Source: Anderseniella sp. Alg231-50
GTDB taxonomy: Bacteria; Pseudomonadota; Alphaproteobacteria; Rhizobiales; Aestuariivirgaceae
Direction of reading: 5' to 3'
Assembly: GCF_900149695.1 (NCBI RefSeq)
Contig: NZ_LT703004.1
Coordinates: 1-64,000 of the forward strand
DNA length: 64,000 bases
In this document: piece by piece, positions 1 to 64,000 of the stretch
How the letters are laid out: each line of letters starts with the position of its first letter
How positions within the stretch are numbered: the first letter of the stretch is position 1
Translations under genes and position numbers: made by a program
The notes under the pieces: generated by a model
Database searches by the model: none
Told to the model about the DNA's origin: nothing
Seen by the model: only the letters and a program-made list of their open reading frames with translations

Positions 1-2352
1 TCAGGAGGAACATTCGACGGACAGGCAGCCTTTGCCCTGTCAGTCGATCCAGACACCGGCTTTGTCACCGTCGAGCAGTATCTGTCTCTCGACCATCCAA
101 CACAGCATGACGGATCCAATACCGGACAAAGCTATGATGAAGCGCTTGACCTGTCAGGCAGCGATCTCGCCGTAACCGTCACTGTAACAGATGGCGATGG
201 CGACACCGCAATCTCCGATGCTGTGCCCGTCGGCGCACAGATCACATTCGATGATGACGGACCCTCGGCGAACGTGACTGTAAACACCACTATCATTGCG
301 GTTGATGAGTCCAAGGAAATCGATGATGGCTTGGTCAATCTAGCCGATCCTGATGACGAAGTTGGCGAAACCGATCCGTTCGGCTATGGCAACCTCATTG
401 GATACAGTAGCATTGCGGCGGCGTTGATTATATCTACTTTGCCAGCCGCTGGTGCGGATGGTCTGGCATCTGATCTTCTCAGCCTCACAGATTCCAGCGG
501 CGGCTCCTATAGCGGACAGGTTTCCGCCCTGGACCATGTTGAAACCGGCAATGACATACTGCTGTTTACCGAAGCCGGGGTAATTGTCGGCCGCGATGCG
601 GTGACGAATGAAGCTGTCTTTGCAATCGGGTTCGACGCCGGCGGCACCAACCTGGTCCTGGCCCAGTATTCGGGCATCGTGCACAGCGATACCGGCAACA
701 CCGACGAAGCGGCGTCACTAAGCGACGCGATCTTTGTCACGTCCACTGTCACCGACAATGACGGTGACGTCAGCACGGACACTTCCAGCTCCGCAATCGA
801 TATCAGATTCGAAGATGATGGACCGGAAATCGGCAATTTCACCGATGCCATAATTCCCAATGAAGTCGGGATGGTAAACGGTTTCTTCGATGCCGATTTC
901 GGCACAGACGGATTCAACGCCGCCAACACGTTCGACATTACCGGCCCTACGCTGCCGGGTATCAGCTATACCGAGACTGACCTGGGCGGCGGTGTCACCC
1001 GACTTCTCGCTGAATCATCAGATGGAACAGACGTCTTCGCGCTGACGGTCAGGGCGGACGGAACTTATGAATTCGAACTGATAACCCCGGATGCCGGATC
1101 GGACTCACAGGTCAATGTTTCAGGCATTGCTGCAGGCAACTACAGCTTCGTGGAAACCCCAGACGGTACGACAGAATTCCATCAGGTAGGAGGAAGCGGG
1201 ACAGTCAACGTTTCCGGTGGCGGTTTTGGCATCGCCAACAACTTCCTCGGCCTCGGAGAGGATGTTGAACTGGAGTTCTATGAATCCGGAAGCGTGGGGG
1301 ACAATGACCCCGGCGGCGTCTTGCTAGGCGGCCCGCTGAACCCTGACAATCGATATATCAGTGCGTTTCAGATTACCGGCGACCAGCAGGGTGGCAGCTC
1401 GCTCACCTTGCAGTGGACTGCATTCAATGACGAAACCGGACAAACTGAAACCGGAACCGTACCGCTGACAACAGCTGCCCCGGTTGTTGATATCGATCCG
1501 ACAATCGAGTTCAACCGCCTGCTTCTCGAAGGTGTCGCGCCAAGTTCGGGCCAGGGCTACCGTTTCGAGAACCTGGTTACTACCGAATCGGTGCTACCGC
1601 AGAACCTGGACCTTGAATTCTCGGTTATCGGACGCGATGGTGATGGCGATGTCACCGGCGCCAGCACCATCAATGTGTTCATCGACGCTGACACACCCAC
1701 ATTCACCCTGACTGGCACCGCCGCCGATGAAGTCCTTGCCGGCAGCAGCGTGGTGGACGCATTCAATGGCGGCGGTGGTTTCGACATAGTTGACTACAGC
1801 GATGACACCGCCGGGGTCACTGCTACTGTGAATGCCGGACCGGGAGTTGGCGGCGACGCCGCTGGAGACACCTATACGGATATAGACGGTTTCATTGGCG
1901 GCTCAGGAAACGACAATCTGACCGGTGACACCGGTGACAACTATCTGGCCGGCGGAGCAGGTACCGATACACTCATCGGCGACGACGGCGAAGATATTCT
2001 GGCCGGCGGTCTGGGCGTTGATACGCTGACGGGTGGCAGCGACGCGGATACATTCGTGCTCGATTTGTCGGCCCTCAGTGATGCAGATGTCATCACCGAC
2101 TATCTCATCGCTGACGACACAGTTGATCTGACCGAGTTGTTCACGGCGGATATTGGCGGTGGCAACCCTGCCACTGACCAGCTGAGTGACTTTGTGAACA
2201 TCGTGCAGAACGGCGCCGGCGTGGCGGATGACCTGCAGATTGATAGCGATGGTGGCGGTGACAATTTTGTAACGGTCGCCACACTGGATGCGGACGGTGG
2301 AGTAAATATACTGTATGATGACGACGGAACAGACACATCCGGTACGGTCTAA
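1..2352 (+). CDS. C-terminal part of a large T1SS-143-repeat/RTX adhesin (5' truncated by window)
   Basis: The reading frame is open from base 1, so the gene starts outside the window; the GTG at 223 is internal. The visible 783 residues contain tandem repeat units with signatures such as TDGDGDT and FEDDGP (T1SS-143 repeat type). These are followed by glycine/aspartate-rich RTX calcium-binding nonapeptides at about nt 1890-2060 (GGAGTDTLIGDDGED) and a C-terminal type I secretion target region (DADTFVLD and onward). Proteins of this build are exported by an ABC/HlyD/TolC channel and act at the cell surface in attachment or biofilm. A LapG-type protease and an HlyD-type protein follow on the opposite strand. 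This matches a LapA-like adhesin system, but the N-terminal retention and cleavage module cannot be seen here. Confidence 0.88.
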   Translation, partial: SGGTFDGQAAFALSVDPDTGFVTVEQYLSLDHPTQHDGSNTGQSYDEALDLSGSDLAVTVTVTDGDGDTAISDAVPVGAQITFDDDGPSANVTVNTTIIAVDESKEIDDGLVNLADPDDEVGETDPFGYGNLIGYSSIAAALIISTLPAAGADGLASDLLSLTDSSGGSYSGQVSALDHVETGNDILLFTEAGVIVGRDAVTNEAVFAIGFDAGGTNLVLAQYSGIVHSDTGNTDEAASLSDAIFVTSTVTDNDGDVSTDTSSSAIDIRFEDDGPEIGNFTDAIIPNEVGMVNGFFDADFGTDGFNAANTFDITGPTLPGISYTETDLGGGVTRLLAESSDGTDVFALTVRADGTYEFELITPDAGSDSQVNVSGIAAGNYSFVETPDGTTEFHQVGGSGTVNVSGGGFGIANNFLGLGEDVELEFYESGSVGDNDPGGVLLGGPLNPDNRYISAFQITGDQQGGSSLTLQWTAFNDETGQTETGTVPLTTAAPVVDIDPTIEFNRLLLEGVAPSSGQGYRFENLVTTESVLPQNLDLEFSVIGRDGDGDVTGASTINVFIDADTPTFTLTGTAADEVLAGSSVVDAFNGGGGFDIVDYSDDTAGVTATVNAGPGVGGDAAGDTYTDIDGFIGGSGNDNLTGDTGDNYLAGGAGTDTLIGDDGEDILAGGLGVDTLTGGSDADTFVLDLSALSDADVITDYLIADDTVDLTELFTADIGGGNPATDQLSDFVNIVQNGAGVADDLQIDSDGGGDNFVTVATLDADGGVNILYDDDGTDTSGTV

Positions 2353-2374
2353 GGCTATGCATGGGAGGGACAGA

Positions 2375-2746
2375 ATGCGGATTATCAAGGTGCTGAGTAC
2401 AGTTGCTGCTTTGTCAGCGCTGGCGGTTTCCCAGGTTCAGGCAGCCGATCTGTCGACGGCCGCAGGCCTTGCACAATGCGTTGGCGATTACCGCTCGGGT
2501 CTGCTCGACCTGCCGCGTCCGGATGTCGACGATGCAGTGAACGGCATGTACCAGCGTGCACTGGATGTGTCACAGCGCGAGACAACGATCGCCAGTACGT
2601 CAACGGTGTTCACCTGGTCCAATGAAGCCAAAGTCGCCTGTGCGAAAGCCATCGGGTTCCTGAAATCAGATGACGTGAACGGCTACCAGATCAGCCAGTG
2701 CGATTGCTTTTACGGCCGCATGCAGATGGCAATTGACCGAAGGTAA
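2375..2746 (+). CDS. Small secreted cysteine-containing protein of unknown function
   Basis: A 123-residue ORF starts 22 nt after the adhesin stop, with a GGAGGG ribosome site just upstream of ATG 2375. This start gives a clean Sec signal peptide (MRIIKVLSTVAALSALAVSQVQA, cut after AQA-type small residues); the longer in-frame ORF from 2315 would run back into the adhesin gene. The mature part is about 100 residues with cysteines in CVGDY, ACAKAIG and QCDCFYG contexts, suggesting disulfides. I do not recognise the family. It is co-oriented with the adhesin and converges on the LapG gene with a 6-nt gap, so an accessory periplasmic role in the adhesin system is possible but unproven. Confidence 0.7.
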   Translation: MRIIKVLSTVAALSALAVSQVQAADLSTAAGLAQCVGDYRSGLLDLPRPDVDDAVNGMYQRALDVSQRETTIASTSTVFTWSNEAKVACAKAIGFLKSDDVNGYQISQCDCFYGRMQMAIDRR

Positions 2747-2752
2747 CATCCG

Positions 2753-3763
2753 CTAATAGTGAACGTCTGACAACTCTGAACCAGCGCCTGTGCTCCCGGA
2801 CCGCGGCGGTTTTCCCTTGGACAAATGAACCGCGATACCAGGGTGCAGACTGGCCAAGCGAACCCGCGAGGCAATTTGCTGCTGCGGCGCTGGTTTTGCT
2901 GCGAGGCGCGATGAGACAGAGACACGTTTTACCGCCAGGTTCAACCATGCCCGGGACCTGTTGATCGAGTAAAGCGGCTGGTATCGCGAAACCGTCAGAT
3001 GATCGCGTACCTGCATCGACTGATTATCCAGAATCATGGTTGTGTCAGCCAGCCTGACCGACAACACGGCGTGGCCAAGACCGCTGACCACGTCACGAAC
3101 CACAACCACCTTCATATCCTTGTCACTGATGCCGAGTTGCGACAGGATGAAATACTTGGCAATCACGTAGTCTTCGCAATCACCCCGCGCACCCATGACT
3201 TCGCTGGGCCCAGCCCAGTATTCGTTGCGGCCGAACACCTTCCGGTCACTGGTGTAGCGAATGTGGCGGTTGACGTACCGGTTCACCTGATCCAGCAGGT
3301 TGCCATCAACCGGCTTGTGCTTTGACTGACCGATAATGGCCGACAGCAGCCGAACGGCCTTCCGGCACTGACGATTGTGTGCTGAACAGCTGCTCACAAG
3401 CGCAGTGTCCTTGCGCATCTTGCGAAGGGCCCTGAACCAGTGCTTTGAAGCCAGATTGATATTGGTGTCCAGTTCCAGGGAACCAAAAATCCCACCCGCG
3501 TTTACTTTTGCGGTGGCATCACTACGGTTGAGGTTCTTGGGGCTGCTGGCTGCAAACGCCGGCCCCGTCCCGCCGAGTATCAACGGCAACAGGACGATGC
3601 CTCCAGCGAGGTAGCGCAGAAACAGTCCCGGCGCGCGAAGCGTGCATTCCCGGCAATATCTTTCGTGTAAACAAGGGCTTGAAGAATTACGTCTATTTTT
3701 ATCTTTCTCTGAGTGCCTCTGCCCAAGCTTTGTTGATTGGCTTGAGCAGGTATTGCAGGACAC
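2753..3763 (-). CDS. lapG: LapG-like periplasmic transglutaminase-type cysteine protease
   Basis: This belongs to the bacterial transglutaminase-like cysteine proteinase family. In Pseudomonas, LapG cuts the N-terminal retention module of the giant adhesin LapA and releases it from the surface. The triad is visible as Cys196 (GDCEDYV), His231 (GLGHAV) and Asp246 (ILDNQ), numbered from the GTG at 3763. A hydrophobic export segment lies at about residues 48-72 (LFLRYLAGGIVLLPLILGG). GTG 3763 is the only standard start upstream of that segment. It overlaps the end of the HlyD gene by 65 nt and gives an odd cysteine-rich leader, so the true start is uncertain. No LapD-type c-di-GMP receptor is seen in the window. 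Confidence 0.82.
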   Translation of the reverse strand: MSCNTCSSQSTKLGQRHSEKDKNRRNSSSPCLHERYCRECTLRAPGLFLRYLAGGIVLLPLILGGTGPAFAASSPKNLNRSDATAKVNAGGIFGSLELDTNINLASKHWFRALRKMRKDTALVSSCSAHNRQCRKAVRLLSAIIGQSKHKPVDGNLLDQVNRYVNRHIRYTSDRKVFGRNEYWAGPSEVMGARGDCEDYVIAKYFILSQLGISDKDMKVVVVRDVVSGLGHAVLSVRLADTTMILDNQSMQVRDHLTVSRYQPLYSINRSRAWLNLAVKRVSVSSRLAAKPAPQQQIASRVRLASLHPGIAVHLSKGKPPRSGSTGAGSELSDVHY

Positions 3764-5030
3764 TCTTTTTCCCCGTTATCACGTCGACACTTGCGACCAT
3801 GCCGGGGAAGATAGAGAGTTTGTTTTTCTCGCTATCTAATTTATTCGATAAAGTTTTAACAGTGACTGTGTAGTAAACTTCGCGCGTCGCCTCATCAATC
3901 GCCGAGTCGGCCGATATCTGTTCCACCGTTCCGTCGAGGCCGCCAAAAATTGAGAAATCATAGGCCGTAATCTTGACCAGGGCCTTCTGGCCGGGGTGAA
4001 TGAAGGCAATGTCGCTCGGCCTGATTCTGGCCTCGACCAGCAGGCTTTCTTCCTGCGGCACAATTTCCACCAGCACTTGTCCGGCGCTGACGACACCACC
4101 AATGGTGTTGACATTCAACTTGTTTACAATCCCGGGTACCGGCGCTCTGATCTCGGTTCTTTCAACCTTGTCACTCGCTCCCGTGAGAGACTGATTGACT
4201 ATGGCGAGTTCGGCAATTTTGTCGCTCATCTCGCTACGCGATTTCTGTTGCATGGTCAGCATCTGATCCTGCTGCAGCGCCTCGGCTTCCCGAATAGCCG
4301 CTTCAAGGCGCGGCCGTGATTGCTCTGCACCTTGCAATTGACCGCCAATGTCGGCGATCTCACGTTGCAGCCTGATAAGGTCCGTCTTGGGAACAACGCC
4401 TGAACGCGCCAGCGGCGCTTTCAGCTTCTCTTCCTGCCGTGCCAGTTCCAGCGTTTCGGTCAGGCGTTTGACATTGACCTCAACTTCCCGCAATTCCTGC
4501 TGGCGCTGCTTGACCCGTTCGCGAAGTACGGCGACCTGTCCGTCGAGGCTGCGGCGTCGAGCATTGAACAACTCCTCCTCGGCGGCAACGGTGCGCGGGC
4601 TGGCCTTCACCATCTCAATCGGAAACTTGATGCCATTGGAAAACTCGCCGGCAGATTCCAGCTGCAGGCGATATATTTGCGCTTCGAGGCTTGCTTTCTT
4701 CGCCTGCAACTCGCCAAGGTTGGAGGCAAAGCCGGTATCGTCAATCCTGAGCAGCAGGTCGCCTTTCTGAACGATTGCTCCCTCGCGCATCATGATCTCT
4801 TCAACAATGCCGCCCTCAAGGCTCTGAACAACCTGGTTCTTGCCGGTCGGCACTACCCGCCCGTCACCACGCGCAACTTCGTCGAGCTGCGCCCAATATG
4901 CCCAGCCAAGAAACGCAGCAAACAACATGAGAATAGCAACCAGGAACAGAGTTGTCCTTCGCGGTGGGCCCTGATGGAGCGCCGCCTCATACTCCCTGGC
5001 AAACTCCAGGTCTTCTTCGTGATATCTCAT
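3699..5030 (-). CDS. Type I secretion membrane fusion protein, HlyD family
   Basis: The 443-residue protein has a short cytoplasmic N-terminus and one membrane anchor at about residues 26-46. A biotinyl-lipoyl-like half follows (VVPTGKNQVVQSLEGGIV), then a long periplasmic coiled coil from about 120 to 300, and the second lipoyl half with the C-terminal beta-barrel (TEIRAPVPGIVNKL). Such proteins bridge an inner-membrane ABC exporter to an outer-membrane TolC-type channel. The gene precedes lapG in the same direction and faces the RTX adhesin, so it probably exports that adhesin (the LapC role). The partner ABC ATPase and TolC protein are not adjacent: the next gene upstream is soxD. They must lie outside the window or elsewhere. 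Confidence 0.9.
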   Translation of the reverse strand: MRYHEEDLEFAREYEAALHQGPPRRTTLFLVAILMLFAAFLGWAYWAQLDEVARGDGRVVPTGKNQVVQSLEGGIVEEIMMREGAIVQKGDLLLRIDDTGFASNLGELQAKKASLEAQIYRLQLESAGEFSNGIKFPIEMVKASPRTVAAEEELFNARRRSLDGQVAVLRERVKQRQQELREVEVNVKRLTETLELARQEEKLKAPLARSGVVPKTDLIRLQREIADIGGQLQGAEQSRPRLEAAIREAEALQQDQMLTMQQKSRSEMSDKIAELAIVNQSLTGASDKVERTEIRAPVPGIVNKLNVNTIGGVVSAGQVLVEIVPQEESLLVEARIRPSDIAFIHPGQKALVKITAYDFSIFGGLDGTVEQISADSAIDEATREVYYTVTVKTLSNKLDSEKNKLSIFPGMVASVDVITGKKSVLQYLLKPINKAWAEALRER

Positions 5031-5126
5031 GTGTTCCCAGTATCATCGTCCAACCGTGGCGGATCCGGGCAGACTAGCGCAAAATTCACGCGGGCGCAGC
5101 TATAAGAACAGAAGATTTTCGCAGCT

Positions 5127-5789
5127 TCAATCCAGTGAGCCGGATTGTTTGTTGGCTTCGTCAGGCGTCACGTCCAGAACCCGTGCGGTGCCGGTGATCT
5201 TTACATCATCGGATTTGCAGTCTGTCATGCACGGCTCAGCTCCCTTGGCAACCACCGGTGTATCGGGGCGTGCATCTGCTACGAAATTGGCTTCGTTTGG
5301 CAGCCGTGTCTTGACGAAATTCTGTTTCGACAGTTCAAAATCCTCATCCACCACATCATTGAGATTCAACAGGTAGGCTGTGATGGCATAGACTTCGTCG
5401 GGTTCCAGCGACTGCGCCTCGCCAAACGGCATGGCGCGGTTGACATAATCGAACACAGTCGACAGGTACGGCCAGTAGGAACCGATTGTCTTGACCGGCC
5501 TTTCACTCTTCAGGCTGTCCTGCCCACCGGCCAGGACCGGCCAGCGGTCAATTCCCTCGCCGAAATCACCATGGCAGGAGGCGCACTTTTCGGCATATAT
5601 CTCTTCGCCCTGAGCCACGGTTCCCTTGCCTTCCGGCAGGCCTTTGCCGTCAGGACGTATATCGATGTCCCAGGCTGAGACTTCCGCGTCAGTTGCTTCC
5701 CGTCCGAGATCGAACTTGCCTGCCAATGCCGGCGTGGAAACCGCACACACAGTCAATGCAACCAGTGTTGATTTAAGATACTTCGACAT
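5127..5789 (-). CDS. soxD: SoxD, cytochrome c subunit of sulfane dehydrogenase SoxCD
   Basis: SoxD takes electrons from the molybdenum subunit SoxC during oxidation of the SoxY-bound sulfane sulfur in the periplasm. ATG 5789 is chosen because a GAGG site lies 6 nt upstream; it leaves a 220-residue protein with a Sec signal peptide. A c-type heme site CASCH is at about residues 69-73. The second half contains CMTDCK instead of a second CxxCH, so only one covalent heme is expected. Its start overlaps the soxC stop by 17 nt, indicating translational coupling. It is the last gene of the left-reading sox run. Confidence 0.93.
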   Translation of the reverse strand: MSKYLKSTLVALTVCAVSTPALAGKFDLGREATDAEVSAWDIDIRPDGKGLPEGKGTVAQGEEIYAEKCASCHGDFGEGIDRWPVLAGGQDSLKSERPVKTIGSYWPYLSTVFDYVNRAMPFGEAQSLEPDEVYAITAYLLNLNDVVDEDFELSKQNFVKTRLPNEANFVADARPDTPVVAKGAEPCMTDCKSDDVKITGTARVLDVTPDEANKQSGSLD

Positions 5790-7047
5790 TTTCAACCTCG
5801 CCATTGGCTTTCACATGCCAGGTCTGAATACCGTTGTTGTGGTAGATGGAATTGGTCCCGCGCTCGGCCCGCAGCTGATTTTTTGTCGGCTGGACGTAGC
5901 CGGTTGAATCCATGGCCCGTGACTGCATCAGCAATGGCGATCCGTCCCAGTCGAAATCGAGGTAAAAGCGATGCATTGACTTGTCGAGGCTCGGCCCGTC
6001 GATGCGCGCCGGCATCCAGTTGCGACCGCCGTCGATGGAAACATCCACCCGGTCGATGGTGCCGCGCCCGGACCAAGCGACGCCAGTGATTACGGTCTGG
6101 CCCTTCTTGTGCAACAGCGGAGCTTGCGGACTGGGATTTGTGATCACGGATTTCGCGTCCATCTCCCAGGTGAAACGCCGCGCCTTGCCGTTCTCCAGAA
6201 GGTCGGTGTATTTCGAGGTTTCCTCGCGGTGGTGCCAGGGCTCGTCGCCGACTTCCAGGCGACGCAACCACTTGACCCACATATTGCCTTCCCAGCCCGG
6301 CACGACCAGGCGAAGCGGATACCCCTGCTCCGGGCGCAACGCTTCGCCGTTCATCTTGAAGGCGACAAGACAATCCTGCATGGCCTTGTCCAGCGGAATG
6401 GAGCGCGTCATGGCAGATGCATCAGCGCCTTCCGGCATGATCCACTTTCCGTTGGTTTTCACGCCTGCCTCTTCCAGAAGCAGTTTCAGCGGCACGCCGG
6501 TATACATCACATTGTGAATCATGCCGTGGGTGAACTGGCAGCCATTGAGCTGGGCGCCACGCCATTCCATGCCGGAATTGGCGGCGCATTCGAGAAAATA
6601 CACCCGGTTTTCCCGCGGGAACCGCATGATGTCAGCCATGGTGAAGACAATCTGCTTGTCGACGAGGCCGTTGATCATCAACCGGTGTTCGGCAGGGTCA
6701 ACCTCGGCTATGCCTGCATGATGGCGCTCAAAGCACAGACCGTTGGGAGTGATGATGCCATCCAGGTCATGCAGCGGCGTGAAATTGACCGATGAGATCG
6801 GGTCCGCGGTGAGCCAGGCAACATTGCGGCGCACAACCGATTTTTCAAATTCGGACGGATGACCATAGGGACGTGCATCAACGCCATCGCCAAGGTACTG
6901 GTTCCAGTCTTTCTTCTCCAGAATGGCGGCCTCGCCGTCACCGGCACGGGCCTTGCCGGCGATGGCAGCGCCACCAAGGGCAAGCCCTGCCCCCAGGAAA
7001 CGGCGGCGGCTGGTTGTCGTTTTCGGATACCCTGAATCATCAGACAT
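5773..7047 (-). CDS. soxC: SoxC, molybdopterin sulfane dehydrogenase subunit
   Basis: This is a sulfite-oxidase-family molybdenum protein. It has a twin-arginine signal (SRRRFLGAG, residues 13-21), the molybdenum-binding cysteine in FLECAANSG (about Cys154) and a C-terminal Mo-co dimerisation domain. With SoxD it oxidises the SoxY-cysteine-S-sulfane intermediate so that thiosulfate goes to sulfate without stored sulfur. ATG 7047 is preferred over GTG 7056 because GAGGAG lies about 8 nt upstream of it. The intergenic stretch upstream holds a perfect ATTC-N8-GAAT operator at 7081-7096, so soxCD probably has its own SoxR-controlled promoter. Confidence 0.95.
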   Translation of the reverse strand: MSDDSGYPKTTTSRRRFLGAGLALGGAAIAGKARAGDGEAAILEKKDWNQYLGDGVDARPYGHPSEFEKSVVRRNVAWLTADPISSVNFTPLHDLDGIITPNGLCFERHHAGIAEVDPAEHRLMINGLVDKQIVFTMADIMRFPRENRVYFLECAANSGMEWRGAQLNGCQFTHGMIHNVMYTGVPLKLLLEEAGVKTNGKWIMPEGADASAMTRSIPLDKAMQDCLVAFKMNGEALRPEQGYPLRLVVPGWEGNMWVKWLRRLEVGDEPWHHREETSKYTDLLENGKARRFTWEMDAKSVITNPSPQAPLLHKKGQTVITGVAWSGRGTIDRVDVSIDGGRNWMPARIDGPSLDKSMHRFYLDFDWDGSPLLMQSRAMDSTGYVQPTKNQLRAERGTNSIYHNNGIQTWHVKANGEVENVEVS

Positions 7048-7080
7048 GAGCGTCACTCCTCGTGCTGATTCACATTATAC

Positions 7081-7096
7081 ATTCATTTATATGAAT
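7081..7096. promoter_or_regulatory. Putative SoxR (ArsR-type) operator upstream of soxC
   Basis: ATTCATTTATATGAAT is a perfect ATTC-N8-GAAT inverted repeat in the AT-rich 66-nt gap between soxB and soxC. It sits 34 nt upstream of the chosen soxC start. The same pattern recurs at 11217-11232 and, with one mismatch, at 12644-12659. From memory, this form is the operator type reported for the SqrR/BigR branch of ArsR persulfide sensors, and soxR at 13126 encodes a member of that type. Confidence 0.6.
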
Positions 7097-7113
7097 ATAA
7101 AAGCCCAAAGGCA

Positions 7114-8811
7114 TTACATATTCACCTTCACTGTCGGCTGGTCGGGCAATGACACCACCTGTTTGGAGGTGATGTGTTTCTCCATCAGGTCATAGATGGC
7201 AGGGCCCTCGACGTTTTCGTTGACCGATGCCCAGCCGCCGACGACATATTTCTTGTCTGCCTCCAGCGGTTCTCCTGTGGACATCAGGCGCATGTCGGAG
7301 ATGCGCCCGCCCATACCTTCATTGGGCGAGCAGGTGTAACTCATGCCGCCAACCCGGACCATGTCGCCGCCCTGCTGGAAGAACGGGTCCTTGTTGAACA
7401 GGTTGTCGCAGACATCCTCGAGAATTTCCTTCATCTGCGTACCGGTGAACTCAAGCCGGTACACGGACGGGTAACTCATGGAGGTTTCGGTGTAGAGATC
7501 ATCGATGGTGATGTCCTGGCCCGGCAACAGAGTGGTACCCCACCTGAAGCCCGGCGACAGGGCAATCTGCGTGTCGCGCTGTTCGATGATGCCCTGGCAG
7601 ATCAGGTCATCCCAGGTGCCGTTGAAATTGCCGCGCCGGTACAGAAGACCCTCGGTCTTGCCGATGACCCGGTTCAATTCGACCTCGTGCGGTTTGCGCA
7701 CTTCGTCGATCTTGGCAGCCATCTCGGCATCGGGGGTAACGACGTCGGAAAACACCGGGATCAGGTTGGACGAATGTCCAACCACCTTGCCGTCTCTGAC
7801 CTCAAGATCAATCCGGCCGAGATACTTGCCGTGCGAACCCGACGACAGCAGCAGCGTACTGCCGATTTCAATGGCCTGCGGGATGGCATCGTGGGTATGG
7901 CCTGTCACAATGACATCAATTCCGCTGACCACGCCTGCCAGCTTGCGATCAACATCAAACCCGTCATGGGACAGCAGCACCACGACCTCGGCACCGTCAG
8001 CACGGGCCTTGTCGACATTTTCCTGAAGCGTATCGGGCCTGATGCCAAATGACCATTTCGGGAACATCCAGCGCGGGTTGGCGATCGGCGTATAGGGCAT
8101 GGCCTGACCGATGACGGCCACCTTCACGCCGCCCTTTTCAAACATGGCGGTGCTTTCAAACACCGGCTCATCCCACTCATTGTCAAAGATGTTGGAGGCC
8201 AGGAAAGCGTAGCCCATGTCGTCGATGATTTCCTTGACCCGGTCCTCACCGAAAGTGAATTCCCAATGCCCGACCATGGCATCGGGCTTGAGCAGCTTCA
8301 TGCAGTCGACCATGTCCTGGCCGTTCGACTTCAGCGATGTGTATGAGCCCTGCCAGGTGTCGCCACCGTCCAGAAACAGCACCTTGTCGTCACCGCGCTC
8401 CGCGCGGATTGCCTTGACCAGGGTTGCTGTCCGGTCCAGCCCGCCAAGACGGCCATAGGCGCGGGCCAGTTCTTCATAATCGACCATGGTATGGGCGTAG
8501 GCGAGCGGCGAGCCCTTCTCGATGCCGAAGTGCGTGAGGAACGCCTCACCGACCAGATGCGGAGGAATGCCGGCGTAATCCCCGATACCGATATTGGTGT
8601 CCGGCGGGCGAAAATAGACCGGCTTCAACTGGGCATGCACATCGGTGAAATGCAGCAGGGTGATCTGACCCTTGGAGTCGAATTTCAACAGGTCATCCTG
8701 CGTCAGTTTCTGCTGCGCCAGCGCGCGGGTAACGTTTGCACCATACCCCGCAACACCAAGTGCGGCACCAGCGTTGACGGTGTACTGCAGAAAATCACGT
8801 CTGGTAAACAT
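7114..8811 (-). CDS. soxB: SoxB, dimanganese thiosulfohydrolase
   Basis: SoxB hydrolyses the sulfonate from the SoxY-cysteine-S-thiosulfonate adduct and releases sulfate. It is a calcineurin-like metallophosphatase plus 5'-nucleotidase C-terminal domain protein of 565 residues, the usual SoxB size. It has a twin-arginine leader (TRRDFLQY). Metal motifs are FTDVHAQ near residue 55, LDGGDTW, GHWEFTFG (the SoxB-specific variant of GNHE) and GHTHDA. ATG 8811 is chosen over GTG 8817 because GAGG is 9 nt upstream. It is separated from soxA by an intrinsic terminator, so its transcription depends on read-through or on a promoter in the 8812-8876 gap. Confidence 0.96.
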   Translation of the reverse strand: MFTRRDFLQYTVNAGAALGVAGYGANVTRALAQQKLTQDDLLKFDSKGQITLLHFTDVHAQLKPVYFRPPDTNIGIGDYAGIPPHLVGEAFLTHFGIEKGSPLAYAHTMVDYEELARAYGRLGGLDRTATLVKAIRAERGDDKVLFLDGGDTWQGSYTSLKSNGQDMVDCMKLLKPDAMVGHWEFTFGEDRVKEIIDDMGYAFLASNIFDNEWDEPVFESTAMFEKGGVKVAVIGQAMPYTPIANPRWMFPKWSFGIRPDTLQENVDKARADGAEVVVLLSHDGFDVDRKLAGVVSGIDVIVTGHTHDAIPQAIEIGSTLLLSSGSHGKYLGRIDLEVRDGKVVGHSSNLIPVFSDVVTPDAEMAAKIDEVRKPHEVELNRVIGKTEGLLYRRGNFNGTWDDLICQGIIEQRDTQIALSPGFRWGTTLLPGQDITIDDLYTETSMSYPSVYRLEFTGTQMKEILEDVCDNLFNKDPFFQQGGDMVRVGGMSYTCSPNEGMGGRISDMRLMSTGEPLEADKKYVVGGWASVNENVEGPAIYDLMEKHITSKQVVSLPDQPTVKVNM

Positions 8812-8876
8812 GGCCACAAACCTCGGTAAAGTTCAGTTTTTTCGGCGTTTTCCCGGGCCAAATCCGGCACTTGGGT

Positions 8877-8912
8877 AAAAAAAGGGTGGGCATCTAATGA
8901 AAAATGCCCACC
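8877..8912 (-). terminator. Intrinsic terminator between soxA and soxB
   Basis: On the minus strand a perfect 9-bp stem (GGTGGGCAT / ATGCCCACC, plus-strand arms 8885-8893 and 8904-8912) with a 10-nt loop is followed directly by seven T residues (plus-strand A run 8877-8883). It lies just downstream of the soxA stop. It should partly or fully end the soxXYZA transcript before soxB. Confidence 0.8.
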
Positions 8913-8933
8913 GCAAGCGTTGTCATATGACGA

Positions 8934-9788
8934 TCAGTTGCGCACGGCAGGCGTTTCCACCGACAGTCCTGCACCGCGAGATGCCAGGTAAAGTTCAAGC
9001 GCAATGAACTCGTCCGAACCGCGTTTGTAAGGTGTTGCGCGGATATTCTTCATGCAACCGGAGAAGCGGCGGTGAATGGAGCCCAAGCCACCCCACTTCA
9101 GGCGGTAGGTCGGGAATCCGTTGATCTGGCCCTGGCTGAGATGATCAGCGCGGATCATCTTGCCGTAGTTGTCTTCATGGCAATTGGCACATGACATGTC
9201 GAGCTGGCCAACACGGGTGTAGTAGAGTTTCTTGCCCTTGTCGGTCCACGACTGCATTGGCCCGTCGGTTTTGACATTCACCGACATGCCGCGTGACTGC
9301 AGGCCGATATAGGCGGTCATGGCGAGCATGTTGGGTGCTTCCCACTTCCAGGCTTCGGCTTTCATGTTGTCGGTCCGGCAGGCATTGATCTGGGTTTCCA
9401 GAGTGTGCGGCTTGCCAAGCTTCTCGTTCCACTTCGGCATGGACGCACGAACACCTTTCATGGTCTCCGACGCATCATTGTGGCATGTGGCGCAGGACTT
9501 GCCCGCCTCACCCTCAACAGTGCTCCAAAGAGTCTCGCCCTGCTCTACTGCCGGAAAGGCCGGGTTTTCAAAATCGTCCATTTCAAAGGCCTGGGTTTCC
9601 GGCGAGCGGAAACGCCAGCCGGAATAGACCCGGCTCAGGGGGCTGCCTTTCGGAGCCTCCACGTCAGTGACCAGTTGCTGTCCTTCGATCACCAGCGTGT
9701 TGTTGTCCGGCTCGGCAATCGCCGTGCCTGCCGCGAAAACAGATGCCGCCGTCAGCAGTCCGGCCCATTTGAGTGTTGTCGAGTTCAT
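8934..9788 (-). CDS. soxA: SoxA, diheme cytochrome c subunit of SoxAX
   Basis: SoxA with SoxX couples thiosulfate oxidatively to the SoxY cysteine. The 284-residue protein starts at ATG 9788 behind GGGAGGAAAC and has a Sec signal peptide. Two heme sites are present, CATCH (about 99-103) and CANCH (about 200-204), so this is the diheme type. The active-site cysteine expected to carry the persulfide heme ligand is Cys245 in RRFSGCMK. A strong hairpin separates it from soxZ and a terminator follows it. Confidence 0.96.
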   Translation of the reverse strand: MNSTTLKWAGLLTAASVFAAGTAIAEPDNNTLVIEGQQLVTDVEAPKGSPLSRVYSGWRFRSPETQAFEMDDFENPAFPAVEQGETLWSTVEGEAGKSCATCHNDASETMKGVRASMPKWNEKLGKPHTLETQINACRTDNMKAEAWKWEAPNMLAMTAYIGLQSRGMSVNVKTDGPMQSWTDKGKKLYYTRVGQLDMSCANCHEDNYGKMIRADHLSQGQINGFPTYRLKWGGLGSIHRRFSGCMKNIRATPYKRGSDEFIALELYLASRGAGLSVETPAVRN

Positions 9789-9826
9789 TTTGTTTCCTCC
9801 CGAAGTTCTAAGTTTTCATGTAACCG

Positions 9827-9854
9827 GCCGGCAGCCGTTGAACCGGCTGCCGGC
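9827..9854 (-). other. Strong hairpin between soxZ and soxA
   Basis: A perfect 11-bp inverted repeat (arms 9827-9837 and 9844-9854, GCCGGCAGCCG and its complement) with a 6-nt loop starts 8 nt after the soxZ stop. No T-run follows on the minus strand. It is more likely an RNA-stabilising or processing structure that protects the upstream soxXYZ message than a terminator. Confidence 0.6.
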
Positions 9855-9862
9855 GATGCATG

Positions 9863-10189
9863 TCACTTGACCTCGATTTTTTTGCTTGTTTCGTAGACAG
9901 AGCCGTCATCGTCCACCCAGGTGAACTTGAACTCGCCTGATTCCGGCACCTTGGCCGTAAACTCGAGATACGGATTGGCCGAGATGGCCGGATCGATGTC
10001 ACACCCGAACACCTTGGTTCCGTTGAACTCGCAGGTGAACTTGTTGATAATCTTGCGCGGGATGACCTTGCCGGCCTTGTCCTTGCGCTGACCGGATTCC
10101 ATCTTGTGGCTGATCAGCGTCTTGATGGTGATCACCTCGCCGGCTTTGGCCGACTTGGGCACCTTCACGCGTGGTTTTGCTTTTGCCAT
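9863..10189 (-). CDS. soxZ: SoxZ, sulfur-carrier complex subunit
   Basis: The 108-residue immunoglobulin-like protein has no signal peptide of its own; SoxZ is normally co-exported with SoxY through the Tat pathway. The sequence is typical of SoxZ throughout (KVPKSAKAGEVITIKTLISH, then the C-terminal FTWVDDDGS region). It forms the SoxYZ carrier on which thiosulfate is processed. ATG 10189 is preceded by AGAGGAC and lies 23 nt after soxY, consistent with co-translation. Confidence 0.96.
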   Translation of the reverse strand: MAKAKPRVKVPKSAKAGEVITIKTLISHKMESGQRKDKAGKVIPRKIINKFTCEFNGTKVFGCDIDPAISANPYLEFTAKVPESGEFKFTWVDDDGSVYETSKKIEVK

Positions 10190-10212
10190 TTTCGTTTGTC
10201 CTCTTGGGTATC

Positions 10213-10668
10213 CTAGCCGCCACAGCCGCCGATTGTGACCTTGACCAGCCTGGTATCAGAATAAACCGACCCGTCCTTCATCTTTGCAACGGCGACAACA
10301 TTCTGTGTCTTCGCCAAACGCATGCGGGTCGTGGCAGATGCCTCGCCGCTCATCTCGGTAAAGTGGAACGTCGCCACTTCCGGATTCGGGTTGCCTTCGG
10401 CCAGGATGATCACCGATTCCACCATGTCATCACCGGACATGGCGCTTTCGACCGAAACGGAAATCGGAACCGTGTTGCCGTTCTCGGCAATTTCGGGCGC
10501 TTTCAGCGTAATCTTGCCGGATGCAGGCTCCTTGCCTCCAGCAAATTCCATGACCCGCTTCTTGGTGTCTTCTGCTGCAGCACTGGCCGGATTGACCCTG
10601 ACGCCTGCCACGGCCAGCACAGCCGCGCCGGCAGTCAGGCCCAGTACCTGTCTCCTGTCTAGCTTCAT
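10213..10668 (-). CDS. soxY: SoxY, sulfur-carrier subunit with C-terminal GGCGG
   Basis: SoxY carries the sulfur substrate covalently on the cysteine of its mobile C-terminal arm. Here the protein ends in GGCGG, with the cysteine at about residue 149 of 151. A twin-arginine leader (DRRQVLGL) explains export of the folded SoxYZ pair. The start at ATG 10668 has AGGAG upstream, and soxX ends 11 nt before it. The length is typical of the family. Confidence 0.97.
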   Translation of the reverse strand: MKLDRRQVLGLTAGAAVLAVAGVRVNPASAAAEDTKKRVMEFAGGKEPASGKITLKAPEIAENGNTVPISVSVESAMSGDDMVESVIILAEGNPNPEVATFHFTEMSGEASATTRMRLAKTQNVVAVAKMKDGSVYSDTRLVKVTIGGCGG

Positions 10669-10679
10669 AGAAATAACTC

Positions 10680-11147
10680 CTATTCTTTCAGCGTTGTGAG
10701 ATAAGCCACAACGTCTTCAACCTGTTGGGCCGACAAAATGGTCTTGTCGGCAAACTTCTTATTGATCCGGGCGCCAAGCTCGAGGCTGTAGAAACCCGGC
10801 ATGAGGGTTTCGTCTGTAAGGACTTTTTTGGAATTGATGACGATCGCACGAAGCTCAGCTTCCGAGTAACGGTCTGCAACGCCATCAAGCGGCGGGCCAA
10901 CCTCGCCATGGAATGAATGTTCTTTTTGCTCGGCATTGACATGACAGGCCAGGCAATTGCCCTGCTTGCGATTTGAAAACACCGCCCGTCCCTTTGCCAC
11001 ATCTCCCGCGGCACCGGTCAGTGATGCCTGCACGCCGTCGTCCGTAAACTTGACGTCCATCGGTGCCACATCGCCAGCGCTAGCCGGGGCAATTGCCGCT
11101 CCAGCCAGAAACACGCCAGCCAAACCCAGTTTCAGCATGGTCCTCAT
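10680..11147 (-). CDS. soxX: SoxX, monoheme cytochrome c subunit of SoxAX
   Basis: The 155-residue protein has a Sec signal peptide, one heme site CLACH (about 65-69) and a downstream methionine ligand candidate in TLMPGFY. SoxX receives electrons when SoxA joins thiosulfate to SoxY. ATG 11147 is preceded by GGAGG. It is the first gene of the soxXYZA unit, and a perfect ATTC-N8-GAAT operator lies 70-85 nt upstream, marking the main structural-gene promoter. Confidence 0.96.
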   Translation of the reverse strand: MRTMLKLGLAGVFLAGAAIAPASAGDVAPMDVKFTDDGVQASLTGAAGDVAKGRAVFSNRKQGNCLACHVNAEQKEHSFHGEVGPPLDGVADRYSEAELRAIVINSKKVLTDETLMPGFYSLELGARINKKFADKTILSAQQVEDVVAYLTTLKE

Positions 11148-11216
11148 CAGTTTCCTCCAGTACCCTTTTATTATTGGACGCCAGCCTAGTTCACGATTCC
11201 GTGGATATCAAGACAA

Positions 11217-11232
11217 ATTCATATTTTTGAAT
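11217..11232. promoter_or_regulatory. Putative SoxR operator in the soxW-soxX interval
   Basis: ATTCATATTTTTGAAT matches ATTC-N8-GAAT exactly and is overlapped by a further AT-rich inverted element ending at ATGAATAT. It lies between the soxW stop and the soxX start, where the soxX promoter must be. In Pseudaminobacter, SoxR is known (from memory) to bind the soxS-V and soxW-X intervals, which agrees with the sites seen here. Confidence 0.65.
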
Positions 11233-11278
11233 GAATATGCCAACTGTCCGTAAACGTGACTTCGGCCGACAATTAATA

Positions 11279-11860
11279 TCAATCAGTGTTTTTCTCACCG
11301 GCCTCGCGCCGCTCGACAATCCTGCGTGCGTGGTAGCGCTGAAACCCCTCGTCTGTTTCATAGCCCTTTTTATGCACCCACTGGAACATGTCGAGAAAAG
11401 TTCCTTTCCGGAAAGCGCCGGGCATGACCGCGACCGTGGATGCGCCAACATCCTTTTTGCCGTTGGTTTCCTCAGGCATGAAGAAGATGGTCGGGGTAAA
11501 GGTTACCCGCCATTTCCGCGCCGCGGTTTTTTCGGTCAGCGTCTCACCGTCAAGATCAGTGACCTCCTCATCGCCATACAAGTTGTACTGCACCACCATG
11601 TAGTTGGCCTTGATGAAGTCACGAACTTCCGGGTCCGTCAGCACCTGCTCGTGAACCTGCCGGCAATAGATGCAGCCACGTTGCTCGAATATCAGCGCAA
11701 GGCGCTTTCCCTCCGCCTTGGCGGTGGCCATGTCTTCCTGGATGTCGCGAAATGTGGTGGCGAACCAGGCTTGCTTGTGCAGGCCGTCATCTCCCACTTC
11801 AGATGCCAGCGCACCGGTAATCCCGGCAAGCAGAACAGTAACCGCAAGAAATATTCGCAT
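11279..11860 (-). CDS. soxW: SoxW, periplasmic thioredoxin-like protein
   Basis: SoxW receives reducing power from the membrane protein SoxV and helps keep the SoxYZ carrier cysteine active. The 193-residue protein has a Sec signal peptide (about residues 1-19) and a thioredoxin-like redox pair CIYC (about 63-66) inside FEQRGCIYCRQVH. It has the SoxW-typical cis-proline region VTFTPTIFF. ATG 11860 has AAGGAG upstream, and soxV ends 12 nt before it, so soxVW is a two-gene unit. Confidence 0.92.
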   Translation of the reverse strand: MRIFLAVTVLLAGITGALASEVGDDGLHKQAWFATTFRDIQEDMATAKAEGKRLALIFEQRGCIYCRQVHEQVLTDPEVRDFIKANYMVVQYNLYGDEEVTDLDGETLTEKTAARKWRVTFTPTIFFMPEETNGKKDVGASTVAVMPGAFRKGTFLDMFQWVHKKGYETDEGFQRYHARRIVERREAGEKNTD

Positions 11861-11872
11861 TTCAGTTTCTCC

Positions 11873-12610
11873 TTATCCAACTGCGCCCAGACCCGGAAAC
11901 AGCTCCAGCATATAGTAAGCTATGGCGGACATGCCGCCTGTGATGAACAGGACACCGGTCAGCACCAGCAGGCCACCCGTCAGTTTTTCAATCATGCCCA
12001 TGCGATGGCGATGGCGCTTCATCAGGGCCATGAAGGGCCGGAAGAAGACTGCCGCAAGAATGAACGGAATACCAATACCCAGTGCATAGGCCAGCAGCAG
12101 GGAAGCGCCTTTCAACGCATCACCGGCCTGCGCCGCCACAAACAGGATGGCGGCGAGAACCGGACCCACGCATGGCGTCCAGCCAAATGCAAATGCCAGC
12201 CCCACCACATAGGCGCCCAGCAACCCGACCGCCCTGGCCGGTCCCTGCATCCTGATATCACGGTACAGAAAGGGTATCCGGAAGACGCCCATGAAATGCA
12301 GGCCCAGTATGATGATGATGACACCGGCAACCTTGGCCAGGATATCCAGGTGATCGGTCACAAAGCTGCCGATGAACGAGGCACTTGCCCCGAGCGCTAC
12401 AAATACGGTTGCAAAACCGGCAACGAAGGCGATCGCCGCCATCACCACCGAACGCCAGGCGTCGGCCGGCATGTCTTCATCGCTCATTTCATTGATAGAT
12501 GTCCCGGCGAGAAAGCACAGATAGGGCGGCACGAGCGGCAATACGCAAGGCGAAGCGAAGGACAGGAACCCTGCCACCAACGCCGCTGCATAGCTGATTT
12601 CCAGGTCCAC
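11873..12610 (-). CDS. soxV: SoxV, CcdA-family transmembrane thiol-disulfide carrier
   Basis: The 245-residue protein has about six membrane segments and the CcdA/DsbD signature FLSFASPCVLPLVPPYLCFL near the N-terminus, with a second cysteine in FGWTPCVGP. It moves electrons from cytoplasmic thioredoxin across the membrane to SoxW. The start is GTG 12610 with GGGAG about 7 nt upstream. It is divergent from soxS, and the shared 68-nt interval contains a SoxR-type operator. Confidence 0.93.
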   Translation of the reverse strand: MDLEISYAAALVAGFLSFASPCVLPLVPPYLCFLAGTSINEMSDEDMPADAWRSVVMAAIAFVAGFATVFVALGASASFIGSFVTDHLDILAKVAGVIIIILGLHFMGVFRIPFLYRDIRMQGPARAVGLLGAYVVGLAFAFGWTPCVGPVLAAILFVAAQAGDALKGASLLLAYALGIGIPFILAAVFFRPFMALMKRHRHRMGMIEKLTGGLLVLTGVLFITGGMSAIAYYMLELFPGLGAVG

Positions 12611-12643
12611 TAACCACTCCCGCAGAACTCACAAGAAGTTCAT

Positions 12644-12659
12644 ATTCAAATTTTGTAAT
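12644..12659. promoter_or_regulatory. Putative SoxR operator between soxV and soxS
   Basis: ATTCAAATTTTGTAAT matches ATTC-N8-GAAT at seven of the eight fixed positions. It lies in the short divergent interval, 20 nt before the chosen soxS start, and could control both directions. The weaker half-site suggests lower affinity than the soxX and soxC sites. Confidence 0.5.
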
Positions 12660-12678
12660 TTGTTGTAAGGTGTCACGC

Positions 12679-13107
12679 ATGAAAGCTCTTCGCAACAGAT
12701 TCTTCGGCGTGCTGACGGCACTGGCTGCAAGCGTCGCCGTTCTCGCATTGGCTCCGGCAGGCGCCAAAGCTGCGCAGCTCATCATGCTGGAACAGGACGG
12801 CTGTCACTGGTGCGAGGTGTGGAATGAGGAGATCGGCATCGCCTATCCGAAAACGGATGAAGGCAAGCTGGCCCCGCTGCGCCGGGTGGATATCCACTCC
12901 CCGCTGCCGGCAGACCTGGAAGGCCTGAAAAAAGCCAACTACACCCCCACTTTCGTGGTCTGGCACAATGGTCGCGAGGTTGACCGCTTGCGCGGCTATC
13001 CGGGCGGGCACTTCTTCTGGCCGATGCTGCAGCAGATGCTGGCGAAAATTGACAAGGCAGAAACCGGCACGGCGGAAACACCCGGCACTGCCGAACCCAA
13101 ATCATAA
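12679..13107 (+). CDS. soxS: SoxS, periplasmic thioredoxin-like protein
   Basis: The 142-residue protein has a Sec signal peptide and a redox pair CHWC (about residues 42-45) in LEQDGCHWCEVW. SoxS is a periplasmic thiol protein that affects sox expression and SoxYZ activation. ATG 12679 is chosen over GTG 12670 because AAGG lies 8 nt upstream of it. It starts the soxS-soxR-soxT run and is divergent from soxV, mirroring the soxTRS-VW arrangement known from Paracoccus. Confidence 0.9.
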   Translation: MKALRNRFFGVLTALAASVAVLALAPAGAKAAQLIMLEQDGCHWCEVWNEEIGIAYPKTDEGKLAPLRRVDIHSPLPADLEGLKKANYTPTFVVWHNGREVDRLRGYPGGHFFWPMLQQMLAKIDKAETGTAETPGTAEPKS

Positions 13108-13125
13108 GGAAACAGGGAATTCACC

Positions 13126-13464
13126 ATGGCGAATGCCCAACTGAAATTCGAACACTCGCTCGACGACATGATGTCGAGTGCCAAGGATGCCACGGACTTT
13201 CTGAAAGCCCTGGCGCATGAGGGCCGGCTGGCCATTTTATGCCGGCTGTCACAAGGCGAATGCACGGTTACGGAACTGGAGCAATTGCTGTCTGCGCGGC
13301 AAGCCGCCGTCTCGCAGCAACTGGCGCGGCTACGGCTTGAAGGACTGGTCAATGCGCGCCGCGACGGCAAGACCATCTACTATACGATCGGCGACGAGCG
13401 CGTGAAGCAGATGATTACCGTGCTGTACGACATGTTCTGCGCCGAAGATGACAACAACGGCTAA
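13126..13464 (+). CDS. soxR: SoxR, ArsR-family sulfur-responsive repressor
   Basis: The 112-residue protein has a winged helix-turn-helix spanning about residues 22-90 (LKALAHEGRLAILCRLSQGE, then SARQAAVSQQLARL). Cys39 in AILCRLSQGE and Cys105 near the C-terminus sit where the persulfide-sensing cysteine pair of SqrR/BigR-type regulators is found; Cys46 is extra. It should repress sox genes until sulfane sulfur crosslinks the cysteines. Its likely operators are the ATTC-N8-GAAT sites at 7081, 11217 and 12644. It starts at ATG 13126, 18 nt after soxS. Confidence 0.92.
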   Translation: MANAQLKFEHSLDDMMSSAKDATDFLKALAHEGRLAILCRLSQGECTVTELEQLLSARQAAVSQQLARLRLEGLVNARRDGKTIYYTIGDERVKQMITVLYDMFCAEDDNNG

Positions 13465-13572
13465 AGCTGTATCCTGAACCTCTGCCGGCAAAAACGACAC
13501 GCAATCCGGCTGCAAGACAGACAATATCGAAGAAGGCAGGAAAACCTGCCCCGACCCAGGGAGAAACGACCG

Positions 13573-14670
13573 ATGATCGAGTTGTCTCCAGGCACGATTG
13601 CCGCCATAGGCGGCCTGGCCGGAGGTATGGCGCTGGGCTTCGCTGCCCGCTGGGGCAGGTTCTGCACGCTCGGGGCGATCGAGGACGCCTGCCTGGGCGG
13701 AAGCCGTGGCCGCCTGTCGGCCTGGGGCCTGGCAATTGCCGTGGCGATAGTGGGCACCTACGCACTGGATCAATCGGGCATCATCGACATTGCCGGCAGT
13801 TTTTACCTGATTTCGCCGACAACGCTGCTGGCAACCGCTTTCGGCTCATTCCTGTTCGGCCTCGGCATGTCGCTGGTCGGCACCTGCGGCTACGGAACCC
13901 TGGCCCGCGTCGGCGGCGGAGACCTGAAATCCGTCGTGACCTTTCTGGTGCTGGGCATCACGGCTTATGCCACTATGAACGGACTTTCCGCCTATTTGCG
14001 GGTCTACCTGTTTGACGTGCCCACGCAACTCGAGCAGCCCGCGGGCATCGCCCACACTGCCGCCACCCACATTGGCGGCACTGTGCACATCTGGGCTTAC
14101 CTGTTTGCCGCCGCCATTGCTGCAGCCGCCCTAACCAGCCGCGACCTGAGAGCCTCGCCGCGCTTCATGATGGCCGGCCTTATCGTCGGTGCCGCCATTG
14201 TCGCCGGGTGGTTCGTCACCGGCTACATGGCCAACGATCCGTTTGACCCGCACCGACTGGAATCATTCACCTTCACCGGCCCGCCGGGGGATACGTTAGT
14301 CTATGTCATGACGGCAACCGGGGCATCGCTGCAATTCGGTATCGGTGCCGTAACCGGTGTAATACTCGGGGCCACCCTTACAACCCTGGTGCAACGGCAT
14401 TTTCGCTGGGAAGCATGTGACGATGCCCGTGAAATGCGCCGGCAGATCCTTGGTGGCGCGCTGATGGGCTTTGGCGGGGTAACCGCCGTTGGCTGCACCG
14501 TCGGACAAGGTCTGTCGGCTGCTTCACTGCTGGCCTTCACCGCACCTGTGGCCCTTGCGGCCATGTTCTGTGGAGCCTGGCTCGGCCTGCAGATACTGGT
14601 CTACGGATCGGTGCGCGAGGTCCTGCAGGACACGGTCAACTGGCTGATGCGAAAACAGCCGGACGTTTGA
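13573..14670 (+). CDS. soxT: SoxT-like YeeE/YedE thiosulfate transporter
   Basis: The 365-residue integral membrane protein has two YeeE/YedE repeats. Conserved cysteines lie in GRFCTLGAIEDACLGG near residues 30-45, GTCGYGTLARVGG near 115 and GCTVGQGLSA near 310, as in the thiosulfate permease TsuA family. It probably moves thiosulfate or another sulfur compound inward, or supplies a signal to SoxR. ATG 13573 has GGGAG upstream, and the gene lies 108 nt after soxR, with a small hairpin at 13535-13550 in the gap. Confidence 0.85.
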   Translation: MIELSPGTIAAIGGLAGGMALGFAARWGRFCTLGAIEDACLGGSRGRLSAWGLAIAVAIVGTYALDQSGIIDIAGSFYLISPTTLLATAFGSFLFGLGMSLVGTCGYGTLARVGGGDLKSVVTFLVLGITAYATMNGLSAYLRVYLFDVPTQLEQPAGIAHTAATHIGGTVHIWAYLFAAAIAAAALTSRDLRASPRFMMAGLIVGAAIVAGWFVTGYMANDPFDPHRLESFTFTGPPGDTLVYVMTATGASLQFGIGAVTGVILGATLTTLVQRHFRWEACDDAREMRRQILGGALMGFGGVTAVGCTVGQGLSAASLLAFTAPVALAAMFCGAWLGLQILVYGSVREVLQDTVNWLMRKQPDV

Positions 14671-14693
14671 TCTGCGGCCGGTTCCGGCAAGGT

Positions 14694-15803
14694 TCACTCA
14701 GCAGCTTGAAAGCCCGATGCAACAACGTCTTCAGTGCGCGAAGCCCGCAACCGCATCATGCCGTAACCGCCTGCGGCAATCGCCAGTACTGCAATAACCG
14801 AAGACAGCGATGCCGTGCTGATGCCTGACAGACCCTGACCTATGGAACAGCCCAGTGCCGTGACGCCGCCGAAACCCATCAGCAACCCGCCCGCCAGATA
14901 CCGGGCCAGAGAATTTTCCGCCGTGAAACCTGTGAGGCTGAAACGGCGGCCCGCCAGGGCGCTGACAAGCGCACCTGCCAGCACGCCGCCCAGCAGGGCG
15001 ACGGAGAAGCGGATGGTGTCACCGGTAAAGATCATCAGATACTGGATGGTCTCACCAGCAGGTGCCACGAAGCTGAGGGAGGCAAGCTGCGTGGGATCGA
15101 AATCATCGGCGCCAACAATGCCGGTCACGGCCCAGCCTGCGACAACTACCAGACCGACCAAGGCTCCGGTCACCACACCTTTCAGGCCCGACTTGCGGAC
15201 CAGTAAAGCCAGCAAGACAACCAGCACGACCGCGATACCTGCAGCTACTGACAAAGACGATACGGCACCGGTTTCATATACCTGCGCCGGTGCTGCCTCC
15301 AGCGACCAGGCGCTTTCCAGCCAGATACGCGGATATGAAAGAATACCCCGCAAAGTGGCATATCCGGCGATACCGGTGACCAGCAGGGTAACGATGGAGC
15401 GGCCATTGCCCGATGCCGCCAGCACCAGCAGCCTGGACACACAACCACCGGCCAGCACCATGCCGGCACCAAACAGAAGGCCACCGGCGACCAGCGCGAC
15501 AGGACGGATCGGCACCGACCAGTAAATCGACTGGGCAAGATCAATGTTCTGAGAAACGAACAACGCCTGCGTCCCAACCAATGCCACAAGCACGGCAGCA
15601 AGATATTGCTTTGAACGCGGATGGCTGTTGGCCGCCGCTTTTGATCGCTCACTGCCAGGCGCCCATTCCGCAAGTGCGGCTCGCGCGCAATATCTGCTGA
15701 ATTCAGCGATTATGCCAAACAACACACCAATGGCAAAGGCACCCCACACCACCAGTGTGGCTGTGCCGTATTCTTCACGTAAAAGGTCTAGCTGCTCAAT
15801 CAT
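14694..15803 (-). CDS. Second YeeE/YedE sulfur-compound transporter
   Basis: The 369-residue membrane protein is a paralogue of the neighbouring SoxT-like transporter and converges on it with a 23-nt gap. Family cysteines are in SRYCARAALAEW, GGCVSRLLVL and GCSIGQGLSG. ATG 15803 has AGGAGTGG upstream. It lies downstream of two MBL-fold genes on the same strand. Two such transporters in one sox locus may differ in substrate (thiosulfate against sulfite or polysulfide) or in role. Only a half operator (ATTC at 15846) is seen upstream. Confidence 0.82.
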   Translation of the reverse strand: MIEQLDLLREEYGTATLVVWGAFAIGVLFGIIAEFSRYCARAALAEWAPGSERSKAAANSHPRSKQYLAAVLVALVGTQALFVSQNIDLAQSIYWSVPIRPVALVAGGLLFGAGMVLAGGCVSRLLVLAASGNGRSIVTLLVTGIAGYATLRGILSYPRIWLESAWSLEAAPAQVYETGAVSSLSVAAGIAVVLVVLLALLVRKSGLKGVVTGALVGLVVVAGWAVTGIVGADDFDPTQLASLSFVAPAGETIQYLMIFTGDTIRFSVALLGGVLAGALVSALAGRRFSLTGFTAENSLARYLAGGLLMGFGGVTALGCSIGQGLSGISTASLSSVIAVLAIAAGGYGMMRLRASRTEDVVASGFQAAE

Positions 15804-15906
15804 CGGACCACTCCTGAGACTATCGCCGTGCTAACACATGCATATATTCAGAAGTGTTCTTTATATCAAACGATGTGTTCGTTCAAGCCCTCAAGCGATG
15901 GTTGCG

Positions 15907-16866
15907 CTATTCGAACTCCATCTGCTGAAACACCCGGCCCGCATTGCGCGTGGCAAGTTCATCGAACGTATGCAGGTGTTTGTACGGCGACTGGTCCACG
16001 TAAAAAGCTTTGTCCAGCCCGCCGCCTGCATCAATGTGGTCTTTGATCTTGCCGCGCAGGTAGATCAGATAGTCACGGGTATAGCGGCGAACCTGGGCCA
16101 TGTTGGTCGGGTGGCCATGGCCCGGAATAACATAGACAGCGCCGAGTTTTTCGAATTCATTTTCCCAGGTTTCCAGCCAGGCCGCCGTGTCGGTGTCGTC
16201 GAAGATCGGCAACAGCCTCTCGTGGAACGCCATGTCACCGGCAATCACCAGTTTTTCCTCAGGCAGCCACACCTGGGTGTCGCCGGCACTGTGGGCGGGG
16301 CCAAGATGCAAAACCTCGACCTTCATCGACCCCATCGACACATCCTTCTTGTCAGAGAAGGTTTCGTCGGGTTCCTTCACACAGGTCTTGTCCGCGCGAT
16401 CCTTCAACCGCTGCTTGGCGGCTTCCAGTATCTGGTGACCGTTTGTCGTGAATTCCTCCGCCGCATCTTCATGAGCCAGTATCTTGACCCCCTGCCCGGC
16501 CCAGTAGCAGTTACCAAGTGCTGCGTGGCCCTGGCCGTTTTCATCAATGACCAGCTTGACCGGCTGGTCGGTCACAGTCTTGATCTCGGTGTGCAGGGCT
16601 TCTGCAAGCCCGTAGCTGCCGCCGCCATTGATGACGATCACGCCATCACCCGTCACCAGAAAACTCAGATTGTTGTTGTGTCCGGCATTGTCATAACCGG
16701 GAGGCGCGGTTGCCCCGATTGACGTCCAGACATTCGGCATCACCTCCACCGGTTTCGAATACAGCAGGGATGCGGGATACTGATCCGGAATATTCTGGTC
16801 AGCGTGCGCCGTGAGCGGAAACAGGCACAAGGCAAGCATGGCAATGGTTTTTCGGATGACATTCAT
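15907..16866 (-). CDS. SoxH-like periplasmic metallo-beta-lactamase-fold protein with degenerate zinc motif
   Basis: The 319-residue protein has a Sec signal peptide from ATG 16866; the longer open frame to 17091 is shadow over the neighbouring gene. Size and context fit SoxH, an MBL-fold protein of sox clusters. The HxHxDH zinc motif is replaced by ENGQGH (about residues 109-114), so only the last histidine remains. Later ligands look intact: His192 (GPAHSAGDT), Asp211 (IAGD) and His250 (IPGHGH). A one-metal or non-hydrolytic role is therefore likely. The gene follows the other MBL gene by 16 nt. Confidence 0.78.
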   Translation of the reverse strand: MNVIRKTIAMLALCLFPLTAHADQNIPDQYPASLLYSKPVEVMPNVWTSIGATAPPGYDNAGHNNNLSFLVTGDGVIVINGGGSYGLAEALHTEIKTVTDQPVKLVIDENGQGHAALGNCYWAGQGVKILAHEDAAEEFTTNGHQILEAAKQRLKDRADKTCVKEPDETFSDKKDVSMGSMKVEVLHLGPAHSAGDTQVWLPEEKLVIAGDMAFHERLLPIFDDTDTAAWLETWENEFEKLGAVYVIPGHGHPTNMAQVRRYTRDYLIYLRGKIKDHIDAGGGLDKAFYVDQSPYKHLHTFDELATRNAGRVFQQMEFE

Positions 16867-16882
16867 GGTCAGGTATTCTCCG

Positions 16883-17797
16883 TTACGATGCGACATAAGC
16901 AAAGGCAGAGCCTTTGCGTTCGACATAGCCGGTGCCGGGATGCGGCAGGTGATAACCGATGATCTGCATTTTCTCCGCAGCCATCCGATCCAGCAGCATC
17001 TTGCGCGCCTTGACGCCCTGCGCCGCGTCGCTGTCTGTGCCCATCTGCCAATCCGGATTTGAGAACGAGTATAACGGGTTGGTGATGACATCGCCGATGA
17101 CCATCACGCTGTCGCTGCCCTGCTGGATATGAAAGGATGTGTGCCCCGGTGTATGGCCTGCCGTATCGACCGCTGCGATGCCGGGCAGAACTTCCTCACC
17201 CGCCTTGAATTTGGAGCACTTGTCTTCAATGGCCGCCATATTGCGCCGCGCACCAACAGCAAACGACTGCCTGTTTTCAGGCACCTTGTTGACGGTTTCC
17301 GGGTTGAACCAGTAATCCCATTCCGGTGCCGACATCAGGTACTCGGCATTGCCGAACGCCAGTTCGTCGAAGTCGTCCAGCACGCCCCAGATATGGTCGG
17401 GATGGGCATGGGTGAACACAACATGGGTCACGTCATCCGCCGCGATACCTGCAGTCTCCAGCGCCTCGCCCAGCTTGCCGGCACTTGGCATGAAGTTCGG
17501 CCCGGACCCGACATCAAACAGCACCGTCCGGTCGCCATCCCGGTACAGCGTCAGATTGAGCGATGAGCGAACCACATCCTTGGGAAGGTTGTTGGCCGCC
17601 AGGAAAGTTGCCCGTTCAGCTTCCGGAACACGTCCCAGTATCATGCCGGTCGGCAGCTCAAGATGACCGTCGCTGACAATATCGACGGTCCCCTGGCCAA
17701 CCGGGAATGAGGCTTTCGAAAACACCGGCGTGTGCAACGCAGGCAGTGCCACACCGGCGGCAAAGGTTGTGGCCAGGAACTCTCGACGATCAAGCAT
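16883..17797 (-). CDS. Tat-exported metallo-beta-lactamase-fold hydrolase
   Basis: The 304-residue protein has a twin-arginine-like leader (DRREFLATT). It keeps the full zinc motif THAHPDH (about residues 129-135) plus AGHTPGH, an aspartate in VIGDV and a C-terminal histidine in YHLPHPG. It is an active-looking periplasmic hydrolase. Persulfide dioxygenases and lactonases share this fold, and the substrate cannot be told from sequence. It pairs with the degenerate MBL protein downstream, and an operator-like element lies just upstream. Confidence 0.85.
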   Translation of the reverse strand: MLDRREFLATTFAAGVALPALHTPVFSKASFPVGQGTVDIVSDGHLELPTGMILGRVPEAERATFLAANNLPKDVVRSSLNLTLYRDGDRTVLFDVGSGPNFMPSAGKLGEALETAGIAADDVTHVVFTHAHPDHIWGVLDDFDELAFGNAEYLMSAPEWDYWFNPETVNKVPENRQSFAVGARRNMAAIEDKCSKFKAGEEVLPGIAAVDTAGHTPGHTSFHIQQGSDSVMVIGDVITNPLYSFSNPDWQMGTDSDAAQGVKARKMLLDRMAAEKMQIIGYHLPHPGTGYVERKGSAFAYVAS

Positions 17798-17813
17798 GAT
17801 TCAGACTCCAAAC

Positions 17814-17829
17814 ATATAAATTTATGAAT
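17814..17829. promoter_or_regulatory. Possible weak SoxR operator upstream of the MBL pair
   Basis: ATATAAATTTATGAAT keeps one GAAT half-site and the 8-nt spacing of the sox operators, but has ATAT in place of ATTC. It lies 17 nt upstream of the MBL gene start in an AT-rich stretch unlike its surroundings. If real, it extends the SoxR regulon to the MBL pair. Confidence 0.35.
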
Positions 17830-17900
17830 ATGTTATCCGCCCTTGATGGCAATTGCTAGGGCATCATGCTGAAATTGTCAGATAACGGGATAGCCGCAGT

Positions 17901-18386
17901 TCACTGACCTGTCCGGCTTTCCAGTTCACTGGCAAAACCATCTATATCATCAGTGAACTTTCCCGCCGAGACCTGAGCGCTGCTGAACGTCAGACTTGCT
18001 TCAACCGGCACCGGCAGCATCGCCGCGAGTTCATCGATACAGGTTTGTGGCGGCGAATGGCCACCGTGGGTCAGGAAAACCGCGACCCGCGCGGGAAGGT
18101 CAGGCTTGCGGGCAAGCAATGCCCTGACCGGCAATGCGGGATGACTTGTCCACACCGGTGTCCCGATCAGCACCAGGTCATATTGTTCAGCGGCAAATTC
18201 CGCCATCTCGATTTCAGGCAGGTTGCCTCGGACACTGTCATAACCTGCCTGCAGGTACCGCAGCAGACCGCCTGTGTATCTGTCGCAGCCGATTTCGCGC
18301 TTGTCAGCGTCCAGCCGGTTGGCCAATGCACTGGCAATAGTGGCCGTGGTCCCGGTGCGGGAGTAGTAGATAATCAATGTACGCAA
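17901..18386 (-). CDS. Flavodoxin-domain protein
   Basis: The 161-residue cytoplasmic protein starts with the flavodoxin FMN phosphate loop YYSRTGTTATIA and continues with LIGTPVWTSHPA and FLTHGGH motifs. It resembles flavodoxin-like quinone or FMN reductases. The start is TTG 18386 with AAGGA upstream; no ATG fits. It lies 47 nt downstream of the nitroreductase gene on the same strand, so the two flavin proteins may be co-transcribed. No specific role in sulfur oxidation is established. Confidence 0.82.
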   Translation of the reverse strand: MRTLIIYYSRTGTTATIASALANRLDADKREIGCDRYTGGLLRYLQAGYDSVRGNLPEIEMAEFAAEQYDLVLIGTPVWTSHPALPVRALLARKPDLPARVAVFLTHGGHSPPQTCIDELAAMLPVPVEASLTFSSAQVSAGKFTDDIDGFASELESRTGQ

Positions 18387-18433
18387 CTTGATGGTTCCTT
18401 TGTTTGAACAAAGTGGCGAACAACCGTTTGCCG

Positions 18434-19528
18434 CTAGACAATCACCTCATCAACCGGCCGTCGAAGTGACCTGGGCATCGCAGGCGCATAGCCATAGCGG
18501 ACCACAAGGTCTGCCCGCTTGCCTGCAATACCCAGTAACTGCGCGAACTCAGCCCGGACAGCAGGCACGTCGACAAGCTGGTTGACAAAAGCATGCCTGA
18601 TGCCAAGCGCCGTCGCCTGCAGCGCAAAACGCTGGTAACAGCGCCCTGACTGTACCCAGTGAGCCTTGTCATCTTTCTCGGTCACGAAAACTGCTAGGCC
18701 TGAAGACGACCTGACCTGCTTGGCCAGCTTGTCGTTTTCGGAGTCCGCCGAGAACAGCAGATCAAACATGATGCGCCCCAGAAATGGCGGCAGTGATGGA
18801 TTGCCGGTGCACGCACTGTACAACCCGTCCCGGGTTTCGGCCGCCTGTGAGCCATTGAAGCGAAGCCAGTGTTTCAGTTCCTCAGCAAATTTCGCATCAT
18901 TGACCTGAACGGTATTTGCTGTGATGGCCAGCGCCAGCAACTGCTCAATCCTGTCCCGGTCAGGAATGATGATCAGCCTGCACCCTTGCATTCCGGCTGC
19001 CTTTTCCAGTTGCCTGATGTCGTCTTGCCCGACCTGCCGGCCATCATATTCGGAGCGCGTGCACTGCCGCTCCACGATGGCATCGAACAACTCATCGCGG
19101 CCTGTGTTTCCGGCAGCCAGGTTTACTTCGACCGACCCGTTTCCATCCGGGTTGAAGGCAACCGACGTGCTCCTGCCGGCAGCCATGGCTGCAAGCGACA
19201 GGTTCTCAGCCGCACACCCGAGGCTGGCATAGAGATGATGGTTGTCAGGGTCCGCAGCAGGCGTTGCGCGTTTCATGTCCGGTCGGATGATCACGGTCTC
19301 CCCGGCTTGCGAGAACAGCCAGGGCTGGGTGTTGTGACTGTTGGCGGCCAGGGTCGCGTAGTGAACGAGATAGTTGAACTCACCGGCCTGCGACGGGGAA
19401 ATTGCGCTCCAGGTTTCCAGCACTGCGTCCCGGTAGGCCGGACCGGCCCTGGTCAGCATATGGTATGCGGCACCGGCCGTAACCGCCGCCGCGCCGGTAC
19501 CAATGACAACGTTTCTGCGTGTAACCAT
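18434..19528 (-). CDS. Acg-family nitroreductase-like FMN oxidoreductase, Tat leader
   Basis: The 364-residue protein has an N-terminal twin-arginine-like leader (TRRNVVIGTGAAAVTAGAA). Nitroreductase-fold segments follow (HYATLAANSHNTQPWLF, the FMN-binding stretch, and LVVRYGYA at the end). The length matches the Acg/TM nitroreductase group with two half-domains in one chain. An exported flavoprotein beside a sox cluster could act in periplasmic redox balance; the substrate is unknown. It is the first gene of the left-reading run that leads into the flavodoxin. Confidence 0.78.
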   Translation of the reverse strand: MVTRRNVVIGTGAAAVTAGAAYHMLTRAGPAYRDAVLETWSAISPSQAGEFNYLVHYATLAANSHNTQPWLFSQAGETVIIRPDMKRATPAADPDNHHLYASLGCAAENLSLAAMAAGRSTSVAFNPDGNGSVEVNLAAGNTGRDELFDAIVERQCTRSEYDGRQVGQDDIRQLEKAAGMQGCRLIIIPDRDRIEQLLALAITANTVQVNDAKFAEELKHWLRFNGSQAAETRDGLYSACTGNPSLPPFLGRIMFDLLFSADSENDKLAKQVRSSSGLAVFVTEKDDKAHWVQSGRCYQRFALQATALGIRHAFVNQLVDVPAVRAEFAQLLGIAGKRADLVVRYGYAPAMPRSLRRPVDEVIV

Positions 19529-19655
19529 CAGATGCCACCTTTTGCCGGTTCTGATGATGTCAGTTTACCGCGATGTCACAGACATGGCCTTGCGCAAAAT
19601 CAAATCGCCTCGGATGGGCCCTATCACGTCACCGGAAACAAGGATGGTGGAGACT

Positions 19656-22097
19656 TCAGGATTTCACGCGCTCGGCGGCCGGGTCATACAACGGACCAAG
19701 ATGCAACTGCGCCGGCACACGTTCGGTCGCCACCACCAGTTCGTAGCTGCCCTGCAGCAGCCAGTCATTGTCGACTCCTTCCTGGTTGCGGACATAGCCA
19801 AGGCCGACGGGCTTGCCCACCGTATGACCGAAACCGCCGCTGCTCAGATACCCGGCGAATTCACCGTCGCGCAAGATGGTTTCACGGCCCAGCAGGACCA
19901 CGTCCGGATCATCAACCGTGAAGCAGACGAGCTTCTTGCCCAGACGCTGATTGGCAACGCGTTCACACGCTGCCCTGCCCATGAAATCCATTTCCGACTT
20001 CAGCTTCACCGCCCAGCCGAGGCCCGCCTCAAACGGCGTATCGTTCGGGGTGATGTCGGAACTCCAGGCGCGGTAGCCTTTTTCCAGCCGCAATGACTCC
20101 AGGGCGCGATAGCCGACCGGGCGCACGCCGAAAGGTGCACCTGCGGCCATCAATGCATCAAACACCTCACCCGTGGCAGCAATAGGCACATGCAGTTCCC
20201 AACCCAGTTCACCGACATAGGTAACCCGCAATGCGCGAACCTCATGCCCTGCAAGGTCAATCTCGCGAACATGGCCAAACGGGAATGCCTGATTGGAAAC
20301 ATCGTGCTCCGTGACGGTTGACAGAACATCACGTGCGCGCGGGCCCATGAGCGACAGGGTTCCCCACTCCTCCGTGACGTCTTCAAGCGCCGCGTCGCAG
20401 CCTTCAGGCATGTGATCCCGGATCCAGGATGCATCATGGGTGCGGAATCCGGTGCCGGTGACAATGTAGAAGCGGTTTTCAGCCAGTTGCGCGACTGTCA
20501 GGTCGCACTCGATGCCGCCGCGCGAGTTCAGCATCTGGGTGTAGGTCAGTCGACCCGGCGCCTTAGTGACATTGTTGGCGCAGATCCAGTCAAGGGCTGC
20601 GGTTGCACCGGGCCCTGCCAGTTCATATTTGGCGAACGAAGACTGGTCGAAAATTCCCGCGCTTTCACGCACCAGCCGGTGTTCTTCCGCCACCGGCTCA
20701 AACCAGTTCTGGTGTCCCATGGAATAGACGTCGCGCTGGTCCATACCGTCCGGCGCAAACCAGTTGGGCCGCTCCCATCCGAGCTTGGAACCGAACACGG
20801 CACGGTGCTGTTTCAGGCGCTCATACAAGGGTGAAATGATGCGCGGGCGCCCGGATGCATATTCCTCATGCGGGAAACCGATCGTATAGTGTTTGCCATA
20901 AGCTTCCAGCGTGCGTCCGCACACCCAGTCGCGGTCCTCATGCAGGCCGGAAAACCTTCGGATGTCCACCACCCAAAGGTCCATAGGCGCCTCACCGGAC
21001 ACTACCCATTGCGCCAGCACCCAGCCTGCTCCGCCGCCAGACGCGATACCGAATGCATTAAAGCCTGCACCAACAAACATGTTGGCGCACTCAGGGGCAG
21101 ACCCCAGAATGAAATTGCCGTCGGGCGTAAAGCTTTCCGGCCCGTTGATCATCTGCTTGATGCCAGCCGTTTCAAGCGCCGGCATGCGTGCCACGGCCTG
21201 TTCCAGGTGCTGTTCGAAATGCTCCCAGTCGTCGTCAAACAGCTGGAACTGGAAATCATCCGGCACATTCCCGGTGGTCCAGGCAATCGGGTTATGTTCG
21301 TAACCGCCCATAACCAGCCCGCCGACCTCTTCCTTGTAATAGGTGAAACGGTCGGGATCGCGGATGGTGGCGGCATCGGTTGCCAGCCCGTCGATCTTTT
21401 CGGTGATGATGTACTGATGTTTTACCGGCTGCAGCGGTACATTTATGCCTGCCATTGCACCAACCTGCCGGGCCCACTGGCCGCCGCAGTTTACAACCTT
21501 CTCGCATTTGATGATGCCGTCGGTTGTCTCGACAGCGACAATACGATCGCCGTCCATCTGAAATCCGGTGACCCGCACGCCTTCGATGAGGTTTGCACCA
21601 TGCATGCGCGCGCCCTTGGCCAGCGACTGGGTAATGTCGGACGGACTGGCCTGACCGTCGGTCGGCAGCCAGCTTGCGCCAACCAGGTCATCAACCTGCA
21701 TCAGCGGCCACAGCTTTTTCACCTCCTCCGGCGAGATCAGGTGCATGTCCATGCCGAAACTGCCGGCGGTGGTAGCGAGGCGCTTGTACTCGATCCAGCG
21801 GTCTTCATTGCAGGCAAGCCGCAGGCACCCGGTCATCTTCCAGCCGGTTTCCAGTCCGGTTTCTTCCTTCAAGCTCTTGTACAGGTCGACGGAGTATTTC
21901 AGGACCTGGGTAATCGAGGCCGACGACCGCAACTGCCCGACAAGACCGGCTGCGTGCCAGGTGGAACCTGACGTGAGCTGGCCCTGCTCAAGCAGGACCA
22001 CGTCGGCCTTGTGATCACGGGCAAGATGATAAGCGGTCGAGCAGCCGATGATGCCGCCTCCGATGACCACGATTTCAGCATGTGTCGGGACCGGCAT
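19656..22097 (-). CDS. Dimethylglycine/sarcosine dehydrogenase-like FAD and folate protein
   Basis: The 813-residue protein has an N-terminal DAO-type FAD domain (VVIGGGIIGCSTAYHLA). It carries the histidine of the covalent-FAD motif in STWHAAGL, then an FAO_M linker, then GcvT folate-binding and C-terminal barrel domains from about residue 430. Such enzymes demethylate dimethylglycine or sarcosine and pass the methyl carbon to tetrahydrofolate. It is the last gene of a five-gene operon, 6 nt after the phosphotransferase gene, together with a quaternary-amine importer. Which N-methyl compound it uses cannot be fixed from sequence. Confidence 0.88.
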   Translation of the reverse strand: MPVPTHAEIVVIGGGIIGCSTAYHLARDHKADVVLLEQGQLTSGSTWHAAGLVGQLRSSASITQVLKYSVDLYKSLKEETGLETGWKMTGCLRLACNEDRWIEYKRLATTAGSFGMDMHLISPEEVKKLWPLMQVDDLVGASWLPTDGQASPSDITQSLAKGARMHGANLIEGVRVTGFQMDGDRIVAVETTDGIIKCEKVVNCGGQWARQVGAMAGINVPLQPVKHQYIITEKIDGLATDAATIRDPDRFTYYKEEVGGLVMGGYEHNPIAWTTGNVPDDFQFQLFDDDWEHFEQHLEQAVARMPALETAGIKQMINGPESFTPDGNFILGSAPECANMFVGAGFNAFGIASGGGAGWVLAQWVVSGEAPMDLWVVDIRRFSGLHEDRDWVCGRTLEAYGKHYTIGFPHEEYASGRPRIISPLYERLKQHRAVFGSKLGWERPNWFAPDGMDQRDVYSMGHQNWFEPVAEEHRLVRESAGIFDQSSFAKYELAGPGATAALDWICANNVTKAPGRLTYTQMLNSRGGIECDLTVAQLAENRFYIVTGTGFRTHDASWIRDHMPEGCDAALEDVTEEWGTLSLMGPRARDVLSTVTEHDVSNQAFPFGHVREIDLAGHEVRALRVTYVGELGWELHVPIAATGEVFDALMAAGAPFGVRPVGYRALESLRLEKGYRAWSSDITPNDTPFEAGLGWAVKLKSEMDFMGRAACERVANQRLGKKLVCFTVDDPDVVLLGRETILRDGEFAGYLSSGGFGHTVGKPVGLGYVRNQEGVDNDWLLQGSYELVVATERVPAQLHLGPLYDPAAERVKS

Positions 22098-22103
22098 CTG
22101 TCG

Positions 22104-22997
22104 TCAAACCTTTCCATAGGCAGTCTGATAGGCAACAAGGCTGCGCCCCAGCCTTTCAAGGTTTTCGGTCGTGTAGGCAACATAATCGACGCCTGGCGCG
22201 TTCAGGTGAAGTTCCGACACCATGCTCCACATGGCTTCGCGCAGCAGCGACGCGCACTGCATTGCGGCATGGCTTTGCAAAAGTGCCGCATCCGGTATCC
22301 GGCCCACATAGCGGGTCAGGAATTCTTCCGTCTGGTCCTGGTCGAAGCCTGCATTCGACGTCACGCCGGCAAGATCAAACATGGGCGTGCCGAAGCCTGC
22401 ATATTCGAAATCGATCAGCCACAGACGTGAGCCGTCATGGATGAAGTTTGCGGGCAGCAGATCATGGTGCCCATACACAACCGGCATCGGCGCCTGCACC
22501 TTTTCCAGCGCTTCGGCAAGCTCCAGGTATCGGGGCAGCTTGTCATTCATCCGGCTGTTGCCCGCCGCAAGCGTCTTGGCGTAGTCGCGGATGACATGGA
22601 ACACCCAGAATATGAACCCTGCCCCGCTGACATGCGGCGCCATGGTGTCGTGAAATTTCCGCAGCAGCCGGGCAATTTCCTCGGCATTGGCCTGAACGTC
22701 CGCCTCGTCATAGGTCTTGCCGTCAATAAACCGCGAAACCATTACACCGGGTTCTGCATGCACCAGTTCCGGCGCGAAGCCCGCCGCGTGAGCAGCGCGC
22801 GTGGCCATGACTTCGCGGTCGCGATAGACATGATGAAACGGGAAATCCTGACCGAAGCGGACGACATAGCGCTGGCCGGCATCGGACACGACGAAACTCT
22901 CATTGCTCAGCCCGCCATGCAGAGGCGAAATGTCGACGGCTCCCTGCCAGACAGGCAATGCCTGTATTCGGGTTTCCTGGGAAGTGGATTGTGTCAT
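22104..22997 (-). CDS. Choline-kinase-like phosphotransferase (APH fold)
   Basis: The 297-residue protein uses ATG 22997, placed 4 nt after the permease stop; the longer open frame to 23126 overlaps that gene. It has an N-terminal nucleotide-binding lobe (GGLSNESFVV), the Brenner motif GHHDLLPANF and the DFEYAG metal-binding loop of choline/ethanolamine kinases and aminoglycoside phosphotransferases. Placed between a quaternary-amine importer and a dimethylglycine-dehydrogenase-like enzyme, it may phosphorylate an imported amino alcohol. Paralogous to the protein at 28046. Confidence 0.85.
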   Translation of the reverse strand: MTQSTSQETRIQALPVWQGAVDISPLHGGLSNESFVVSDAGQRYVVRFGQDFPFHHVYRDREVMATRAAHAAGFAPELVHAEPGVMVSRFIDGKTYDEADVQANAEEIARLLRKFHDTMAPHVSGAGFIFWVFHVIRDYAKTLAAGNSRMNDKLPRYLELAEALEKVQAPMPVVYGHHDLLPANFIHDGSRLWLIDFEYAGFGTPMFDLAGVTSNAGFDQDQTEEFLTRYVGRIPDAALLQSHAAMQCASLLREAMWSMVSELHLNAPGVDYVAYTTENLERLGRSLVAYQTAYGKV

Positions 22998-23001
22998 CGG
23001 C

Positions 23002-24990
23002 CTATCCAAGTCTGGCGCGGGTGCGCGCGCTCCAGGCGTTGAACAATCGGTCGGCGGTAATGCCGATGAAGGCAATCGCGAGTCCGGCGACAATACCGCG
23101 ACCGGCGTCGGCCTTTGACAACGCAATGAAAACTTCCTGCCCGAGATCGCGGGTGCCGATCATGGCGCAGATGATGATCATGGCCAGCGCCATCAGGATG
23201 GTCTGATTGATGCCCAGCATGATTTCCGGCAGGGCGACCGGCAACTGAACCCTGAAGAAGGTTTGCGTCCTGGTGCACCCGGACACCTTTGCCGCCTCGA
23301 TCAGCGAAGGCGGCACCTGGCGAATACCATGGTTGGTGTAGCGGATGGCAGGCACGATCGCGAAGGCGACCGTCGCAATCATCGCCGTCACATCGCCAAT
23401 GCGGAACAACATCACCACCGGAATTATGAAACAGAACGACGGCATGGTCTGAAGCGTGTCGATGATCGGCGTCAGGAAGCGTTCAAACCGATCACTGCGT
23501 GATGCCATCAAGCCTAGCGGGATACCGAAGAGACAGGCGACAAACGCCGAGATACCGCACAGATACACGGTGGCCATCGTCTTTTCCCACAGGCCGGTGG
23601 CTGCGCAAAATGTTGTCAGCGCGGCAACCGTCGCGGCCAGCCGCCAGCCGCCAAGCTGGAAGCCAGCCAGCCCCAGAAGAAACACCGCGCCGAGCCAGGG
23701 AAAACCCTCGCAGAATGCACGCAGCGGGTTCAGCACATAGAGAATGAGGGTGACGCGAAACGCTTCGATGACGTCAAACCAGTTGATCGTCACCCAGGTC
23801 ACGGCGTCTTTCCAGGCGCGGGCGGTCGAAATGGTGATCTCGGCGGGCACCTTGGCAAAGGCCGGTATCGCAAGTGACAAAACAGTGGTCACCAGCAGGG
23901 CTGCAATCGCCAGCACCAGATTGGGATAGCGCTGGTAGAAGCTGCGGACTTCGTCATCCTGGTGCACATGGCCGCGCGCCTGCTTGGCCGCCATCGCCTG
24001 GCTCAAACGGTCGAGCGCAATGGCGATGGCAACAATGGCCAGTCCAGCCTCCATGGCGTTGCCGACCTTGAGCGCGCGCAAGGCCAGCAGCACGTCATAA
24101 CCCAGTCCCCCTGCCCCGATCATCGAGGAGATGATAACCATGTTGAGCGCCAGCATGATCACCTGATTGACCCCGACCATGAGCGTCGGCCGGGCCGAAG
24201 GCAATTGAACCCGCCACAGTTTCTGGCGTGTCGTGCACCCGGCCATTTCACTGAAATCGGAAATTTCCGACGGTATCCGGGACAGGCCCAGCATGGTCGC
24301 GCGCACCATGGGCGGCGTGGCAAAGATGGCGGTTGCCATCATGGCTGAAACCGGCGAATTGCCGAACAGCAGCAACATCGGGATCAGGTAGGCAAAAGTC
24401 GGCATCGTCTGCATCAGGTCAAGCGCCGGCGACACCATGAAGCGTTCCGCCCAGGGCTTGCGCCAGGCCCAGATGCCGACGAACAGGCCGGTCAGGATAC
24501 AAAACGGCACGGCGATGGCGATCAGGCCGAGGGTCAGCATGGAACTGGTCCACTTGCCGAACAGCGCAACGTAGAGAAAACATCCGCCGGTCAGCAGGCC
24601 CAGCCTGAGACCACCGGCGGCACGGCCGGCCAGGAACGCCACGATCACCACGCCGACCCATGACAGCCGCGGCAATGTCCAGGCTTCAGCGCCATGGCCA
24701 AACTTGAACCCTTTCGCCAGCAAATCCAGCGCGAAGCTGAGCGGCACGTTCAATGTGGCGGTGATCGACCGGGTGAACCAGGTCAGGTTCTCCCGCAACC
24801 AGTTCATGATGGCGCTGATCCAGTCTGCAAACGGGATAACGCGGTCAGCCGGATATTCAACGGCAGCCGGAAACATTTCGCGCCCGTAGTGCAACATCAG
24901 CACTGTCGCCAGCGCGGCAACCCAGACCAGGGCCCATCCGCCGAAACCCCGACTGTCATCGCGTTGAATGTTCTGGGTTACGGTACTCAC
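23002..24990 (-). CDS. Fused double ProW-type permease for quaternary amines
   Basis: The 662-residue protein contains two complete binding-protein-dependent permease domains in one chain, each with its coupling-loop region (SEMAGCTTRQKLWRVQLPSA and AAKVSGCTRTQTFFRVQLPV). ProW/OpuAB-type transporters usually have one domain that dimerises, so this is a built-in dimer. It overlaps the ATPase gene by 4 nt (ATGA). Substrates of the family include glycine betaine, choline, carnitine and proline betaine. Confidence 0.92.
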   Translation of the reverse strand: MSTVTQNIQRDDSRGFGGWALVWVAALATVLMLHYGREMFPAAVEYPADRVIPFADWISAIMNWLRENLTWFTRSITATLNVPLSFALDLLAKGFKFGHGAEAWTLPRLSWVGVVIVAFLAGRAAGGLRLGLLTGGCFLYVALFGKWTSSMLTLGLIAIAVPFCILTGLFVGIWAWRKPWAERFMVSPALDLMQTMPTFAYLIPMLLLFGNSPVSAMMATAIFATPPMVRATMLGLSRIPSEISDFSEMAGCTTRQKLWRVQLPSARPTLMVGVNQVIMLALNMVIISSMIGAGGLGYDVLLALRALKVGNAMEAGLAIVAIAIALDRLSQAMAAKQARGHVHQDDEVRSFYQRYPNLVLAIAALLVTTVLSLAIPAFAKVPAEITISTARAWKDAVTWVTINWFDVIEAFRVTLILYVLNPLRAFCEGFPWLGAVFLLGLAGFQLGGWRLAATVAALTTFCAATGLWEKTMATVYLCGISAFVACLFGIPLGLMASRSDRFERFLTPIIDTLQTMPSFCFIIPVVMLFRIGDVTAMIATVAFAIVPAIRYTNHGIRQVPPSLIEAAKVSGCTRTQTFFRVQLPVALPEIMLGINQTILMALAMIIICAMIGTRDLGQEVFIALSKADAGRGIVAGLAIAFIGITADRLFNAWSARTRARLG

Positions 24991-26075
24991 GGGCTGGCTG
25001 TGCTCCGGTCAATCCCGGCCAACAGGTCGATGACCGCCTGCGGATGGACTTCACCAATAGGCTTGCCGGACCCGTTGACGACAGCAAAAGGTTTTCCGGC
25101 GGATACGATCTCGGCTGAAAAACTCGACACCTTGGCATCCGGAGACACCGTTCCTGCGCACTTTGCCCGGCCCGGCTTCTGCATCAGGCTCCTGGCCGAC
25201 ATCACCTTGGCGCGCTGAACGTCGCGGGTGAACTCCGCCACGTACTCGGTTGCCGGGTTGGTAACCAGCTGTTCCGGTGTCCCGACCTGGATGATCTCGC
25301 CGTCCTTCATGATGGCAATGCGGTCCGCCAGGCGGATGGCCTCGTCAAAATCATGGGTGATGAACACGATGGTCTTTTTCAGCACGCCCTGCAAGCGGAT
25401 CAGTTCGTCCTGCATCTCACGGCGTATCAGCGGATCAAGCGCGGAAAACGGTTCGTCCAGGAACCAGATCTCCGGATTGGTCGCGAGAGAACGCGCAATG
25501 CCGACACGCTGCTGCTGGCCGCCAGACAATTCACGCGGATAAAAATGTTCACGCCCGCTCAGGCCGACAAGATCAACCATTTCGCGCGCGCGGGCTTCGC
25601 GCTTTTCACGGTCCATGCCCTGGATCGACAGCGGAAAGGCAATGTTGTTGAGAACCGACAGATGCGGCAGAAGCGCAAAGTGCTGGAACACCATGCCCAT
25701 CCGGTGCCGGCGCAGTTCTATGAGTTCTTCGGTGGAGATCGACAGCAGGTCCTTGCCTTCGAACTCAACCTTGCCATAGGTCGGCTCGATCAGCCGCGAC
25801 ATGCAGCGCACCAGTGTGGACTTGCCGGAGCCTGACAGTCCCATGATGATGAAAATCTCGCCCTGGCGGACTTCAAGGTCTGCACTGCGCACAGCCCCGA
25901 TCAGGTTGGCGGATGTCAGATCCGACGCGCTCGCGCTGCCGCCGTACTTCGAAATGAACTCATCCGCACCAACGCCAAAAACCTTCCAGACATTTCGGCA
26001 CGCCAGTTTCACCGGGCGCTGTAAATCTCCATTGGAAGCTGTATTCCCCTGCTGGTCTGGAGAATGACGTGCCAT
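24987..26075 (-). CDS. ProV-type ATPase of the quaternary-amine ABC importer
   Basis: The 362-residue ATPase has Walker A GLSGSGKST, signature LSGGQQQRVGIAR, Walker B IWFLDEPFSALD and the H-loop histidine in FITHDFDEA. The N-terminal helix-rich extension (KVFGVGADEF) and a C-terminal CBS-like region after residue 280 are typical of ProV/OpuAA. It lies 92 nt after the binding-protein gene, with a strong hairpin in the gap, and is coupled to the permease by a 4-nt overlap. Confidence 0.94.
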   Translation of the reverse strand: MARHSPDQQGNTASNGDLQRPVKLACRNVWKVFGVGADEFISKYGGSASASDLTSANLIGAVRSADLEVRQGEIFIIMGLSGSGKSTLVRCMSRLIEPTYGKVEFEGKDLLSISTEELIELRRHRMGMVFQHFALLPHLSVLNNIAFPLSIQGMDREKREARAREMVDLVGLSGREHFYPRELSGGQQQRVGIARSLATNPEIWFLDEPFSALDPLIRREMQDELIRLQGVLKKTIVFITHDFDEAIRLADRIAIMKDGEIIQVGTPEQLVTNPATEYVAEFTRDVQRAKVMSARSLMQKPGRAKCAGTVSPDAKVSSFSAEIVSAGKPFAVVNGSGKPIGEVHPQAVIDLLAGIDRSTASP

Positions 26076-26114
26076 GCGCGTGATATCCCGTGTTGCCGTC
26101 TGATTACAAAGTGC

Positions 26115-26148
26115 GACCCGATCCGGCGCGTTTTTCCCGGATCGGGTC
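26115..26148 (-). other. Intercistronic hairpin after the binding-protein gene
   Basis: A perfect 12-bp stem (arms 26115-26126 and 26137-26148, GACCCGATCCGG and its complement) with a 10-nt loop lies between the ProX and ProV genes. No clear T-run follows on the minus strand. Such structures often protect the abundant binding-protein message and lower expression of the downstream ATPase and permease. Confidence 0.6.
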
Positions 26149-26167
26149 GGTGTTCAGGTAACTGTTG

Positions 26168-27142
26168 TTATTCGGCCCAGGCCTTCCACTTGGCTTCGTT
26201 GGCATCGACCCAGGCATTGGCGACATCCTCGATGGACTTGCCGTCCAGATCAACCTCACCGCTCATGGCATTGAGTTCGTCTGAAGACACCTGATAGCTC
26301 TTGGCGACCTTGTAGGCGACCGGCCACTTATCCTTCATGCCGGACCAGGCGTATTTCCAGATGTCACCAAACGGTTTGCCGCAGTCATGCGCCTTGTCCG
26401 GGTTCATGCCCCACTTCGGATCCGAGTAGCACTCGGCTGTATATTCCGGGAACTCGACCCATTCGCCCTTGTACTTTGCCGGTGCCCAGTGCGGTGAGTA
26501 AACCCACAGCATGATAGGCGCCTTGCGCTGATAGGCTGATTCAAGTTCGGCGAACATGGCGCCGTCCGTGCCGGCATGTACAACCGTGAACGGCAGGCCA
26601 AGCGATACAACCCGCTCGTCATCGAAACCTTCCCAGGTTACCGGTCCGCCCAGGTAGCGGCCTTTCGGGGCGGTTTCAGGGGTGGAGAACGCTTCTGCGC
26701 ACTTGGGGTCCTTCAGCGCTTCCCAGTTGGGAAGGCCGGGGCATTTTTCCTTCATGTACTCAGGATACCACCACTCTTCCTTGGCTTTTGGCCCCAGTGC
26801 GCCAAGGCGTTCGGTTTTGCCGGTTGCATCAGCAGCCTTCATGGCCTCGCCCGCGGTTGTGTCCCAGTATTCCATGCCAAGCGTCAGGTCGCCATTGGTC
26901 AGACCTGTGGACAGGCTCGACAGGTAATCGCCGGTTGGATATTCGACCGTGTAGCCAAGTCTCTCAAGGACAGTGCCGAGAATTTTGGCGTTCAGATTCA
27001 CACTGGTCCAGTCGAACAGCGCGATCTTTATCGGATCGTTGGATTCAGGCGCAGCTGCCTGAACCTGAATGCTTGAGGTTGCCAGGGCAACAGCTAACAA
27101 TGAAGACGCCAGTGCGCCGCGAACGGTTTTCGCCATACTCAT
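26168..27142 (-). CDS. ProX-type periplasmic quaternary-amine binding protein
   Basis: The 324-residue protein starts at ATG 27142 behind GAGAGGAAG and has a Sec signal peptide ending near VQAAA. The body is OpuAC/ProX-like (KIALFDWTSVNLNAKILGTV, then tryptophan-rich segments such as WEGFDDERVV and WVYSPHWAPAKY that can form the aromatic cage for a trimethylammonium group). It is the first gene of the five-gene operon. The exact ligand is unknown. Confidence 0.92.
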   Translation of the reverse strand: MSMAKTVRGALASSLLAVALATSSIQVQAAAPESNDPIKIALFDWTSVNLNAKILGTVLERLGYTVEYPTGDYLSSLSTGLTNGDLTLGMEYWDTTAGEAMKAADATGKTERLGALGPKAKEEWWYPEYMKEKCPGLPNWEALKDPKCAEAFSTPETAPKGRYLGGPVTWEGFDDERVVSLGLPFTVVHAGTDGAMFAELESAYQRKAPIMLWVYSPHWAPAKYKGEWVEFPEYTAECYSDPKWGMNPDKAHDCGKPFGDIWKYAWSGMKDKWPVAYKVAKSYQVSSDELNAMSGEVDLDGKSIEDVANAWVDANEAKWKAWAE

Positions 27143-27326
27143 ATTTAGACTTCCTCTCAACTGACAAGCACCGCCAACCCATGCAAGCGGCCATTTTGCT
27201 ACGTCAACCCAACGAAGTCTGGAACCGCTCGCCAAGCAGAGTCAAATGTTTCTTCACTGTTTGGACTGAAAAATTAATTTCAGTGCCCGGGTCAAGGCAG
27301 TTGCCCGGATTTCAGGCTGCTGGCGT

Positions 27327-27959
27327 TCAGCGGACCTTTATCACCACCCCGCGGCTCGGAATTGTAGCCGCCTCTCCCGGCATGGAAACGTACGGGGACG
27401 TCTGCTCGACAAGGGTTGCTTTCTCACTGGACTGCATGTCGGATACGTGGGCAGCAAAGGCTTCAGACCACAAGGTGTCCTTGACCGTCAGCACAATCAC
27501 GCCGCCGGGCCGGCAGATGCGAACCAGTTCGTCGACACCTTCCGCGCCGACGTGGCCGGTGGTGAACACCCCGGCTGAAATGACACCGGCAAATGCGTTG
27601 TCGGCAAACGGCAGCGCACCGCCGAGCGCCAGTTGATGAAAGTCACTGTAGATACCCTTTTTCCTGGCCACCGCCAGCATGCCTTCGGAGATGTCCAGCG
27701 CCTCGACACGCGGGTAGCCCATGATGTCGAGCCATTCGCCGACCAGTCCCGTACCGGCACCGGCATCCAGCAGAGGTTCCGCTCCACGCGGCAGGTGGCG
27801 GGACAAAAGCGCCAGGCAGATTGCCGGGTGCCGATAGCCGGCAGCAGCCATGTCGGCGTCATAGCTTTCCGCCCAGCGATTATAATGTCCGGCAATCTCT
27901 TCCGGCTTCTTCGCATCATAGACGGCGCCGAGGTGTCCCTCGTGCTTAGCGTGCGTCAT
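27327..27959 (-). CDS. Class I SAM-dependent methyltransferase
   Basis: The 210-residue protein has motif I LLDAGAGTGLVGEWL, motif II VEALDISEGML and a later ALPFADNAFAG segment, the usual order of a class I methyltransferase. ATG 27959 is preferred over TTG 27971 because GGAG lies 6 nt upstream. It resembles small-molecule or Williams-Beuren-type methyltransferases. It sits upstream of the quaternary-amine operon on the same strand, 184 nt from the ProX start, and is divergent from the choline-kinase-like gene. The substrate is unknown. Confidence 0.8.
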   Translation of the reverse strand: MTHAKHEGHLGAVYDAKKPEEIAGHYNRWAESYDADMAAAGYRHPAICLALLSRHLPRGAEPLLDAGAGTGLVGEWLDIMGYPRVEALDISEGMLAVARKKGIYSDFHQLALGGALPFADNAFAGVISAGVFTTGHVGAEGVDELVRICRPGGVIVLTVKDTLWSEAFAAHVSDMQSSEKATLVEQTSPYVSMPGEAATIPSRGVVIKVR

Positions 27960-28045
27960 CGGTGTCTCCAAGGCATTTGCGCATTTGCCGCGCCATGATA
28001 ATCAAGTGCTGCGAACAGTAAACCATTGCCTTAGAGGATGGCCCG

Positions 28046-28954
28046 ATGACAGACGACCTGAGCGAAGCCCGAACTGCCATGGCAAGCATAGCGATGCTGA
28101 AAGACTATGACGGGCCGATCGAGCGGCTGGGCGGGCTGACCAATCTTGTCTATCGGCTCGGCACACACTGCCTGCGGGTCCCCGGCAAGGGCACGGAAGA
28201 ATACATCGACCGGGCCAATGAGGCTGTTGCGGCAAAAGAAGCCGCCAAAGCCGGTGTCTCGCCGGAGGTCTTGTTTGCCGATGCGAAAAGCGGCCTGATG
28301 GTCACCAGGTTTATAGACGGCACCGAGACCATGACCCCGGATGCCTTCCGCTCGCGCAAAGGGTCTCCGGCACGGGCCGGCGAGGCCTTCCGCAAACTGC
28401 ATACATCAGGGGCGGTGTTTCCGTTCCGCTTCGACCTGTTTGAGATGATCGACGACTATCTCGGCATTCTATCCACTAAGGACGTGGCGCTACCGGACGG
28501 CTATCATGATGTTGTGGCCGAAGCGGAAACAATCCGGGCTGCGCTTGCAGCCCATCCCGCCGTGCTGGCACCATGTCATTGCGACCCCCTGTGCGAGAAC
28601 TTTCTTGATACGCAAGCGCGCATGTGGATCGTGGACTGGGAGTATTCCGGCATGAATGACCCGATGTGGGACTTGGGCGATTTATCCGTCGAAGGTGAGT
28701 TCAACACCGCCCAGGACGATGAAATGATGCAGGCCTATTTTAGCCGCACGCCGACTTCCGCCGAAAACGGCCGGATGGTGATCTACAAGGCGATGTGTGA
28801 CCTGCTGTGGACGCTCTGGGGCCTGATCCAGCTGGCCAATGAAAACCCGGCGGAAGACTTCCGCGCCTATGCTGACGGACGCTTTGCACGCTGCAAGAAG
28901 CTGATGGCCGACCCGGCCTTTGCCGGGCATGTCGACGCGGTCAGGGCCGGGTGA
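28046..28954 (+). CDS. Choline/ethanolamine-kinase-like phosphotransferase
   Basis: The 302-residue APH-fold protein has GGLTNLVYRL in the nucleotide lobe, the catalytic loop APCHCDPLCENF and the metal loop IVDWEYSGMNDP, the clearest choline/ethanolamine kinase signature in the window. It starts at ATG 28046 with GAGG in the preceding 12 nt. It is a diverged paralogue of the protein at 22104. Likely products are phosphocholine or phosphoethanolamine from imported amino alcohols. Confidence 0.87.
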   Translation: MTDDLSEARTAMASIAMLKDYDGPIERLGGLTNLVYRLGTHCLRVPGKGTEEYIDRANEAVAAKEAAKAGVSPEVLFADAKSGLMVTRFIDGTETMTPDAFRSRKGSPARAGEAFRKLHTSGAVFPFRFDLFEMIDDYLGILSTKDVALPDGYHDVVAEAETIRAALAAHPAVLAPCHCDPLCENFLDTQARMWIVDWEYSGMNDPMWDLGDLSVEGEFNTAQDDEMMQAYFSRTPTSAENGRMVIYKAMCDLLWTLWGLIQLANENPAEDFRAYADGRFARCKKLMADPAFAGHVDAVRAG

Positions 28955-28972
28955 GGTTCTTCCAGAGGGCAG

Positions 28973-30559
28973 TTACAACCCGAGCCTGGCCAGTGCCGTC
29001 TTCGCGAGTGCGCGGGTTTCATCACCGGTAAACTGGAACGCATTCAGGAAATCGGCCTGACAGTAGTCCCGGTTCGAGCGGCGAATTCTGTCGGCATCGA
29101 GCATGGCAAGCTCGGTCCTGCCGGCAAGCTGGTGAGCAAGAGCCGCAATGGTGTGGATATGTATGTGAGCATTGGGCGCCTTGGTGGCGCGCTCGGCCCA
29201 GGTGACCGCCGTTTCATAATCACCGCGCACGATGTGTGACAGGGCGCGGGTTGCCAGCATGGCGTAGTTGAGCGGATCAATGGGGCTGAGCGATATCGCC
29301 TTCATGATGTTGTCCTGGCTGTTTTGCCCGTCGCCCATGAGGGCACCAAGCAAGGACCGGTTATAGATGGCAAAAGCATAGTTCGGACTCAGTTCCACAC
29401 TTCTTTCAAGCCAGGGCAGCCCGGCGTCCAGGTCACCGGACAGCCATTGCGACCGGCCCATCATCAGGTTCACGAACGGATCAAACGGATCAAGTTGCAG
29501 GCCCTTTTCGGCATACAGCCGCGCCAGTTCTTTCTGCTCCGCATGTTCGCCCGAGTGTCCGAGGAAGGCATTCTGAAAATGCGTGAAGGACAGCCCGGCA
29601 TGGGCGCGGGCAAAGCCGTGATCAGCCGTCACGGCCCGGTCGAACATGCGCGTGGCAATGGCGTTGTCATGCGGGTTGAAGCGATACATGTGCCACAGCC
29701 CGCGATGATATGCCGACCAGGCGTCCAGGTTTTCAGTCGGCAGTTTGGCTGCTTCGATTGCTTCCTTGACCTGGATGCGGGTTTCAATGGCGGTGACGAT
29801 GTTTGCCGATATGGTCGAGCGCAGTTGCAGTAGATCGTCCATGGAACTTTCAAACCGGTCTGCCCACACCACCTGGCCGTCCGGAGCGTGCGACAGTTCC
29901 ACCGTCACAACGCTGGTGCGGTCATGGAATGCAATGGTTCCGGTCAGCACATAGCGCGCGCCCAGTATCCGGCCCGCCTCGGCAATATCAACGTCGACAT
30001 CCCGGAACCTGAAAGTCGAGCCGCGGGCGATGACGAACAGCCAGTGTAGCCGGGAAAGCTCCATGATGACTTCCTGGGAGACCGCGTCACCCAGGTTGCC
30101 GAAGCGTTCGTCGGGGGTGAGAACCTGAAGCGGCAACACGGCAATTGACGGACGCCCGCCGGTGGCAACCTTCCCGGATCCATCGGCTTCCTGAAGTGGT
30201 GCTGCGGCATCGTGGTGTGGGCGGGCTACCCCTGCTGCGGAGATCGTGTCTGCGGCTTCAACGTCACCAACAAAGCGGAAACCGCGGCCATGCACGGTGC
30301 GGATCAGCTTCTGGGCCTTGCCGTCATCACCAATGGCCTGACGCGCCATGCGGACCCGGCTGTTGACCACGGCTTCGGACACCACCCGGCCGCCCCAGAC
30401 ATGCAGGTTGATTTCGTCCTTGGTCACCAGCCTGGTGTGGTTGGAGACGATCAGTTCAAGCAATGCAAAAACCTGCGGCTCGACCTTGCGCGGTGCTCCG
30501 TCCAATCGCAATTCAAAGCGATCGGTGTCCAGCTCGAAATTGTCAAACCTGTAAATCAC
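28973..30559 (-). CDS. OmpR/CadC-type winged-helix regulator with TPR domain
   Basis: The 528-residue protein has an N-terminal winged-helix DNA-binding domain (residues 1-105, ending VHGRGFRFVGDV). A linker follows, then a TolB/FlgO-like alpha-beta domain (PSIAVLPLQVLTPDERF, residues about 138-260) and C-terminal TPR repeats with an unusual set of aromatic residues. There is no membrane segment, so it is a cytoplasmic regulator rather than a CadC-type membrane sensor. The start is GTG 30559 with a weak ribosome site. It converges on the choline-kinase-like gene. Its targets and signal are unknown. Confidence 0.82.
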   Translation of the reverse strand: MIYRFDNFELDTDRFELRLDGAPRKVEPQVFALLELIVSNHTRLVTKDEINLHVWGGRVVSEAVVNSRVRMARQAIGDDGKAQKLIRTVHGRGFRFVGDVEAADTISAAGVARPHHDAAAPLQEADGSGKVATGGRPSIAVLPLQVLTPDERFGNLGDAVSQEVIMELSRLHWLFVIARGSTFRFRDVDVDIAEAGRILGARYVLTGTIAFHDRTSVVTVELSHAPDGQVVWADRFESSMDDLLQLRSTISANIVTAIETRIQVKEAIEAAKLPTENLDAWSAYHRGLWHMYRFNPHDNAIATRMFDRAVTADHGFARAHAGLSFTHFQNAFLGHSGEHAEQKELARLYAEKGLQLDPFDPFVNLMMGRSQWLSGDLDAGLPWLERSVELSPNYAFAIYNRSLLGALMGDGQNSQDNIMKAISLSPIDPLNYAMLATRALSHIVRGDYETAVTWAERATKAPNAHIHIHTIAALAHQLAGRTELAMLDADRIRRSNRDYCQADFLNAFQFTGDETRALAKTALARLGL

Positions 30560-30807
30560 GATATTTCTGCCGTCCCTGCACCTTCACTGAGCGGAATTTG
30601 CTTACCCGCAACTCCTGAAAAAGCACCTAAATCAACACTCTGCACAATTATGCATGATTTCTGCAGATTTTCTAAACCCTGTCTGCAAGCATCTGGCTGT
30701 CTTTTCAATCAGGGTGACCTTCGACAGGCGGCACATCGCATGGAGCCTTTCACCAGATGTGCTGCCCGGGTTGGCATGGTGCCAGCCTGACAATAAAGGA
30801 AACCGCA

Positions 30808-31626
30808 ATGAACCAGATCACTCAACCGGATTTTTCAGCAATCAAGGCCAAGCAGAATGCAGCATGGTCTTCAGGCGACTATGCCATTGTCGGCACGACA
30901 CTTCAGATCGTGGGCGAGAACCTTGCCGAGGCAATGGACCTGCGCTCAGGCCAGAAGGTGCTTGATGTCGCTGCCGGCAACGGCAATTTCACACTGGCGG
31001 CAGCGCGCCGGTGGGCGGACGTCACCTCCACCGACTATGTTTCAAGCCTGCTGGAGCGCGGCAAGCAACGCGCAGATACAGAACGCCTCGATGTCGCTTT
31101 TCAGGTCGCTGATGCCGAAGACCTGCCGTTTGGAGATGCCAGCTTCGATGCGGTGGCCTCAACCTTCGGGGTGATGTTCACGCCCAACCAGGACAAGGCT
31201 GCTGCAGAAATGCTCAGGGTGTGCAGGAGCGGTGGCAAGGTCGGCATGGCCAACTGGACACCGGACGGTTTCATCGGCGCGCTGTTCAAGGTCATCGGCC
31301 GCTACATGCCGCCGCCTGCCGGTGTGCAGTCGCCTTCCCTGTGGGGCACCAAATCCCGGCTTGAAGAGCTTTTCGGCAATGCTAGCTCCGATATCAAGAT
31401 CACGGAGCGGGATTTTGCTTTCAGATACCGCTCGCCTGATCACTGGCTGGAAATCTTCCGCGACTTTTACGGACCCACCCACAAGGCCTTCGGCGCGCTG
31501 GATGCCGATGCGCGCGCATCGTTGAGCGACGATCTGCTCGACCTGATCGCCCGTAACAATGTGGCCGATGACGGCACCATGGTCGTGCCGTCAGCCTATC
31601 TGGAAGTCGTGGTGACGCGGCGCTAG
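30808..31626 (+). CDS. Class I SAM-dependent methyltransferase (UbiE-like)
   Basis: The 272-residue protein starts at ATG 30808 behind AAAGGA; the longer frame to 30757 lacks such a site. Motif I is VLDVAAGNGNFTLAAARR, followed by AEDLPFGDASFDAV and FGVMFTP. It resembles UbiE/ArsM-type small-molecule methyltransferases. It stands alone, divergent from the winged-helix regulator, and is followed directly by a cluster of palindromic repeats. Confidence 0.83.
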   Translation: MNQITQPDFSAIKAKQNAAWSSGDYAIVGTTLQIVGENLAEAMDLRSGQKVLDVAAGNGNFTLAAARRWADVTSTDYVSSLLERGKQRADTERLDVAFQVADAEDLPFGDASFDAVASTFGVMFTPNQDKAAAEMLRVCRSGGKVGMANWTPDGFIGALFKVIGRYMPPPAGVQSPSLWGTKSRLEELFGNASSDIKITERDFAFRYRSPDHWLEIFRDFYGPTHKAFGALDADARASLSDDLLDLIARNNVADDGTMVVPSAYLEVVVTRR

Positions 31627-31665
31627 AGCAACATGGGTTCAATTGAACCCATGAAGTTGCTCTAG
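31623..31665. repeat. Nested palindrome 1 of an intergenic repeat cluster
   Basis: Outer arms CTAGAGCAAC (31623-31632) and GTTGCTCTAG (31656-31665) are perfect complements. Inside them lies a perfect 20-bp palindrome ATGGGTTCAATTGAACCCAT (31633-31652). It begins at the stop codon of the methyltransferase gene and may act as a bidirectional terminator, though no T-run follows. Confidence 0.75.
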
Positions 31666-31677
31666 CACTTTGAAAAC

Positions 31678-31725
31678 GATCAGGTTTATGATTCTTGGTT
31701 GTTTCAACCAAGAATCATCCTGATC
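31678..31725. repeat. Nested palindrome 2, related to the element at 40178
   Basis: Outer arms GATCAGG (31678-31684) and CCTGATC (31719-31725) enclose a perfect 12-bp stem GATTCTTGGTTG / CAACCAAGAATC (31690-31701 and 31705-31716) with a TTT loop. The same unit recurs at 40178-40212 with a base-pair swap inside the stem, so this is a dispersed repeat family with conserved folding. Confidence 0.75.
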
Positions 31726-31759
31726 TGGAGAATCTCTGGCCGATCAGAAACGAGAACCG

Positions 31760-31793
31760 GTCTGCAACCAGGTGGGAAAGCCTGGTTGCAGAC
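31760..31793. repeat. Palindrome 3 of the intergenic repeat cluster
   Basis: Arms GTCTGCAACCAGG (31760-31772) and CCTGGTTGCAGAC (31781-31793) form a perfect 13-bp stem with an 8-nt loop. It lies 10 nt from the stop of the minus-strand ATPase gene and could end its transcript, although no T-run is seen. Confidence 0.7.
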
Positions 31794-31803
31794 TGTCCTG
31801 ATC

Positions 31804-33264
31804 CTAGCTCCTCTTGATCCCGAACATCGTACCGTCCGCTTTCTTGACGAACAGATTTGCGAGAGCATCATCTATGTTGTCAGCGGTGAACTGGGGCTTG
31901 GTGCCTTCGAATTTGCAGGATGCCAGCACCTGCTCCACGATGAATTTCGGCTGGAAATAGGCCAGCGGTACGTCATTTTGCCTAATACCGCCAATAACAT
32001 GGCTGAAAACTTGATCCGTAACCGCCAGTCCGTGTTTTTCCGCCATGTCAACAAATACGGTGCGGAAAAGGTCTTCAGGCGGTTCAACAGTTTCAAGCTT
32101 GTAGCTGATACGGCGCTGGAAGGCCGGATCCATGAGATCATCAGGATGCATGTTGGTGGAGAAAATCACGATTTCATCGAAAGGTATCATCACGCTTTTG
32201 CCGGTGTGAAGCGTGAGATAGTCGACGCGGCTATTCAATGGAACGATCCAGCGGTTGAGAATGTCCTCAGGCTTGGCACGCTGGCGACCGAAATCATCGA
32301 TCAGAAATGTACCGTTCAGGGCCTTGATATGAAGCGGCGCCTCATAGAACTTGGATACGGGGTTAAACTTGAGATCGAGCATTTCTATCGTCAATTCGCC
32401 ACCCGTCATCACCATCGGCCGCTCGCATGCAACCCAACGCGGGTCGATGCGGCTGCGGCGCAGGCGCGAAGCATCATTCTGGATGGGCGCATCAGCCACC
32501 GGCCGGTGAACGGCCGGATCGAAAACCCTCATGATCTCACCATTGATCTCAACGCAATAAGGAACATAAATGACATTCTGGAAGATGTTGCCGACGATCT
32601 CGGCAATCGTCGTCTTCCCGTTTCCCGCAGGTCCGTAGATGAGGATGGCGTTTCCCGAATTGACCGCGGGGCCCAACCGGTTCACGAACCGTTCCGTCAT
32701 CGCAAGGCTGGAGAATGCCTCGTCCAGCCTCTGACGCGTCACCACTTCATTGGTAACCCGTTGCCTCAGGATCCTGTCCTGGTAGTCCTTGAGAGAAACC
32801 GGCGCCGGCCCGAAATACTGCCCGCGGCTCAACGCATCGGCAGCCCACTCGCGCCCGGCGCGGGTGAGCGTCAGGCGCATTTCCCGGCTTAACCCTTCCC
32901 CGGCAGCAGAGCCCAATGCTTCTACAAGTTTACGCTCCTTGGCTGTCTGCACAAGCTGCTCCACAACCGTGCTGGACAGTTTCATGGCCTTTGCCATTTG
33001 CGACGCAGTTTCGATGTTTTCTGCGTACATGCCCTTGATGGCCAACTCTAGAAGGAACACAGCATCGATGCCCGTGCCCTCCAGCGTCGTCGGTACCTGT
33101 GGCGCATCTGCAAGTACCGTATCGATTTGTGACTTGGTCAGGAAACCAAGGGCAACGATGCTGTCGCCAAGACGACCGCCATTGACCTTTTGATGATCGA
33201 TTGCCTGGTTGATGGCTTCCGGAGAAGCAAGACCCTTGGCGACAAGAAGATTGCCTATGTTCAT
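31804..33264 (-). CDS. AAA-type ATPase with N-terminal MshEN-like domain
   Basis: The 486-residue protein starts at ATG 33264 behind AGAGGTG. Residues 1-60 (IGNLLVAKGLASPEAINQAI, then GGRLGDSIVALGFLTKSQID) look like the N-terminal domain of GspE/MshE ATPases, which in some members binds c-di-GMP. Residues about 90-180 are helical. The C-terminal half is an AAA core with Walker A YGPAGNGKTT, Walker B TFLIDDFG and a sensor region IFSTNMHP. It is not a GspE-type secretion ATPase, and no pilus or secretion genes are nearby. Its function is unknown; a regulatory or remodelling ATPase is likely. Confidence 0.72.
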   Translation of the reverse strand: MNIGNLLVAKGLASPEAINQAIDHQKVNGGRLGDSIVALGFLTKSQIDTVLADAPQVPTTLEGTGIDAVFLLELAIKGMYAENIETASQMAKAMKLSSTVVEQLVQTAKERKLVEALGSAAGEGLSREMRLTLTRAGREWAADALSRGQYFGPAPVSLKDYQDRILRQRVTNEVVTRQRLDEAFSSLAMTERFVNRLGPAVNSGNAILIYGPAGNGKTTIAEIVGNIFQNVIYVPYCVEINGEIMRVFDPAVHRPVADAPIQNDASRLRRSRIDPRWVACERPMVMTGGELTIEMLDLKFNPVSKFYEAPLHIKALNGTFLIDDFGRQRAKPEDILNRWIVPLNSRVDYLTLHTGKSVMIPFDEIVIFSTNMHPDDLMDPAFQRRISYKLETVEPPEDLFRTVFVDMAEKHGLAVTDQVFSHVIGGIRQNDVPLAYFQPKFIVEQVLASCKFEGTKPQFTADNIDDALANLFVKKADGTMFGIKRS

Positions 33265-33601
33265 ATCTGCGCACCTCTTGCTATCACCGCCGACGTGGGG
33301 CCGAACAGACTTCGGGACAGAGTGATTGAAAGAAAACAACGCTTTATGAATTGATCTTCACCAGGAAACACAATTGACGTCGGGTTAAACCGAGACAAGC
33401 TGGTCGCGCGGTAAAGCACGAACAAGGCGGCTCTGGAATATCATTGGACATCGCGGCGGAGTGGTGAATAGGAAGCGAGATGGTGCGGCCTGAAAATCAA
33501 GCTGAAACACCACCCAACGCCCGTCCCCCTTGACTCGTTCACCTGACTTGGCTTTACTGGAACAAAACAGGAACATATAGATTGGCAGAGGATCGCAACG
33601 G
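33265..33601. other. Divergent promoter interval between the AAA ATPase and imuA
   Basis: This 337-nt stretch must hold the promoters of the minus-strand ATPase and the plus-strand imuA operon. The only clear element is the LexA box at 33561-33575. I see no convincing ORF or RNA gene in the rest. Confidence 0.5.
33561..33575 (+). promoter_or_regulatory. LexA (SOS) box of the imuA operon
   Basis: GAACAAAACAGGAAC matches GAAC-N7-GAAC, the direct-repeat LexA site of Alphaproteobacteria, at every fixed position. It lies 26 nt upstream of the imuA start, as expected for a DNA-damage-inducible mutagenesis cassette. Confidence 0.88.
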
Positions 33602-34453
33602 ATGGCCGCGATTGCCCGTACACGCAATGCGGATGCCGCAAAAAGCCTGGTTCAGGGCCTGTCTCCCGGACCCGGGGATAGTGCCCATGAGACCGGTGCA
33701 TCATTTGACATCCCGGCGCTGGACCAGCACCTGAACGGCGGCCTGTGGACGAATGCACTGCATGAAGTGCGGTGCAGCCTTGCGCGTGATTTCGCCTGTG
33801 CCGCCGGGTTTGCGCTGGGACTTGCCGCGCAATTCGGCAAGCGGGACAAGCGCCGGATGCTGTGGGTGATCGACCCTGCCGCATCCGTTGATTCCGGCTT
33901 GCCGTTTCCGGATGGACTGAGCGAGCACGGCATTGACCCCAAGGCGATGGTTTTCGTGCGTCCGATCACCCTGCAGGATGCCTTGTGGTCGGCAGACCAG
34001 GCGGCCAAGTGCGGCGATCTTTCGGCGGTGATTTTCCAGGTCAAAGGCAATCCGAAGCCGTTTGACATGACCGCCACACGCCGGCTGATGCTGCGAGCGC
34101 GCGAAAGCGGCGTTCTGGTTTGCGTGCTGCGGCAAAGCGGAGCCGAAGAAGCCAGTGCCGCAGCCACCCGCTGGCATGTGGAAATCATACCTTCAAAACC
34201 CGGTGCCGATTTTGAACACGGGCCCGGACAGGCGCGTCATGTGCAGGCACTTGAGCGCAACCGCCACGGGCGAACAGGACAATGGACTTTAACATGGAAC
34301 CCGGAAAACCGAGCCTTTGAGGACGGCACATCTGAAGATGACACATCGAAAACTCAGACAACGCATACTGTCCGTCGCATTCACGCACCTACCCACAGAC
34401 CGGATCGCCCGGCTGAAATGGGGCAAGTCGTGGATCTTGAGCGCGCGTCCTGA
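33602..34453 (+). CDS. imuA: ImuA, SOS mutagenesis accessory protein
   Basis: The 283-residue protein is a RecA/SulA-like ImuA. Family segments are FDIPALDQHLNGGLWTNALH near residues 36-55 and the WVIDPAAS and AVIFQVKGNP stretches. ImuA works with ImuB and DnaE2 in error-prone translesion synthesis and, in Caulobacter and mycobacterial relatives, links the complex to RecA. ATG 33602 has AGAGGA upstream and a LexA box just before it. Its 3' end overlaps imuB by 116 nt in another frame. Confidence 0.88.
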   Translation: MAAIARTRNADAAKSLVQGLSPGPGDSAHETGASFDIPALDQHLNGGLWTNALHEVRCSLARDFACAAGFALGLAAQFGKRDKRRMLWVIDPAASVDSGLPFPDGLSEHGIDPKAMVFVRPITLQDALWSADQAAKCGDLSAVIFQVKGNPKPFDMTATRRLMLRARESGVLVCVLRQSGAEEASAAATRWHVEIIPSKPGADFEHGPGQARHVQALERNRHGRTGQWTLTWNPENRAFEDGTSEDDTSKTQTTHTVRRIHAPTHRPDRPAEMGQVVDLERAS

Positions 34454-35915
34454 AAACCCGCCCATTGTCGTTACGGATACGGAAAAAAATGCCATCCGCA
34501 TCGTCACGCATGAAGCACACGCGGCGCACTCGGGGATTTTCAACGGGCAAAGCCTGAGCGATGCACGCGCCCTTGTGCCTGATCTTGAATGCCACGCAAG
34601 AGACCGGGCCGCAGAGCGTGAGCTGCTTGGCTCGCTTGCGGCATGGTGCGAACGCTACACGCCGCTGGTTGCACTCGATGGTGACGACAGCCTGTTCATG
34701 GACGTCACCGGGTGCACGCACCTTTTTGGCGGCGAGGCAAGCTTCATCGCCGACATCGAAACCCGCCTTGCAGCACAAGGGTTCAGCGTTCGCACCTGTC
34801 TTGCAGATACCGCCGGTGCAGCATGGGCCATGGCGCGCCATGGCACCGGGCGCATTATTGACCGCGACCAGCACGCACAGGCCATCAGCGCCCTACCGCT
34901 TGCCGCGCTTCGCCTTGACGCTGCGCTTGTAAAGGGCCTTGGCCGGGTCGGGTTCAAGACCATTGGCTGCATCGCCGACCTGCCGCGTGCGCCTCTGGCA
35001 GCGCGCTTCGGCACGCACCTGCTCGACAGGCTCGACCAGACGTCGGGTCGTCAGGACGAGATCATTTCACCGCTCATGCCAGTTGCCGAACTGGCAGCGG
35101 AAAAACGCTTTGCAGACCCGATCGTGCATGAAGACGACATCAAGCGCGGCATCGCGCTTCTGGCCGGCAACATCATTGCCCTGCTGGAACGCCGCGATCT
35201 CGGCGTCAGGACATGCGAAGTGAAACTGTTCCGGGTTGACGGGGAAGTGCAGTCGCTCAGTGTTCATGCGGCCAACCCGCTGCGGGATGCAGACCGTATC
35301 GCCGCCCTGTTTCATGAACGCCTGGCCCGGCTGCATACCGACCTGGACGCAGGCTTCGGGTTCGACATCATGCGGCTCAATATCCTGCAGGCAGACCCGT
35401 TCAATAGCGGTCAGCATGACCTGGTTGAGCACAAGGATGCCGGTGACAGCTATGCCGCCCTCATCGACCGGCTGGGCGCGCGGCTTGGCACGGACCGGGT
35501 TTTGCAGTTTTCCTTTGCGGACACCCACATTCCCGAACGCCGGTTTGCCCTTGTGCCGGTTTCCGGGCGAGACGGCAAAACCGATCCGGACCAGGTTAAG
35601 CTGCCCGGTCCCGCCTGCACACCAACCCGCCCCCTGATCCTGCTGGAAAGACCGGAGCCCATAGACGCCATTGCGCAGGTGCCCGACAGCCCGCCAAGCC
35701 GGTTCCGCTGGCGCAAGGTGCTGTATGAAATCGCCCGTTCGGAAGGCCCGGAGCGGATCGCCTGTGAATGGTGGCGTGACGGGCGGGCCAGTCTGAGTCG
35801 CGATTATTTTCGCGTCGAGGATACGCAAGGCTACCGGTTCTGGCTGTTTCGGCACGGGCTTTATGACCGCGAAACCACACGGCCGGACTGGTATATGCAC
35901 GGGCTGTTCTCATGA
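34338..35915 (+). CDS. imuB: ImuB, Y-family polymerase-like hub protein
   Basis: The 525-residue protein has the Y-family fold (RILSVAFTHLPTDRIARLKW at the N-terminus, then LDGDDSLFMDVTGCTHLFGG near residue 110 and RVGFKTIGCIADLP in the helix-hairpin-helix region). ImuB proteins have lost the polymerase active site and tether DnaE2 to the sliding clamp. ATG 34338 is chosen because the N-terminal motif begins right after it and no later start codon precedes the motif. It ends in an ATGA overlap with dnaE2. Confidence 0.9.
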   Translation: MTHRKLRQRILSVAFTHLPTDRIARLKWGKSWILSARPENPPIVVTDTEKNAIRIVTHEAHAAHSGIFNGQSLSDARALVPDLECHARDRAAERELLGSLAAWCERYTPLVALDGDDSLFMDVTGCTHLFGGEASFIADIETRLAAQGFSVRTCLADTAGAAWAMARHGTGRIIDRDQHAQAISALPLAALRLDAALVKGLGRVGFKTIGCIADLPRAPLAARFGTHLLDRLDQTSGRQDEIISPLMPVAELAAEKRFADPIVHEDDIKRGIALLAGNIIALLERRDLGVRTCEVKLFRVDGEVQSLSVHAANPLRDADRIAALFHERLARLHTDLDAGFGFDIMRLNILQADPFNSGQHDLVEHKDAGDSYAALIDRLGARLGTDRVLQFSFADTHIPERRFALVPVSGRDGKTDPDQVKLPGPACTPTRPLILLERPEPIDAIAQVPDSPPSRFRWRKVLYEIARSEGPERIACEWWRDGRASLSRDYFRVEDTQGYRFWLFRHGLYDRETTRPDWYMHGLFS

Positions 35916-38900
35916 CCGGGTACTGCGAACTGGCCTGCAGCAGCAATTTCTCTTTCCTGCGCGGCGCCTCGCACCCGGAAGAACTGGTCGTGCAGGCAAA
36001 GCAACTGGGCCTCAACGGGCTTTGCATCACCGACCGCAATTCCCTGGCTGGCGTTGTGCGCGGGCACATGGCGGCGAAGGAAGCCGGACTGGCCTATGCG
36101 CCCGGCTGCCGCCTGGTGTTTGCCGACACCACGCCGGACATCCTGGTGTGGCCGAAAACCCGCGCGGCCTGGGGCCAGCTTTGCGAACTTCTCACCCTCG
36201 GCAAGCGGCGCACGACAAAGGGCGAATGTGAGCTGTACCTGCAAGATTTCAAGGATCATGGCGACGGGTTGCTGATGGCACTGGTGCCGCAGCGGGCCGA
36301 CGAGGTGTTTCAAGCCTGCCTTGAAAAACTGGCCACAGCCTTTCCGCACCATGTGCATGTTGCGGTCATGCGCAATCACAACGCCCGCGACCAGCGCGCA
36401 CTGTCAGTGTTTGCAAGGCTGGCAGCCGGTCATCAGGTTCCGCTCATTGCCATAGGCGATGTACTGTATCACCATCCGGACCGGCGCCCGCTGCAGGACG
36501 TTTTGACCTGCATTCGCGAGCACGAGACCCTGCACTCCATCGGCACCCGGCTGGAACCCAATGCCGAACGGCACCTGCGCCCGCCGGCAGAAATGCTGCG
36601 CCTGTTCAACGGCCATGAGCAAGCCGTCGAGCAAACTGAAAACCTGTTTGCGCAGATTGAATTCTCGCTTGACGAACTGCGCTACCAATACCCCGAAGAC
36701 CCGGTCTTCGAAGAGCTTGGCAACCGGCCCCTGCCCTCGCAGGAAGCGCTTGAAAAACTGACCGCAATCGGCCTGAAGAAGCGCTATCCGAAAGGCGCTC
36801 CGCAAAAGGTCGTCGACGCCATCGCCCATGAAACCCGACTGATCGCAAAACTTAAGTATGCACCCTACTTCCTCACCGTTTACGACATCGTGCGCTTTGC
36901 CCGTTCGAAAGGCATTTTGTGCCAGGGGCGCGGATCGGCCGCCAATTCCTCCATCTGCTACTGCCTCGGCATCACCGAGGTCGATCCCGGCAAGGTAAGC
37001 CTGCTGTTTGAACGCTTCATTTCCGAAGAGCGCAACGAGCCGCCGGATATCGATGTGGATTTCGAACACGAGCGCCGCGAAGAGGTGATCCAGTATATCT
37101 ATGCCAGATACGGGCGCGACAAGGCAGGCCTTGCGGCTACCGTGATCTCCTACAGGTCGCGCTCGGCCCTGCGTGAAGTGGGCAAGGTGTTCGGTTTGTC
37201 CGACGACGCGATCACCGCCATATCCGGCACCAAGTGGGGAAGCTATTCCCGCGAGATCGAGGAGGAAGACGCCAGGCGCGCCGGGCTTGACCCCAATGAC
37301 AAGCACCTGAAACAGATGCTCGACCTTGCATCCCAGATCATCGGGTTTCCACGCCATTTGTCGCAACATGTCGGTGGCTTCGTCATCTCGCGGGACCGGC
37401 TGTCATCACTCATCCCCATCGAGAATGCCGCCATGCAGGACCGCACCATTGTCGAATGGGACAAGGATGACCTGGAAAGCCTCAACATGCTGAAAATCGA
37501 CGTGCTGGCATTGGGCATGCTGACCTGTATCCGCAAGGCATACAGCTTTTTGCAAACCCATTACGGGCGCACCGAAACCCTGTCCTCGCTGCCCGATGAA
37601 GACACCGCAACCTATGACATGATTTGCCGGGCAGACACGATCGGCGTGTTCCAGATCGAAAGCCGGGCCCAGATGTCCATGCTGCCACGCCTGAAGCCGC
37701 GTAATTATTACGACCTTGTCATTGAAGTTGCCATCGTGCGCCCGGGTCCCATTCAGGGCGACATGGTGCATCCCTATCTGCGCCGGCGCCAGGGCAAGGA
37801 GCCTGTCAGCTTTCCCAAGGCGGAACTGGCCGACGTGCTGGGCAAGACGCTGGGGGTGCCGCTGTTTCAGGAGCAAGCCATGAACATTGCCATCGTGGCG
37901 GCGAAATTCTCACCCGGTGAAGCCGACAAATTGCGCCGCGCCATGGCGACTTTCAGGCGTGTCGGCACCATCAATTCATTCCGTGACAAAATGGTCGAGG
38001 GCATGGCATCGAACGGCTATGACCGCGAATTTGCCGAACACTGTTTCAAGCAGATCGAAGGCTTTGGCGATTATGGTTTTCCCGAAAGCCATGCCGCCAG
38101 CTTTGCGCTGCTGGTCTATGTGTCGTGCTGGCTGAAGTGTCATTATCCGGACGTGTTCTGTGCCGCCATCCTGAACTCGCAACCCATGGGATTTTATGCA
38201 CCGGCCCAGCTGATCCGCGATGCACGCGAACACGGCGTCGACGTGCGTGATGTCGATATCAACCATTCAGCATGGCTTTCGGTGCTGGAACCGGACGCCA
38301 GGACCCTGCCGGTTTCCAGACAGCATCGCCAGCTCGAGGCCATCCAGAAAAGCACGCATGCGGTGCGGCTCGGGCTGCAACAGGTCAAGGGGTTCGGCGA
38401 GGAGGATGCAGAACTGCTGATGGAACATCGCGCGCGCGGCTATGACAGCGTACGCGATTTGTGGATGCGGTCCGGGCTGACCCGCCGGGTCATTGAAAAG
38501 CTGGCGGATGCTGATTGCTTTCGTTCCATAGGGCTGAACCGGCGTGATGCGCTGTGGGCGGTAAAAGCACTCGATCCGCTAAGCAGTTCAGAACGCCTGC
38601 CGCTGTTTGCAGCAGCAGATGCAAATGACCTGCAGCGCGAGCCTGATGTTCACCTTCCACCCATGCCGCTGGGAGAGCATGTCATCAATGATTATCAATC
38701 GCTGTCCTATTCCCTGAAGGCACATCCTTTGTCATTCCTGCGGCAACGCCTGGAGCAAGACCGCTATGTAAAAAGCGAGGCACTGCAGACAACGCCCGGC
38801 GAGCGCATGGTCAAGGTGGCGGGCCTTGTGCTGGTGCGGCAGCGGCCTGGGTCAGCCAAGGGGGTCATCTTTGCGACCATCGAGGATGAAACCGGCGTGG

Positions 38901-39262
38901 CCAACATCATTGTATGGCCGAAGGCATTTGAGAAATACCGCACGGTTATCCTGGGCAGCAGGTGCATCGGCGTGCGTGGCAGGCTGCAGAAGGAAGACGG
39001 GGTCATTCATGTGGTCGCCCATCACCTGGAGGACCTGACGCCCTTGCTGGCTGACATCTCCAATCTCGCAGATGATATGGGAGGCCTGGCCAATGCCGAT
39101 GAGGTGCGCCGCCCGCAGGAAAGCGTTCACAACAAGATCAGGCCGGCCCGGCGATTGGCCCGCTTTCCCGAACACACATCAGAGCCCGGCACGGATCATC
39201 AGCAACGCGCAAAAACGAAAACCACCCGGCAGGCTCTTCCAAAGGGAAGGAATTTTCATTAG
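35912..39262 (+). CDS. dnaE2: DnaE2 (ImuC), error-prone DNA polymerase III alpha-like
   Basis: The 1116-residue C-family polymerase opens with a PHP domain (ELACSSNFSFLRGASHPEEL). The catalytic aspartates lie in PPDIDVDFEHERR near residue 375. Helix-hairpin-helix (RVIEKLADADCFRSIGLNRR) and OB-fold domains follow near the C-terminus. It is shorter than replicative DnaE, as DnaE2 usually is. The start overlaps the imuB stop by 4 nt, so translation is coupled. Expression should follow the LexA box at 33561. Confidence 0.95.
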   Translation: MTGYCELACSSNFSFLRGASHPEELVVQAKQLGLNGLCITDRNSLAGVVRGHMAAKEAGLAYAPGCRLVFADTTPDILVWPKTRAAWGQLCELLTLGKRRTTKGECELYLQDFKDHGDGLLMALVPQRADEVFQACLEKLATAFPHHVHVAVMRNHNARDQRALSVFARLAAGHQVPLIAIGDVLYHHPDRRPLQDVLTCIREHETLHSIGTRLEPNAERHLRPPAEMLRLFNGHEQAVEQTENLFAQIEFSLDELRYQYPEDPVFEELGNRPLPSQEALEKLTAIGLKKRYPKGAPQKVVDAIAHETRLIAKLKYAPYFLTVYDIVRFARSKGILCQGRGSAANSSICYCLGITEVDPGKVSLLFERFISEERNEPPDIDVDFEHERREEVIQYIYARYGRDKAGLAATVISYRSRSALREVGKVFGLSDDAITAISGTKWGSYSREIEEEDARRAGLDPNDKHLKQMLDLASQIIGFPRHLSQHVGGFVISRDRLSSLIPIENAAMQDRTIVEWDKDDLESLNMLKIDVLALGMLTCIRKAYSFLQTHYGRTETLSSLPDEDTATYDMICRADTIGVFQIESRAQMSMLPRLKPRNYYDLVIEVAIVRPGPIQGDMVHPYLRRRQGKEPVSFPKAELADVLGKTLGVPLFQEQAMNIAIVAAKFSPGEADKLRRAMATFRRVGTINSFRDKMVEGMASNGYDREFAEHCFKQIEGFGDYGFPESHAASFALLVYVSCWLKCHYPDVFCAAILNSQPMGFYAPAQLIRDAREHGVDVRDVDINHSAWLSVLEPDARTLPVSRQHRQLEAIQKSTHAVRLGLQQVKGFGEEDAELLMEHRARGYDSVRDLWMRSGLTRRVIEKLADADCFRSIGLNRRDALWAVKALDPLSSSERLPLFAAADANDLQREPDVHLPPMPLGEHVINDYQSLSYSLKAHPLSFLRQRLEQDRYVKSEALQTTPGERMVKVAGLVLVRQRPGSAKGVIFATIEDETGVANIIVWPKAFEKYRTVILGSRCIGVRGRLQKEDGVIHVVAHHLEDLTPLLADISNLADDMGGLANADEVRRPQESVHNKIRPARRLARFPEHTSEPGTDHQQRAKTKTTRQALPKGRNFH

Positions 39263-39423
39263 AGGGTGACGAACACACTATGATCTTTCCGCAGCGAAAG
39301 CGCGTACAGGGTGGAAATTTTGCTTTTTCCGTGAACACGCTTATATGATTTCAGTGAAGTGACGCATTTTTTGATCATCAGTTCCTCCCTGGACAATGGT
39401 GAATAAAGAAAGACCCCGACGCC

Positions 39424-40092
39424 ATGAGTGAAACACTTGCAAAGCCAGCCAATGGTTCAAGCGCAGCAAAACCTGTGTTTTCTCAAGACCCGCACAAGAC
39501 TAGTGAATCACGGGAAAAAGTGCTCGAGGTCGCCATTGGCCGGGAAGTCCGGTCATTTCGCCGCCAGCACAACATAACCGTCGCCGACCTGGCCAAGACC
39601 ACGGGCCTGTCCATCGGCATGCTGTCGAAGATCGAGAACGGTGTGACATCGCCCTCGCTGACCACACTGCAGGCCCTGTCCAACGCCCTGAGCATTCCGC
39701 TGACTTCTTTCTTTCGCGGATTTGAGGAACAGCGTGAAGCGGTTCATGTCAAAGCCGGCACCGGAGACGAAGCCGACAGGCGCGGCACGCGCGCCGGCCA
39801 CCAGTACAACCTGCTCGGCCATATCGGCTCCAACGCCTCCGGCGTCATTGTTGAACCCTACCTGATCACCCTCACGGAAGAGTCCGATACCTTTCCGGAC
39901 TTTCAGCACGACGGCATGGAGTTCATCTACATGCTGGAAGGCGAAGTCGAATACCGGCACGGTGACAAGACGTTCATCCTGCAGCCCGGCGACAGTTTCT
40001 TTTTCGATGCGGACGCACCGCACGGTCCCCAGGCCCACATCAAGCTGCCGGCGCGTTATCTGTCGATCATTTCATACCCGCAAAACTCTTAG
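39424..40092 (+). CDS. XRE-family regulator with C-terminal cupin domain
   Basis: The 222-residue protein has an XRE helix-turn-helix at about residues 37-95 (VADLAKTTGLSIGMLSKIEN) and a cupin ligand domain from about 125 (FQHDGMEFIYMLEGEVEYRH, GDSFFFDADAPHGPQ). Such regulators often control amine or glutamine-related catabolic genes. ATG 39424 is the only ATG before the conserved part. It is followed by the Amt and N-methylglutamate-synthase-like genes on the same strand and is the likely regulator of that cluster. Confidence 0.87.
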   Translation: MSETLAKPANGSSAAKPVFSQDPHKTSESREKVLEVAIGREVRSFRRQHNITVADLAKTTGLSIGMLSKIENGVTSPSLTTLQALSNALSIPLTSFFRGFEEQREAVHVKAGTGDEADRRGTRAGHQYNLLGHIGSNASGVIVEPYLITLTEESDTFPDFQHDGMEFIYMLEGEVEYRHGDKTFILQPGDSFFFDADAPHGPQAHIKLPARYLSIISYPQNS

Positions 40093-40489
40093 AGACTTCG
40101 GCATTGCCGCGCACCACAGCGTGCCCGACACACGGCCCGCTTCCGGTTCCGAATTCATGTCCTGAGGCCCAATTTGTGATTCTTCGTTGATTCAACGAAA
40201 ATCATCGTGATCCCCGTCATGCGCTGCGTTCATGATCATTCCAATCAATCATGGAACATCGAATTATTGCATCGATGGCATCCGTCGGCGGCAGAAAACT
40301 GCGGATGGTGCGCGATCCGCCATGACAGGGTTTCATCCACAATCAGACCGGCGTTCCCAGTGCGGCATATTGACAGAGCCCGGGTTTTGCACGAACCTCT
40401 CCGTTCAACTTTTTTTACTAGCAGGCATATTTTTGCTTGCATCAAACTAACTGAATGCCCGAGGGGCATCATGAGAGGGAGGCAGAGAA
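40093..40489 (+). other. 397-nt leader between the cupin-XRE gene and the amt gene
   Basis: No credible ORF is present; the short open frames here have no coding character. It contains a diverged palindromic repeat at 40178-40212 and an AT-rich stretch around 40410-40435 where a promoter for the amt gene could lie. A sigma-54-like GGCAT...TTGC pair near 40425 has the wrong spacing. Confidence 0.5.
40178..40212. repeat. Second copy of the intergenic palindrome family
   Basis: GATTCTTCGTTG / CAACGAAAATC forms an imperfect stem followed by ATCGTGATC. It aligns with 31690-31725 along its full length with one base deleted. The G-C pair at stem position 8 is swapped to C-G on both arms, so pairing is preserved. 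Confidence 0.65.
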
Positions 40490-41848
40490 ATGGGGAGTAA
40501 TATTGACGCACTCACCACTGTGTTCACCGAGTTTTATTACTGGGTGACGGTGGTGATGATGTTTTTGATCCATGTTGGATTCTGTATGTATGAGGTAGGC
40601 GCCAGCCGCCGCCGAAATCACATGCACACACTCATGAAGAACACGATGCTGATCCCGCTGGTCACCATCACCTTCTTCTTCTTCGGCTGGTGGATCTACT
40701 GGGCATTCCCCAATGGTCCCGGCTTTATCGGCGGCCTGGAAGACGGGTCAGCCAACGCACCATGGTCACCGACCATGGCCACGAACCTGAGTGACCGGAT
40801 AACCGGCGTGTTCTGGGCAGCTTTCCTGCTGTTCTCATGGACTGCAGCCTCAATCGTCTCCGGTTCGGTAATTGAACGTATCCGTTCAACCGCGTTCTGG
40901 ATTCATGCCGTGCTGATCGGCTCTGTGTTCTGGATCATTGATGCATCCTGGGGCTGGCACTATGCCGGCTGGATGGTCAAGGTGCTCGGCTATCACGATG
41001 CCTACGCATCCGGTGTTATCCACGCGATTGCAGGTGGCTATGCATTAGGTGTCCTGGTGGTTCTCGGACCACGTCTCGGCAAGTTTGCCGCCGACGGTAC
41101 ACCGCGCGATATCCCGCCACACAATCCATGGCTGGTCACCATCGGCCTGTTCATGATCTATACAGGCTTCTGGGGCTTTTATGCCGCGTGCAACGTGCCG
41201 ATCATCTCGCCTGAAGTTATTGATGGGCAGATTACCGGTGTCACCTGGACAGCCACCAATATCTATCTCGGCCCCACGACACTCGGTGCCATCACGTTCA
41301 ACTTCCTGATGTCATTGTCGGGCGGGTTGCTGGTCGCCTACATCGTGTCCAAGGGGGATGCCTTCTGGACATATTCAGGTGGCCTTGCGGGGATCATTGC
41401 CGCGTCAGCCGGTAACGATCTGTACCATCCGATTCAGGCCATGTTCATTGCCGGCTTCGGTACGTTCTGCGCCTACAAGCTGCACTACTGGGTCGAACGC
41501 AAGTTCAAGATCGACGATGCAGTTGGTGCGGTTGCGGTGCACGGCTATGCCGGTTTCATCGGTGTGACCGTTGCCGGCTTCATGCTCTGGGGCCAGCCAT
41601 CGTCGCCATATGAAGGCTATGCGGCGATCAACCCGCTCGGCAACTTCATTGGCGCGATCATCATGTTCGGTGTGCTTGGCTTCCTGCCGGCGTTCATCGT
41701 CTCGAAGATCATGGCTGCAAGGGGCATGTTGCGTATTCCTGCAAAGGCTGAACTGCAGGGCCTTGATCACCACAGCGAGCTTGCCTATCAGGCGGCCATT
41801 GACGATGTCCGCGCTGCCGAGCGTGAACTCGCTGCAAACCAGAAATAA
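40490..41848 (+). CDS. Divergent Amt/MEP-family ammonium or methylammonium transporter
   Basis: The 452-residue protein has about eleven membrane segments. The Amt pore residues can be placed: Asp170 and His178 in DAYASGVIHAIAGG, and the second pore histidine His351 in AVAVHGYAGFIG. Other Amt signatures are altered, for example IYTGFWGFYAAC replaces the usual WFGWYGFN segment. ATG 40490 has GAGGGAGG upstream. A 71-aa membrane protein follows in place of a glnK gene. Next to methylamine-type genes, methylammonium is a reasonable substrate guess. Confidence 0.85.
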   Translation: MGSNIDALTTVFTEFYYWVTVVMMFLIHVGFCMYEVGASRRRNHMHTLMKNTMLIPLVTITFFFFGWWIYWAFPNGPGFIGGLEDGSANAPWSPTMATNLSDRITGVFWAAFLLFSWTAASIVSGSVIERIRSTAFWIHAVLIGSVFWIIDASWGWHYAGWMVKVLGYHDAYASGVIHAIAGGYALGVLVVLGPRLGKFAADGTPRDIPPHNPWLVTIGLFMIYTGFWGFYAACNVPIISPEVIDGQITGVTWTATNIYLGPTTLGAITFNFLMSLSGGLLVAYIVSKGDAFWTYSGGLAGIIAASAGNDLYHPIQAMFIAGFGTFCAYKLHYWVERKFKIDDAVGAVAVHGYAGFIGVTVAGFMLWGQPSSPYEGYAAINPLGNFIGAIIMFGVLGFLPAFIVSKIMAARGMLRIPAKAELQGLDHHSELAYQAAIDDVRAAERELAANQK

Positions 41849-41860
41849 GGAGGATAGATC

Positions 41861-42076
41861 ATGTCTACCAATGGTATGGAGAGCTGGGCAGTCGATCTGA
41901 AGGACGTCGGTGCCATCTATCCCTTCCAGGGAACCGAAGTCATCCTGGTCATCCTGGGGATTGCGTTCTGGATTGGATTTCACGTGATGCAGGCAAAAGT
42001 CGAAGCCGGCGAGCTGGCTGATGCTGAACGTGACTTCAATGCAGAGCATTCCAACAAAAGCATTGATCGATACTAG
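41861..42076 (+). CDS. Small single-span membrane protein paired with the Amt-like transporter
   Basis: The 71-residue protein has a strong ribosome site (AAGGAGG) 12 nt after the amt stop. It has one membrane segment at about residues 25-43 (GTEVILVILGIAFWIGF) and a charged C-terminal tail (EAGELADAERDFNAEHSN). It is followed by a terminator, so amt and this gene form a two-gene transcript. I do not recognise the family; a subunit or regulator of the transporter is the simplest reading. Confidence 0.75.
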   Translation: MSTNGMESWAVDLKDVGAIYPFQGTEVILVILGIAFWIGFHVMQAKVEAGELADAERDFNAEHSNKSIDRY

Positions 42077-42093
42077 ATCACCTTGCTAAGGCA

Positions 42094-42131
42094 GGGGCGG
42101 ATGTGACAATCGCATCCGCCCCTTTTCTTTT
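42094..42131 (+). terminator. Intrinsic terminator after the amt unit
   Basis: A perfect 10-bp GC-rich stem (GGGGCGGATG 42094-42103, CATCCGCCCC 42113-42122) with a 9-nt loop is followed by TTTTCTTTT. It separates the amt pair from the synthase genes, which must use a promoter in 42132-42230. Confidence 0.88.
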
Positions 42132-42230
42132 GCCTGTAAAGAAAAAAACATTCCTGTGAGTTGAAACTGTTTCTCGTTGGTGATAGCGTTTTTTCACTGA
42201 CTAGAACCATCAAATTGGACACGACAAGAA

Positions 42231-43127
42231 ATGTGCGGGATCGTTGGATTATTCCTCAAGGACAAGTCGCTGGAACCGAAGCTGGGGTCGATGCTCACCG
42301 ACATGCTGATTACCATGACGGACCGGGGCCCCGACAGCGCGGGCATTGCCATTTACGGCCGGGATGAAGACAGCAATACCAAGTTGACCATCCAGTCGGG
42401 TGATCCTGCCCGGGACTTTGACGGCCTGGATAAAGCATTGTCCGGGGCAGCCAACACAAAAGTTTCCATGCGGGTCAAGGACACCCATGCCGTGCTTGAA
42501 GTTTCGGACGAACATGCAGACGACGTCCGCAAGGCACTGGCAGAGCTGCGTCCGGGCATCCGCGTCATGAGCGCCGGCGACATCATCGAGATTTACAAGG
42601 AAGTGGGCCTGCCCAAGGAGGTCGCCCAACGGTTCGACCTTGCCGAGATGACCGGCAGCCACGGCATAGGGCACACCCGCATGGCCACCGAGTCTGCCGT
42701 GACCACCATGGGTGCACACCCGTTCTCGACCGGTTCGGATCAATGCCTCGTGCACAACGGCTCGCTGTCCAATCACAACAGCCTGCGGCGCAAGCTGAAA
42801 CGCGACGGCATTGCCTTTGAAACGGACAATGATTCAGAAGTTGCCGCCGCCTACCTGACCAACAAGATGAACCATGGCAGCAATCTCGGCGAGGCGCTGG
42901 AATCCAGCCTTGATGACCTGGACGGGTTCTTCACCTTTGTTGTCGGCACCAAGGACGGCTTCGGTGTGGTGCGCGATCCGATCGCCTGCAAGCCCGCCGT
43001 CATGGCCGAGACCGACCAGTATGTGGCATTTGGTTCAGAGTACCGGGCCCTGGTCAACCTGCCGGGTATCGAACAGGCCCGCGTGTGGGAGCCCGAGCCT
43101 GCAACCGTCTATTTCTGGGAGCACTGA
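42231..43127 (+). CDS. mgsA: N-methylglutamate synthase-like subunit A, class II glutamine amidotransferase
   Basis: The 298-residue Ntn-hydrolase starts MCGIVGL, so removal of Met1 exposes the catalytic Cys. Other class II amidotransferase motifs are TDRGPDSAG, GHTRMAT, VHNGSLSNH and TDNDSEVAA. In the N-methylglutamate pathway this subunit handles the glutamine or gamma-glutamylmethylamide and passes the amine to the FMN subunit. ATG 42231 fits that need exactly. It is followed after 3 nt by the GXGXG subunit gene. A general GlxB-type amidotransferase is the alternative name. Confidence 0.83.
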   Translation: MCGIVGLFLKDKSLEPKLGSMLTDMLITMTDRGPDSAGIAIYGRDEDSNTKLTIQSGDPARDFDGLDKALSGAANTKVSMRVKDTHAVLEVSDEHADDVRKALAELRPGIRVMSAGDIIEIYKEVGLPKEVAQRFDLAEMTGSHGIGHTRMATESAVTTMGAHPFSTGSDQCLVHNGSLSNHNSLRRKLKRDGIAFETDNDSEVAAAYLTNKMNHGSNLGEALESSLDDLDGFFTFVVGTKDGFGVVRDPIACKPAVMAETDQYVAFGSEYRALVNLPGIEQARVWEPEPATVYFWEH

Positions 43128-43130
43128 GCC

Positions 43131-43814
43131 ATGCAGACCATCGATATGGCCACCACCCCGCTCCGCGAGGTGAACTCCACCCTGCAGGCCCAGAAAGCCG
43201 ACACCAACCAGAAAGACTGGGAGATCGTAAACCCCAAGGGCAGTCACGCCATTGCCTGCGGCCTTGATGGCCCCATAGAGGTGACCGTGCACGGCTCCAC
43301 CGGTTATTACAGCGCCGGCATGAACAAGCAGGCCCACGTCCATATTGTCGGATCAGCTGGGCCCGGCGTCGCAGAAAACATGATGTCGGGTACCGTTGTC
43401 ATTGACGGTGACGCCAGCCAGTATGCCGGTGCCACGGGCCATGGCGGCTTGCTGGTCATCAAGGGCAACGCCTCGTCGCGCTGCGGCATTTCCATGAAAG
43501 GCATCGATATCGTCGTGCATGGCAACATCGGCCACATGAGTGCCTTCATGGCTCAGTCCGGCAACCTGGTCGTGCTGGGCGATGCTGGTGATGCGCTGGG
43601 CGATTCCCTGTATGAAGCCCGGCTTTTCGTGCGCGGCACGGTCAAGAGCCTGGGTGCGGACTGCATCGAAAAGGACATGCGGCCCGAGCACGTTGAGATT
43701 CTGAAAGACCTGCTGGAACGCGCAGGTGCAGACGCCAAACCGGAAGAGTTCAAGCGTTATGGCTCAGCTCGCAAACTCTATAATTTCGACGTTGACAACG
43801 CGTCTGCGTATTAA
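43131..43814 (+). CDS. mgsB: N-methylglutamate synthase-like subunit B, GXGXG domain
   Basis: The 227-residue protein is the beta-helical GXGXG domain that sits at the C-terminus of glutamate synthase large subunits, here as a separate chain (repeats such as GSAGPGVAENMMSGTVVIDG and GHMSAFMAQSGNLVVLGDAG). It is a structural subunit that holds the amidotransferase and FMN parts together. It follows mgsA by 3 nt and precedes mgsC by 9 nt. The paralogue at 58651 is longer at both ends. Confidence 0.85.
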   Translation: MQTIDMATTPLREVNSTLQAQKADTNQKDWEIVNPKGSHAIACGLDGPIEVTVHGSTGYYSAGMNKQAHVHIVGSAGPGVAENMMSGTVVIDGDASQYAGATGHGGLLVIKGNASSRCGISMKGIDIVVHGNIGHMSAFMAQSGNLVVLGDAGDALGDSLYEARLFVRGTVKSLGADCIEKDMRPEHVEILKDLLERAGADAKPEEFKRYGSARKLYNFDVDNASAY

Positions 43815-43823
43815 GGGGCGATA

Positions 43824-45173
43824 ATGAACAAGATGACCAAGAATGTATCCGGCATTCCACGCACGGTACCGCAGAAACCCGCGACATTCACCGATCCGGT
43901 CAATGCTGAAATCCGCCGCGCCGCGGCAACCGGCATTTATGACATTCGCGGCGGCGGCGCCAAGCGCAAGGTCCCGCACTTCGACGACCTCCTTTTTCTC
44001 GGAGCTTCGATCTCGCGTTATCCGCTGGAAGGCTATCGCGAAAAGTGTGAAACCAAGGTTGTGCTGGGTACACGGTTTGCAAAAAAGCCGATCGAGCTGG
44101 ACATTCCGATCACCATTGCCGGGATGAGTTTCGGTTCATTGTCAGGACCGGCCAAGGAAGCCCTGGGGCGCGGCGCAAGTGCCGCCGGGACCTCGACGAC
44201 CACCGGAGACGGTGGCATGACGGAAGAAGAACGCGGCCATTCGGACAAGCTGGTCTATCAGTATCTGCCGTCACGCTACGGCATGAACCCGGATGATCTC
44301 AGGCGCTGTGATGCCATTGAGGTTGTGGTTGGCCAGGGCGCAAAGCCCGGCGGCGGTGGCATGTTGCTGGGCCAGAAGATTTCCGACCGGGTTGCTGAAA
44401 TGCGCAACCTGCCCAAGGGCATTGACCAGCGTTCCGCCTGCCGCCACCCTGACTGGACCGGCCCTGACGACCTGGAAATCAAGATCCTGGAACTGCGCGA
44501 AATCACCAACTGGGAAAAGCCGATCTACATCAAGGTCGGCGGCGCGCGGCCCTATTTCGACACCACGCTGGCGGTCAAGGCCGGGGCCGACGTTGTCGTG
44601 CTGGACGGCATGCAGGGAGGCACGGCGGCGACACAGGATGTGTTCATTGAACATGTCGGCCAGCCGACACTCGCCTGTATTCGCCCGGCGGTTCAGGCCC
44701 TGCAAGACCTCGGCATGCATCGCGAAGTACAACTGGTGGTATCCGGCGGCATTCGCACCGGAGCCGACGTTGCGAAAGCCCTCGCGCTGGGCGCTGATGC
44801 CGTGTCCATCGGAACGGCGGCCCTGATTGCGCTGGGTGACAATGATCCACGCTGGGAAGCTGAATACAACGAACTGGGCACGACCGCGGGTGCTTATGAC
44901 GACTGGCACGAAGGCCAGGATCCGGCCGGCATCACCACGCAGGATGCCGACCTGATGGCCCGGTTCGATCCGATTGCCGGCGGGCGCCGGCTGTCCAACT
45001 ACCTCAAGGTCATGACGCTTGAAGCTCAAACCATTGCCCGCGCGTGCGGCAAGAACCACGTCCATAACCTGGAACCGGAAGACCTGTGCGCCTTGACCGT
45101 GGAGGCATCGGCGATGTCGGGTGTACCGCTTGCCGGCACAAGCTGGGTTCCCGGACGCGACGGGAGCTACTAA
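43824..45173 (+). CDS. mgsC: N-methylglutamate synthase-like subunit C, FMN domain lacking Fe-S cysteines
   Basis: The 449-residue FMN-binding glutamate-synthase domain has AGMSFGSLSGPAKEALGRGA, GGIRTGADVAKALALGADAV and the C-terminal MTLEAQTIARACGK. It joins an amine to 2-oxoglutarate in the N-methylglutamate or glutamate synthase reaction. The segment that carries the three 3Fe-4S cysteines in its paralogue (CYHCHTGRCPVG) reads YDDWHEGQDPAG here, so the iron-sulfur cluster should be absent. ATG 43824 has AAGGGG upstream. Confidence 0.85.
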   Translation: MNKMTKNVSGIPRTVPQKPATFTDPVNAEIRRAAATGIYDIRGGGAKRKVPHFDDLLFLGASISRYPLEGYREKCETKVVLGTRFAKKPIELDIPITIAGMSFGSLSGPAKEALGRGASAAGTSTTTGDGGMTEEERGHSDKLVYQYLPSRYGMNPDDLRRCDAIEVVVGQGAKPGGGGMLLGQKISDRVAEMRNLPKGIDQRSACRHPDWTGPDDLEIKILELREITNWEKPIYIKVGGARPYFDTTLAVKAGADVVVLDGMQGGTAATQDVFIEHVGQPTLACIRPAVQALQDLGMHREVQLVVSGGIRTGADVAKALALGADAVSIGTAALIALGDNDPRWEAEYNELGTTAGAYDDWHEGQDPAGITTQDADLMARFDPIAGGRRLSNYLKVMTLEAQTIARACGKNHVHNLEPEDLCALTVEASAMSGVPLAGTSWVPGRDGSY

Positions 45174-45220
45174 AAACAAACCGACAACAACCACAGAGAA
45201 TTCTGGGAGGAAACAAATCC

Positions 45221-46528
45221 ATGGCAACCGATCTGGCCCAATTCGCCAAGGAAAATGGCGTCAAATATTTCATGATCTCATTCACCGACCTGTTCGGCGG
45301 GCAACGCGCCAAGCTGGTTCCGGCGCAGGCCATTGCCGACATGCAGAAGGAAGGCGCCGGGTTTGCCGGGTTTGCCACCTGGCTCGACATGACCCCGGCC
45401 TACCCGGACATGCTGGCGGTACCTGATCCTGCATCAGTCATTCAGTTGCCGTGGAAAAAGGATGTCGCCTGGGTGGCCGGCAACTGCGTCATGGAGGACC
45501 AGTTCGTTGCACAGGCACCGCGCAATGTACTGAACCGGCTGATCGCGGAAGCGGCCGACGAAGGCATGCGGGTGAAGACCGGCATCGAGGCTGAGTTTTT
45601 CCTGCTGACGCCGGACGGGTCACAAATCTCCGATGAATACGATACCGCCGAAAAGCCGTGTTATGACCAGCAGGCGGTAATGCGGCGGTATGATGTTATC
45701 GCCGAAATCTGCGATTACATGCTGGAACTGGGCTGGGGTCCCTACCAGAATGACCATGAAGACGCCAACGGACAGTTCGAGATGAACTGGGAGTTTGACG
45801 ACACTCTGAACACTGCCGACAAGCACTCGTTCTTCAAGTTCATGACCAAGTCAGTTGCGGAAAAACACGGACTGCGCGCCACCTTCATGCCAAAACCGGT
45901 TGAAGGCCTGACCGGAAATGGTTGCCATGCGCACATCTCCGTCTGGGACAAGGCCGGCAAGGTCAACGTCTTCGCAGATGACGACATGGAACTCGGCCTG
46001 TCGGCAAAGGGCCGGAACTTCCTCGGCGGCATCATGAAACATGCATCCGCCCTGGCCGCGATCACCAATCCGACGGTGAATTCCTACAAGCGCATCAACG
46101 CACCGCGTACCACGTCAGGCGCGACCTGGGCGCCAAACACGGTGACCTGGACCGGCAACAACCGCACCCACATGGTTCGCGTACCGGGCCCGGGACGTTT
46201 CGAACTCCGGCTGGCAGACGGCGCGACCAATCCGTATCTGCTGCAGGCGGTCATCATTGCAGCCGGTCTCGACGGTATCCGCACCCAGGCTGATCCCGGC
46301 AAACGCCACGACATCGACATGTATGCCGAAGGCTACAAGGTGAAGGGTGCGCCGAAGCTGCCGCTCAACATGCTCGATGCCCTGCGCGCGTTCGACAAGG
46401 ACAAGGGCCTCAAAACCGCCCTTGGTGATGAATTTTCCGCGGCCTACCTGAAAATGAAGCATCAGGAGTGGCATGCATTCACGTCGCACTTCTCGCAATG
46501 GGAGAAGGACAACACGCTGGATATCTAG
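45221..46528 (+). CDS. gmaS: Gamma-glutamylmethylamide synthetase-like glutamine synthetase
   Basis: The 435-residue GS-fold enzyme has the ATP and metal motifs of the type III / GlnT group (KTGIEAEFFLL, NGCHAHISVWD, NSYKRINAP). GMAS joins methylamine to glutamate using ATP, and the product feeds N-methylglutamate synthase, whose three subunits are encoded just upstream. The size matches GMAS. ATG 45221 sits behind GGGAGG; the longer frame to 45086 overlaps mgsC. A plain glutamine synthetase is possible, but the gene context favours GMAS. Confidence 0.82.
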   Translation: MATDLAQFAKENGVKYFMISFTDLFGGQRAKLVPAQAIADMQKEGAGFAGFATWLDMTPAYPDMLAVPDPASVIQLPWKKDVAWVAGNCVMEDQFVAQAPRNVLNRLIAEAADEGMRVKTGIEAEFFLLTPDGSQISDEYDTAEKPCYDQQAVMRRYDVIAEICDYMLELGWGPYQNDHEDANGQFEMNWEFDDTLNTADKHSFFKFMTKSVAEKHGLRATFMPKPVEGLTGNGCHAHISVWDKAGKVNVFADDDMELGLSAKGRNFLGGIMKHASALAAITNPTVNSYKRINAPRTTSGATWAPNTVTWTGNNRTHMVRVPGPGRFELRLADGATNPYLLQAVIIAAGLDGIRTQADPGKRHDIDMYAEGYKVKGAPKLPLNMLDALRAFDKDKGLKTALGDEFSAAYLKMKHQEWHAFTSHFSQWEKDNTLDI

Positions 46529-46632
46529 CTCGAGATCCTGGCGCATCAACTTGTCGGCCAGCCGCCGAACGGGCGCTGAATGCCCCACATCAGGCTGGCC
46601 AACAGGTGCCAAAAGTGATCTAATCCAACGGG

Positions 46633-47235
46633 TTGCAAAACCTTGTTCAATGGAGTCCCGGTGTGCTTCCCGAAGACCTGCGCAATCATTTTCTGACCTG
46701 GCAATGCCGCATCAGGCAAATCGCCATGCGCGAGCAGGAAGGCCGCCCCGGCCAGGGCATGCGGCCACGGGTTCTTGATGCCAATGGGGAACAGCTATCA
46801 GCGGGCATTATTGTTCTGCTGGTACGCGAGGATTCATTTGAAAGCACCGAATTCCTGAAATTCCAGGTGCAGAAGTACAATGACCCGCAGGACGTGTACA
46901 AAAAGGCGCTGATCTTCCTGCAATCCACCCATTATCATCGCGCCGCAGAATTTTCAGATGAAATGACGGGGCTGTTCAGCAAGGGTTCGGAGCTTGTCCA
47001 GCGCATGATGAGCGGTGGAAATGTCACCCTGGAGTTCGCTCAGTTTTCGCAAACCTACCAGGTTCCCTGCAACACCCGATTGCTGCCCCCCGAAGAAGCG
47101 GCTTACGAGGCAACGCTGTGGCATAACCGGGTGTTCAATCCGAATATCGGCTCAGATATCGAGATTGTCGGTTTCCAACCCGACTGGGATGCAGCAGCCG
47201 GATTGATGGATGGCTCTGCGAAAGCAGCAAGCTAA
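46633..47235 (+). CDS. Unrecognised protein downstream of gmaS
   Basis: An ORF of 200 residues starts at TTG 46633, but the ribosome site is weak and GTG 46661 is an alternative start. The protein looks soluble, with no signal peptide or membrane segment. It has an N-terminal WQCRIRQIAMREQEGRP region and a central part rich in helices (FLQSTHYHRAAEFSDEMTGL). I do not recognise the family. It lies between gmaS and a DAO flavoprotein on the same strand, so a role in the same amine pathway is plausible. Confidence 0.65.
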   Translation: MQNLVQWSPGVLPEDLRNHFLTWQCRIRQIAMREQEGRPGQGMRPRVLDANGEQLSAGIIVLLVREDSFESTEFLKFQVQKYNDPQDVYKKALIFLQSTHYHRAAEFSDEMTGLFSKGSELVQRMMSGGNVTLEFAQFSQTYQVPCNTRLLPPEEAAYEATLWHNRVFNPNIGSDIEIVGFQPDWDAAAGLMDGSAKAAS

Positions 47236-47300
47236 ACCAATTATTTCATCGGCCCTGTGACGTCGCATGATGCAACTGAGCCGAAGTGGCGGTCGTGTTG

Positions 47301-48533
47301 ATGGAAACCTTCGATCATATTGTCATTGGCGGCGGCGTTTTGGGTCTGTCCATCGCTTACCACCTTGCCCGTGACAGCGGAGAAAGCGTTCTTGTAGTTG
47401 AACGCAATGAACTTGCCAGTGCCGCATCCAGCAAGGCGGCGGGCCTGATTTTGCAGTCCACTGGAAAGGCGCCGCAAACCCCCATGGTCAGGTTGACCCG
47501 CGAAACCGTGGCACAACTCGAAGAAGACCTGGGCGAAACCATAGGGTTCCATGACGTCGGAAGCCTTCGGATCGCAGCCTCATCGGCACGCGAAGCGGAA
47601 TTGCGTGGCATGGAGCGTGACGCAGAAAGCCATGGCATCCCATTTCAGCATCTGAGCCAGCACGACGCTCGCATCAAGGCACCGTGGTTGAATTCAACGG
47701 TGGCTCATCGCATCACATTATTCCCCACAGATGGCTATGTTGATCCCTACATGCTCAGCACTGCCTACGGTCGGGCGGCGCGCAAGTTTGGTGCACATAT
47801 CCGCACACGTATCGCGGTAAACGATCTGATACGCATTTCTGATCGCGTCACAGGCGTCAGGACGGCGTCGGGCGATGTGTCCGGCGGCTCCGTGATCGAC
47901 GCTGCCGGGGCATGGGCGTCTCTCATTTCCGCCCGTGCCGGTTATCCGCTGCCCATGGCACCCACCCGAAGTCACTATTGGATCACCGCTGCAGATGCCT
48001 CCTATGGCGACCAATTTCCCGTCACCCTTCTACCCGACTGCAGAGCCTATATGCGCCCGGACACAGGTGCGATGGTGATCGGTGTTCAGGAGGCAAACTC
48101 GGCTACCTTTGACGCCCGACAACTGCCGGATGATATCAACACGTTTTCCCCTACCCCGGGTGAAGAACATTGGGACATTATCGCCGAGGCCATGGAGTCG
48201 ATCTCGGCTTTTTTCCCGGCAATTGCGCGTGCAAGATTTGCAAACTACATCAGCGGCCTGTCCACCTATACGCCAGACGGAACCGTTCTTCTGGGCGCAG
48301 TTCCCGGATCATCCAACTTTTTCACGGCGGCAGGATGCTGCGGAAATGGTATCGCATTGTCCGCCGGCATCGGTTCAGCCATTTCCGCACTGGTGCGCGG
48401 CAATGAGCCGGTATTTGACATAACACCATTTGCTCCAGGCCGTTTTGGCTCGCTCGATCCGTTCTCGAGGGAGTTCAGGGATCGCTGCTCCGCTGCGCGC
48501 GCCTGCAAATCTCACAGTACACCAGCTTCCTGA
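47301..48533 (+). CDS. DAO-family FAD amine/amino-acid oxidoreductase
   Basis: The 410-residue protein has the N-terminal dinucleotide fold HIVIGGGVLGLSIAYHLA and C-terminal GLSTYTPDGTVLLG and GCCGNGIALSAGIG, typical of sarcosine oxidase beta-like and glycine-oxidase-like enzymes. ATG 47301 is preferred, though GTG 47286 is also in frame; neither has a strong ribosome site. Next to gmaS and mgsABC it may oxidise N-methylglutamate or another N-methyl amino acid, which would replace the mgdABCD enzyme not seen in this window. Substrate unproven. Confidence 0.78.
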   Translation: METFDHIVIGGGVLGLSIAYHLARDSGESVLVVERNELASAASSKAAGLILQSTGKAPQTPMVRLTRETVAQLEEDLGETIGFHDVGSLRIAASSAREAELRGMERDAESHGIPFQHLSQHDARIKAPWLNSTVAHRITLFPTDGYVDPYMLSTAYGRAARKFGAHIRTRIAVNDLIRISDRVTGVRTASGDVSGGSVIDAAGAWASLISARAGYPLPMAPTRSHYWITAADASYGDQFPVTLLPDCRAYMRPDTGAMVIGVQEANSATFDARQLPDDINTFSPTPGEEHWDIIAEAMESISAFFPAIARARFANYISGLSTYTPDGTVLLGAVPGSSNFFTAAGCCGNGIALSAGIGSAISALVRGNEPVFDITPFAPGRFGSLDPFSREFRDRCSAARACKSHSTPAS

Positions 48534-48687
48534 CGCGCCCGCACCTGGGCGGACCGCTTCCAGCCCAACCGGGATGAGGTTGCCCCGTCCTGGTCACCTG
48601 CAAGACCGTGGCAGCAGTTACGAACCTGACGCAGGCATCAATGCCACCAATTGCAATGGCGAAAGGGTACCGGTTTCACAAGACCGG

Positions 48688-49611
48688 TCAAATGACACCA
48701 GCCAGCCTGGTCGATTCCAGTTCCAGGGCGTGTCTGAACAGTTCCGAAACCCGCGTCTGGTGTTTTCCCTTTCGCGTCACTAACTGAATATCCGTCGGCA
48801 GGCAGAAGTGCCGTGACGCCACACTCTTCATCTTACCTTCACGTACCCAGGGCGACGCGTAGGACTCCGGCAGGTAACCGATGAATTTGCCGGTTAGGAT
48901 CAGCATGGCCACGCCTTCAACCTGATGCGCCTGACTGGTCGATCTCGTCTTTAATGCGACCGGTGCCACCTTCTCCTCCGCAAGATAGGCGCGGCTTACG
49001 AGATTGGCATTTCCCACCAGCCTGTTGACTTGATCCAGGCGTTCAACCGCGAACAGAGGATGATCCTTTCCACAAAACAAGTCGACGTTTTCGCGTGAGA
49101 TCGTTTTGTAACTCAACCCCTTTTTGGGCTTGTGAAATACACCTATTCCAATGTCCAGCCGGCCGTCCAACAGGCTGTATTCAATGCCATCAGGCGCCAG
49201 TGAGTGAATATCAATCTCGACGTCCGGCGCCTGCTCGTGAAACTTCGAAAGCGTGCTGACGATCGGTGCTTCCGCATTGGAAATCCAGTTGTCGATCACG
49301 CCAATGGAAATCTTTCCGACCAACGCGTTTTTTCTCCCGGTTACCACGTTGTTGAATTGCTCAAGCGAGTCAAAAAGCTCGTTGGCGGCGCTGACGATCC
49401 GTTGCCCGAAATCGGTGAGAACAAATCCGCCTCTTCCGCGCTGGCAGAGAACACCGCCGAGCCTCTTTTCCAGGTCAGACACCTGTCTGCTGATTGTGGA
49501 AGGAGATGTGTTCAGTATCGCCTGGGCGGCGGCCAACCCCCGGGCTTCGGCAACGATCGCAAAGACATACAACAGATGGATGTCCACCTTGGACAGGCGC
49601 GGTGGCAGCAT
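48688..49611 (-). CDS. LysR-family transcriptional regulator
   Basis: The 307-residue protein has the N-terminal LysR helix-turn-helix (LLYVFAIVAEARGLAAAQ, SPSTISRQVSDLEKRLGG) and a co-inducer-binding domain. ATG 49611 is chosen over ATG 49653 because AAGGAA lies 7 nt upstream. It is divergent from the amidinohydrolase gene, the classic LysR arrangement, so it probably activates the guanidino/quaternary-amine locus. A palindromic TGAATCATTCA lies in the shared interval. Confidence 0.88.
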   Translation of the reverse strand: MLPPRLSKVDIHLLYVFAIVAEARGLAAAQAILNTSPSTISRQVSDLEKRLGGVLCQRGRGGFVLTDFGQRIVSAANELFDSLEQFNNVVTGRKNALVGKISIGVIDNWISNAEAPIVSTLSKFHEQAPDVEIDIHSLAPDGIEYSLLDGRLDIGIGVFHKPKKGLSYKTISRENVDLFCGKDHPLFAVERLDQVNRLVGNANLVSRAYLAEEKVAPVALKTRSTSQAHQVEGVAMLILTGKFIGYLPESYASPWVREGKMKSVASRHFCLPTDIQLVTRKGKHQTRVSELFRHALELESTRLAGVI

Positions 49612-49652
49612 TTGACGGTTCCTTGTAATTTCATACAACTGAACTTGAAACA

Positions 49653-49663
49653 TGAATCATTCA
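49653..49663. promoter_or_regulatory. Possible LysR-type operator in the divergent interval
   Basis: TGAATCATTCA is a perfect 5-bp palindrome around one base, extended by further TGAA / TTCA matches out to 49646-49669. It lies between the LysR gene and the amidinohydrolase gene. The wider element has the loose symmetry of LysR binding sites; binding is inferred only. Confidence 0.35.
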
Positions 49664-49724
49664 ATTTCACAACCGCCCCACTAACGTTGGGCCTCCGGGC
49701 AAAAGAGAGACGAGGATAGTTCAG

Positions 49725-50615
49725 GTGGATAGTCAGCCAGCCAGCGTCAAGTGGGGGATCAACAATGATTACGCCGCCCTGCATGATGTCCTGTTGGGCA
49801 AGCCGGAGTTTTTCAGATGGGTCGACGCCGGTCCCTTGATCGGGCGTACGATCGCCAATGCCCACAAGACCGGCGTGAAGTTTGATCTTCAACTGGCGAT
49901 GGCACAGCACGCGGAGATGGTCCGGATTTACGAGGATGCCGGCATCAACTGTCATTTCCTGGAAGCCGATGAAGCTCTTCATCGAAACTTTTTTGCCAGG
50001 GACAGCTCAGCGATGACCCCGTGGGGGGCGCTGGTCTGCCACATGCAGCTCAAATGCCGGCGCGCGGATTATGTAAGCGTGATCAAGTTCTATCAGGCGC
50101 ATGACATTCCGATCTGGCAGTTTGCCACGGCAGGTCATTTCGAGGGCGGCGACTTCGTCATTCTGGAACCAGGCAAGGTTCTGATTGGATATTGCGGGGA
50201 ACGGTCTGAAAAAGAAGGCTCGGAACAGGTCGCGGAGTTTGTACGAAAGGAAGGCTGGGAAGCGGTAACGGCGCCGATCAGCCGCGAGTTTGTGCATATG
50301 GACGGGCTTGTGGTGCCGCTGGCTGAAAAACTGCTGGTGGCGTGCGTCGATGCTCTCGAACCGTGGGTTGTCCGCCAATTGCGGGACTGGGGTTTTGATT
50401 TCGTTGAAGTATCGTACAGGGAAGCAAAGAATCTTGGAGTTAACCTGGTGGCGCTGGGCAACGACAAGGTGCTTTCGATGAAAGGGGCTGACGAACTGAA
50501 TCAGAAAATGCGGGCACTGGGGTTTGAAGTGCATGAGCCGGACATGTCGATGTTTACACTCGGCGGCGGCGGCGTGCATTGCCTGGCGCAAGCCCTGTGC
50601 CGCGAAAACGTATAG
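49725..50615 (+). CDS. Amidinotransferase-superfamily hydrolase (DDAH / arginine-deiminase-like)
   Basis: The 296-residue pentein-fold enzyme has FARDSSAMTP, GHFEGGDFVIL, the histidine motif EFVHMDGLVV and the nucleophilic cysteine in GGGGVHCLAQ near the C-terminus. Relatives hydrolyse guanidino groups: arginine deiminase gives citrulline and ammonia, and dimethylarginine dimethylaminohydrolase gives citrulline and a methylamine. The start is GTG 49725 with GAGG 9 nt upstream. Its neighbours are a quaternary-amine importer and a ureohydrolase, so an imported guanidino compound is the likely substrate. Confidence 0.83.
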   Translation: MDSQPASVKWGINNDYAALHDVLLGKPEFFRWVDAGPLIGRTIANAHKTGVKFDLQLAMAQHAEMVRIYEDAGINCHFLEADEALHRNFFARDSSAMTPWGALVCHMQLKCRRADYVSVIKFYQAHDIPIWQFATAGHFEGGDFVILEPGKVLIGYCGERSEKEGSEQVAEFVRKEGWEAVTAPISREFVHMDGLVVPLAEKLLVACVDALEPWVVRQLRDWGFDFVEVSYREAKNLGVNLVALGNDKVLSMKGADELNQKMRALGFEVHEPDMSMFTLGGGGVHCLAQALCRENV

Positions 50616-50779
50616 GCATTGAATTGCCAGACCTGGTTTCCCGTGATTTTCGGACCAGTAAGATGAAACCCGAGGACTACGGAAAAACGCCTAACTCTTG
50701 CAAACGAGTCGAAAACGTAGAACAACATTAGAGGTAGGTTTATCTTGAGGGAAATGAGTTGAGTAAGGAGGAAATATCT

Positions 50780-51736
50780 ATGAAATTTAAAAAATCAGCC
50801 ACTGGCGCGGCTCTCGCAATGGTAATGGGGTTCGCCCCTGCCGCGCAGGCCGCCGACGTGGTGATCGGTGTTCCGAACTGGCCTTCAGTGCGTGTCACTG
50901 CACATGTCCTGAAAGTTGTCATGGAAGACAATCTGGGTGTTGAGGTGGAACTTCAAAACGGTACCAATCCGGTTGTATTTGAAGCCATGGATTCAGGTGC
51001 CATGCATGTTCATCCTGAGGTCTGGCTGCCAAACCAGGCAAACCTGGAAGCGAAATACGTAACGGACAAGGGTACCGTTCGCCAGAATTCAAACGGAGTT
51101 GACGGCGACCAGGCCATGTGCGTGACAAAGTCCACCGCAGAACGCACCGGGATCAAGGATCTTTCAGAGCTTTCAAATCCCGACATGGCAAAGAACTTCG
51201 ACTCTGACGGTGACGGCAAGGGTGAGATCTGGATCGGTGCTGCCGGCTGGGCGTCAACCAATGTCGAAAAAATCCGCGCCAAATCCTACGGTTATGCAGA
51301 AACCATGCAGCTTAAGGAAATGGACGAAACCCTGGCATTGGCCGAGGTCGACAATGCGGTAGCGCAGAAAAAGAACATCGCATTTTTCTGCTACACACCG
51401 CACCATATGTTTGCCCTGCATGAACTGGTCATCCTCAAGGAGCCAGCCTATGACAAGGCAAAGTGGGTCGTGAAGCAGCCTACCGATGATCCGCAGTGGC
51501 TGGAAAACTCTTCAGCGCCTGTAGCCTGGAATACGGCGAAGCTGAAAATCCACTATGCAACCAGCCTGGAAGGCAGCAACCCTGCCGTCGCCAAGCTGCT
51601 TTCACAGGTCAACCTGAACACGGAGATCGTGTCCAAAATGACCTTTGCGCTTGTGGTTGAGAAGCAGGATCCAGCCGAATTTGCCAAGAAATGGGTGGCC
51701 GACAATGGCGACCTGGTAGACAGCTGGCTGAAATAG
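50780..51736 (+). CDS. ProX-type substrate-binding protein of the guanidino locus
   Basis: The 318-residue protein starts at ATG 50780 behind TAAGGAGG and has a Sec signal peptide ending AAQAA. It has the OpuAC fold (VVIGVPNWPSVRVTAHVLKV) with aromatic residues such as Trp in EVWLP and AAGWAS that may form a cation cage. It is related to, but clearly distinct from, the binding protein at 26168. Its ligand is unknown; the genes around it point to a guanidino or betaine-like molecule. Confidence 0.9.
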   Translation: MKFKKSATGAALAMVMGFAPAAQAADVVIGVPNWPSVRVTAHVLKVVMEDNLGVEVELQNGTNPVVFEAMDSGAMHVHPEVWLPNQANLEAKYVTDKGTVRQNSNGVDGDQAMCVTKSTAERTGIKDLSELSNPDMAKNFDSDGDGKGEIWIGAAGWASTNVEKIRAKSYGYAETMQLKEMDETLALAEVDNAVAQKKNIAFFCYTPHHMFALHELVILKEPAYDKAKWVVKQPTDDPQWLENSSAPVAWNTAKLKIHYATSLEGSNPAVAKLLSQVNLNTEIVSKMTFALVVEKQDPAEFAKKWVADNGDLVDSWLK

Positions 51737-51756
51737 TCAAAACACAATGAAAAGAT

Positions 51757-51790
51757 CCGCGCGGAGAGTGCATATGCACTTTCCGCGCGG
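51757..51790 (+). other. Long hairpin after the binding-protein gene
   Basis: Arms CCGCGCGGAGAGTGCAT (51757-51773) and ATGCACTTTCCGCGCGG (51774-51790) form a 17-bp stem with one G-T wobble and almost no loop. No T-run follows. It sits at the same place as the hairpin at 26115 in the other ABC cassette, between binding protein and ATPase genes, and probably protects the upstream message. Confidence 0.6.
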
Positions 51791-51837
51791 GCTTAGCTAT
51801 TCAATCCAATAATGTGATGCAAAGTTAGGACATTGTC

Positions 51838-52887
51838 GTGAGTGACAGCACAATCGTACTCGAGAATGTCTGGAAGATTTTCGGCGGCCGCGCCGAAGAG
51901 GCAATGCAGGCAATTGAAGACCGGGGACTTTCGAAAGCGGAGGTCCTCGCTGAGTTTGGAGCGGTGGTCGGGATTGCGGATTGCTCATTTGAAGTCAAGC
52001 GAGGCGAGATATTCTGCGTTATGGGCCTCTCGGGTTCCGGCAAATCTACCATGGTGCGCCATCTGAACCAACTTATTGCGCCCACGGCCGGCAAGATTAC
52101 GGTTCTCGGCAAGGATATGGTGCGACTGGCCGGCGAAGAACTGCGCGAGATGCGCGCAATGCACATAGGCATGGTATTTCAGCACATGGCGTTGCTTCCC
52201 CACCGAACAGTGCGGGACAATGTCGCATTTCCCCTTCAGGTACGAGGCGAACCAAAATCCAAGAGATGGGCCACGTCGCAACAGTGTCTGAACATGGTCA
52301 ATCTCGATGGGTACGAAGACCGTTTCCCGCGCGAGCTTTCCGGCGGCATGCAGCAGCGGGTGGGATTGGCAAGGGCCCTCGCCTCGGATCCGGAAGTCCT
52401 TCTGATGGACGAACCGTTCTCGGCCCTGGACCCCCTGATCCGGCGACAGTTGCAGGATCAGTTCATGGGGCTTTCCGCCGAGCTGCAAAAGACCACGGTT
52501 TTCATAACCCATGACCTGGATGAAGCGATACGAATAGGTGATCGCATCGCGATCATGAAGGACGGACGGATTGTCCAGATCGGGACGCCTGAGGACATCG
52601 TAACCAAGCCGGCCGACGACTACGTAAAGGATTTCGTGGAAGGTATTTCAAAACTCAAACTGGTGTTTGCCCATTCCATCATGGAGAAATTGTCTGATCA
52701 CAAGCCAGTCAAAGGCGAAGACCTGTCCAAGAGCCCCCGCGCCCATCATGGCACCAATCTCGATGAACTAATCGACATTGCGACAACATCTGACAATCCA
52801 ATTGTCATTCAGGATGATGATGGAAAAGACGTCGGGGTCATATCAAAGACGACGTTGCTTAAAGGGATTCAGGGAGGCAAGGGATGA
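51838..52887 (+). CDS. ProV-type ATPase of the second quaternary-amine ABC importer
   Basis: The 349-residue ATPase has Walker A GLSGSGKST, signature ELSGGMQQRVGLARAL, Walker B LLMDEPFSALD and FITHDLDEA. An N-terminal insertion (RAEEAMQAIEDRGLSKAEVL) precedes the core, as in ProV/OpuAA. The C-terminal part is a short CBS-like region. The start is GTG 51838. It overlaps the permease gene by 4 nt (ATGA). Confidence 0.93.
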   Translation: MSDSTIVLENVWKIFGGRAEEAMQAIEDRGLSKAEVLAEFGAVVGIADCSFEVKRGEIFCVMGLSGSGKSTMVRHLNQLIAPTAGKITVLGKDMVRLAGEELREMRAMHIGMVFQHMALLPHRTVRDNVAFPLQVRGEPKSKRWATSQQCLNMVNLDGYEDRFPRELSGGMQQRVGLARALASDPEVLLMDEPFSALDPLIRRQLQDQFMGLSAELQKTTVFITHDLDEAIRIGDRIAIMKDGRIVQIGTPEDIVTKPADDYVKDFVEGISKLKLVFAHSIMEKLSDHKPVKGEDLSKSPRAHHGTNLDELIDIATTSDNPIVIQDDDGKDVGVISKTTLLKGIQGGKG

Positions 52888-54455
52888 CCGATACTGGTCT
52901 TGAGCGGGGAGCCAGCACTCTTGATGCCTCCATTGGTGAATTCACCAAGGAAAACGAGCAATATTACACGGCTGAATTTGAAAAAATTCAGGGGACCACA
53001 GGTTTCCCCTGGTCCTGGAACACCATGGCTGCCGTGTTCGGACCGCTATGGGGCGCGTTGCGAGGTGCCTGGGGATTTTTCTGGACTTTCCTGGTACTGG
53101 AACTGTTCGTGCTGGTTCAGCTCGGGCGCGGCCTGTGGGGTGAATTGGGCGCAGATCAGCTGGCTCGCTATGATCGGCTTGTTGCAAACATTGCCAAGCG
53201 TGAGCAGCAGGCGGCAGAAGCGCTGGCGGCAGGTGATGCTGCAGATTCCGAAGCGAAACTGAAGATCGCCAGCAATCTGAAAAAAGTAGCGGAAACCGCA
53301 AAGGAGCAGGCAGCGGAAGCGGCTACCGAAGGCACAACGATTTTGCTGACCGGGTTGGTGTTGCTGGTTCTCGTGAAATTGCTGGAAGGTTTTTACGCCA
53401 ATATTGCCTATGAGAAACAATATCTCAGATGGCGCGCATCCCCCGGAGTCCAAGCCGGCACCAGCAGAGCGAGTGTGGCATTCGGTGCTGTGTTGATGAT
53501 TGCCATCTGGCCACTGACACTGTTCCGGTTTACGGTCGCTGATCCCGATGCAAAACTGAGCGCAATGACCAACGGTTTCCTTGGGGGCAGCATTCCGATC
53601 ACCGATTTTCCGGTCAAAAAGGAATATTTTGGCGCACTCGCCAAACTGGGAGATGCCGGATTCGACTGGTTGGCCAACAATTTCGGCGATGTGTTTGACG
53701 GAATCACCGCTGGCATCAAGGCCGTGCTCGACGGACTGGAAATCATTCTCATACAAACGCCGTGGCCGGTTGTGATGGTGGTGATCACCGTCATGGCCTT
53801 CCGGCTTGCAGGCATTCGGGTGGCCATTTTCACTGCCGCTTCGCTGTTGTACCTGGCATTCATGGGATTGTGGGAAATCTCAATGATTACCGTTGCACTG
53901 ATCGGTGCCGGTGCGTTCCTGTGCGTGCTGTTTGGAATCCCGCTCGGCATATGGTTCGGCAAATCCAAACGCGCCTATACGTTTGCAGAACCTGTTCTTG
54001 ATTTCATGCAGACCATGCCAGCCTTCGTGTACCTGATTCCCATCATTGCCTTCTTCGGCACCGGCAAACCGCCAGGCGTGCTGGCAACCATCATCTTCGC
54101 AATGCCTCCGGTCATCCGGCTGACGGCGCTGGGTATGCGCGGCGTGCCTGAAGCCACGAAAGAGGCCGCAGTGGCGTTCGGCTGTTCAAAATGGCAATTG
54201 CTGCGAAACGTGGAAATACCACTTGCCATGCCCTCCATCATGACCGGCATCAACCAGACGATATTGATGTCACTCTCAATGGTGGTGATTGCATCGCTGA
54301 TTGGTGCGGAAGGTCTTGGCGCGCTTATCCTTGAGGCGCTGCAGTACGCGGCCAAGGGACAAGGGCTCCTGGGAGGATTGGCAATTCTGTTCTGCGCGAT
54401 GGTTATCGACCGGATCGCCCAGGGCATGTACAGGCGAAGTGCCGGCAAGGCCTGA
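52884..54455 (+). CDS. ProW-type permease fused to an N-terminal DUF2628-like membrane domain
   Basis: The 523-residue protein has an ordinary permease domain at about residues 300-520 (MQTMPAFVYLIPIIAFFG, TKEAAVAFGCSKWQLLRNVE). The first 200 residues are unusual: FPWSWNTMAAVFGPLWGALR and GFYANIAYEKQYLRWR resemble the DUF2628 membrane domain, split by a helical, alanine- and glutamate-rich stretch (residues about 95-150). It pairs with the ATPase by a 4-nt overlap. The extra domain is not present in the permease at 23002. Confidence 0.85.
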   Translation: MTDTGLERGASTLDASIGEFTKENEQYYTAEFEKIQGTTGFPWSWNTMAAVFGPLWGALRGAWGFFWTFLVLELFVLVQLGRGLWGELGADQLARYDRLVANIAKREQQAAEALAAGDAADSEAKLKIASNLKKVAETAKEQAAEAATEGTTILLTGLVLLVLVKLLEGFYANIAYEKQYLRWRASPGVQAGTSRASVAFGAVLMIAIWPLTLFRFTVADPDAKLSAMTNGFLGGSIPITDFPVKKEYFGALAKLGDAGFDWLANNFGDVFDGITAGIKAVLDGLEIILIQTPWPVVMVVITVMAFRLAGIRVAIFTAASLLYLAFMGLWEISMITVALIGAGAFLCVLFGIPLGIWFGKSKRAYTFAEPVLDFMQTMPAFVYLIPIIAFFGTGKPPGVLATIIFAMPPVIRLTALGMRGVPEATKEAAVAFGCSKWQLLRNVEIPLAMPSIMTGINQTILMSLSMVVIASLIGAEGLGALILEALQYAAKGQGLLGGLAILFCAMVIDRIAQGMYRRSAGKA

Positions 54456-54483
54456 GACCTGAAATGCCTGCTTCCATTATTGC

Positions 54484-54510
54484 TGCTCGCGGCGAACTTC
54501 GTCGCGAGCA
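54484..54510 (+). other. Hairpin between permease and ureohydrolase genes
   Basis: Arms TGCTCGCG (54484-54491) and CGCGAGCA (54503-54510) enclose an 11-nt loop that can pair further. No T-run follows. It may tune expression between the transport and catabolic genes. Confidence 0.4.
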
Positions 54511-54534
54511 TCACGCCTTCGCAGGGAACGTTCA

Positions 54535-55518
54535 ATGACCCGAGACCATGACGCATCGATGATGGAAAACCTCTATTGGTGGGGCATTCCGACCCTGTTC
54601 AGGTGTGAACAAGGCCGACCGGGTGACGCGGATATCGCGTTGGTGGGCGTTCCGCATTCTGCCGGCAACGGCACAACGGAAAGAGACCAGCATCTCGGTC
54701 CGCGTTCGGTGCGCAATGTTTCCGCGGTCCAGCGCAGGGTTCACTCTGAATTCCGGATTGACCCGTGGAGGAGTGCCAGGATAAAGGACGTCGGCGATGT
54801 CCCGTTTCCGCGCGCCAATGACAATGAGGACTGCGTTGAACGCATCACCGAGTTTTACCAGGAGGTAGACGAGGCCGGAGCAAGGCCTGTCTCGATTGGC
54901 GGCGATCATTCGATTACCGGCGGTATCGTGGAGGCGCTTGGCAAGGGTAAACTTGCCGGGGGTGAGCCGGTCTGTTTTCTCCACCTGGACGCCCACACGG
55001 ACGTGTTTACAAAAGTGGATCACTTCCTGGGCGCAAAAAAATCGGCCGCTCACTGGGGCGCATTCCTGGCTGACGGGGGATACGTTTCGCCGGAAAATTC
55101 GATGCAGATCGGCCTCCGCGGCCACCCTCGCACCCTTGACTGGCTGGAGCCTTCCTACGAGTACGGATACAATGTGGTCACCATGGCGGAGTACCGCTCT
55201 CGTGGTGCTGAAGATGTGCTGTCGCAGATAAAGCAGACGCTTGCAGGCAGACCTGTGTACATCACCTTCGATCTTGATTGCCTTGACGTGACGGTTGCAC
55301 CGGGGGTTTCAAACCTGGAACCGGGCGAAGGCGGGTTCAGCATAGACGAAGCTGTCAGCCTGGTGCGGTCGGTTCGCGGCATGAATATCGTTGGCGGGGA
55401 TGTCGTTTGCCTGATGCCGACCAAGGATCACCCCAACAACATCACCTCACTGGTCGCGGGATCTATCATGTTTGAAATGATCTCGATGATTTCGGAGAAT
55501 GTCGCGAACAAGCAATGA
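54535..55518 (+). CDS. Agmatinase-family ureohydrolase
   Basis: The 327-residue manganese enzyme shows the full ureohydrolase metal set: SIGGDHSITGG near residue 125, LHLDAHTDVF near 150 and FDLDCLDVTVAPGV near 250. Relatives cut a guanidino group into urea and an amine (agmatine, guanidinobutyrate, guanidinopropionate, guanidine). The start at ATG 54535 lies 79 nt after the permease. With the pentein hydrolase at 49725 it makes two different guanidine-cleaving enzymes in one locus. Substrate unknown. Confidence 0.87.
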   Translation: MTRDHDASMMENLYWWGIPTLFRCEQGRPGDADIALVGVPHSAGNGTTERDQHLGPRSVRNVSAVQRRVHSEFRIDPWRSARIKDVGDVPFPRANDNEDCVERITEFYQEVDEAGARPVSIGGDHSITGGIVEALGKGKLAGGEPVCFLHLDAHTDVFTKVDHFLGAKKSAAHWGAFLADGGYVSPENSMQIGLRGHPRTLDWLEPSYEYGYNVVTMAEYRSRGAEDVLSQIKQTLAGRPVYITFDLDCLDVTVAPGVSNLEPGEGGFSIDEAVSLVRSVRGMNIVGGDVVCLMPTKDHPNNITSLVAGSIMFEMISMISENVANKQ

Positions 55519-56327
55519 CCTTGAAACCGGAGGTCACCACGACAATGAACGCGAGATCAGACAACCCTCCGGCATCCTGCATCATCTGTGCCACGCCCAG
55601 ATGCGGAAGCACACTGCTGTGCGATCTTCTGCATGATACCGGGGTGGCCGGAAACCCTCACTCATTCTTCCGCAACCAGGACTTCGCCGAATGGGCAGAG
55701 GAGTTCAATGTGCCGGTCGGGGATTGGCAAGACCACCAGACTTTCGATATCCCCTATCTTGAAGCCGTGCTGAAGTATGGAGCCGGGTCAACCGAGTTGT
55801 TTGGCATGCGTTTGATGTGGGAAAGTCTTGGTAATCTGTCGGACAGGCTCGAGACGCTGTTCCCGGGGCTGCCCAGTGACAGCTCCCGTTTCCAGTCGGC
55901 ATTCGGCCAGCCCGTTTACCTGCATCTGTCGCGCCAGGACAAAGTTGCCCAGGCTGTTTCACGCTGCAAGGCCGAACAGACCGGCCTGTGGCATGTGGAT
56001 GCGGACGGTACTGAACGCGAGCGGGTCAAGTCCGGGAAAGCTCCACGCTATGATGCCGATGAACTTGCAAGGCTTGTCAGAGAACTGGAAGACCAAGATG
56101 CAGCTTGGACGGGCTGGTTTACCAGGCAAGGCGTAGTTCCGGTCTGCATCACCTATGAGAAGCTGTCGTCCGACCCACAAACCACATTGGCACTCGTCCT
56201 GTCTGCCCTCGGCCAGGACAAATCCATCGCGGGCAGTGTTGAACCCCGAACAGCCAAACTGGCGGACAATGAGAGCTTGGAGTGGGTAACCCGGTTTAAA
56301 GCTGAGCGATGCACTCAGACGAATTAA
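55515..56327 (+). CDS. Stf0-type sulfotransferase-like protein
   Basis: The 270-residue protein has the PAPS-binding loop CATPRCGSTLLCDLL near residues 25-39 and the Stf0-type follow-on GNPHSFFRNQDFAEW and RLMWESL. Stf0 enzymes sulfate small hydroxyl compounds, trehalose in mycobacteria. The start overlaps the ureohydrolase stop (ATGA), so the two are translationally coupled, which is unexpected for a sulfotransferase. ATG 55545 is an alternative start. It ends the plus-strand locus. Confidence 0.8.
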   Translation: MTLKPEVTTTMNARSDNPPASCIICATPRCGSTLLCDLLHDTGVAGNPHSFFRNQDFAEWAEEFNVPVGDWQDHQTFDIPYLEAVLKYGAGSTELFGMRLMWESLGNLSDRLETLFPGLPSDSSRFQSAFGQPVYLHLSRQDKVAQAVSRCKAEQTGLWHVDADGTERERVKSGKAPRYDADELARLVRELEDQDAAWTGWFTRQGVVPVCITYEKLSSDPQTTLALVLSALGQDKSIAGSVEPRTAKLADNESLEWVTRFKAERCTQTN

Positions 56328-56355
56328 TGCACTACTTGCCTCTGCATCGCCTGCT

Positions 56356-56733
56356 CTAGTTGGTCGCCGAGAACCCGACACCGGGCGACAGGTATTCTTT
56401 TCGCACCGGCGAGAAAATGTCCAGCACCACGGCCCCGTCCGGCCCGGCCTTCATGGTGTGCAATGCATTGGGCGGCGTGCGCCAGATATCGCCCTTGCTG
56501 ATCTGGAATTCCTCGTCGTCCTGGTATCGGGTTGCCGATCCCGACAGCATGACGCCCCACTGTTCTTCTGGATGTTTGTGCATCTCTCCCATTGCGTTGG
56601 GATCAATGCGGACAACAGACAGCATTGCGTTCTCACCTGGAAAAATTGTCGTGGTCATGCCGTCGGCAAGCTGGCGGAACATGCCGCCTTCCTCACTGTC
56701 CAGGTTGAAGAGTTCAATTTTTGAACGGGTCAT
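56356..56733 (-). CDS. Cupin-domain protein
   Basis: The 125-residue single-cupin protein has a metal-binding pattern GEMHKHPEEQWGVML and a second motif NALHTMKAGPDGAV. It starts at ATG 56733 with AGGAG upstream. It lies downstream of the second GS operon on the same strand but behind an intrinsic terminator, so its expression may be partly separate. A small-molecule binding or isomerase-like role is possible; nothing is specific. Confidence 0.82.
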   Translation of the reverse strand: MTRSKIELFNLDSEEGGMFRQLADGMTTTIFPGENAMLSVVRIDPNAMGEMHKHPEEQWGVMLSGSATRYQDDEEFQISKGDIWRTPPNALHTMKAGPDGAVVLDIFSPVRKEYLSPGVGFSATN

Positions 56734-56751
56734 TGAAACGCTCCTGTCTTT

Positions 56752-56788
56752 AAAACAATGCCCCGCCGATCCGGAATCAGGCGGGGCA
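56752..56788 (-). terminator. Intrinsic terminator after the second GS operon
   Basis: On the minus strand a 9-bp stem TGCCCCGCC / GGCGGGGCA (arms 56759-56767 and 56780-56788) is followed by TTGTTTT (56752-56758). It lies between the 136-aa unknown gene and the cupin gene. Confidence 0.72.
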
Positions 56789-56808
56789 CTGCGTTACTTG
56801 GCTATCGT

Positions 56809-57219
56809 CTAGAACTTTCGATAAGCCTTGTTCAGAACCACCATTGGATGATCCGGCGACATCTGGAACTTGATCAGAAGTTCGCGGGCGATCATGTCAC
56901 GATCCTGCTGGTTGTCCGGCAGATCATAGCTGTCGGGGATCGCCACCCAGCCATTGATATTGCGGTCGAACACGGCGGGTTTGCCGTCGTCATAGCCCAT
57001 GTGAACATCTTCCAGCCAGTTGAGGTCTTCCCAACCCATGAACTCGATGTAGCCTTTGAGAAAATCGGTAATGCGATCGTAGTCGGGCAGCAGGTTCACA
57101 TCATAGCGATAGCCGATGTGTTGCCCGATGACCTGTTCGCGTTCGGAGTCAATGCCACCACCCTTGAGGAAGTGATCGACATCTCCGATCTCGGCGCCTT
57201 TATAGCCAGTTCCAGCCAT
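56809..57219 (-). CDS. Unrecognised 136-aa protein of the second GS operon
   Basis: The 136-residue acidic soluble protein follows the FMN synthase gene by 14 nt, so it is part of the operon. Visible features are YRYDVNLLPDYDRITDFLKG, GWEDLNWLEDVHMGYDDGKP and SPDHPMVVLNKAYRKF at the C-terminus. There is no signal peptide, membrane segment or cysteine motif. I do not recognise the family. Its conserved-looking aromatic and acidic composition and its position suggest a subunit or assembly factor of the GS/glutamate-synthase-like enzymes. ATG 57219 has GGAGAC upstream. Confidence 0.75.
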   Translation of the reverse strand: MAGTGYKGAEIGDVDHFLKGGGIDSEREQVIGQHIGYRYDVNLLPDYDRITDFLKGYIEFMGWEDLNWLEDVHMGYDDGKPAVFDRNINGWVAIPDSYDLPDNQQDRDMIARELLIKFQMSPDHPMVVLNKAYRKF

Positions 57220-57233
57220 CTTCGTCTCCTTCC

Positions 57234-58607
57234 CTAAATGTGGTGATAGTCGTCTACGCCGACCGTGAAGTCGGTACCGGCAAGCGGCACCTGGGCGATT
57301 GCCGACGCTTCCATGGTCAGGGCAGCCAGGTCTTCCGGCTCCAGACTGTGGATATTGGTCTTGCCGCAGGCACGAGCCATCATCTGGGCTTCCATGGTCA
57401 GCGTATGCAGGAAGTTGTAGACGCGTTCTGCTGCCTCATCCGGATCGAGGCGCTTGCGCAACGCCGGGTCCTGTGTCGCCACGCCGACCGGGCAGCGCCC
57501 TGTGTGACAGTGATAGCACTCGCCTGCTTCCACACCCATCTCCGACGGATAATCGGCTTCCTCGATGTCCTTGTTGCAGTTCAGGGCCATCATGGCGGAA
57601 TGGCCGATTGCGATGGCATCGGCTCCCAGGGCCAGTGCCTTGGCAACGTCGCCGCCGTTTCGGATACCGCCGGCATAAACCAGCGTTATCTCGCCACGCT
57701 TGCCGATGTCGTCAATGGCACGCCGGGCCTGGCGGATGGCCGCCATGCCGGGCACCCCGGTTTCCTCGGTGGCCAGATGCGGACCGGCGCCGGTGCCGCC
57801 TTCCATGCCGTCGATATAGATCGAGTCCGGATCACACTTTGCCGCCATGCGTACGTCATCGTAGACACGTGCCGCGCCAAGCTTGAGCTGGATCGGAATC
57901 TGCCAGTCGGTCGCTTCGCGAATTTCCTGGATCTTCAGTGCCAGATCGTCCGGTCCGAGCCAGTCCGGGTGCCGGGCCGGTGAACGCTGGTCGATACCGG
58001 CAGGAAGCGAGCGCATTTCTGCGACCTGATCGGTTACCTTCTGACCCATCAGGTGCCCGCCAAGACCGACCTTACAACCCTGCCCGATGAAAAATTCGCA
58101 ACCGTCAGCCAGTTGCAGATGGTGCGGGTTGAAGCCATAGCGCGACTGGATGCACTGGTAGAACCACTTTGACGAATACCGCCGCTCATCCGGGATCATG
58201 CCGCCCTCGCCCGAACACGTAGCGGTGCCGGCCATGGTAGCGCCACGCGCCAAGGCAGTCTTGGCCTCGAATGACAATGCACCGAAGCTCATGCCGGTAA
58301 TGTAGATCGGAATATCGAGTTCAATCGGACGCTTGGCGCGCGGACCGATAATGGTCTTGGTCAGGCATTTTTCACGATAGCCTTCGATCACGAAACGGGT
58401 CAGCGTGCCCGGAAGAAATGTCAGATCATCCCAGTGCGGGATTTTCTTGAACAGCGAGAACCCGCGCATACGGTAGCGGCCAAGTTCCGATTTGATGTGA
58501 ATGTCGTTCACCACCTCCGGCGGGAACACAAATGAATTGCCGAGCTTGTATTTCTTCTCGACCTGCAACTTGGAATGGCCAGTGTCTTTTTTGGTCTTGC
58601 CAGTCAT
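57234..58607 (-). CDS. FMN and 3Fe-4S glutamate-synthase-like subunit (second cluster)
   Basis: The 457-residue FMN domain protein has TGMSFGALSFEAKTALARGA, DGMEGGTGAGPHL and GGIRNGGDVAKALALGAD. It keeps the three cysteines of a 3Fe-4S site in ECYHCHTGRCPVGVATQD, unlike its paralogue at 43824. It should pass electrons and ammonia (or an amine) to 2-oxoglutarate. The GXGXG and amidotransferase subunits are encoded just upstream. GlxD is an alternative name. Confidence 0.88.
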   Translation of the reverse strand: MTGKTKKDTGHSKLQVEKKYKLGNSFVFPPEVVNDIHIKSELGRYRMRGFSLFKKIPHWDDLTFLPGTLTRFVIEGYREKCLTKTIIGPRAKRPIELDIPIYITGMSFGALSFEAKTALARGATMAGTATCSGEGGMIPDERRYSSKWFYQCIQSRYGFNPHHLQLADGCEFFIGQGCKVGLGGHLMGQKVTDQVAEMRSLPAGIDQRSPARHPDWLGPDDLALKIQEIREATDWQIPIQLKLGAARVYDDVRMAAKCDPDSIYIDGMEGGTGAGPHLATEETGVPGMAAIRQARRAIDDIGKRGEITLVYAGGIRNGGDVAKALALGADAIAIGHSAMMALNCNKDIEEADYPSEMGVEAGECYHCHTGRCPVGVATQDPALRKRLDPDEAAERVYNFLHTLTMEAQMMARACGKTNIHSLEPEDLAALTMEASAIAQVPLAGTDFTVGVDDYHHI

Positions 58608-58650
58608 CGAATTTACTTTCCTAAATTGTTGGAGCCTGAAAACCCGGTCG

Positions 58651-59499
58651 CTAGAGGACCAGTTTTTTCTCCGACGGTTCGAGGTTGTCGTAGCTCCACA
58701 GCTGCTTGCCGGCGACGATCTTGGTGAAATGATCTACGCCCTTTTCCGGCATCATTTCGTATTGCGTCAGCTTGCGGGTCAGCCATGCCTTGTCCAGATC
58801 GGTCAGTTCGGCAGGAACGGCATCCACACCGAGATCCTGGATTTCGCCACCGATAAAGATGGTGCCGTCATACATGCTGTCACCGAGGTTCTTGCCGGCA
58901 TTGCCGCACACGACCATGCGGCCGCGCTGCATCATGAAGCCGGAAAACGCGCCGGTGTCGCCACCGACCAGGATGGTGCCGCCCTTCTGGTCGATGCCCG
59001 TTCTGGATCCGACCGAGCCCTTGCACACAAGGTCGCCGCCGCGAATGGCGGCGCCGAAAGTCGAGCCGGCGTTCTTTTCAACAACGCAGACACCGGCCAT
59101 CATGTTTTCGGCAAAAGACCAGCCAACACGCCCGGAAATCCGTACCATCGGGCCATCGAGCAGGCCGCAGCCGAAGTAGCCCAAAGATCCGTTCACGATG
59201 AAATTCATCCGGTGCAGAATGCCGACAATGATCGAATGCTTGGCGCCGGGGTTTTCCAGCACGATGGTACCGTGGCCGGATTTAATGAGATCCCGGATCT
59301 CATTATTGATCTCGGTCGCTTCCTTGTCCTGGCAATCAACCGACCCGCGCTTGTTGAAGTCCACGTCCGGGGCAAATGCATAGGCATAGCCGCCTTCGTT
59401 CTCCAGCGAGAACATGGTCTTGATGTCACGTCCCTTGAGCGGCTCCGTATGGAGGCCCATCTCTTCGCCGGCGTGGCCGGAAGTGTCTAAGCCTGCCAT
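58651..59499 (-). CDS. GXGXG subunit of the second glutamate-synthase-like enzyme
   Basis: The 282-residue beta-helix protein has glycine-repeat segments (GRVGWSFAENMMAGVCVVEK and GDTGAFSGFMMQRGRMVVCG). It carries about 55 more residues than the paralogue at 43131, including an N-terminal HTEPLKGRDIKTMFSLENEG region. It overlaps the amidotransferase gene by 13 nt, so the two are coupled. Confidence 0.85.
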   Translation of the reverse strand: MAGLDTSGHAGEEMGLHTEPLKGRDIKTMFSLENEGGYAYAFAPDVDFNKRGSVDCQDKEATEINNEIRDLIKSGHGTIVLENPGAKHSIIVGILHRMNFIVNGSLGYFGCGLLDGPMVRISGRVGWSFAENMMAGVCVVEKNAGSTFGAAIRGGDLVCKGSVGSRTGIDQKGGTILVGGDTGAFSGFMMQRGRMVVCGNAGKNLGDSMYDGTIFIGGEIQDLGVDAVPAELTDLDKAWLTRKLTQYEMMPEKGVDHFTKIVAGKQLWSYDNLEPSEKKLVL

Positions 59500-60422
59500 A
59501 CTCTTACCTCCTCGTCGTAAGGGTCCCAGGTATCTATTTCATGGGGAACGATTGCCCGGATCGCGACTTCTTCAGAGGCCAGGGCAACCATGTCATCTGT
59601 TTCGTACAGAACCATCGGTTTGGCCGCCATGGAATCCTTGGCCATGCCAAGCTGATCCTTGGTGGTCACCAGATAGGTGAATACGCCGTCGATCTCTTCA
59701 ATGGATTTCTTCAACGTCTCTTCCAGCGTCATGCCCTTTTCCAGGCTGGTGGCCACGTAAACCGCCAGCAACTCGGAATCGCAATTGGACACGAAACGCT
59801 GTCCTTCACGCTCCAACTGCCGACGCATCAGCCAGTAGTTGGTGATCTGGCCGTTATGCACCACGGCGATATCGCTGTATGGGTAGGCCCAGTACGGGTG
59901 GGCAGAACGGATATCGACATCCGACTCTGTCGCCATGCGGGTATGTCCGATGCCGTGGGTCCCGGTGAAATCGCCCAGCCCGTAAGCGCTGGACACCACA
60001 CCGGCATCACCCAGGTCCTTGATCAGTTCCAGAGCCGATCCGATCGACAAGATTTCCGCACCTTCGATGTCCTCGATATGATCGGACAGCAGTTTCATGT
60101 CGCCGTCATATTGAATTTCATATCGAAACGCGTACTCGGTGGCTTCATCCAGTTCCTTGACCTTGACCCCAAGCGTTTTCAGGGTTTCGTCAACGGCATC
60201 CTTGCGGCGCTTGATTTCCTCGTGAATCTTGAGCGCGCCATGCAGGTCTTCCTGCTCGGCAACCTTGAAGCGCAAGACAAAGGTGTTTTCTTCAGGTTCG
60301 CCGTAAATCGCAAACCCGGTTGAATCCGGCCCCCGGTGTTTCAGGGCCTGCAGCATGCTGGTCATTTCCTGACCGACATTGCTGGAGCCCTTCCGGTGTA
60401 TCAGCCCTGCAATTCCGCACAT
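59487..60422 (-). CDS. Class II glutamine amidotransferase subunit (second cluster)
   Basis: The 311-residue Ntn-hydrolase starts MCGIAGLIHRKG if ATG 60422 is used; this start exposes the catalytic cysteine and matches the paralogue at 42231, so it is preferred over upstream ATG 60428 and 60452. Motifs are KHRGPDSTGF, GHTRMATES, VVHNGQITNYW and NCDSELLAV. It supplies ammonia or handles a gamma-glutamyl amide for the FMN subunit. Confidence 0.84.
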   Translation of the reverse strand: MCGIAGLIHRKGSSNVGQEMTSMLQALKHRGPDSTGFAIYGEPEENTFVLRFKVAEQEDLHGALKIHEEIKRRKDAVDETLKTLGVKVKELDEATEYAFRYEIQYDGDMKLLSDHIEDIEGAEILSIGSALELIKDLGDAGVVSSAYGLGDFTGTHGIGHTRMATESDVDIRSAHPYWAYPYSDIAVVHNGQITNYWLMRRQLEREGQRFVSNCDSELLAVYVATSLEKGMTLEETLKKSIEEIDGVFTYLVTTKDQLGMAKDSMAAKPMVLYETDDMVALASEEVAIRAIVPHEIDTWDPYDEEVRVWQA

Positions 60423-60498
60423 GGGCATATCTCTCCTGTTAAGTGGTTGCACGGCGGGCCGGCGCCCGCCGAAAATCAGTCGTCAAAAAGGCCGCTGG

Positions 60499-61977
60499 TT
60501 ACGGCAGGCATTCCATGTAGGTGTCTTTGTCCCAATCGGTGACGGAAGACATGAAGCGTCCCCATTCATCCGATTTGTACTCGTGGTAGAGCCGGTACAT
60601 TTCGCCGGGCAGGCCACGCTGCACGACTTCGTCAGCCTCGAGCGCCTCAAGCGCTTCACCAAGCGACATCGGAAGCTTCTTCACATCCTTGCCGGCCTTG
60701 ATGGCATCATAGATGTTTCTTTCTTCCGGCTCACCGGGGTCGAGCTTGTTGACGATACCGTCATCGGCAGCCGCCAGAATGCAGGCACCCATGAGGTAAG
60801 GGTTCACCATGGAGTCCACCGAACGGTATTCAAACCGGCCCGGTGCCGACACGCGCAAGCCCGTGGTGCGGTTCTGGAAACCCCAGTCCGCAAACACCGG
60901 CGCCCAGAAACCGGTATCCCACAAGCGGCGATACGAATTCACGGTCGACGATCCGATTGCTGTCAATGCCCGCAGGTGATGCACAATGCCGCCGATGGCC
61001 TCCAGGCCGGCTTTCTGCGGCATCTGGGGATCGTCGCCATCCGGCATGAAGGTGTTGTCTCCACCTTTCACGTACATGTAGTTGTCTTTCATGCCCGGCA
61101 GTGCTTTCGGGTCATTGCCGGTGCGGCAGAACTCGTCCTCGCCGCCATGCCACAGCGACATGTTGTGGTGACAACCCGAAGCCGAAACGCCTTCAAACGG
61201 CTTGGTCATGAAGCAGGCGAAGATGCCGAACTCGCGGGCGACCTGGGCGCAGATCTGGCGGTAAGTCGTCAACCGGTCGGCATTGCGCAACACGTCGTCG
61301 TACATCCAGTTGAGTTCCAGCTGGCCCGGTGCGTCCTCGTGATCGCCCTGGATCATGTCGAGGCCCATCGCGCGGGAGTATTCCATCACTTTCATGTAGA
61401 CGGGGCGCAGGCTCTCGAACTGGTCGATGTGATAACAGTAAGGCTTGGAGTATCCGTGCTCCGGCTTACCGTCCTCATTGAACTTGAGCCACATCATTTC
61501 CGGCTCGGTGCCGACACGCAGGCTGAGGCCGTTGTGCTTCTTCTTGAAGTCGTCGTGCAGGCGGCGCAGGTTGCCGCGGCAGTCGGCGGTCAGGTACCCG
61601 CCTGGATCTTCCTTCTCCTCGCGGTTGCGGAACAGTGTGCAATAGAAGCGCCCGATGCGCTTGTCCCAGGGCAGCTGCATGAAGGTTTCAGGCTCAGGAA
61701 TGCCGACAAGCTCTGCTGCTTCCGGGCCGTAACCGAGATACTCGCCGGCCCGGTTGGTGAACAGGTTCATGGTTGCGCCGTAAACGAGCTGAAAGCCTTT
61801 CTTGGCGACTGCTTCCCAGTGATCGGCAGGAATACCCTTACCCATTATTTTGCCGGTGACCGACACGAACTGGAGATAGAGATACTCAATCCCCAGCTCA
61901 TCGATCATTTTCCGGACTTCCTTGACCTTTTCGGCCCTGCCCGGCGCATCAACAAAATTCTCAATATCCATTGCCAT
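60499..61977 (-). CDS. Glutamine-synthetase-family ligase of the second cluster (GlnT/GMAS-like)
   Basis: The 492-residue GS-fold enzyme has LRVGTEPEMMWLKF, SGCHHNMSLWHGG and NSYRRLWDTGF motifs of the type III group, and is about 57 residues longer than the enzyme at 45221. The family joins ammonia or a primary amine to glutamate. It leads the operon GS, amidotransferase, GXGXG, FMN subunit and the 136-aa unknown. ATG 61977 and 61971 are both possible. An array of ACCAAT repeats lies 25-62 nt upstream. Confidence 0.87.
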   Translation of the reverse strand: MAMDIENFVDAPGRAEKVKEVRKMIDELGIEYLYLQFVSVTGKIMGKGIPADHWEAVAKKGFQLVYGATMNLFTNRAGEYLGYGPEAAELVGIPEPETFMQLPWDKRIGRFYCTLFRNREEKEDPGGYLTADCRGNLRRLHDDFKKKHNGLSLRVGTEPEMMWLKFNEDGKPEHGYSKPYCYHIDQFESLRPVYMKVMEYSRAMGLDMIQGDHEDAPGQLELNWMYDDVLRNADRLTTYRQICAQVAREFGIFACFMTKPFEGVSASGCHHNMSLWHGGEDEFCRTGNDPKALPGMKDNYMYVKGGDNTFMPDGDDPQMPQKAGLEAIGGIVHHLRALTAIGSSTVNSYRRLWDTGFWAPVFADWGFQNRTTGLRVSAPGRFEYRSVDSMVNPYLMGACILAAADDGIVNKLDPGEPEERNIYDAIKAGKDVKKLPMSLGEALEALEADEVVQRGLPGEMYRLYHEYKSDEWGRFMSSVTDWDKDTYMECLP

Positions 61978-62001
61978 TGCACGGTTTCTCCCTGGTTGCG
62001 C

Positions 62002-62039
62002 ACCAAATTGACCAATACCATACCAATGCTATACCAATT
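62002..62039. promoter_or_regulatory. Direct-repeat operator array upstream of the second GS operon
   Basis: ACCAA occurs at 62002, 62011, 62022 and 62033; the last three are spaced by exactly 11 nt, one helical turn. The 18-bp ACCAATGCTATACCAATT at 62022-62039 recurs with one mismatch upstream of the amidase gene at 63925. The adjacent FadR-type regulator is the obvious candidate to bind it. Confidence 0.65.
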
Positions 62040-62124
62040 TTGACAACCTACAAAATGAACCCAAGCGTCTTTTCGCACAAAATTCCTCATCCGGAGCAGT
62101 CCTGACTTATCCAATCATGGAGTG

Positions 62125-62151
62125 AGAACAGTTGCCAAAGTTGCCTGTTCT
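62125..62151. promoter_or_regulatory. Inverted repeat in the GS-regulator interval
   Basis: AGAACAG (62125-62131) and CTGTTCT (62145-62151) are perfect 7-bp complements around a 13-nt spacer that itself contains a GTTGCC direct repeat. The centre-to-centre spacing is two helical turns. It may serve autoregulation or another regulator. Confidence 0.35.
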
Positions 62152-62308
62152 GTGTGTACTCTATTGAGGTAACTTGACGAACCGCGATCGGAAATCGATT
62201 CAAAAATGGGCGGCAACAAGCTGATATAAATGGTAATTTATCAACTCTGCTCCTATATAAGTCATTACAGGAGCGCCTGCTCGAGGGTATGATTGCAAGG
62301 CAAAGGGA

Positions 62309-63010
62309 ATGATTTCGATTGAACACAAGAGCGCCCGAGGAGCCCGGTCCATAACATCCGAGCTCCGCAAGGCCATCGAAACAGGCAGGTATCACGACGG
62401 GGACCAATTGCCTCCGGAGCGGGACCTTTCCGAGACCTATGCAGCTTCCCGCAATACAATCAGGAAAGCGCTGGACAACCTTGAAGAGGACGGCCTGGTG
62501 GTCCGGAAAGTCGGCAGCGGCACCTTTGTCAACTATGCCGGCCCGGCAGACCTTGAGACCGAAAACGTCGTCGAACAGATCAGCCCGCTGCAGCTGATCG
62601 ATGCGCGTATCGGGTTCGAACGGCAGATGACCCGGCTGGCAGTGGTGCACGCGACCGGGCGGGATATCGAGAAAATGCAGGCCCTGCTGACCCAGCTCGA
62701 GGCTTCCGAGCAGGACCGCAACACCTTTACAAAGCTGGATTCAGAGTTCCACCATCAGCTGGCCAAGGCATCCGGCAATCCGTTAATTGTAAAATTATAT
62801 CATCAAATCAATGAAGTACGCACGCATTCTCAGTGGAGAAAAGCGCGTGAACTGGTTCTCAGCCCCGAGAAAATCCGCCAGTACAACAAATTCCACAGGG
62901 GCATACTGGACGCACTGATAAACCGTGACACCAAGTCGGCCATCGATGCGTTGAATGCCCACATGGAGCTGGCCCACCTTGATCTTGTCGGCACAACCTC
63001 CGACGACTGA
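62309..63010 (+). CDS. GntR-family FadR-type regulator
   Basis: The 233-residue protein has an N-terminal winged helix (LPPERDLSETYAASRNTIRK, DGLVVRKVGSGTFV) and a C-terminal FCD ligand domain (DSEFHHQLAKASGNPLIVKL). It starts at ATG 62309 with AAGG upstream. Divergent from the GS operon and convergent with the amidase gene, it is well placed to control both through the shared ACCAAT elements. Confidence 0.9.
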   Translation: MISIEHKSARGARSITSELRKAIETGRYHDGDQLPPERDLSETYAASRNTIRKALDNLEEDGLVVRKVGSGTFVNYAGPADLETENVVEQISPLQLIDARIGFERQMTRLAVVHATGRDIEKMQALLTQLEASEQDRNTFTKLDSEFHHQLAKASGNPLIVKLYHQINEVRTHSQWRKARELVLSPEKIRQYNKFHRGILDALINRDTKSAIDALNAHMELAHLDLVGTTSDD

Positions 63011-63033
63011 TCAGCCCCCGCGCCACCCGGCAC

Positions 63034-63897
63034 TCACCCGGAGCCGGCAAGCTTCGGTTTTTGCCCCTGCCCCCCGGTGCTCATGTGAATTGGCCGGTCG
63101 TGCTGAAGTGCGGGAATCCTGGCTCTCGCGGCTGCGACCCTGGACATATCCAGATCAGCCACAATGTATCCCTCACCATCGCCGGCATCGGCCAAAACCT
63201 CACCCCACGGGTCAATGATCAGAGAATGCCCGTAGCACTCGCCGCCACCGGATATTTTGCCGTATTGGCAGGGAGCTATTACATAGCACCCGGTCTCAAT
63301 GGCCCTGGCACGCTGCAATACGTGCCAATGAGCCTGCCCTGTAACCTTGGTGAATGCGGCCGGAGATGCCAGCACCCCGGCGCCCTGCTTGGCGAGTTGC
63401 CGGTACAGTGCGGCGAACCGCAGGTCATAGCAGATCGACAGTCCCAGGGTTGCCCAGGGCGTGTCGGCCACGACGGCCTGGTCGCCCGGCGATATGGTCG
63501 CTGACTCACGATATGACCCACCGTCGAGATCCACGTCGAACATGTGGATCTTGTCATAGCGCGCTACCGTCTCGCCTTCGGCATTGATCAGGTACGAGCG
63601 GTTGGATATGCGTCCGTCATTGTTCTGCACGCCAATTGACCCGAGCAGGAACCAGACCCCGAGCCTGCAGGCCGCTTCGGCAAACGCCGGCAGCACCGGA
63701 TGCTCTGCTTCCGGGTACGCACCGGGAAGAAACAGACCGTCCCTGGTTTCCAGACCGGAAAAGTACTCCGGCGTTGCAATCAACTGAGCGCCGTCTGCGG
63801 CGGCCTCACCGGCCAATCGCAGGCTTGTCTCTATATTGTGCAGAACATCCGGTGTGGCGCAGTTCTGCAGGCAGGCCACCGAAAATTTGTCGGACAT
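63034..63897 (-). CDS. Nitrilase-superfamily amidase
   Basis: The 287-residue enzyme has the Glu-Lys-Cys set: Glu44 (TPEYFSG), Lys116 (YDKIHMFDV) and Cys156 (SICYDLRF). The sequence around them places it in the Nit / omega-amidase branch, which hydrolyses omega-amides such as 2-oxoglutaramate or deaminated glutathione. It converges on the FadR-type gene with a 23-nt gap. It shares an operator-like 18-mer with the second GS operon, so its substrate may be an amide made or handled there. Confidence 0.87.
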   Translation of the reverse strand: MSDKFSVACLQNCATPDVLHNIETSLRLAGEAAADGAQLIATPEYFSGLETRDGLFLPGAYPEAEHPVLPAFAEAACRLGVWFLLGSIGVQNNDGRISNRSYLINAEGETVARYDKIHMFDVDLDGGSYRESATISPGDQAVVADTPWATLGLSICYDLRFAALYRQLAKQGAGVLASPAAFTKVTGQAHWHVLQRARAIETGCYVIAPCQYGKISGGGECYGHSLIIDPWGEVLADAGDGEGYIVADLDMSRVAAARARIPALQHDRPIHMSTGGQGQKPKLAGSG

Positions 63898-63924
63898 CGC
63901 TTAATCCCATCGTGCTTGATGACA

Positions 63925-63942
63925 ACCAATTCTATACCAATT
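63925..63942. promoter_or_regulatory. Shared operator element upstream of the amidase gene
   Basis: ACCAATTCTATACCAATT differs at one base from the element at 62022-62039 and keeps the 11-nt spacing of the two ACCAAT units. It lies 28-45 nt upstream of the amidase start codon, a similar position to the copy before the GS gene. Confidence 0.65.
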
Positions 63943-64000
63943 CAACTTGCCTCAACATAATACGGCAAAGCAACTTGCAGACGTCAACCCGACAGTACGG

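Follow-up and report, generated by a model that had tools for sequence, protein, structure and literature searches.

A divergent clade of Amt-type transporters paired with a one-helix membrane protein as a putative subunit

Our analysis of an Amt-type transporter gene of Anderseniella sp. Alg231-50 has identified a second gene, encoding a membrane protein of only 71 residues, as its near-constant companion. Both genes are real, the pairing between them is near-absolute in both directions and the transporters concerned belong to one clade. Amts are a textbook family of channels, which have been solved as homotrimers and which are regulated by PII proteins. From the observations described here, we infer a physical complex, its stoichiometry, its substrate and the role of the additional component, and we consider it probable, though far from assured, that the pair constitutes a hetero-oligomeric Amt, presumably an importer of methylammonium, that contains the small one-helix protein as a constitutive subunit. 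With its N-terminus outside and its C-terminus inside, this protein would pack against an Amt protomer as permanent part of the transporter, where it would probably stabilize the trimer or tune the pore, in a branch of the family that appears not to be paired with a gene for the PII protein GlnK. Here and in most relatives, the transporter would most likely import methylammonium for use by the products of gmaS and mgsABC.

In the window, by which we denote the entire stretch of 64,000 nucleotides that was analysed, the divergent Amt-type transporter of 452 residues is encoded on the forward strand at positions 40490–41848, as defined by its open reading frame, a Pfam match, alignment and the match of its fold to solved Amts. 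The small ORF starts 12 nucleotides past the amt stop, with the intervening gap (41849–41860) containing a GGAGG ribosome-binding site, and its product (41861–42076), recognized by conservation, pairing and codon divergence, is a membrane protein with one hydrophobic span, a predicted N-out/C-in topology and a proposed role as Amt subunit. The unit of both genes is closed by a Rho-independent terminator (42093–42131), in which a 14-bp stem (42093–42123) is followed by a T-rich tail and whose fold of −30.7 kcal/mol (z = −5.96) was matched by none of 200 shuffles; the region as a whole holds no excess of terminator-like sites (6 observed vs 7.6 expected), and an Rfam scan of the window gave no match. 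Upstream of amt resides an XRE-cupin regulator (39424–40092), which was assigned by matches to HTH_3 and Cupin_2 and which is a frequent neighbour of amt elsewhere. The genes that follow on the same strand encode an mgsA-like class II glutamine amidotransferase (42231–43127), by homology a subunit of N-methylglutamate synthase, as judged from Pfam and annotated relatives, an mgsB-like GXGXG protein (43131–43814) and an mgsC-like FMN-binding glutamate synthase domain protein (43824–45173), both assigned by Pfam and context, and a type III glutamine synthetase-like protein of the gmaS/glnT kind (45215–46528; TIGR03105, 667.9 bits at a cut-off of 469.6). The curated model for the latter describes a type III glutamate-ammonia ligase, and from homology and context its product is probably a gamma-glutamylmethylamide synthetase. 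Taken together, mgsABC and gmaS constitute the genes of the N-methylglutamate pathway of methylamine utilization. The closest named relative, with an Amt that is 98% identical, is a MAG contig of Anderseniella sp.

Several further genes of this neighbourhood deserve mention in their own right. A protein of 200 residues (46633–47235, forward strand), with no convincing match in Pfam or NCBIfam, recurs beside amt and gmaS at 12 of 59 named loci and in two small genomes; its AF2 model (pLDDT 91) and a fold search, the best matches of which reached a VIA Z of 9.4 and a Foldseek E-value of 1.7e-4, point to a PNPOx-like split-barrel flavin- or heme-binding fold, and all 14 of the sequences compared share W163, H164 and C25. 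The cluster is followed by a DAO-family FAD oxidoreductase (47286–48533, forward strand), which may act on N-methylated amino acids. About 11–15 kb downstream of the mgs cluster, the reverse strand encodes a second glutamate-synthase-domain protein (57234–58607) and a second glutamine-synthetase-like protein (60499–61977), and SoxD-type genes, which possibly belong to an N-methylglutamate dehydrogenase, are located elsewhere in the genome (C1:155247 and C1:880315).

The association of the two genes was quantified in all distinct loci by a uniform criterion, which looked for a hydrophobic ORF of 45–95 residues at −45 to +90 nucleotides from amt. Where the Amt shows at least 40% identity, the small gene is located behind amt in 148 of the 148 distinct loci judged. 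In a 149th counted locus (L171), amt is frameshifted and the criterion selected the wrong ORF, with the true small gene found 240 nucleotides further on. This uniform count omits four loci with a truncated amt (L042, L073, L074 and L153) and one with a short flank (L104), and L195 was left out as a repeat of L069. Among 18 other Amt loci, with less than 35% identity, 17 lack a small ORF, and the one that passes (L002) encodes 45 residues that are unlike the small family; both Amts from DMF plasmids (33% identity) also carry the small gene. A search for Amts in 385 genomes of the class yielded 48 matches at 45–100% identity and, after a gap, 16 matches at no more than 33%. All 44 judged members of the former group are followed by the small ORF, which in L031 was missed by a hydropathy cut-off and recognized on reading, the four that were not counted comprising three cut at contig ends and one further case (G255). 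The small ORF is likewise present in each of the 77 judgeable loci among 80 named ones, in every case preceded by a motif resembling a ribosome-binding site, and 12 of 12 loci drawn from the phylum, one of them a repeat, are paired. In the reverse direction, a profile search in the 385 genomes retrieved 45 matches to the small protein with E-values of at most 4.3e-11, with the next best following at 4.5e-4. An amt of this type adjoins 44 of them, and the 45th (G244) lies on a different contig, with the amt being cut at a contig end. Finally, in 60 relatives, all 15 homologues of the small protein adjoin such an amt. The initial annotation had proposed a dedicated small partner and had named its absence from the majority of loci encoding such an Amt as evidence to the contrary; the proposal is strongly supported by the judged loci and the frameshifted one, none of which lacks the gene, and the reverse search agrees. 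A further member of the family was found in L185 (small gene at 2932–3120), where the Amt is 57% identical and placed between clades A and B and where the partner, of 63 residues, retains the pattern YPFxGxE and was missed by a single-sequence search.

In a phylogenetic tree, which includes two fast-evolving Amts from DMF plasmids and no Rh row, all Amts with a small partner (36 rows) fall on one branch with support of 100/100. A natural control is provided by a plasmid of Pseudomonas RW109, whose mgs genes adjoin an amt that encodes a canonical AmtB (46.5% identity to E. coli AmtB) and that is devoid of a small gene, whereas a second amt on the same plasmid belongs to the divergent clade and carries it. 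Since the two genes differ in this manner and since the pair persists in loci without methylamine markers, the small protein tracks the type of Amt and not the methylamine genes. The fast-evolving plasmid relatives of the pair, in L026 (Aminobacter, 8959–10558, near a dimethylformamidase gene) and L027 (Methylobacterium DM1 plasmid, 8962–10556), have lost F107 and contain Val or Thr in place of S219, and it is for this reason that their substrate may differ again. Another locus (L121), in a record titled Enemella evansiae, which we take to be an actinobacterial name, contains a Rhodobacter-type dmm-amt-mgs cluster with 78% identity to the window's Amt and is probably a mislabelled or mixed assembly.

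In a comparison of the small gene with four relatives from the same genus, 15 of 19, 22 of 27, 28 of 36 and 15 of 22 differences affect third codon positions, and because its divergence is thus mostly synonymous we regard it as a real and translated gene. Counted over 139 distinct members, the most conserved positions of the protein include W9 (132), Y20 (127, with Phe in 12), P21 (124), G24 (132), E26 (127), W37 (122), H41 (118) and Q44 (114), several of which contribute to the motif Y20-P21-F22-x-G24-x-E26. The periodicity of conservation around the helix is not significant (p 0.11–0.14), and we thus do not claim a conserved stripe. When 33 members were scanned against Pfam and NCBIfam, whose models are weak for short proteins, no family matched more than two of them; the best Pfam match of a single member, with an E-value of 0.0027, is unconvincing, and a sequence search of the PDB with the protein or its profile gave insignificant matches throughout.

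Contact between both proteins is indicated by their coevolution. The coupling analysis was based on 148 Amt/small pairs with an effective number of 108, with L026, L027 and L018 being omitted from first runs and L026 and L027 from later ones. The top 30–200 couplings between the proteins match in membrane depth (rho 0.30–0.44, with 0.44 at 30 and 0.30 at 100 pairs), a correspondence as high as which was found in none of 422 circular shifts. The signal persists if gaps are filled and it is abolished by scrambling partners within clades. Two other parameter sets agree at 100 and 200 pairs; among the top 30, shifts that were as high numbered 2 and 28 of the 422, respectively. The coupling strength is modest and the assignment of the small helix to a single Amt helix from these couplings failed, with matches spread over many segments. 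As a control of the depth test, couplings within the Amt gave a rho of 0.43 at 30 and of 0.06 at 200 pairs, and owing to this drop we regard the test as informative chiefly where couplings are strongest. The depth-matched couplings would also define an N-out/C-in topology, the same orientation that is predicted from the positive-inside rule, with an average of 0.40 Lys and Arg residues preceding the span and of 3.12 following it, and the topology is thus predicted by two independent signals. When modelled by AF2 as one chain, the pair reached a pTM of 0.81 and the small helix was predicted with confidence, with means of 83–89 in blocks of 10 residues over most of it, but a docking site did not emerge from this model. 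The earlier proposal of a new small subunit has held with respect to the dedicated partner, and depth-matched coevolution is the evidence that suggests a physical subunit.

The transporter itself is a divergent member of its family. PF00909, the sole domain found, is matched with 177.5 bits (cut-off 23.2), and the protein is classified as divergent because its score for the curated Amt subfamily TIGR00836 is far below the cut-off (176.4 vs 343.3 bits). In the AF2 model of the fused pair, the Amt part superimposes on solved bacterial and archaeal Amts with Z-scores of 39–46 and rmsd values of 2.2–3.4, and on Rh structures with Z-scores of 34–38, and as modelled it has the eleven-helix Amt fold. 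Alignment equates its pore residues D170, H178 and H351 with D160, H168 and H318 of E. coli AmtB, equivalents of which are present in 26 of 26 alignment rows. W148, F107 and F215 of AmtB are equally retained. Signature segments are altered, and the protein contains Ala at the position of F103, Cys at S219, Tyr at N216, Trp at Y140 and Tyr at A162. A consistent pattern emerges in the 13 aligned Amts with a small partner, where W148, D160, H168, F215 and H318 are invariant and where F107 is retained in all but the two DMF-plasmid proteins. In the same set, F103 is changed to Ala in 11 and Arg in two, S219 to Cys in 11 and to Val and Thr in one each, and N216 (to Tyr or Leu), Y140 and A162 are altered throughout. 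Each of the 13 aligned Amts that lack a small gene holds the AmtB residue at all five positions. The mouth of the pore has thus been remodelled in Amts with a partner, and their conduction core is preserved. The divergent Amt with its pore Asp, both His and altered segments, the single-span protein, the strong terminator, the lack of an adjacent glnK and the nearby methylamine-type genes, all of which had been noticed in the initial annotation, are confirmed by sequence, Pfam, fold and codon data.

A second pronounced feature concerns PII genes, none of which is found near the amt of the window. They are located elsewhere in the genome, where both canonical amts have an adjacent PII gene, and no PII gene is present in the flanks of 80 named and 11 further loci with a small partner. 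This distribution would also be compatible with a small protein that acts as regulator rather than constitutive subunit and that binds the Amt conditionally to inhibit it, to protect it or to mark it for turnover, thereby assuming a GlnK-like role by means of a membrane helix. Small membrane proteins such as MgtS, AcrZ and WatS1 are well known to regulate bacterial transporters, as described in a review (PMC10710835). However, all judged loci have the small gene directly behind amt, and it was never found alone, as would be expected of a subunit that is made in step with the transporter. Regulators are more often lost or located elsewhere. We thus consider such regulation a credible but rather unlikely alternative to a constitutive subunit.

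With respect to the substrate, mgs, gmaS, dmmA or dmmC genes were found at 50 of 59 well-flanked named loci, and in three streamlined genomes of 1.2–1.4 Mb the pair is located near gmaS-like genes. The remaining 9 of the 59 loci are devoid of these markers and still carry the pair, and in two of them (L128 and L132) it is found near long DUF1989-GcvT fusion proteins, which possibly belong to a different amine route; for these reasons methylamine is not the sole setting. The S1 site for ammonium comprises S219, W148 and F107 (PMC10433425), and this site is not intact in the window's Amt, where the Trp and Phe are present and Ser is replaced by Cys. Since the mutation S219A in AmtB increases the uptake of both methylammonium and ammonium (same source), the Ser-to-Cys exchange alone cannot separate the two substrates, and the remodelled mouth with its retained core is compatible with a methylated substrate without proving one. 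The transporter might instead serve to recapture or release ammonium from methylamine breakdown, as could be concluded from the retained D160, H168, H318, F215 and W148, from the loci without markers and from the cross-feeding of ammonium by methylamine users reported in PMC7574528. This possibility, to which we attribute a similarly low probability as to conditional regulation, has to account for the two canonical PII-linked amts that the genome already contains and for the location of the differing residues at the ammonium-binding mouth, although the effect of S219A on both uptakes tempers the latter argument. The suggestion of methylammonium uptake made in the initial annotation is thus in line with the genomic context and the altered binding site, with methylammonium being the putative substrate.

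The features of the small protein at its cytoplasmic side raise a further possibility, namely that it is a membrane anchor by which enzymes of the cytoplasm, for example the product of gmaS, are drawn to the mouth of the channel in a complex of uptake and assimilation. In its favour, E48, which is predicted to be located at the inner membrane face, is nearly invariant (138 of 139, with Asp in the other), and the cytoplasmic tail is helical in the AF2 model. However, the tail beyond E48 is the least conserved segment and very short in clade B, and the pair is also encountered at loci without gmaS nearby, which makes an anchoring role improbable. The possibility that the 71-residue ORF lies behind amt fortuitously or is unrelated to it, in favour of which the downstream terminator would suit any short operon, can be dismissed in light of its synonymous-dominated divergence, the pairing counts and the Pseudomonas plasmid control.

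Returning to the transporter with a constitutive one-helix subunit, a wider proposition, which we advance tentatively and consider somewhat less likely than not, would define a separate branch of Amts in Alpha- and Gammaproteobacteria that mainly transports methylammonium and whose obligate subunit reshapes or gates the pore and replaces control by GlnK. If correct, an obligate membrane subunit across a clade would be a new way to build and control an Amt, and the pair would offer a molecular entry point to the bacterial uptake of methylamine, a source of nitrogen and carbon, for which accessible parts of the cited literature name no dedicated and tested importer. Its presence in streamlined genomes implies that the pair may carry a sizeable share of marine methylamine uptake.

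The genetic setting of the pair has precedents in print. In the available portions of the respective studies, amt is recurrent in clusters for the methylated amines TMA, DMA and MMA of Rhodobacteraceae (PMC7574528, PMC5520151 and PMC4744692) and a gmas-mgsABC-amt operon is described as encoding a transporter for methylamine (PMC8292978), whereas the small protein and the distinct Amt clade are unmentioned there. The occurrence of amt in methylamine clusters has thus already been published, and a description of the small partner and the clade was not found. A search of the open-licence PMC literature for either gave no report, which does not establish their absence in print. The terms 'accessory' and 'small protein' do not occur in the main text of a 2023 Amt review (PMC10433425), and in the accessible part of the review on small proteins the regulators listed for Amts are PII proteins and not a membrane protein (PMC10710835). 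In its manner of action, the small protein would resemble AcrZ, MgtS and WatS1, which according to the same review are short membrane partners of large transporters, but it has no convincing match to a described family. Compared to the E. coli AmtB-GlnK system, the divergent Amt shares the fold (VIA Z about 42), PF00909, the twin His, D160, W148 and the Phe gate, and it differs in the absence of a nearby PII gene, in the replacement of F103 by Ala, S219 by Cys, N216 by Tyr or Leu and Y140 by Trp, and in the presence of a small one-span protein instead. The best structural matches, with Z-scores of 44.6–46.1, are the sensor Amts Ks-Amt5 (6eu6) and Sd-Amt1 (8qpf, 8qj3 and 8qj4), proteins that are also the source of the only three matches obtained in a PDB sequence search with the window's Amt. 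The chains of Sd-Amt1, with 644–661 residues, are about 200 residues longer and thus contain extra C-terminal parts, which we take to be signalling domains. In contrast to these sensors, the window's Amt ends at 452 residues and carries no fused signalling domain, its extra part being a separate membrane protein.

Follow-up and report, generated by a model that had tools for sequence, protein, structure and literature searches.

Trimethylamine and TMAO belong to the major methylated amines in the sea, and the published control of their breakdown concerns one Roseobacter, without an operator sequence. In Ruegeria pomeroyi, the GntR repressor TmoR (SPO1553) represses tmm and is relieved by dimethylamine and weakly by TMAO; tmm is its only reported target, and no operator motif is stated (PMC13390433). 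The mode of DNA binding closest to what is described below is that of NanR, three dimers of which line up side by side and cooperatively on (GGTATA)3, each with one domain on the consensus, and which represses its targets (PMC8012715). Here, we report a candidate operator and a candidate regulator for the trimethylamine/TMAO pathway in Hyphomicrobiales and other alphaproteobacteria. The regulator would be a second natural GntR/FCD protein with direct repeats as its probable target, a property for which NanR has been described as unique, and a co-regulated module of a glutamine synthetase (GS), MgsABC and an amidase is marked out. With a probability of roughly 80%, we consider the GntR/FCD protein to repress methylated-amine catabolism in the manner of NanR, by acting on helically phased direct ACCAAT repeats. 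Nearly all support for this model is of the linkage and conservation kind.

The DNA that was analysed, called the window throughout, is a stretch of 64,000 nucleotides from Anderseniella sp. Alg231-50. Its relevant features, and those past its end, are collected in Table 1.

Table 1. Coordinates of features in the window and, with the prefix C2, beyond its end.
Feature	Position	Strand	Basis
amt-mgsABC-GS1 cluster	40490-46528		mgsABC and GS1 at 42231-46528
p136, small conserved protein ending the GS2 operon	56809-57219	-	75-97% identity in relatives
MgsC/GlxD-like FMN glutamate-synthase domain, second copy	57234-58607	-	domain make-up
MgsB/GlxC-like GXGXG protein, second copy	58651-59499	-	domain make-up
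MgsA/GlxB-like class II amidotransferase, second copy	59487-60422	-	domain make-up
GS2, glutamine-synthetase-like ligase diverged from GmaS	60499-61977	-	orthologue with regulator in 24 genomes
Predicted GS2 operator, ACCAAT units 62011-62016, 62022-62027, 62033-62038	62011-62038	+	11-bp steps; 35.7 bits; kept in related loci
Predicted GS2 sigma-70 promoter	62017-62046	-	TTGTCA (62046-62041), 18-nt spacer, TATGGT (62022-62017)
GntR-family regulator with FCD effector domain, 233 aa, probable array reader	62309-63010	+	domain models; NanR top structural neighbour
Nitrilase-superfamily amidase, Nit1/Nit2 branch	63034-63897	-	CN_hydrolase; mouse Nit2
Predicted nitrilase operator, ACCAAT units 63925-63930, 63936-63941	63925-63941	+	11 bp apart; 24.8 bits
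Tmm	C2:68573-69913		NF058570, 838 of 675 bits (curated cut-off passed)
Tdm (TMAO demethylase)	C2:70724-73093		NF053776, 1237 of 1100 bits (curated cut-off passed)

The preliminary description of this DNA had pointed to an 18-mer shared by the upstream regions of a second GS operon and a nitrilase-type amidase gene, with a FadR-type gene in between. Both copies are exactly where they had been placed, ACCAATGCTATACCAATT at 62022-62039 and ACCAATTCTATACCAATT at 63925-63942, 45 bp before the start of GS2 and 28 bp before that of the nitrilase, each on the strand opposite to the gene it precedes, and the gene between them does belong to the GntR family. The GS2 array was also correctly read as three ACCAAT units at 11-nt phasing; an additional ACCAAA at 62002, 9 nt from the next unit, is out of phase. 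In the genome scan (4.61 Mb in 8 contigs, 99.4% complete) the 18-mer had only these two copies with up to two mismatches, rather than many unrelated ones, and about 0.0003 exact copies are expected by chance from the base count. The looser two-unit pattern (ACCAAW/ACCAAT, 10 or 11 bp apart) gave three overlapping matches, which are these two arrays, and a single other match on another contig within unrelated genes. This scarcity of the 18-mer and of the looser pattern rules out chance recurrence.

The nitrilase operator lies in the intergenic region between the nitrilase gene and tmoX, and both of its units are retained in five related loci (L040, L042, L043, L045 and L079). A position weight model of the array, trained on GS2 and oxidoreductase promoters only, identified a degenerate four-unit array in the tmoX promoter as well (C2:64115-64158, 24.2 bits), which is retained in three congeners; it detected none in the tdm promoter of this genome. 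Read along the direction of GS2 transcription the GS2 units are ATTGGT, and they overlie the spacer and the -10 element of the sole promoter-like match there, a match to consensus of which chance gives about an equal number in the region.

Orthologues of the regulator were drawn from the family, the order and a named genome collection (L040-L079; alphaproteobacteria including Anderseniella, Aestuariivirga, Taklimakanibacter, Pelagibius and Methyloligella). In about 40 GntR/FCD-bearing alphaproteobacterial loci, arrays of 2-5 ACCAAT units in steps of 10 or 11 bp were found upstream of the same genes. An array score of at least 4 was reached upstream of GS2 in 75% (n = 40 loci), of the FAD oxidoreductase gene in 94% (n = 16), of the GntR gene in 62% (n = 42) and of the nitrilase gene in 44% (n = 18), against 3.2% of random windows of the same loci (n = 2520); these fractions are descriptive, as the loci are related, some genomes are in both collections, some MAGs are incomplete, the background windows were partly drawn from loci whose promoters were scored, and counts from neighbouring loci are not independent events. 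The periodicity emerged without any prior assumption on spacing. In 43 non-redundant regions upstream of GS2, the exact ACCAAT pairs were separated by 11 bp in 36 instances, by 22 bp in 10, and by 21 and 41 bp in one each; none was found at 5-10 or 12-20 bp, nor at any other distance up to 45 bp, and shuffling gave an expectation of less than one pair per distance. With one mismatch allowed, the FAD oxidoreductase promoters had peaks at 10/11, 20/21, 31/32 and 41/42 bp. The ACCAAT array is thus predicted to be a helically phased direct-repeat operator.

The arrays follow the regulator gene. Three-unit arrays were present in 8 of 28 regulator-bearing genomes and in 6 of 369 others (P = 5e-7). 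Three of those six have the array beside an APC permease gene (L161, L162 and L163); they are from another family than the source genome and are without the window's regulator, and L161 and L163 have another, distant FCD-GntR (31-33% identical) within the fetched 3 kb. An APC permease 65% identical to the array-linked one of L161 is encoded downstream of tdm in L252, where it too has a phased array. GS2 orthologues unlinked from the regulator (L187-L189, L195 and L196) have no array, and in these genomes a diverged regulator (about 40-44% identity) sits beside GS1. That the arrays are a generic feature of promoters, or reflect bent DNA, is disfavoured, given the lack of arrays at these unlinked orthologues and at GS2 paralogues of 54-55% identity; moreover, the units are not A-tracts.

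The protein itself exceeds the curated cut-offs for both of its domains (GntR 72.7 bits, cut-off 27; FCD 84.5 bits, cut-off 24.3), and its C-terminus matches FCD better than FadR_C (85 vs 27.5 bits). H148, H196 and H218, presumably the conserved metal-binding histidines of FCD domains, are invariant in 14 orthologues. NanR is the top Foldseek neighbour of the structural model (pLDDT 82; E 2e-10), and the NanR family model, although the best NCBIfam subfamily, is failed by the regulator at 103 of 260 bits, which is why we regard it as NanR-like in mechanism only. Of 397 genomes of the order, 28 have a regulator orthologue, 26 a GS2 orthologue and 24 both (Fisher, P = 3e-32). In 38 of 40 loci GS2 is within 4 kb of the regulator on the opposite strand. 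In other genera a gene for an FAD oxidoreductase (DAO) is located between the two; this genome holds no match to it at E<=1e-30. This tracking of arrays with the regulator gene agrees with the earlier proposal that the FadR/GntR-type protein is the likely reader of the operator, and the protein very probably occupies runs of ACCAAT units spaced by one DNA turn. Regulators of the window's genus begin right before the wing-helix domain, and many others carry about 20-40 extra N-terminal residues. Where the extension is present the arrays have more units, less strictly spaced at 11 bp; a correlation between extension and unit number is possible, but the trend follows clades.

In the proposed mechanism, the GntR/FCD protein whose gene lies between the two 18-mers would have an operator that includes them, and half-sites of ACCAAT (ATTGGT) recurring every 10-11 bp would place all units on the same side of the helix. 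Each regulator dimer would set one wing-helix domain on one half-site, as in NanR, and adjacent dimers, packed side by side, could cooperatively cover the promoter and repress it. Binding of a methylated amine or of a product thereof by the FCD domain would release the array; candidate effectors are dimethylamine or TMAO, by analogy with what is published for TmoR, or else a glutamylated compound made from the amine. From the NanR mode, and from the position of the GS2 array over the promoter match, we infer cooperative repression that is relieved by a metabolite of the amine pathway. That the regulator instead reads the arrays as an activator, or in both ways, is unlikely. The arrays of tmoX and of the FAD oxidoreductase gene do lie farther out than those of GS2 and the nitrilase, some 60-150 bp before the start codon, but the GS2 and nitrilase arrays are only 28-66 bp from it, the GS2 array covers the promoter match, and repression is the reported mode of action of NanR and TmoR, the relatives that have been described best (PMC8012715; PMC13390433).

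The gene neighbourhood points to a wider pathway. The preliminary description predicted one regulon with a shared operator for the second GS operon and the nitrilase, and this part is borne out by the retention of the array at both promoters in relatives and by a common operon in L039. In this locus, of the same genus, an oxidoreductase gene, GS2, mgsA, mgsB, mgsC, p136, the nitrilase gene and p200aa follow each other on the same strand, p136 and the nitrilase gene being 3 bp apart, an order that independently supports the association of GS2 and nitrilase. The predicted content of the regulon, a self-contained amine-salvage cycle of GS and amidase, appears unlikely. Past the window end, a TmoXWV-like transporter operon, in which the trimethylamine monooxygenase gene tmm is included, runs divergently from the nitrilase gene, and tdm then follows, which places Tmm and Tdm 5-9 kb beyond the nitrilase and makes the regulon one of trimethylamine/TMAO/methylamine catabolism. 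The TmoX-W-V-like genes match the choline/betaine ABC family. Among relatives, the array model was positive for tmoX in 18 of 20 loci (90%; some loci are duplicates of one genome), and for tmm and tdm in 56% and 39% of upstream regions, respectively (n = 18 each). Extra arrays in regulator-bearing genomes were located beside genes for TMAO demethylase (L175, L176, L178 and L167; PDB 9q59, E 1e-154), trimethylamine monooxygenase (L177; 5ipy, E 1e-232), a DMGDH-like protein (L160) and a transporter permease. The regulon of this genome would accordingly comprise the operon of GS2, the second mgsABC and p136, the nitrilase gene and the tmoXWV-tmm operon, joined in relatives by tdm, a stand-alone tmm, a dimethylglycine-dehydrogenase-like gene or an amine permease gene. 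A conserved secreted-looking protein is encoded directly 3' of tmm (C2:69917-70705, L250), and is tmm-adjacent also in L041, L079 and L262.

It is distinctly unlikely that the GS/amidase pair makes and hydrolyses the same gamma-glutamyl amide in such a salvage cycle. GS2 and the nitrilase do share an operator, and an operon in L039, and GS2 has Trp in place of the flap glutamate in 47 of 47 sequences, like GmaS and as expected for an alkylamine ligase (PMC7948447). However, Tmm, Tdm and the TmoXWV-like transporter are in the regulon too, a cycle that forms and splits one and the same amide would burn ATP to no purpose, opening a gamma-glutamyl amide is already within the reach of the MgsA-like class II amidotransferase, and about half of the loci are without a nitrilase gene near GS2. 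The nitrilase gene is within 6 kb of GS2 in 18 of 40 loci, there always convergent behind the regulator. Its product passes CN_hydrolase (188.6 bits, cut-off 23.2) and has mouse Nit2 as its best solved relative; it reached no equivalog cut-off for omega-amidase or deaminated glutathione amidase, the best curated model, NF043013 for the latter, giving 206 of 500 bits. Judged from sequence, repair hydrolysis of a side product of the 2-oxoglutaramate type is as likely a role for it as hydrolysis of a gamma-glutamyl amide.

It is highly improbable that the arrays have a different reader, be it an AraC protein like TmaR or a paralogue resembling TmoR: R. pomeroyi does run the same pathway with the AraC-type TmaR and a second GntR, TmoR (PMC13390433), and some relatives have tmm-linked GntR paralogues (L264 and L265), but the arrays track this GntR clade and its gene position, and those of L161 and L163, with another FCD-GntR nearby, also point to GntR readers. 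The GS2-linked regulators form a clade separate from the tmm-linked GntRs (support 100/99). A class-wide search for TmoR-like proteins returned four matches, three of them of the GS2/DAO-linked kind, and the regulator is the single match in this genome at E<=1e-25, so that a TmoR-like paralogue is lacking here.

Returning to the GS2 module of the proposed NanR-like regulon, GS2 fails the cut-off of TIGR03105 (GmaS, type III glutamate-ammonia ligase) at 309 of 470 bits. GS1 is of the GmaS type (match to RhGmaS, E 2e-186), and its cluster has no array. As 24 of the 25 regulator-bearing genomes tested possess both GS1 and GS2 orthologues, GS2 is an addition, and the replacement of a missing GmaS by GS2 is ruled out. 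A search of plasmids for GS2 found only relatives of 52-53%, in unrelated clusters. A reading in which the Ser of the GS2 motif LQFVS[VI]TG takes the place of Asp50, the ammonium-binding residue of GS, was dropped, since Asp50' is in another loop (PMC7948447). The GS1 genes belong to a second methylamine cluster (39424-46528), with an XRE-cupin regulator, an ammonium transporter and mgsABC. Two small conserved proteins, p136, which matches neither a Pfam nor an NCBIfam family, and p200aa (46633-47235, plus strand), without a Pfam family match, recur across genera in amine clusters. A further group of genes in the window, at 49725-55518, codes for a dimethylargininase/arginine deiminase-like protein, a second ABC transporter of the quaternary-amine type and an agmatinase-like protein; they may form a methylarginine route by which dimethylamine or methylamine would enter the pathway.

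The product of Tdm is dimethylamine. PF11927, which we take to be the haem subunit of dimethylamine monooxygenase (haem-dependent oxidative N-demethylase alpha-like), is missing from 11 of 20 Tdm-bearing genomes tested. The genome under study (G000) has a lone PF11927 gene (C1:1896781-1897602, L269), with no Tmm, Tdm, Tmo or GS neighbour and no visible dimethylamine monooxygenase operon. GS2, the second MgsABC and the nitrilase might then constitute a glutamate-mediated dimethylamine route in bacteria without dimethylamine monooxygenase, with dimethylamine as the GS2 substrate, although we consider this very unlikely. For GmaS, the Km for dimethylamine is as high as 16 mM (PMC7948447), and a dedicated ligase would therefore be needed. 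If dimethylamine were indeed the substrate of the module, a recognised gap in the pathway would be filled.

Compared with the described systems, the GS2 operon resembles GmaS-MgsABC (gamma-glutamylmethylamide synthetase and N-methylglutamate synthase) in the order GS-A-B-C, in its domains and in the flap Trp, but differs in that the window already contains another operon of the GmaS type, with mgsABC genes of its own. The regulator has the wing-helix fold of E. coli FadR and belongs to the same GntR family; FadR, however, reads a palindrome (PMC8012715), and FCD, not FadR_C, fits the regulator better. With TmoR it has in common the GntR family, the methylated-amine pathway and the proposed repressor function, whereas the tmm-linked L264 and L265, presumed relatives of TmoR (the R. 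pomeroyi sequence being outside the tree), form a separate clade. NanR, the E. coli sialic-acid repressor, serves another pathway and has a long N-terminal extension for cooperativity, which the window's protein is without, most relatives having extra residues. It is alike in being the best NCBIfam subfamily and the top Foldseek match. Its operator consists of direct repeats rather than a palindrome, and the predicted operator here is comparable in part: the array units are direct repeats of ATTGGTAT or ATTGGT with a period of 10-11 bp and contain GGTAT, whereas the GGTATA repeats of NanR are closely packed.
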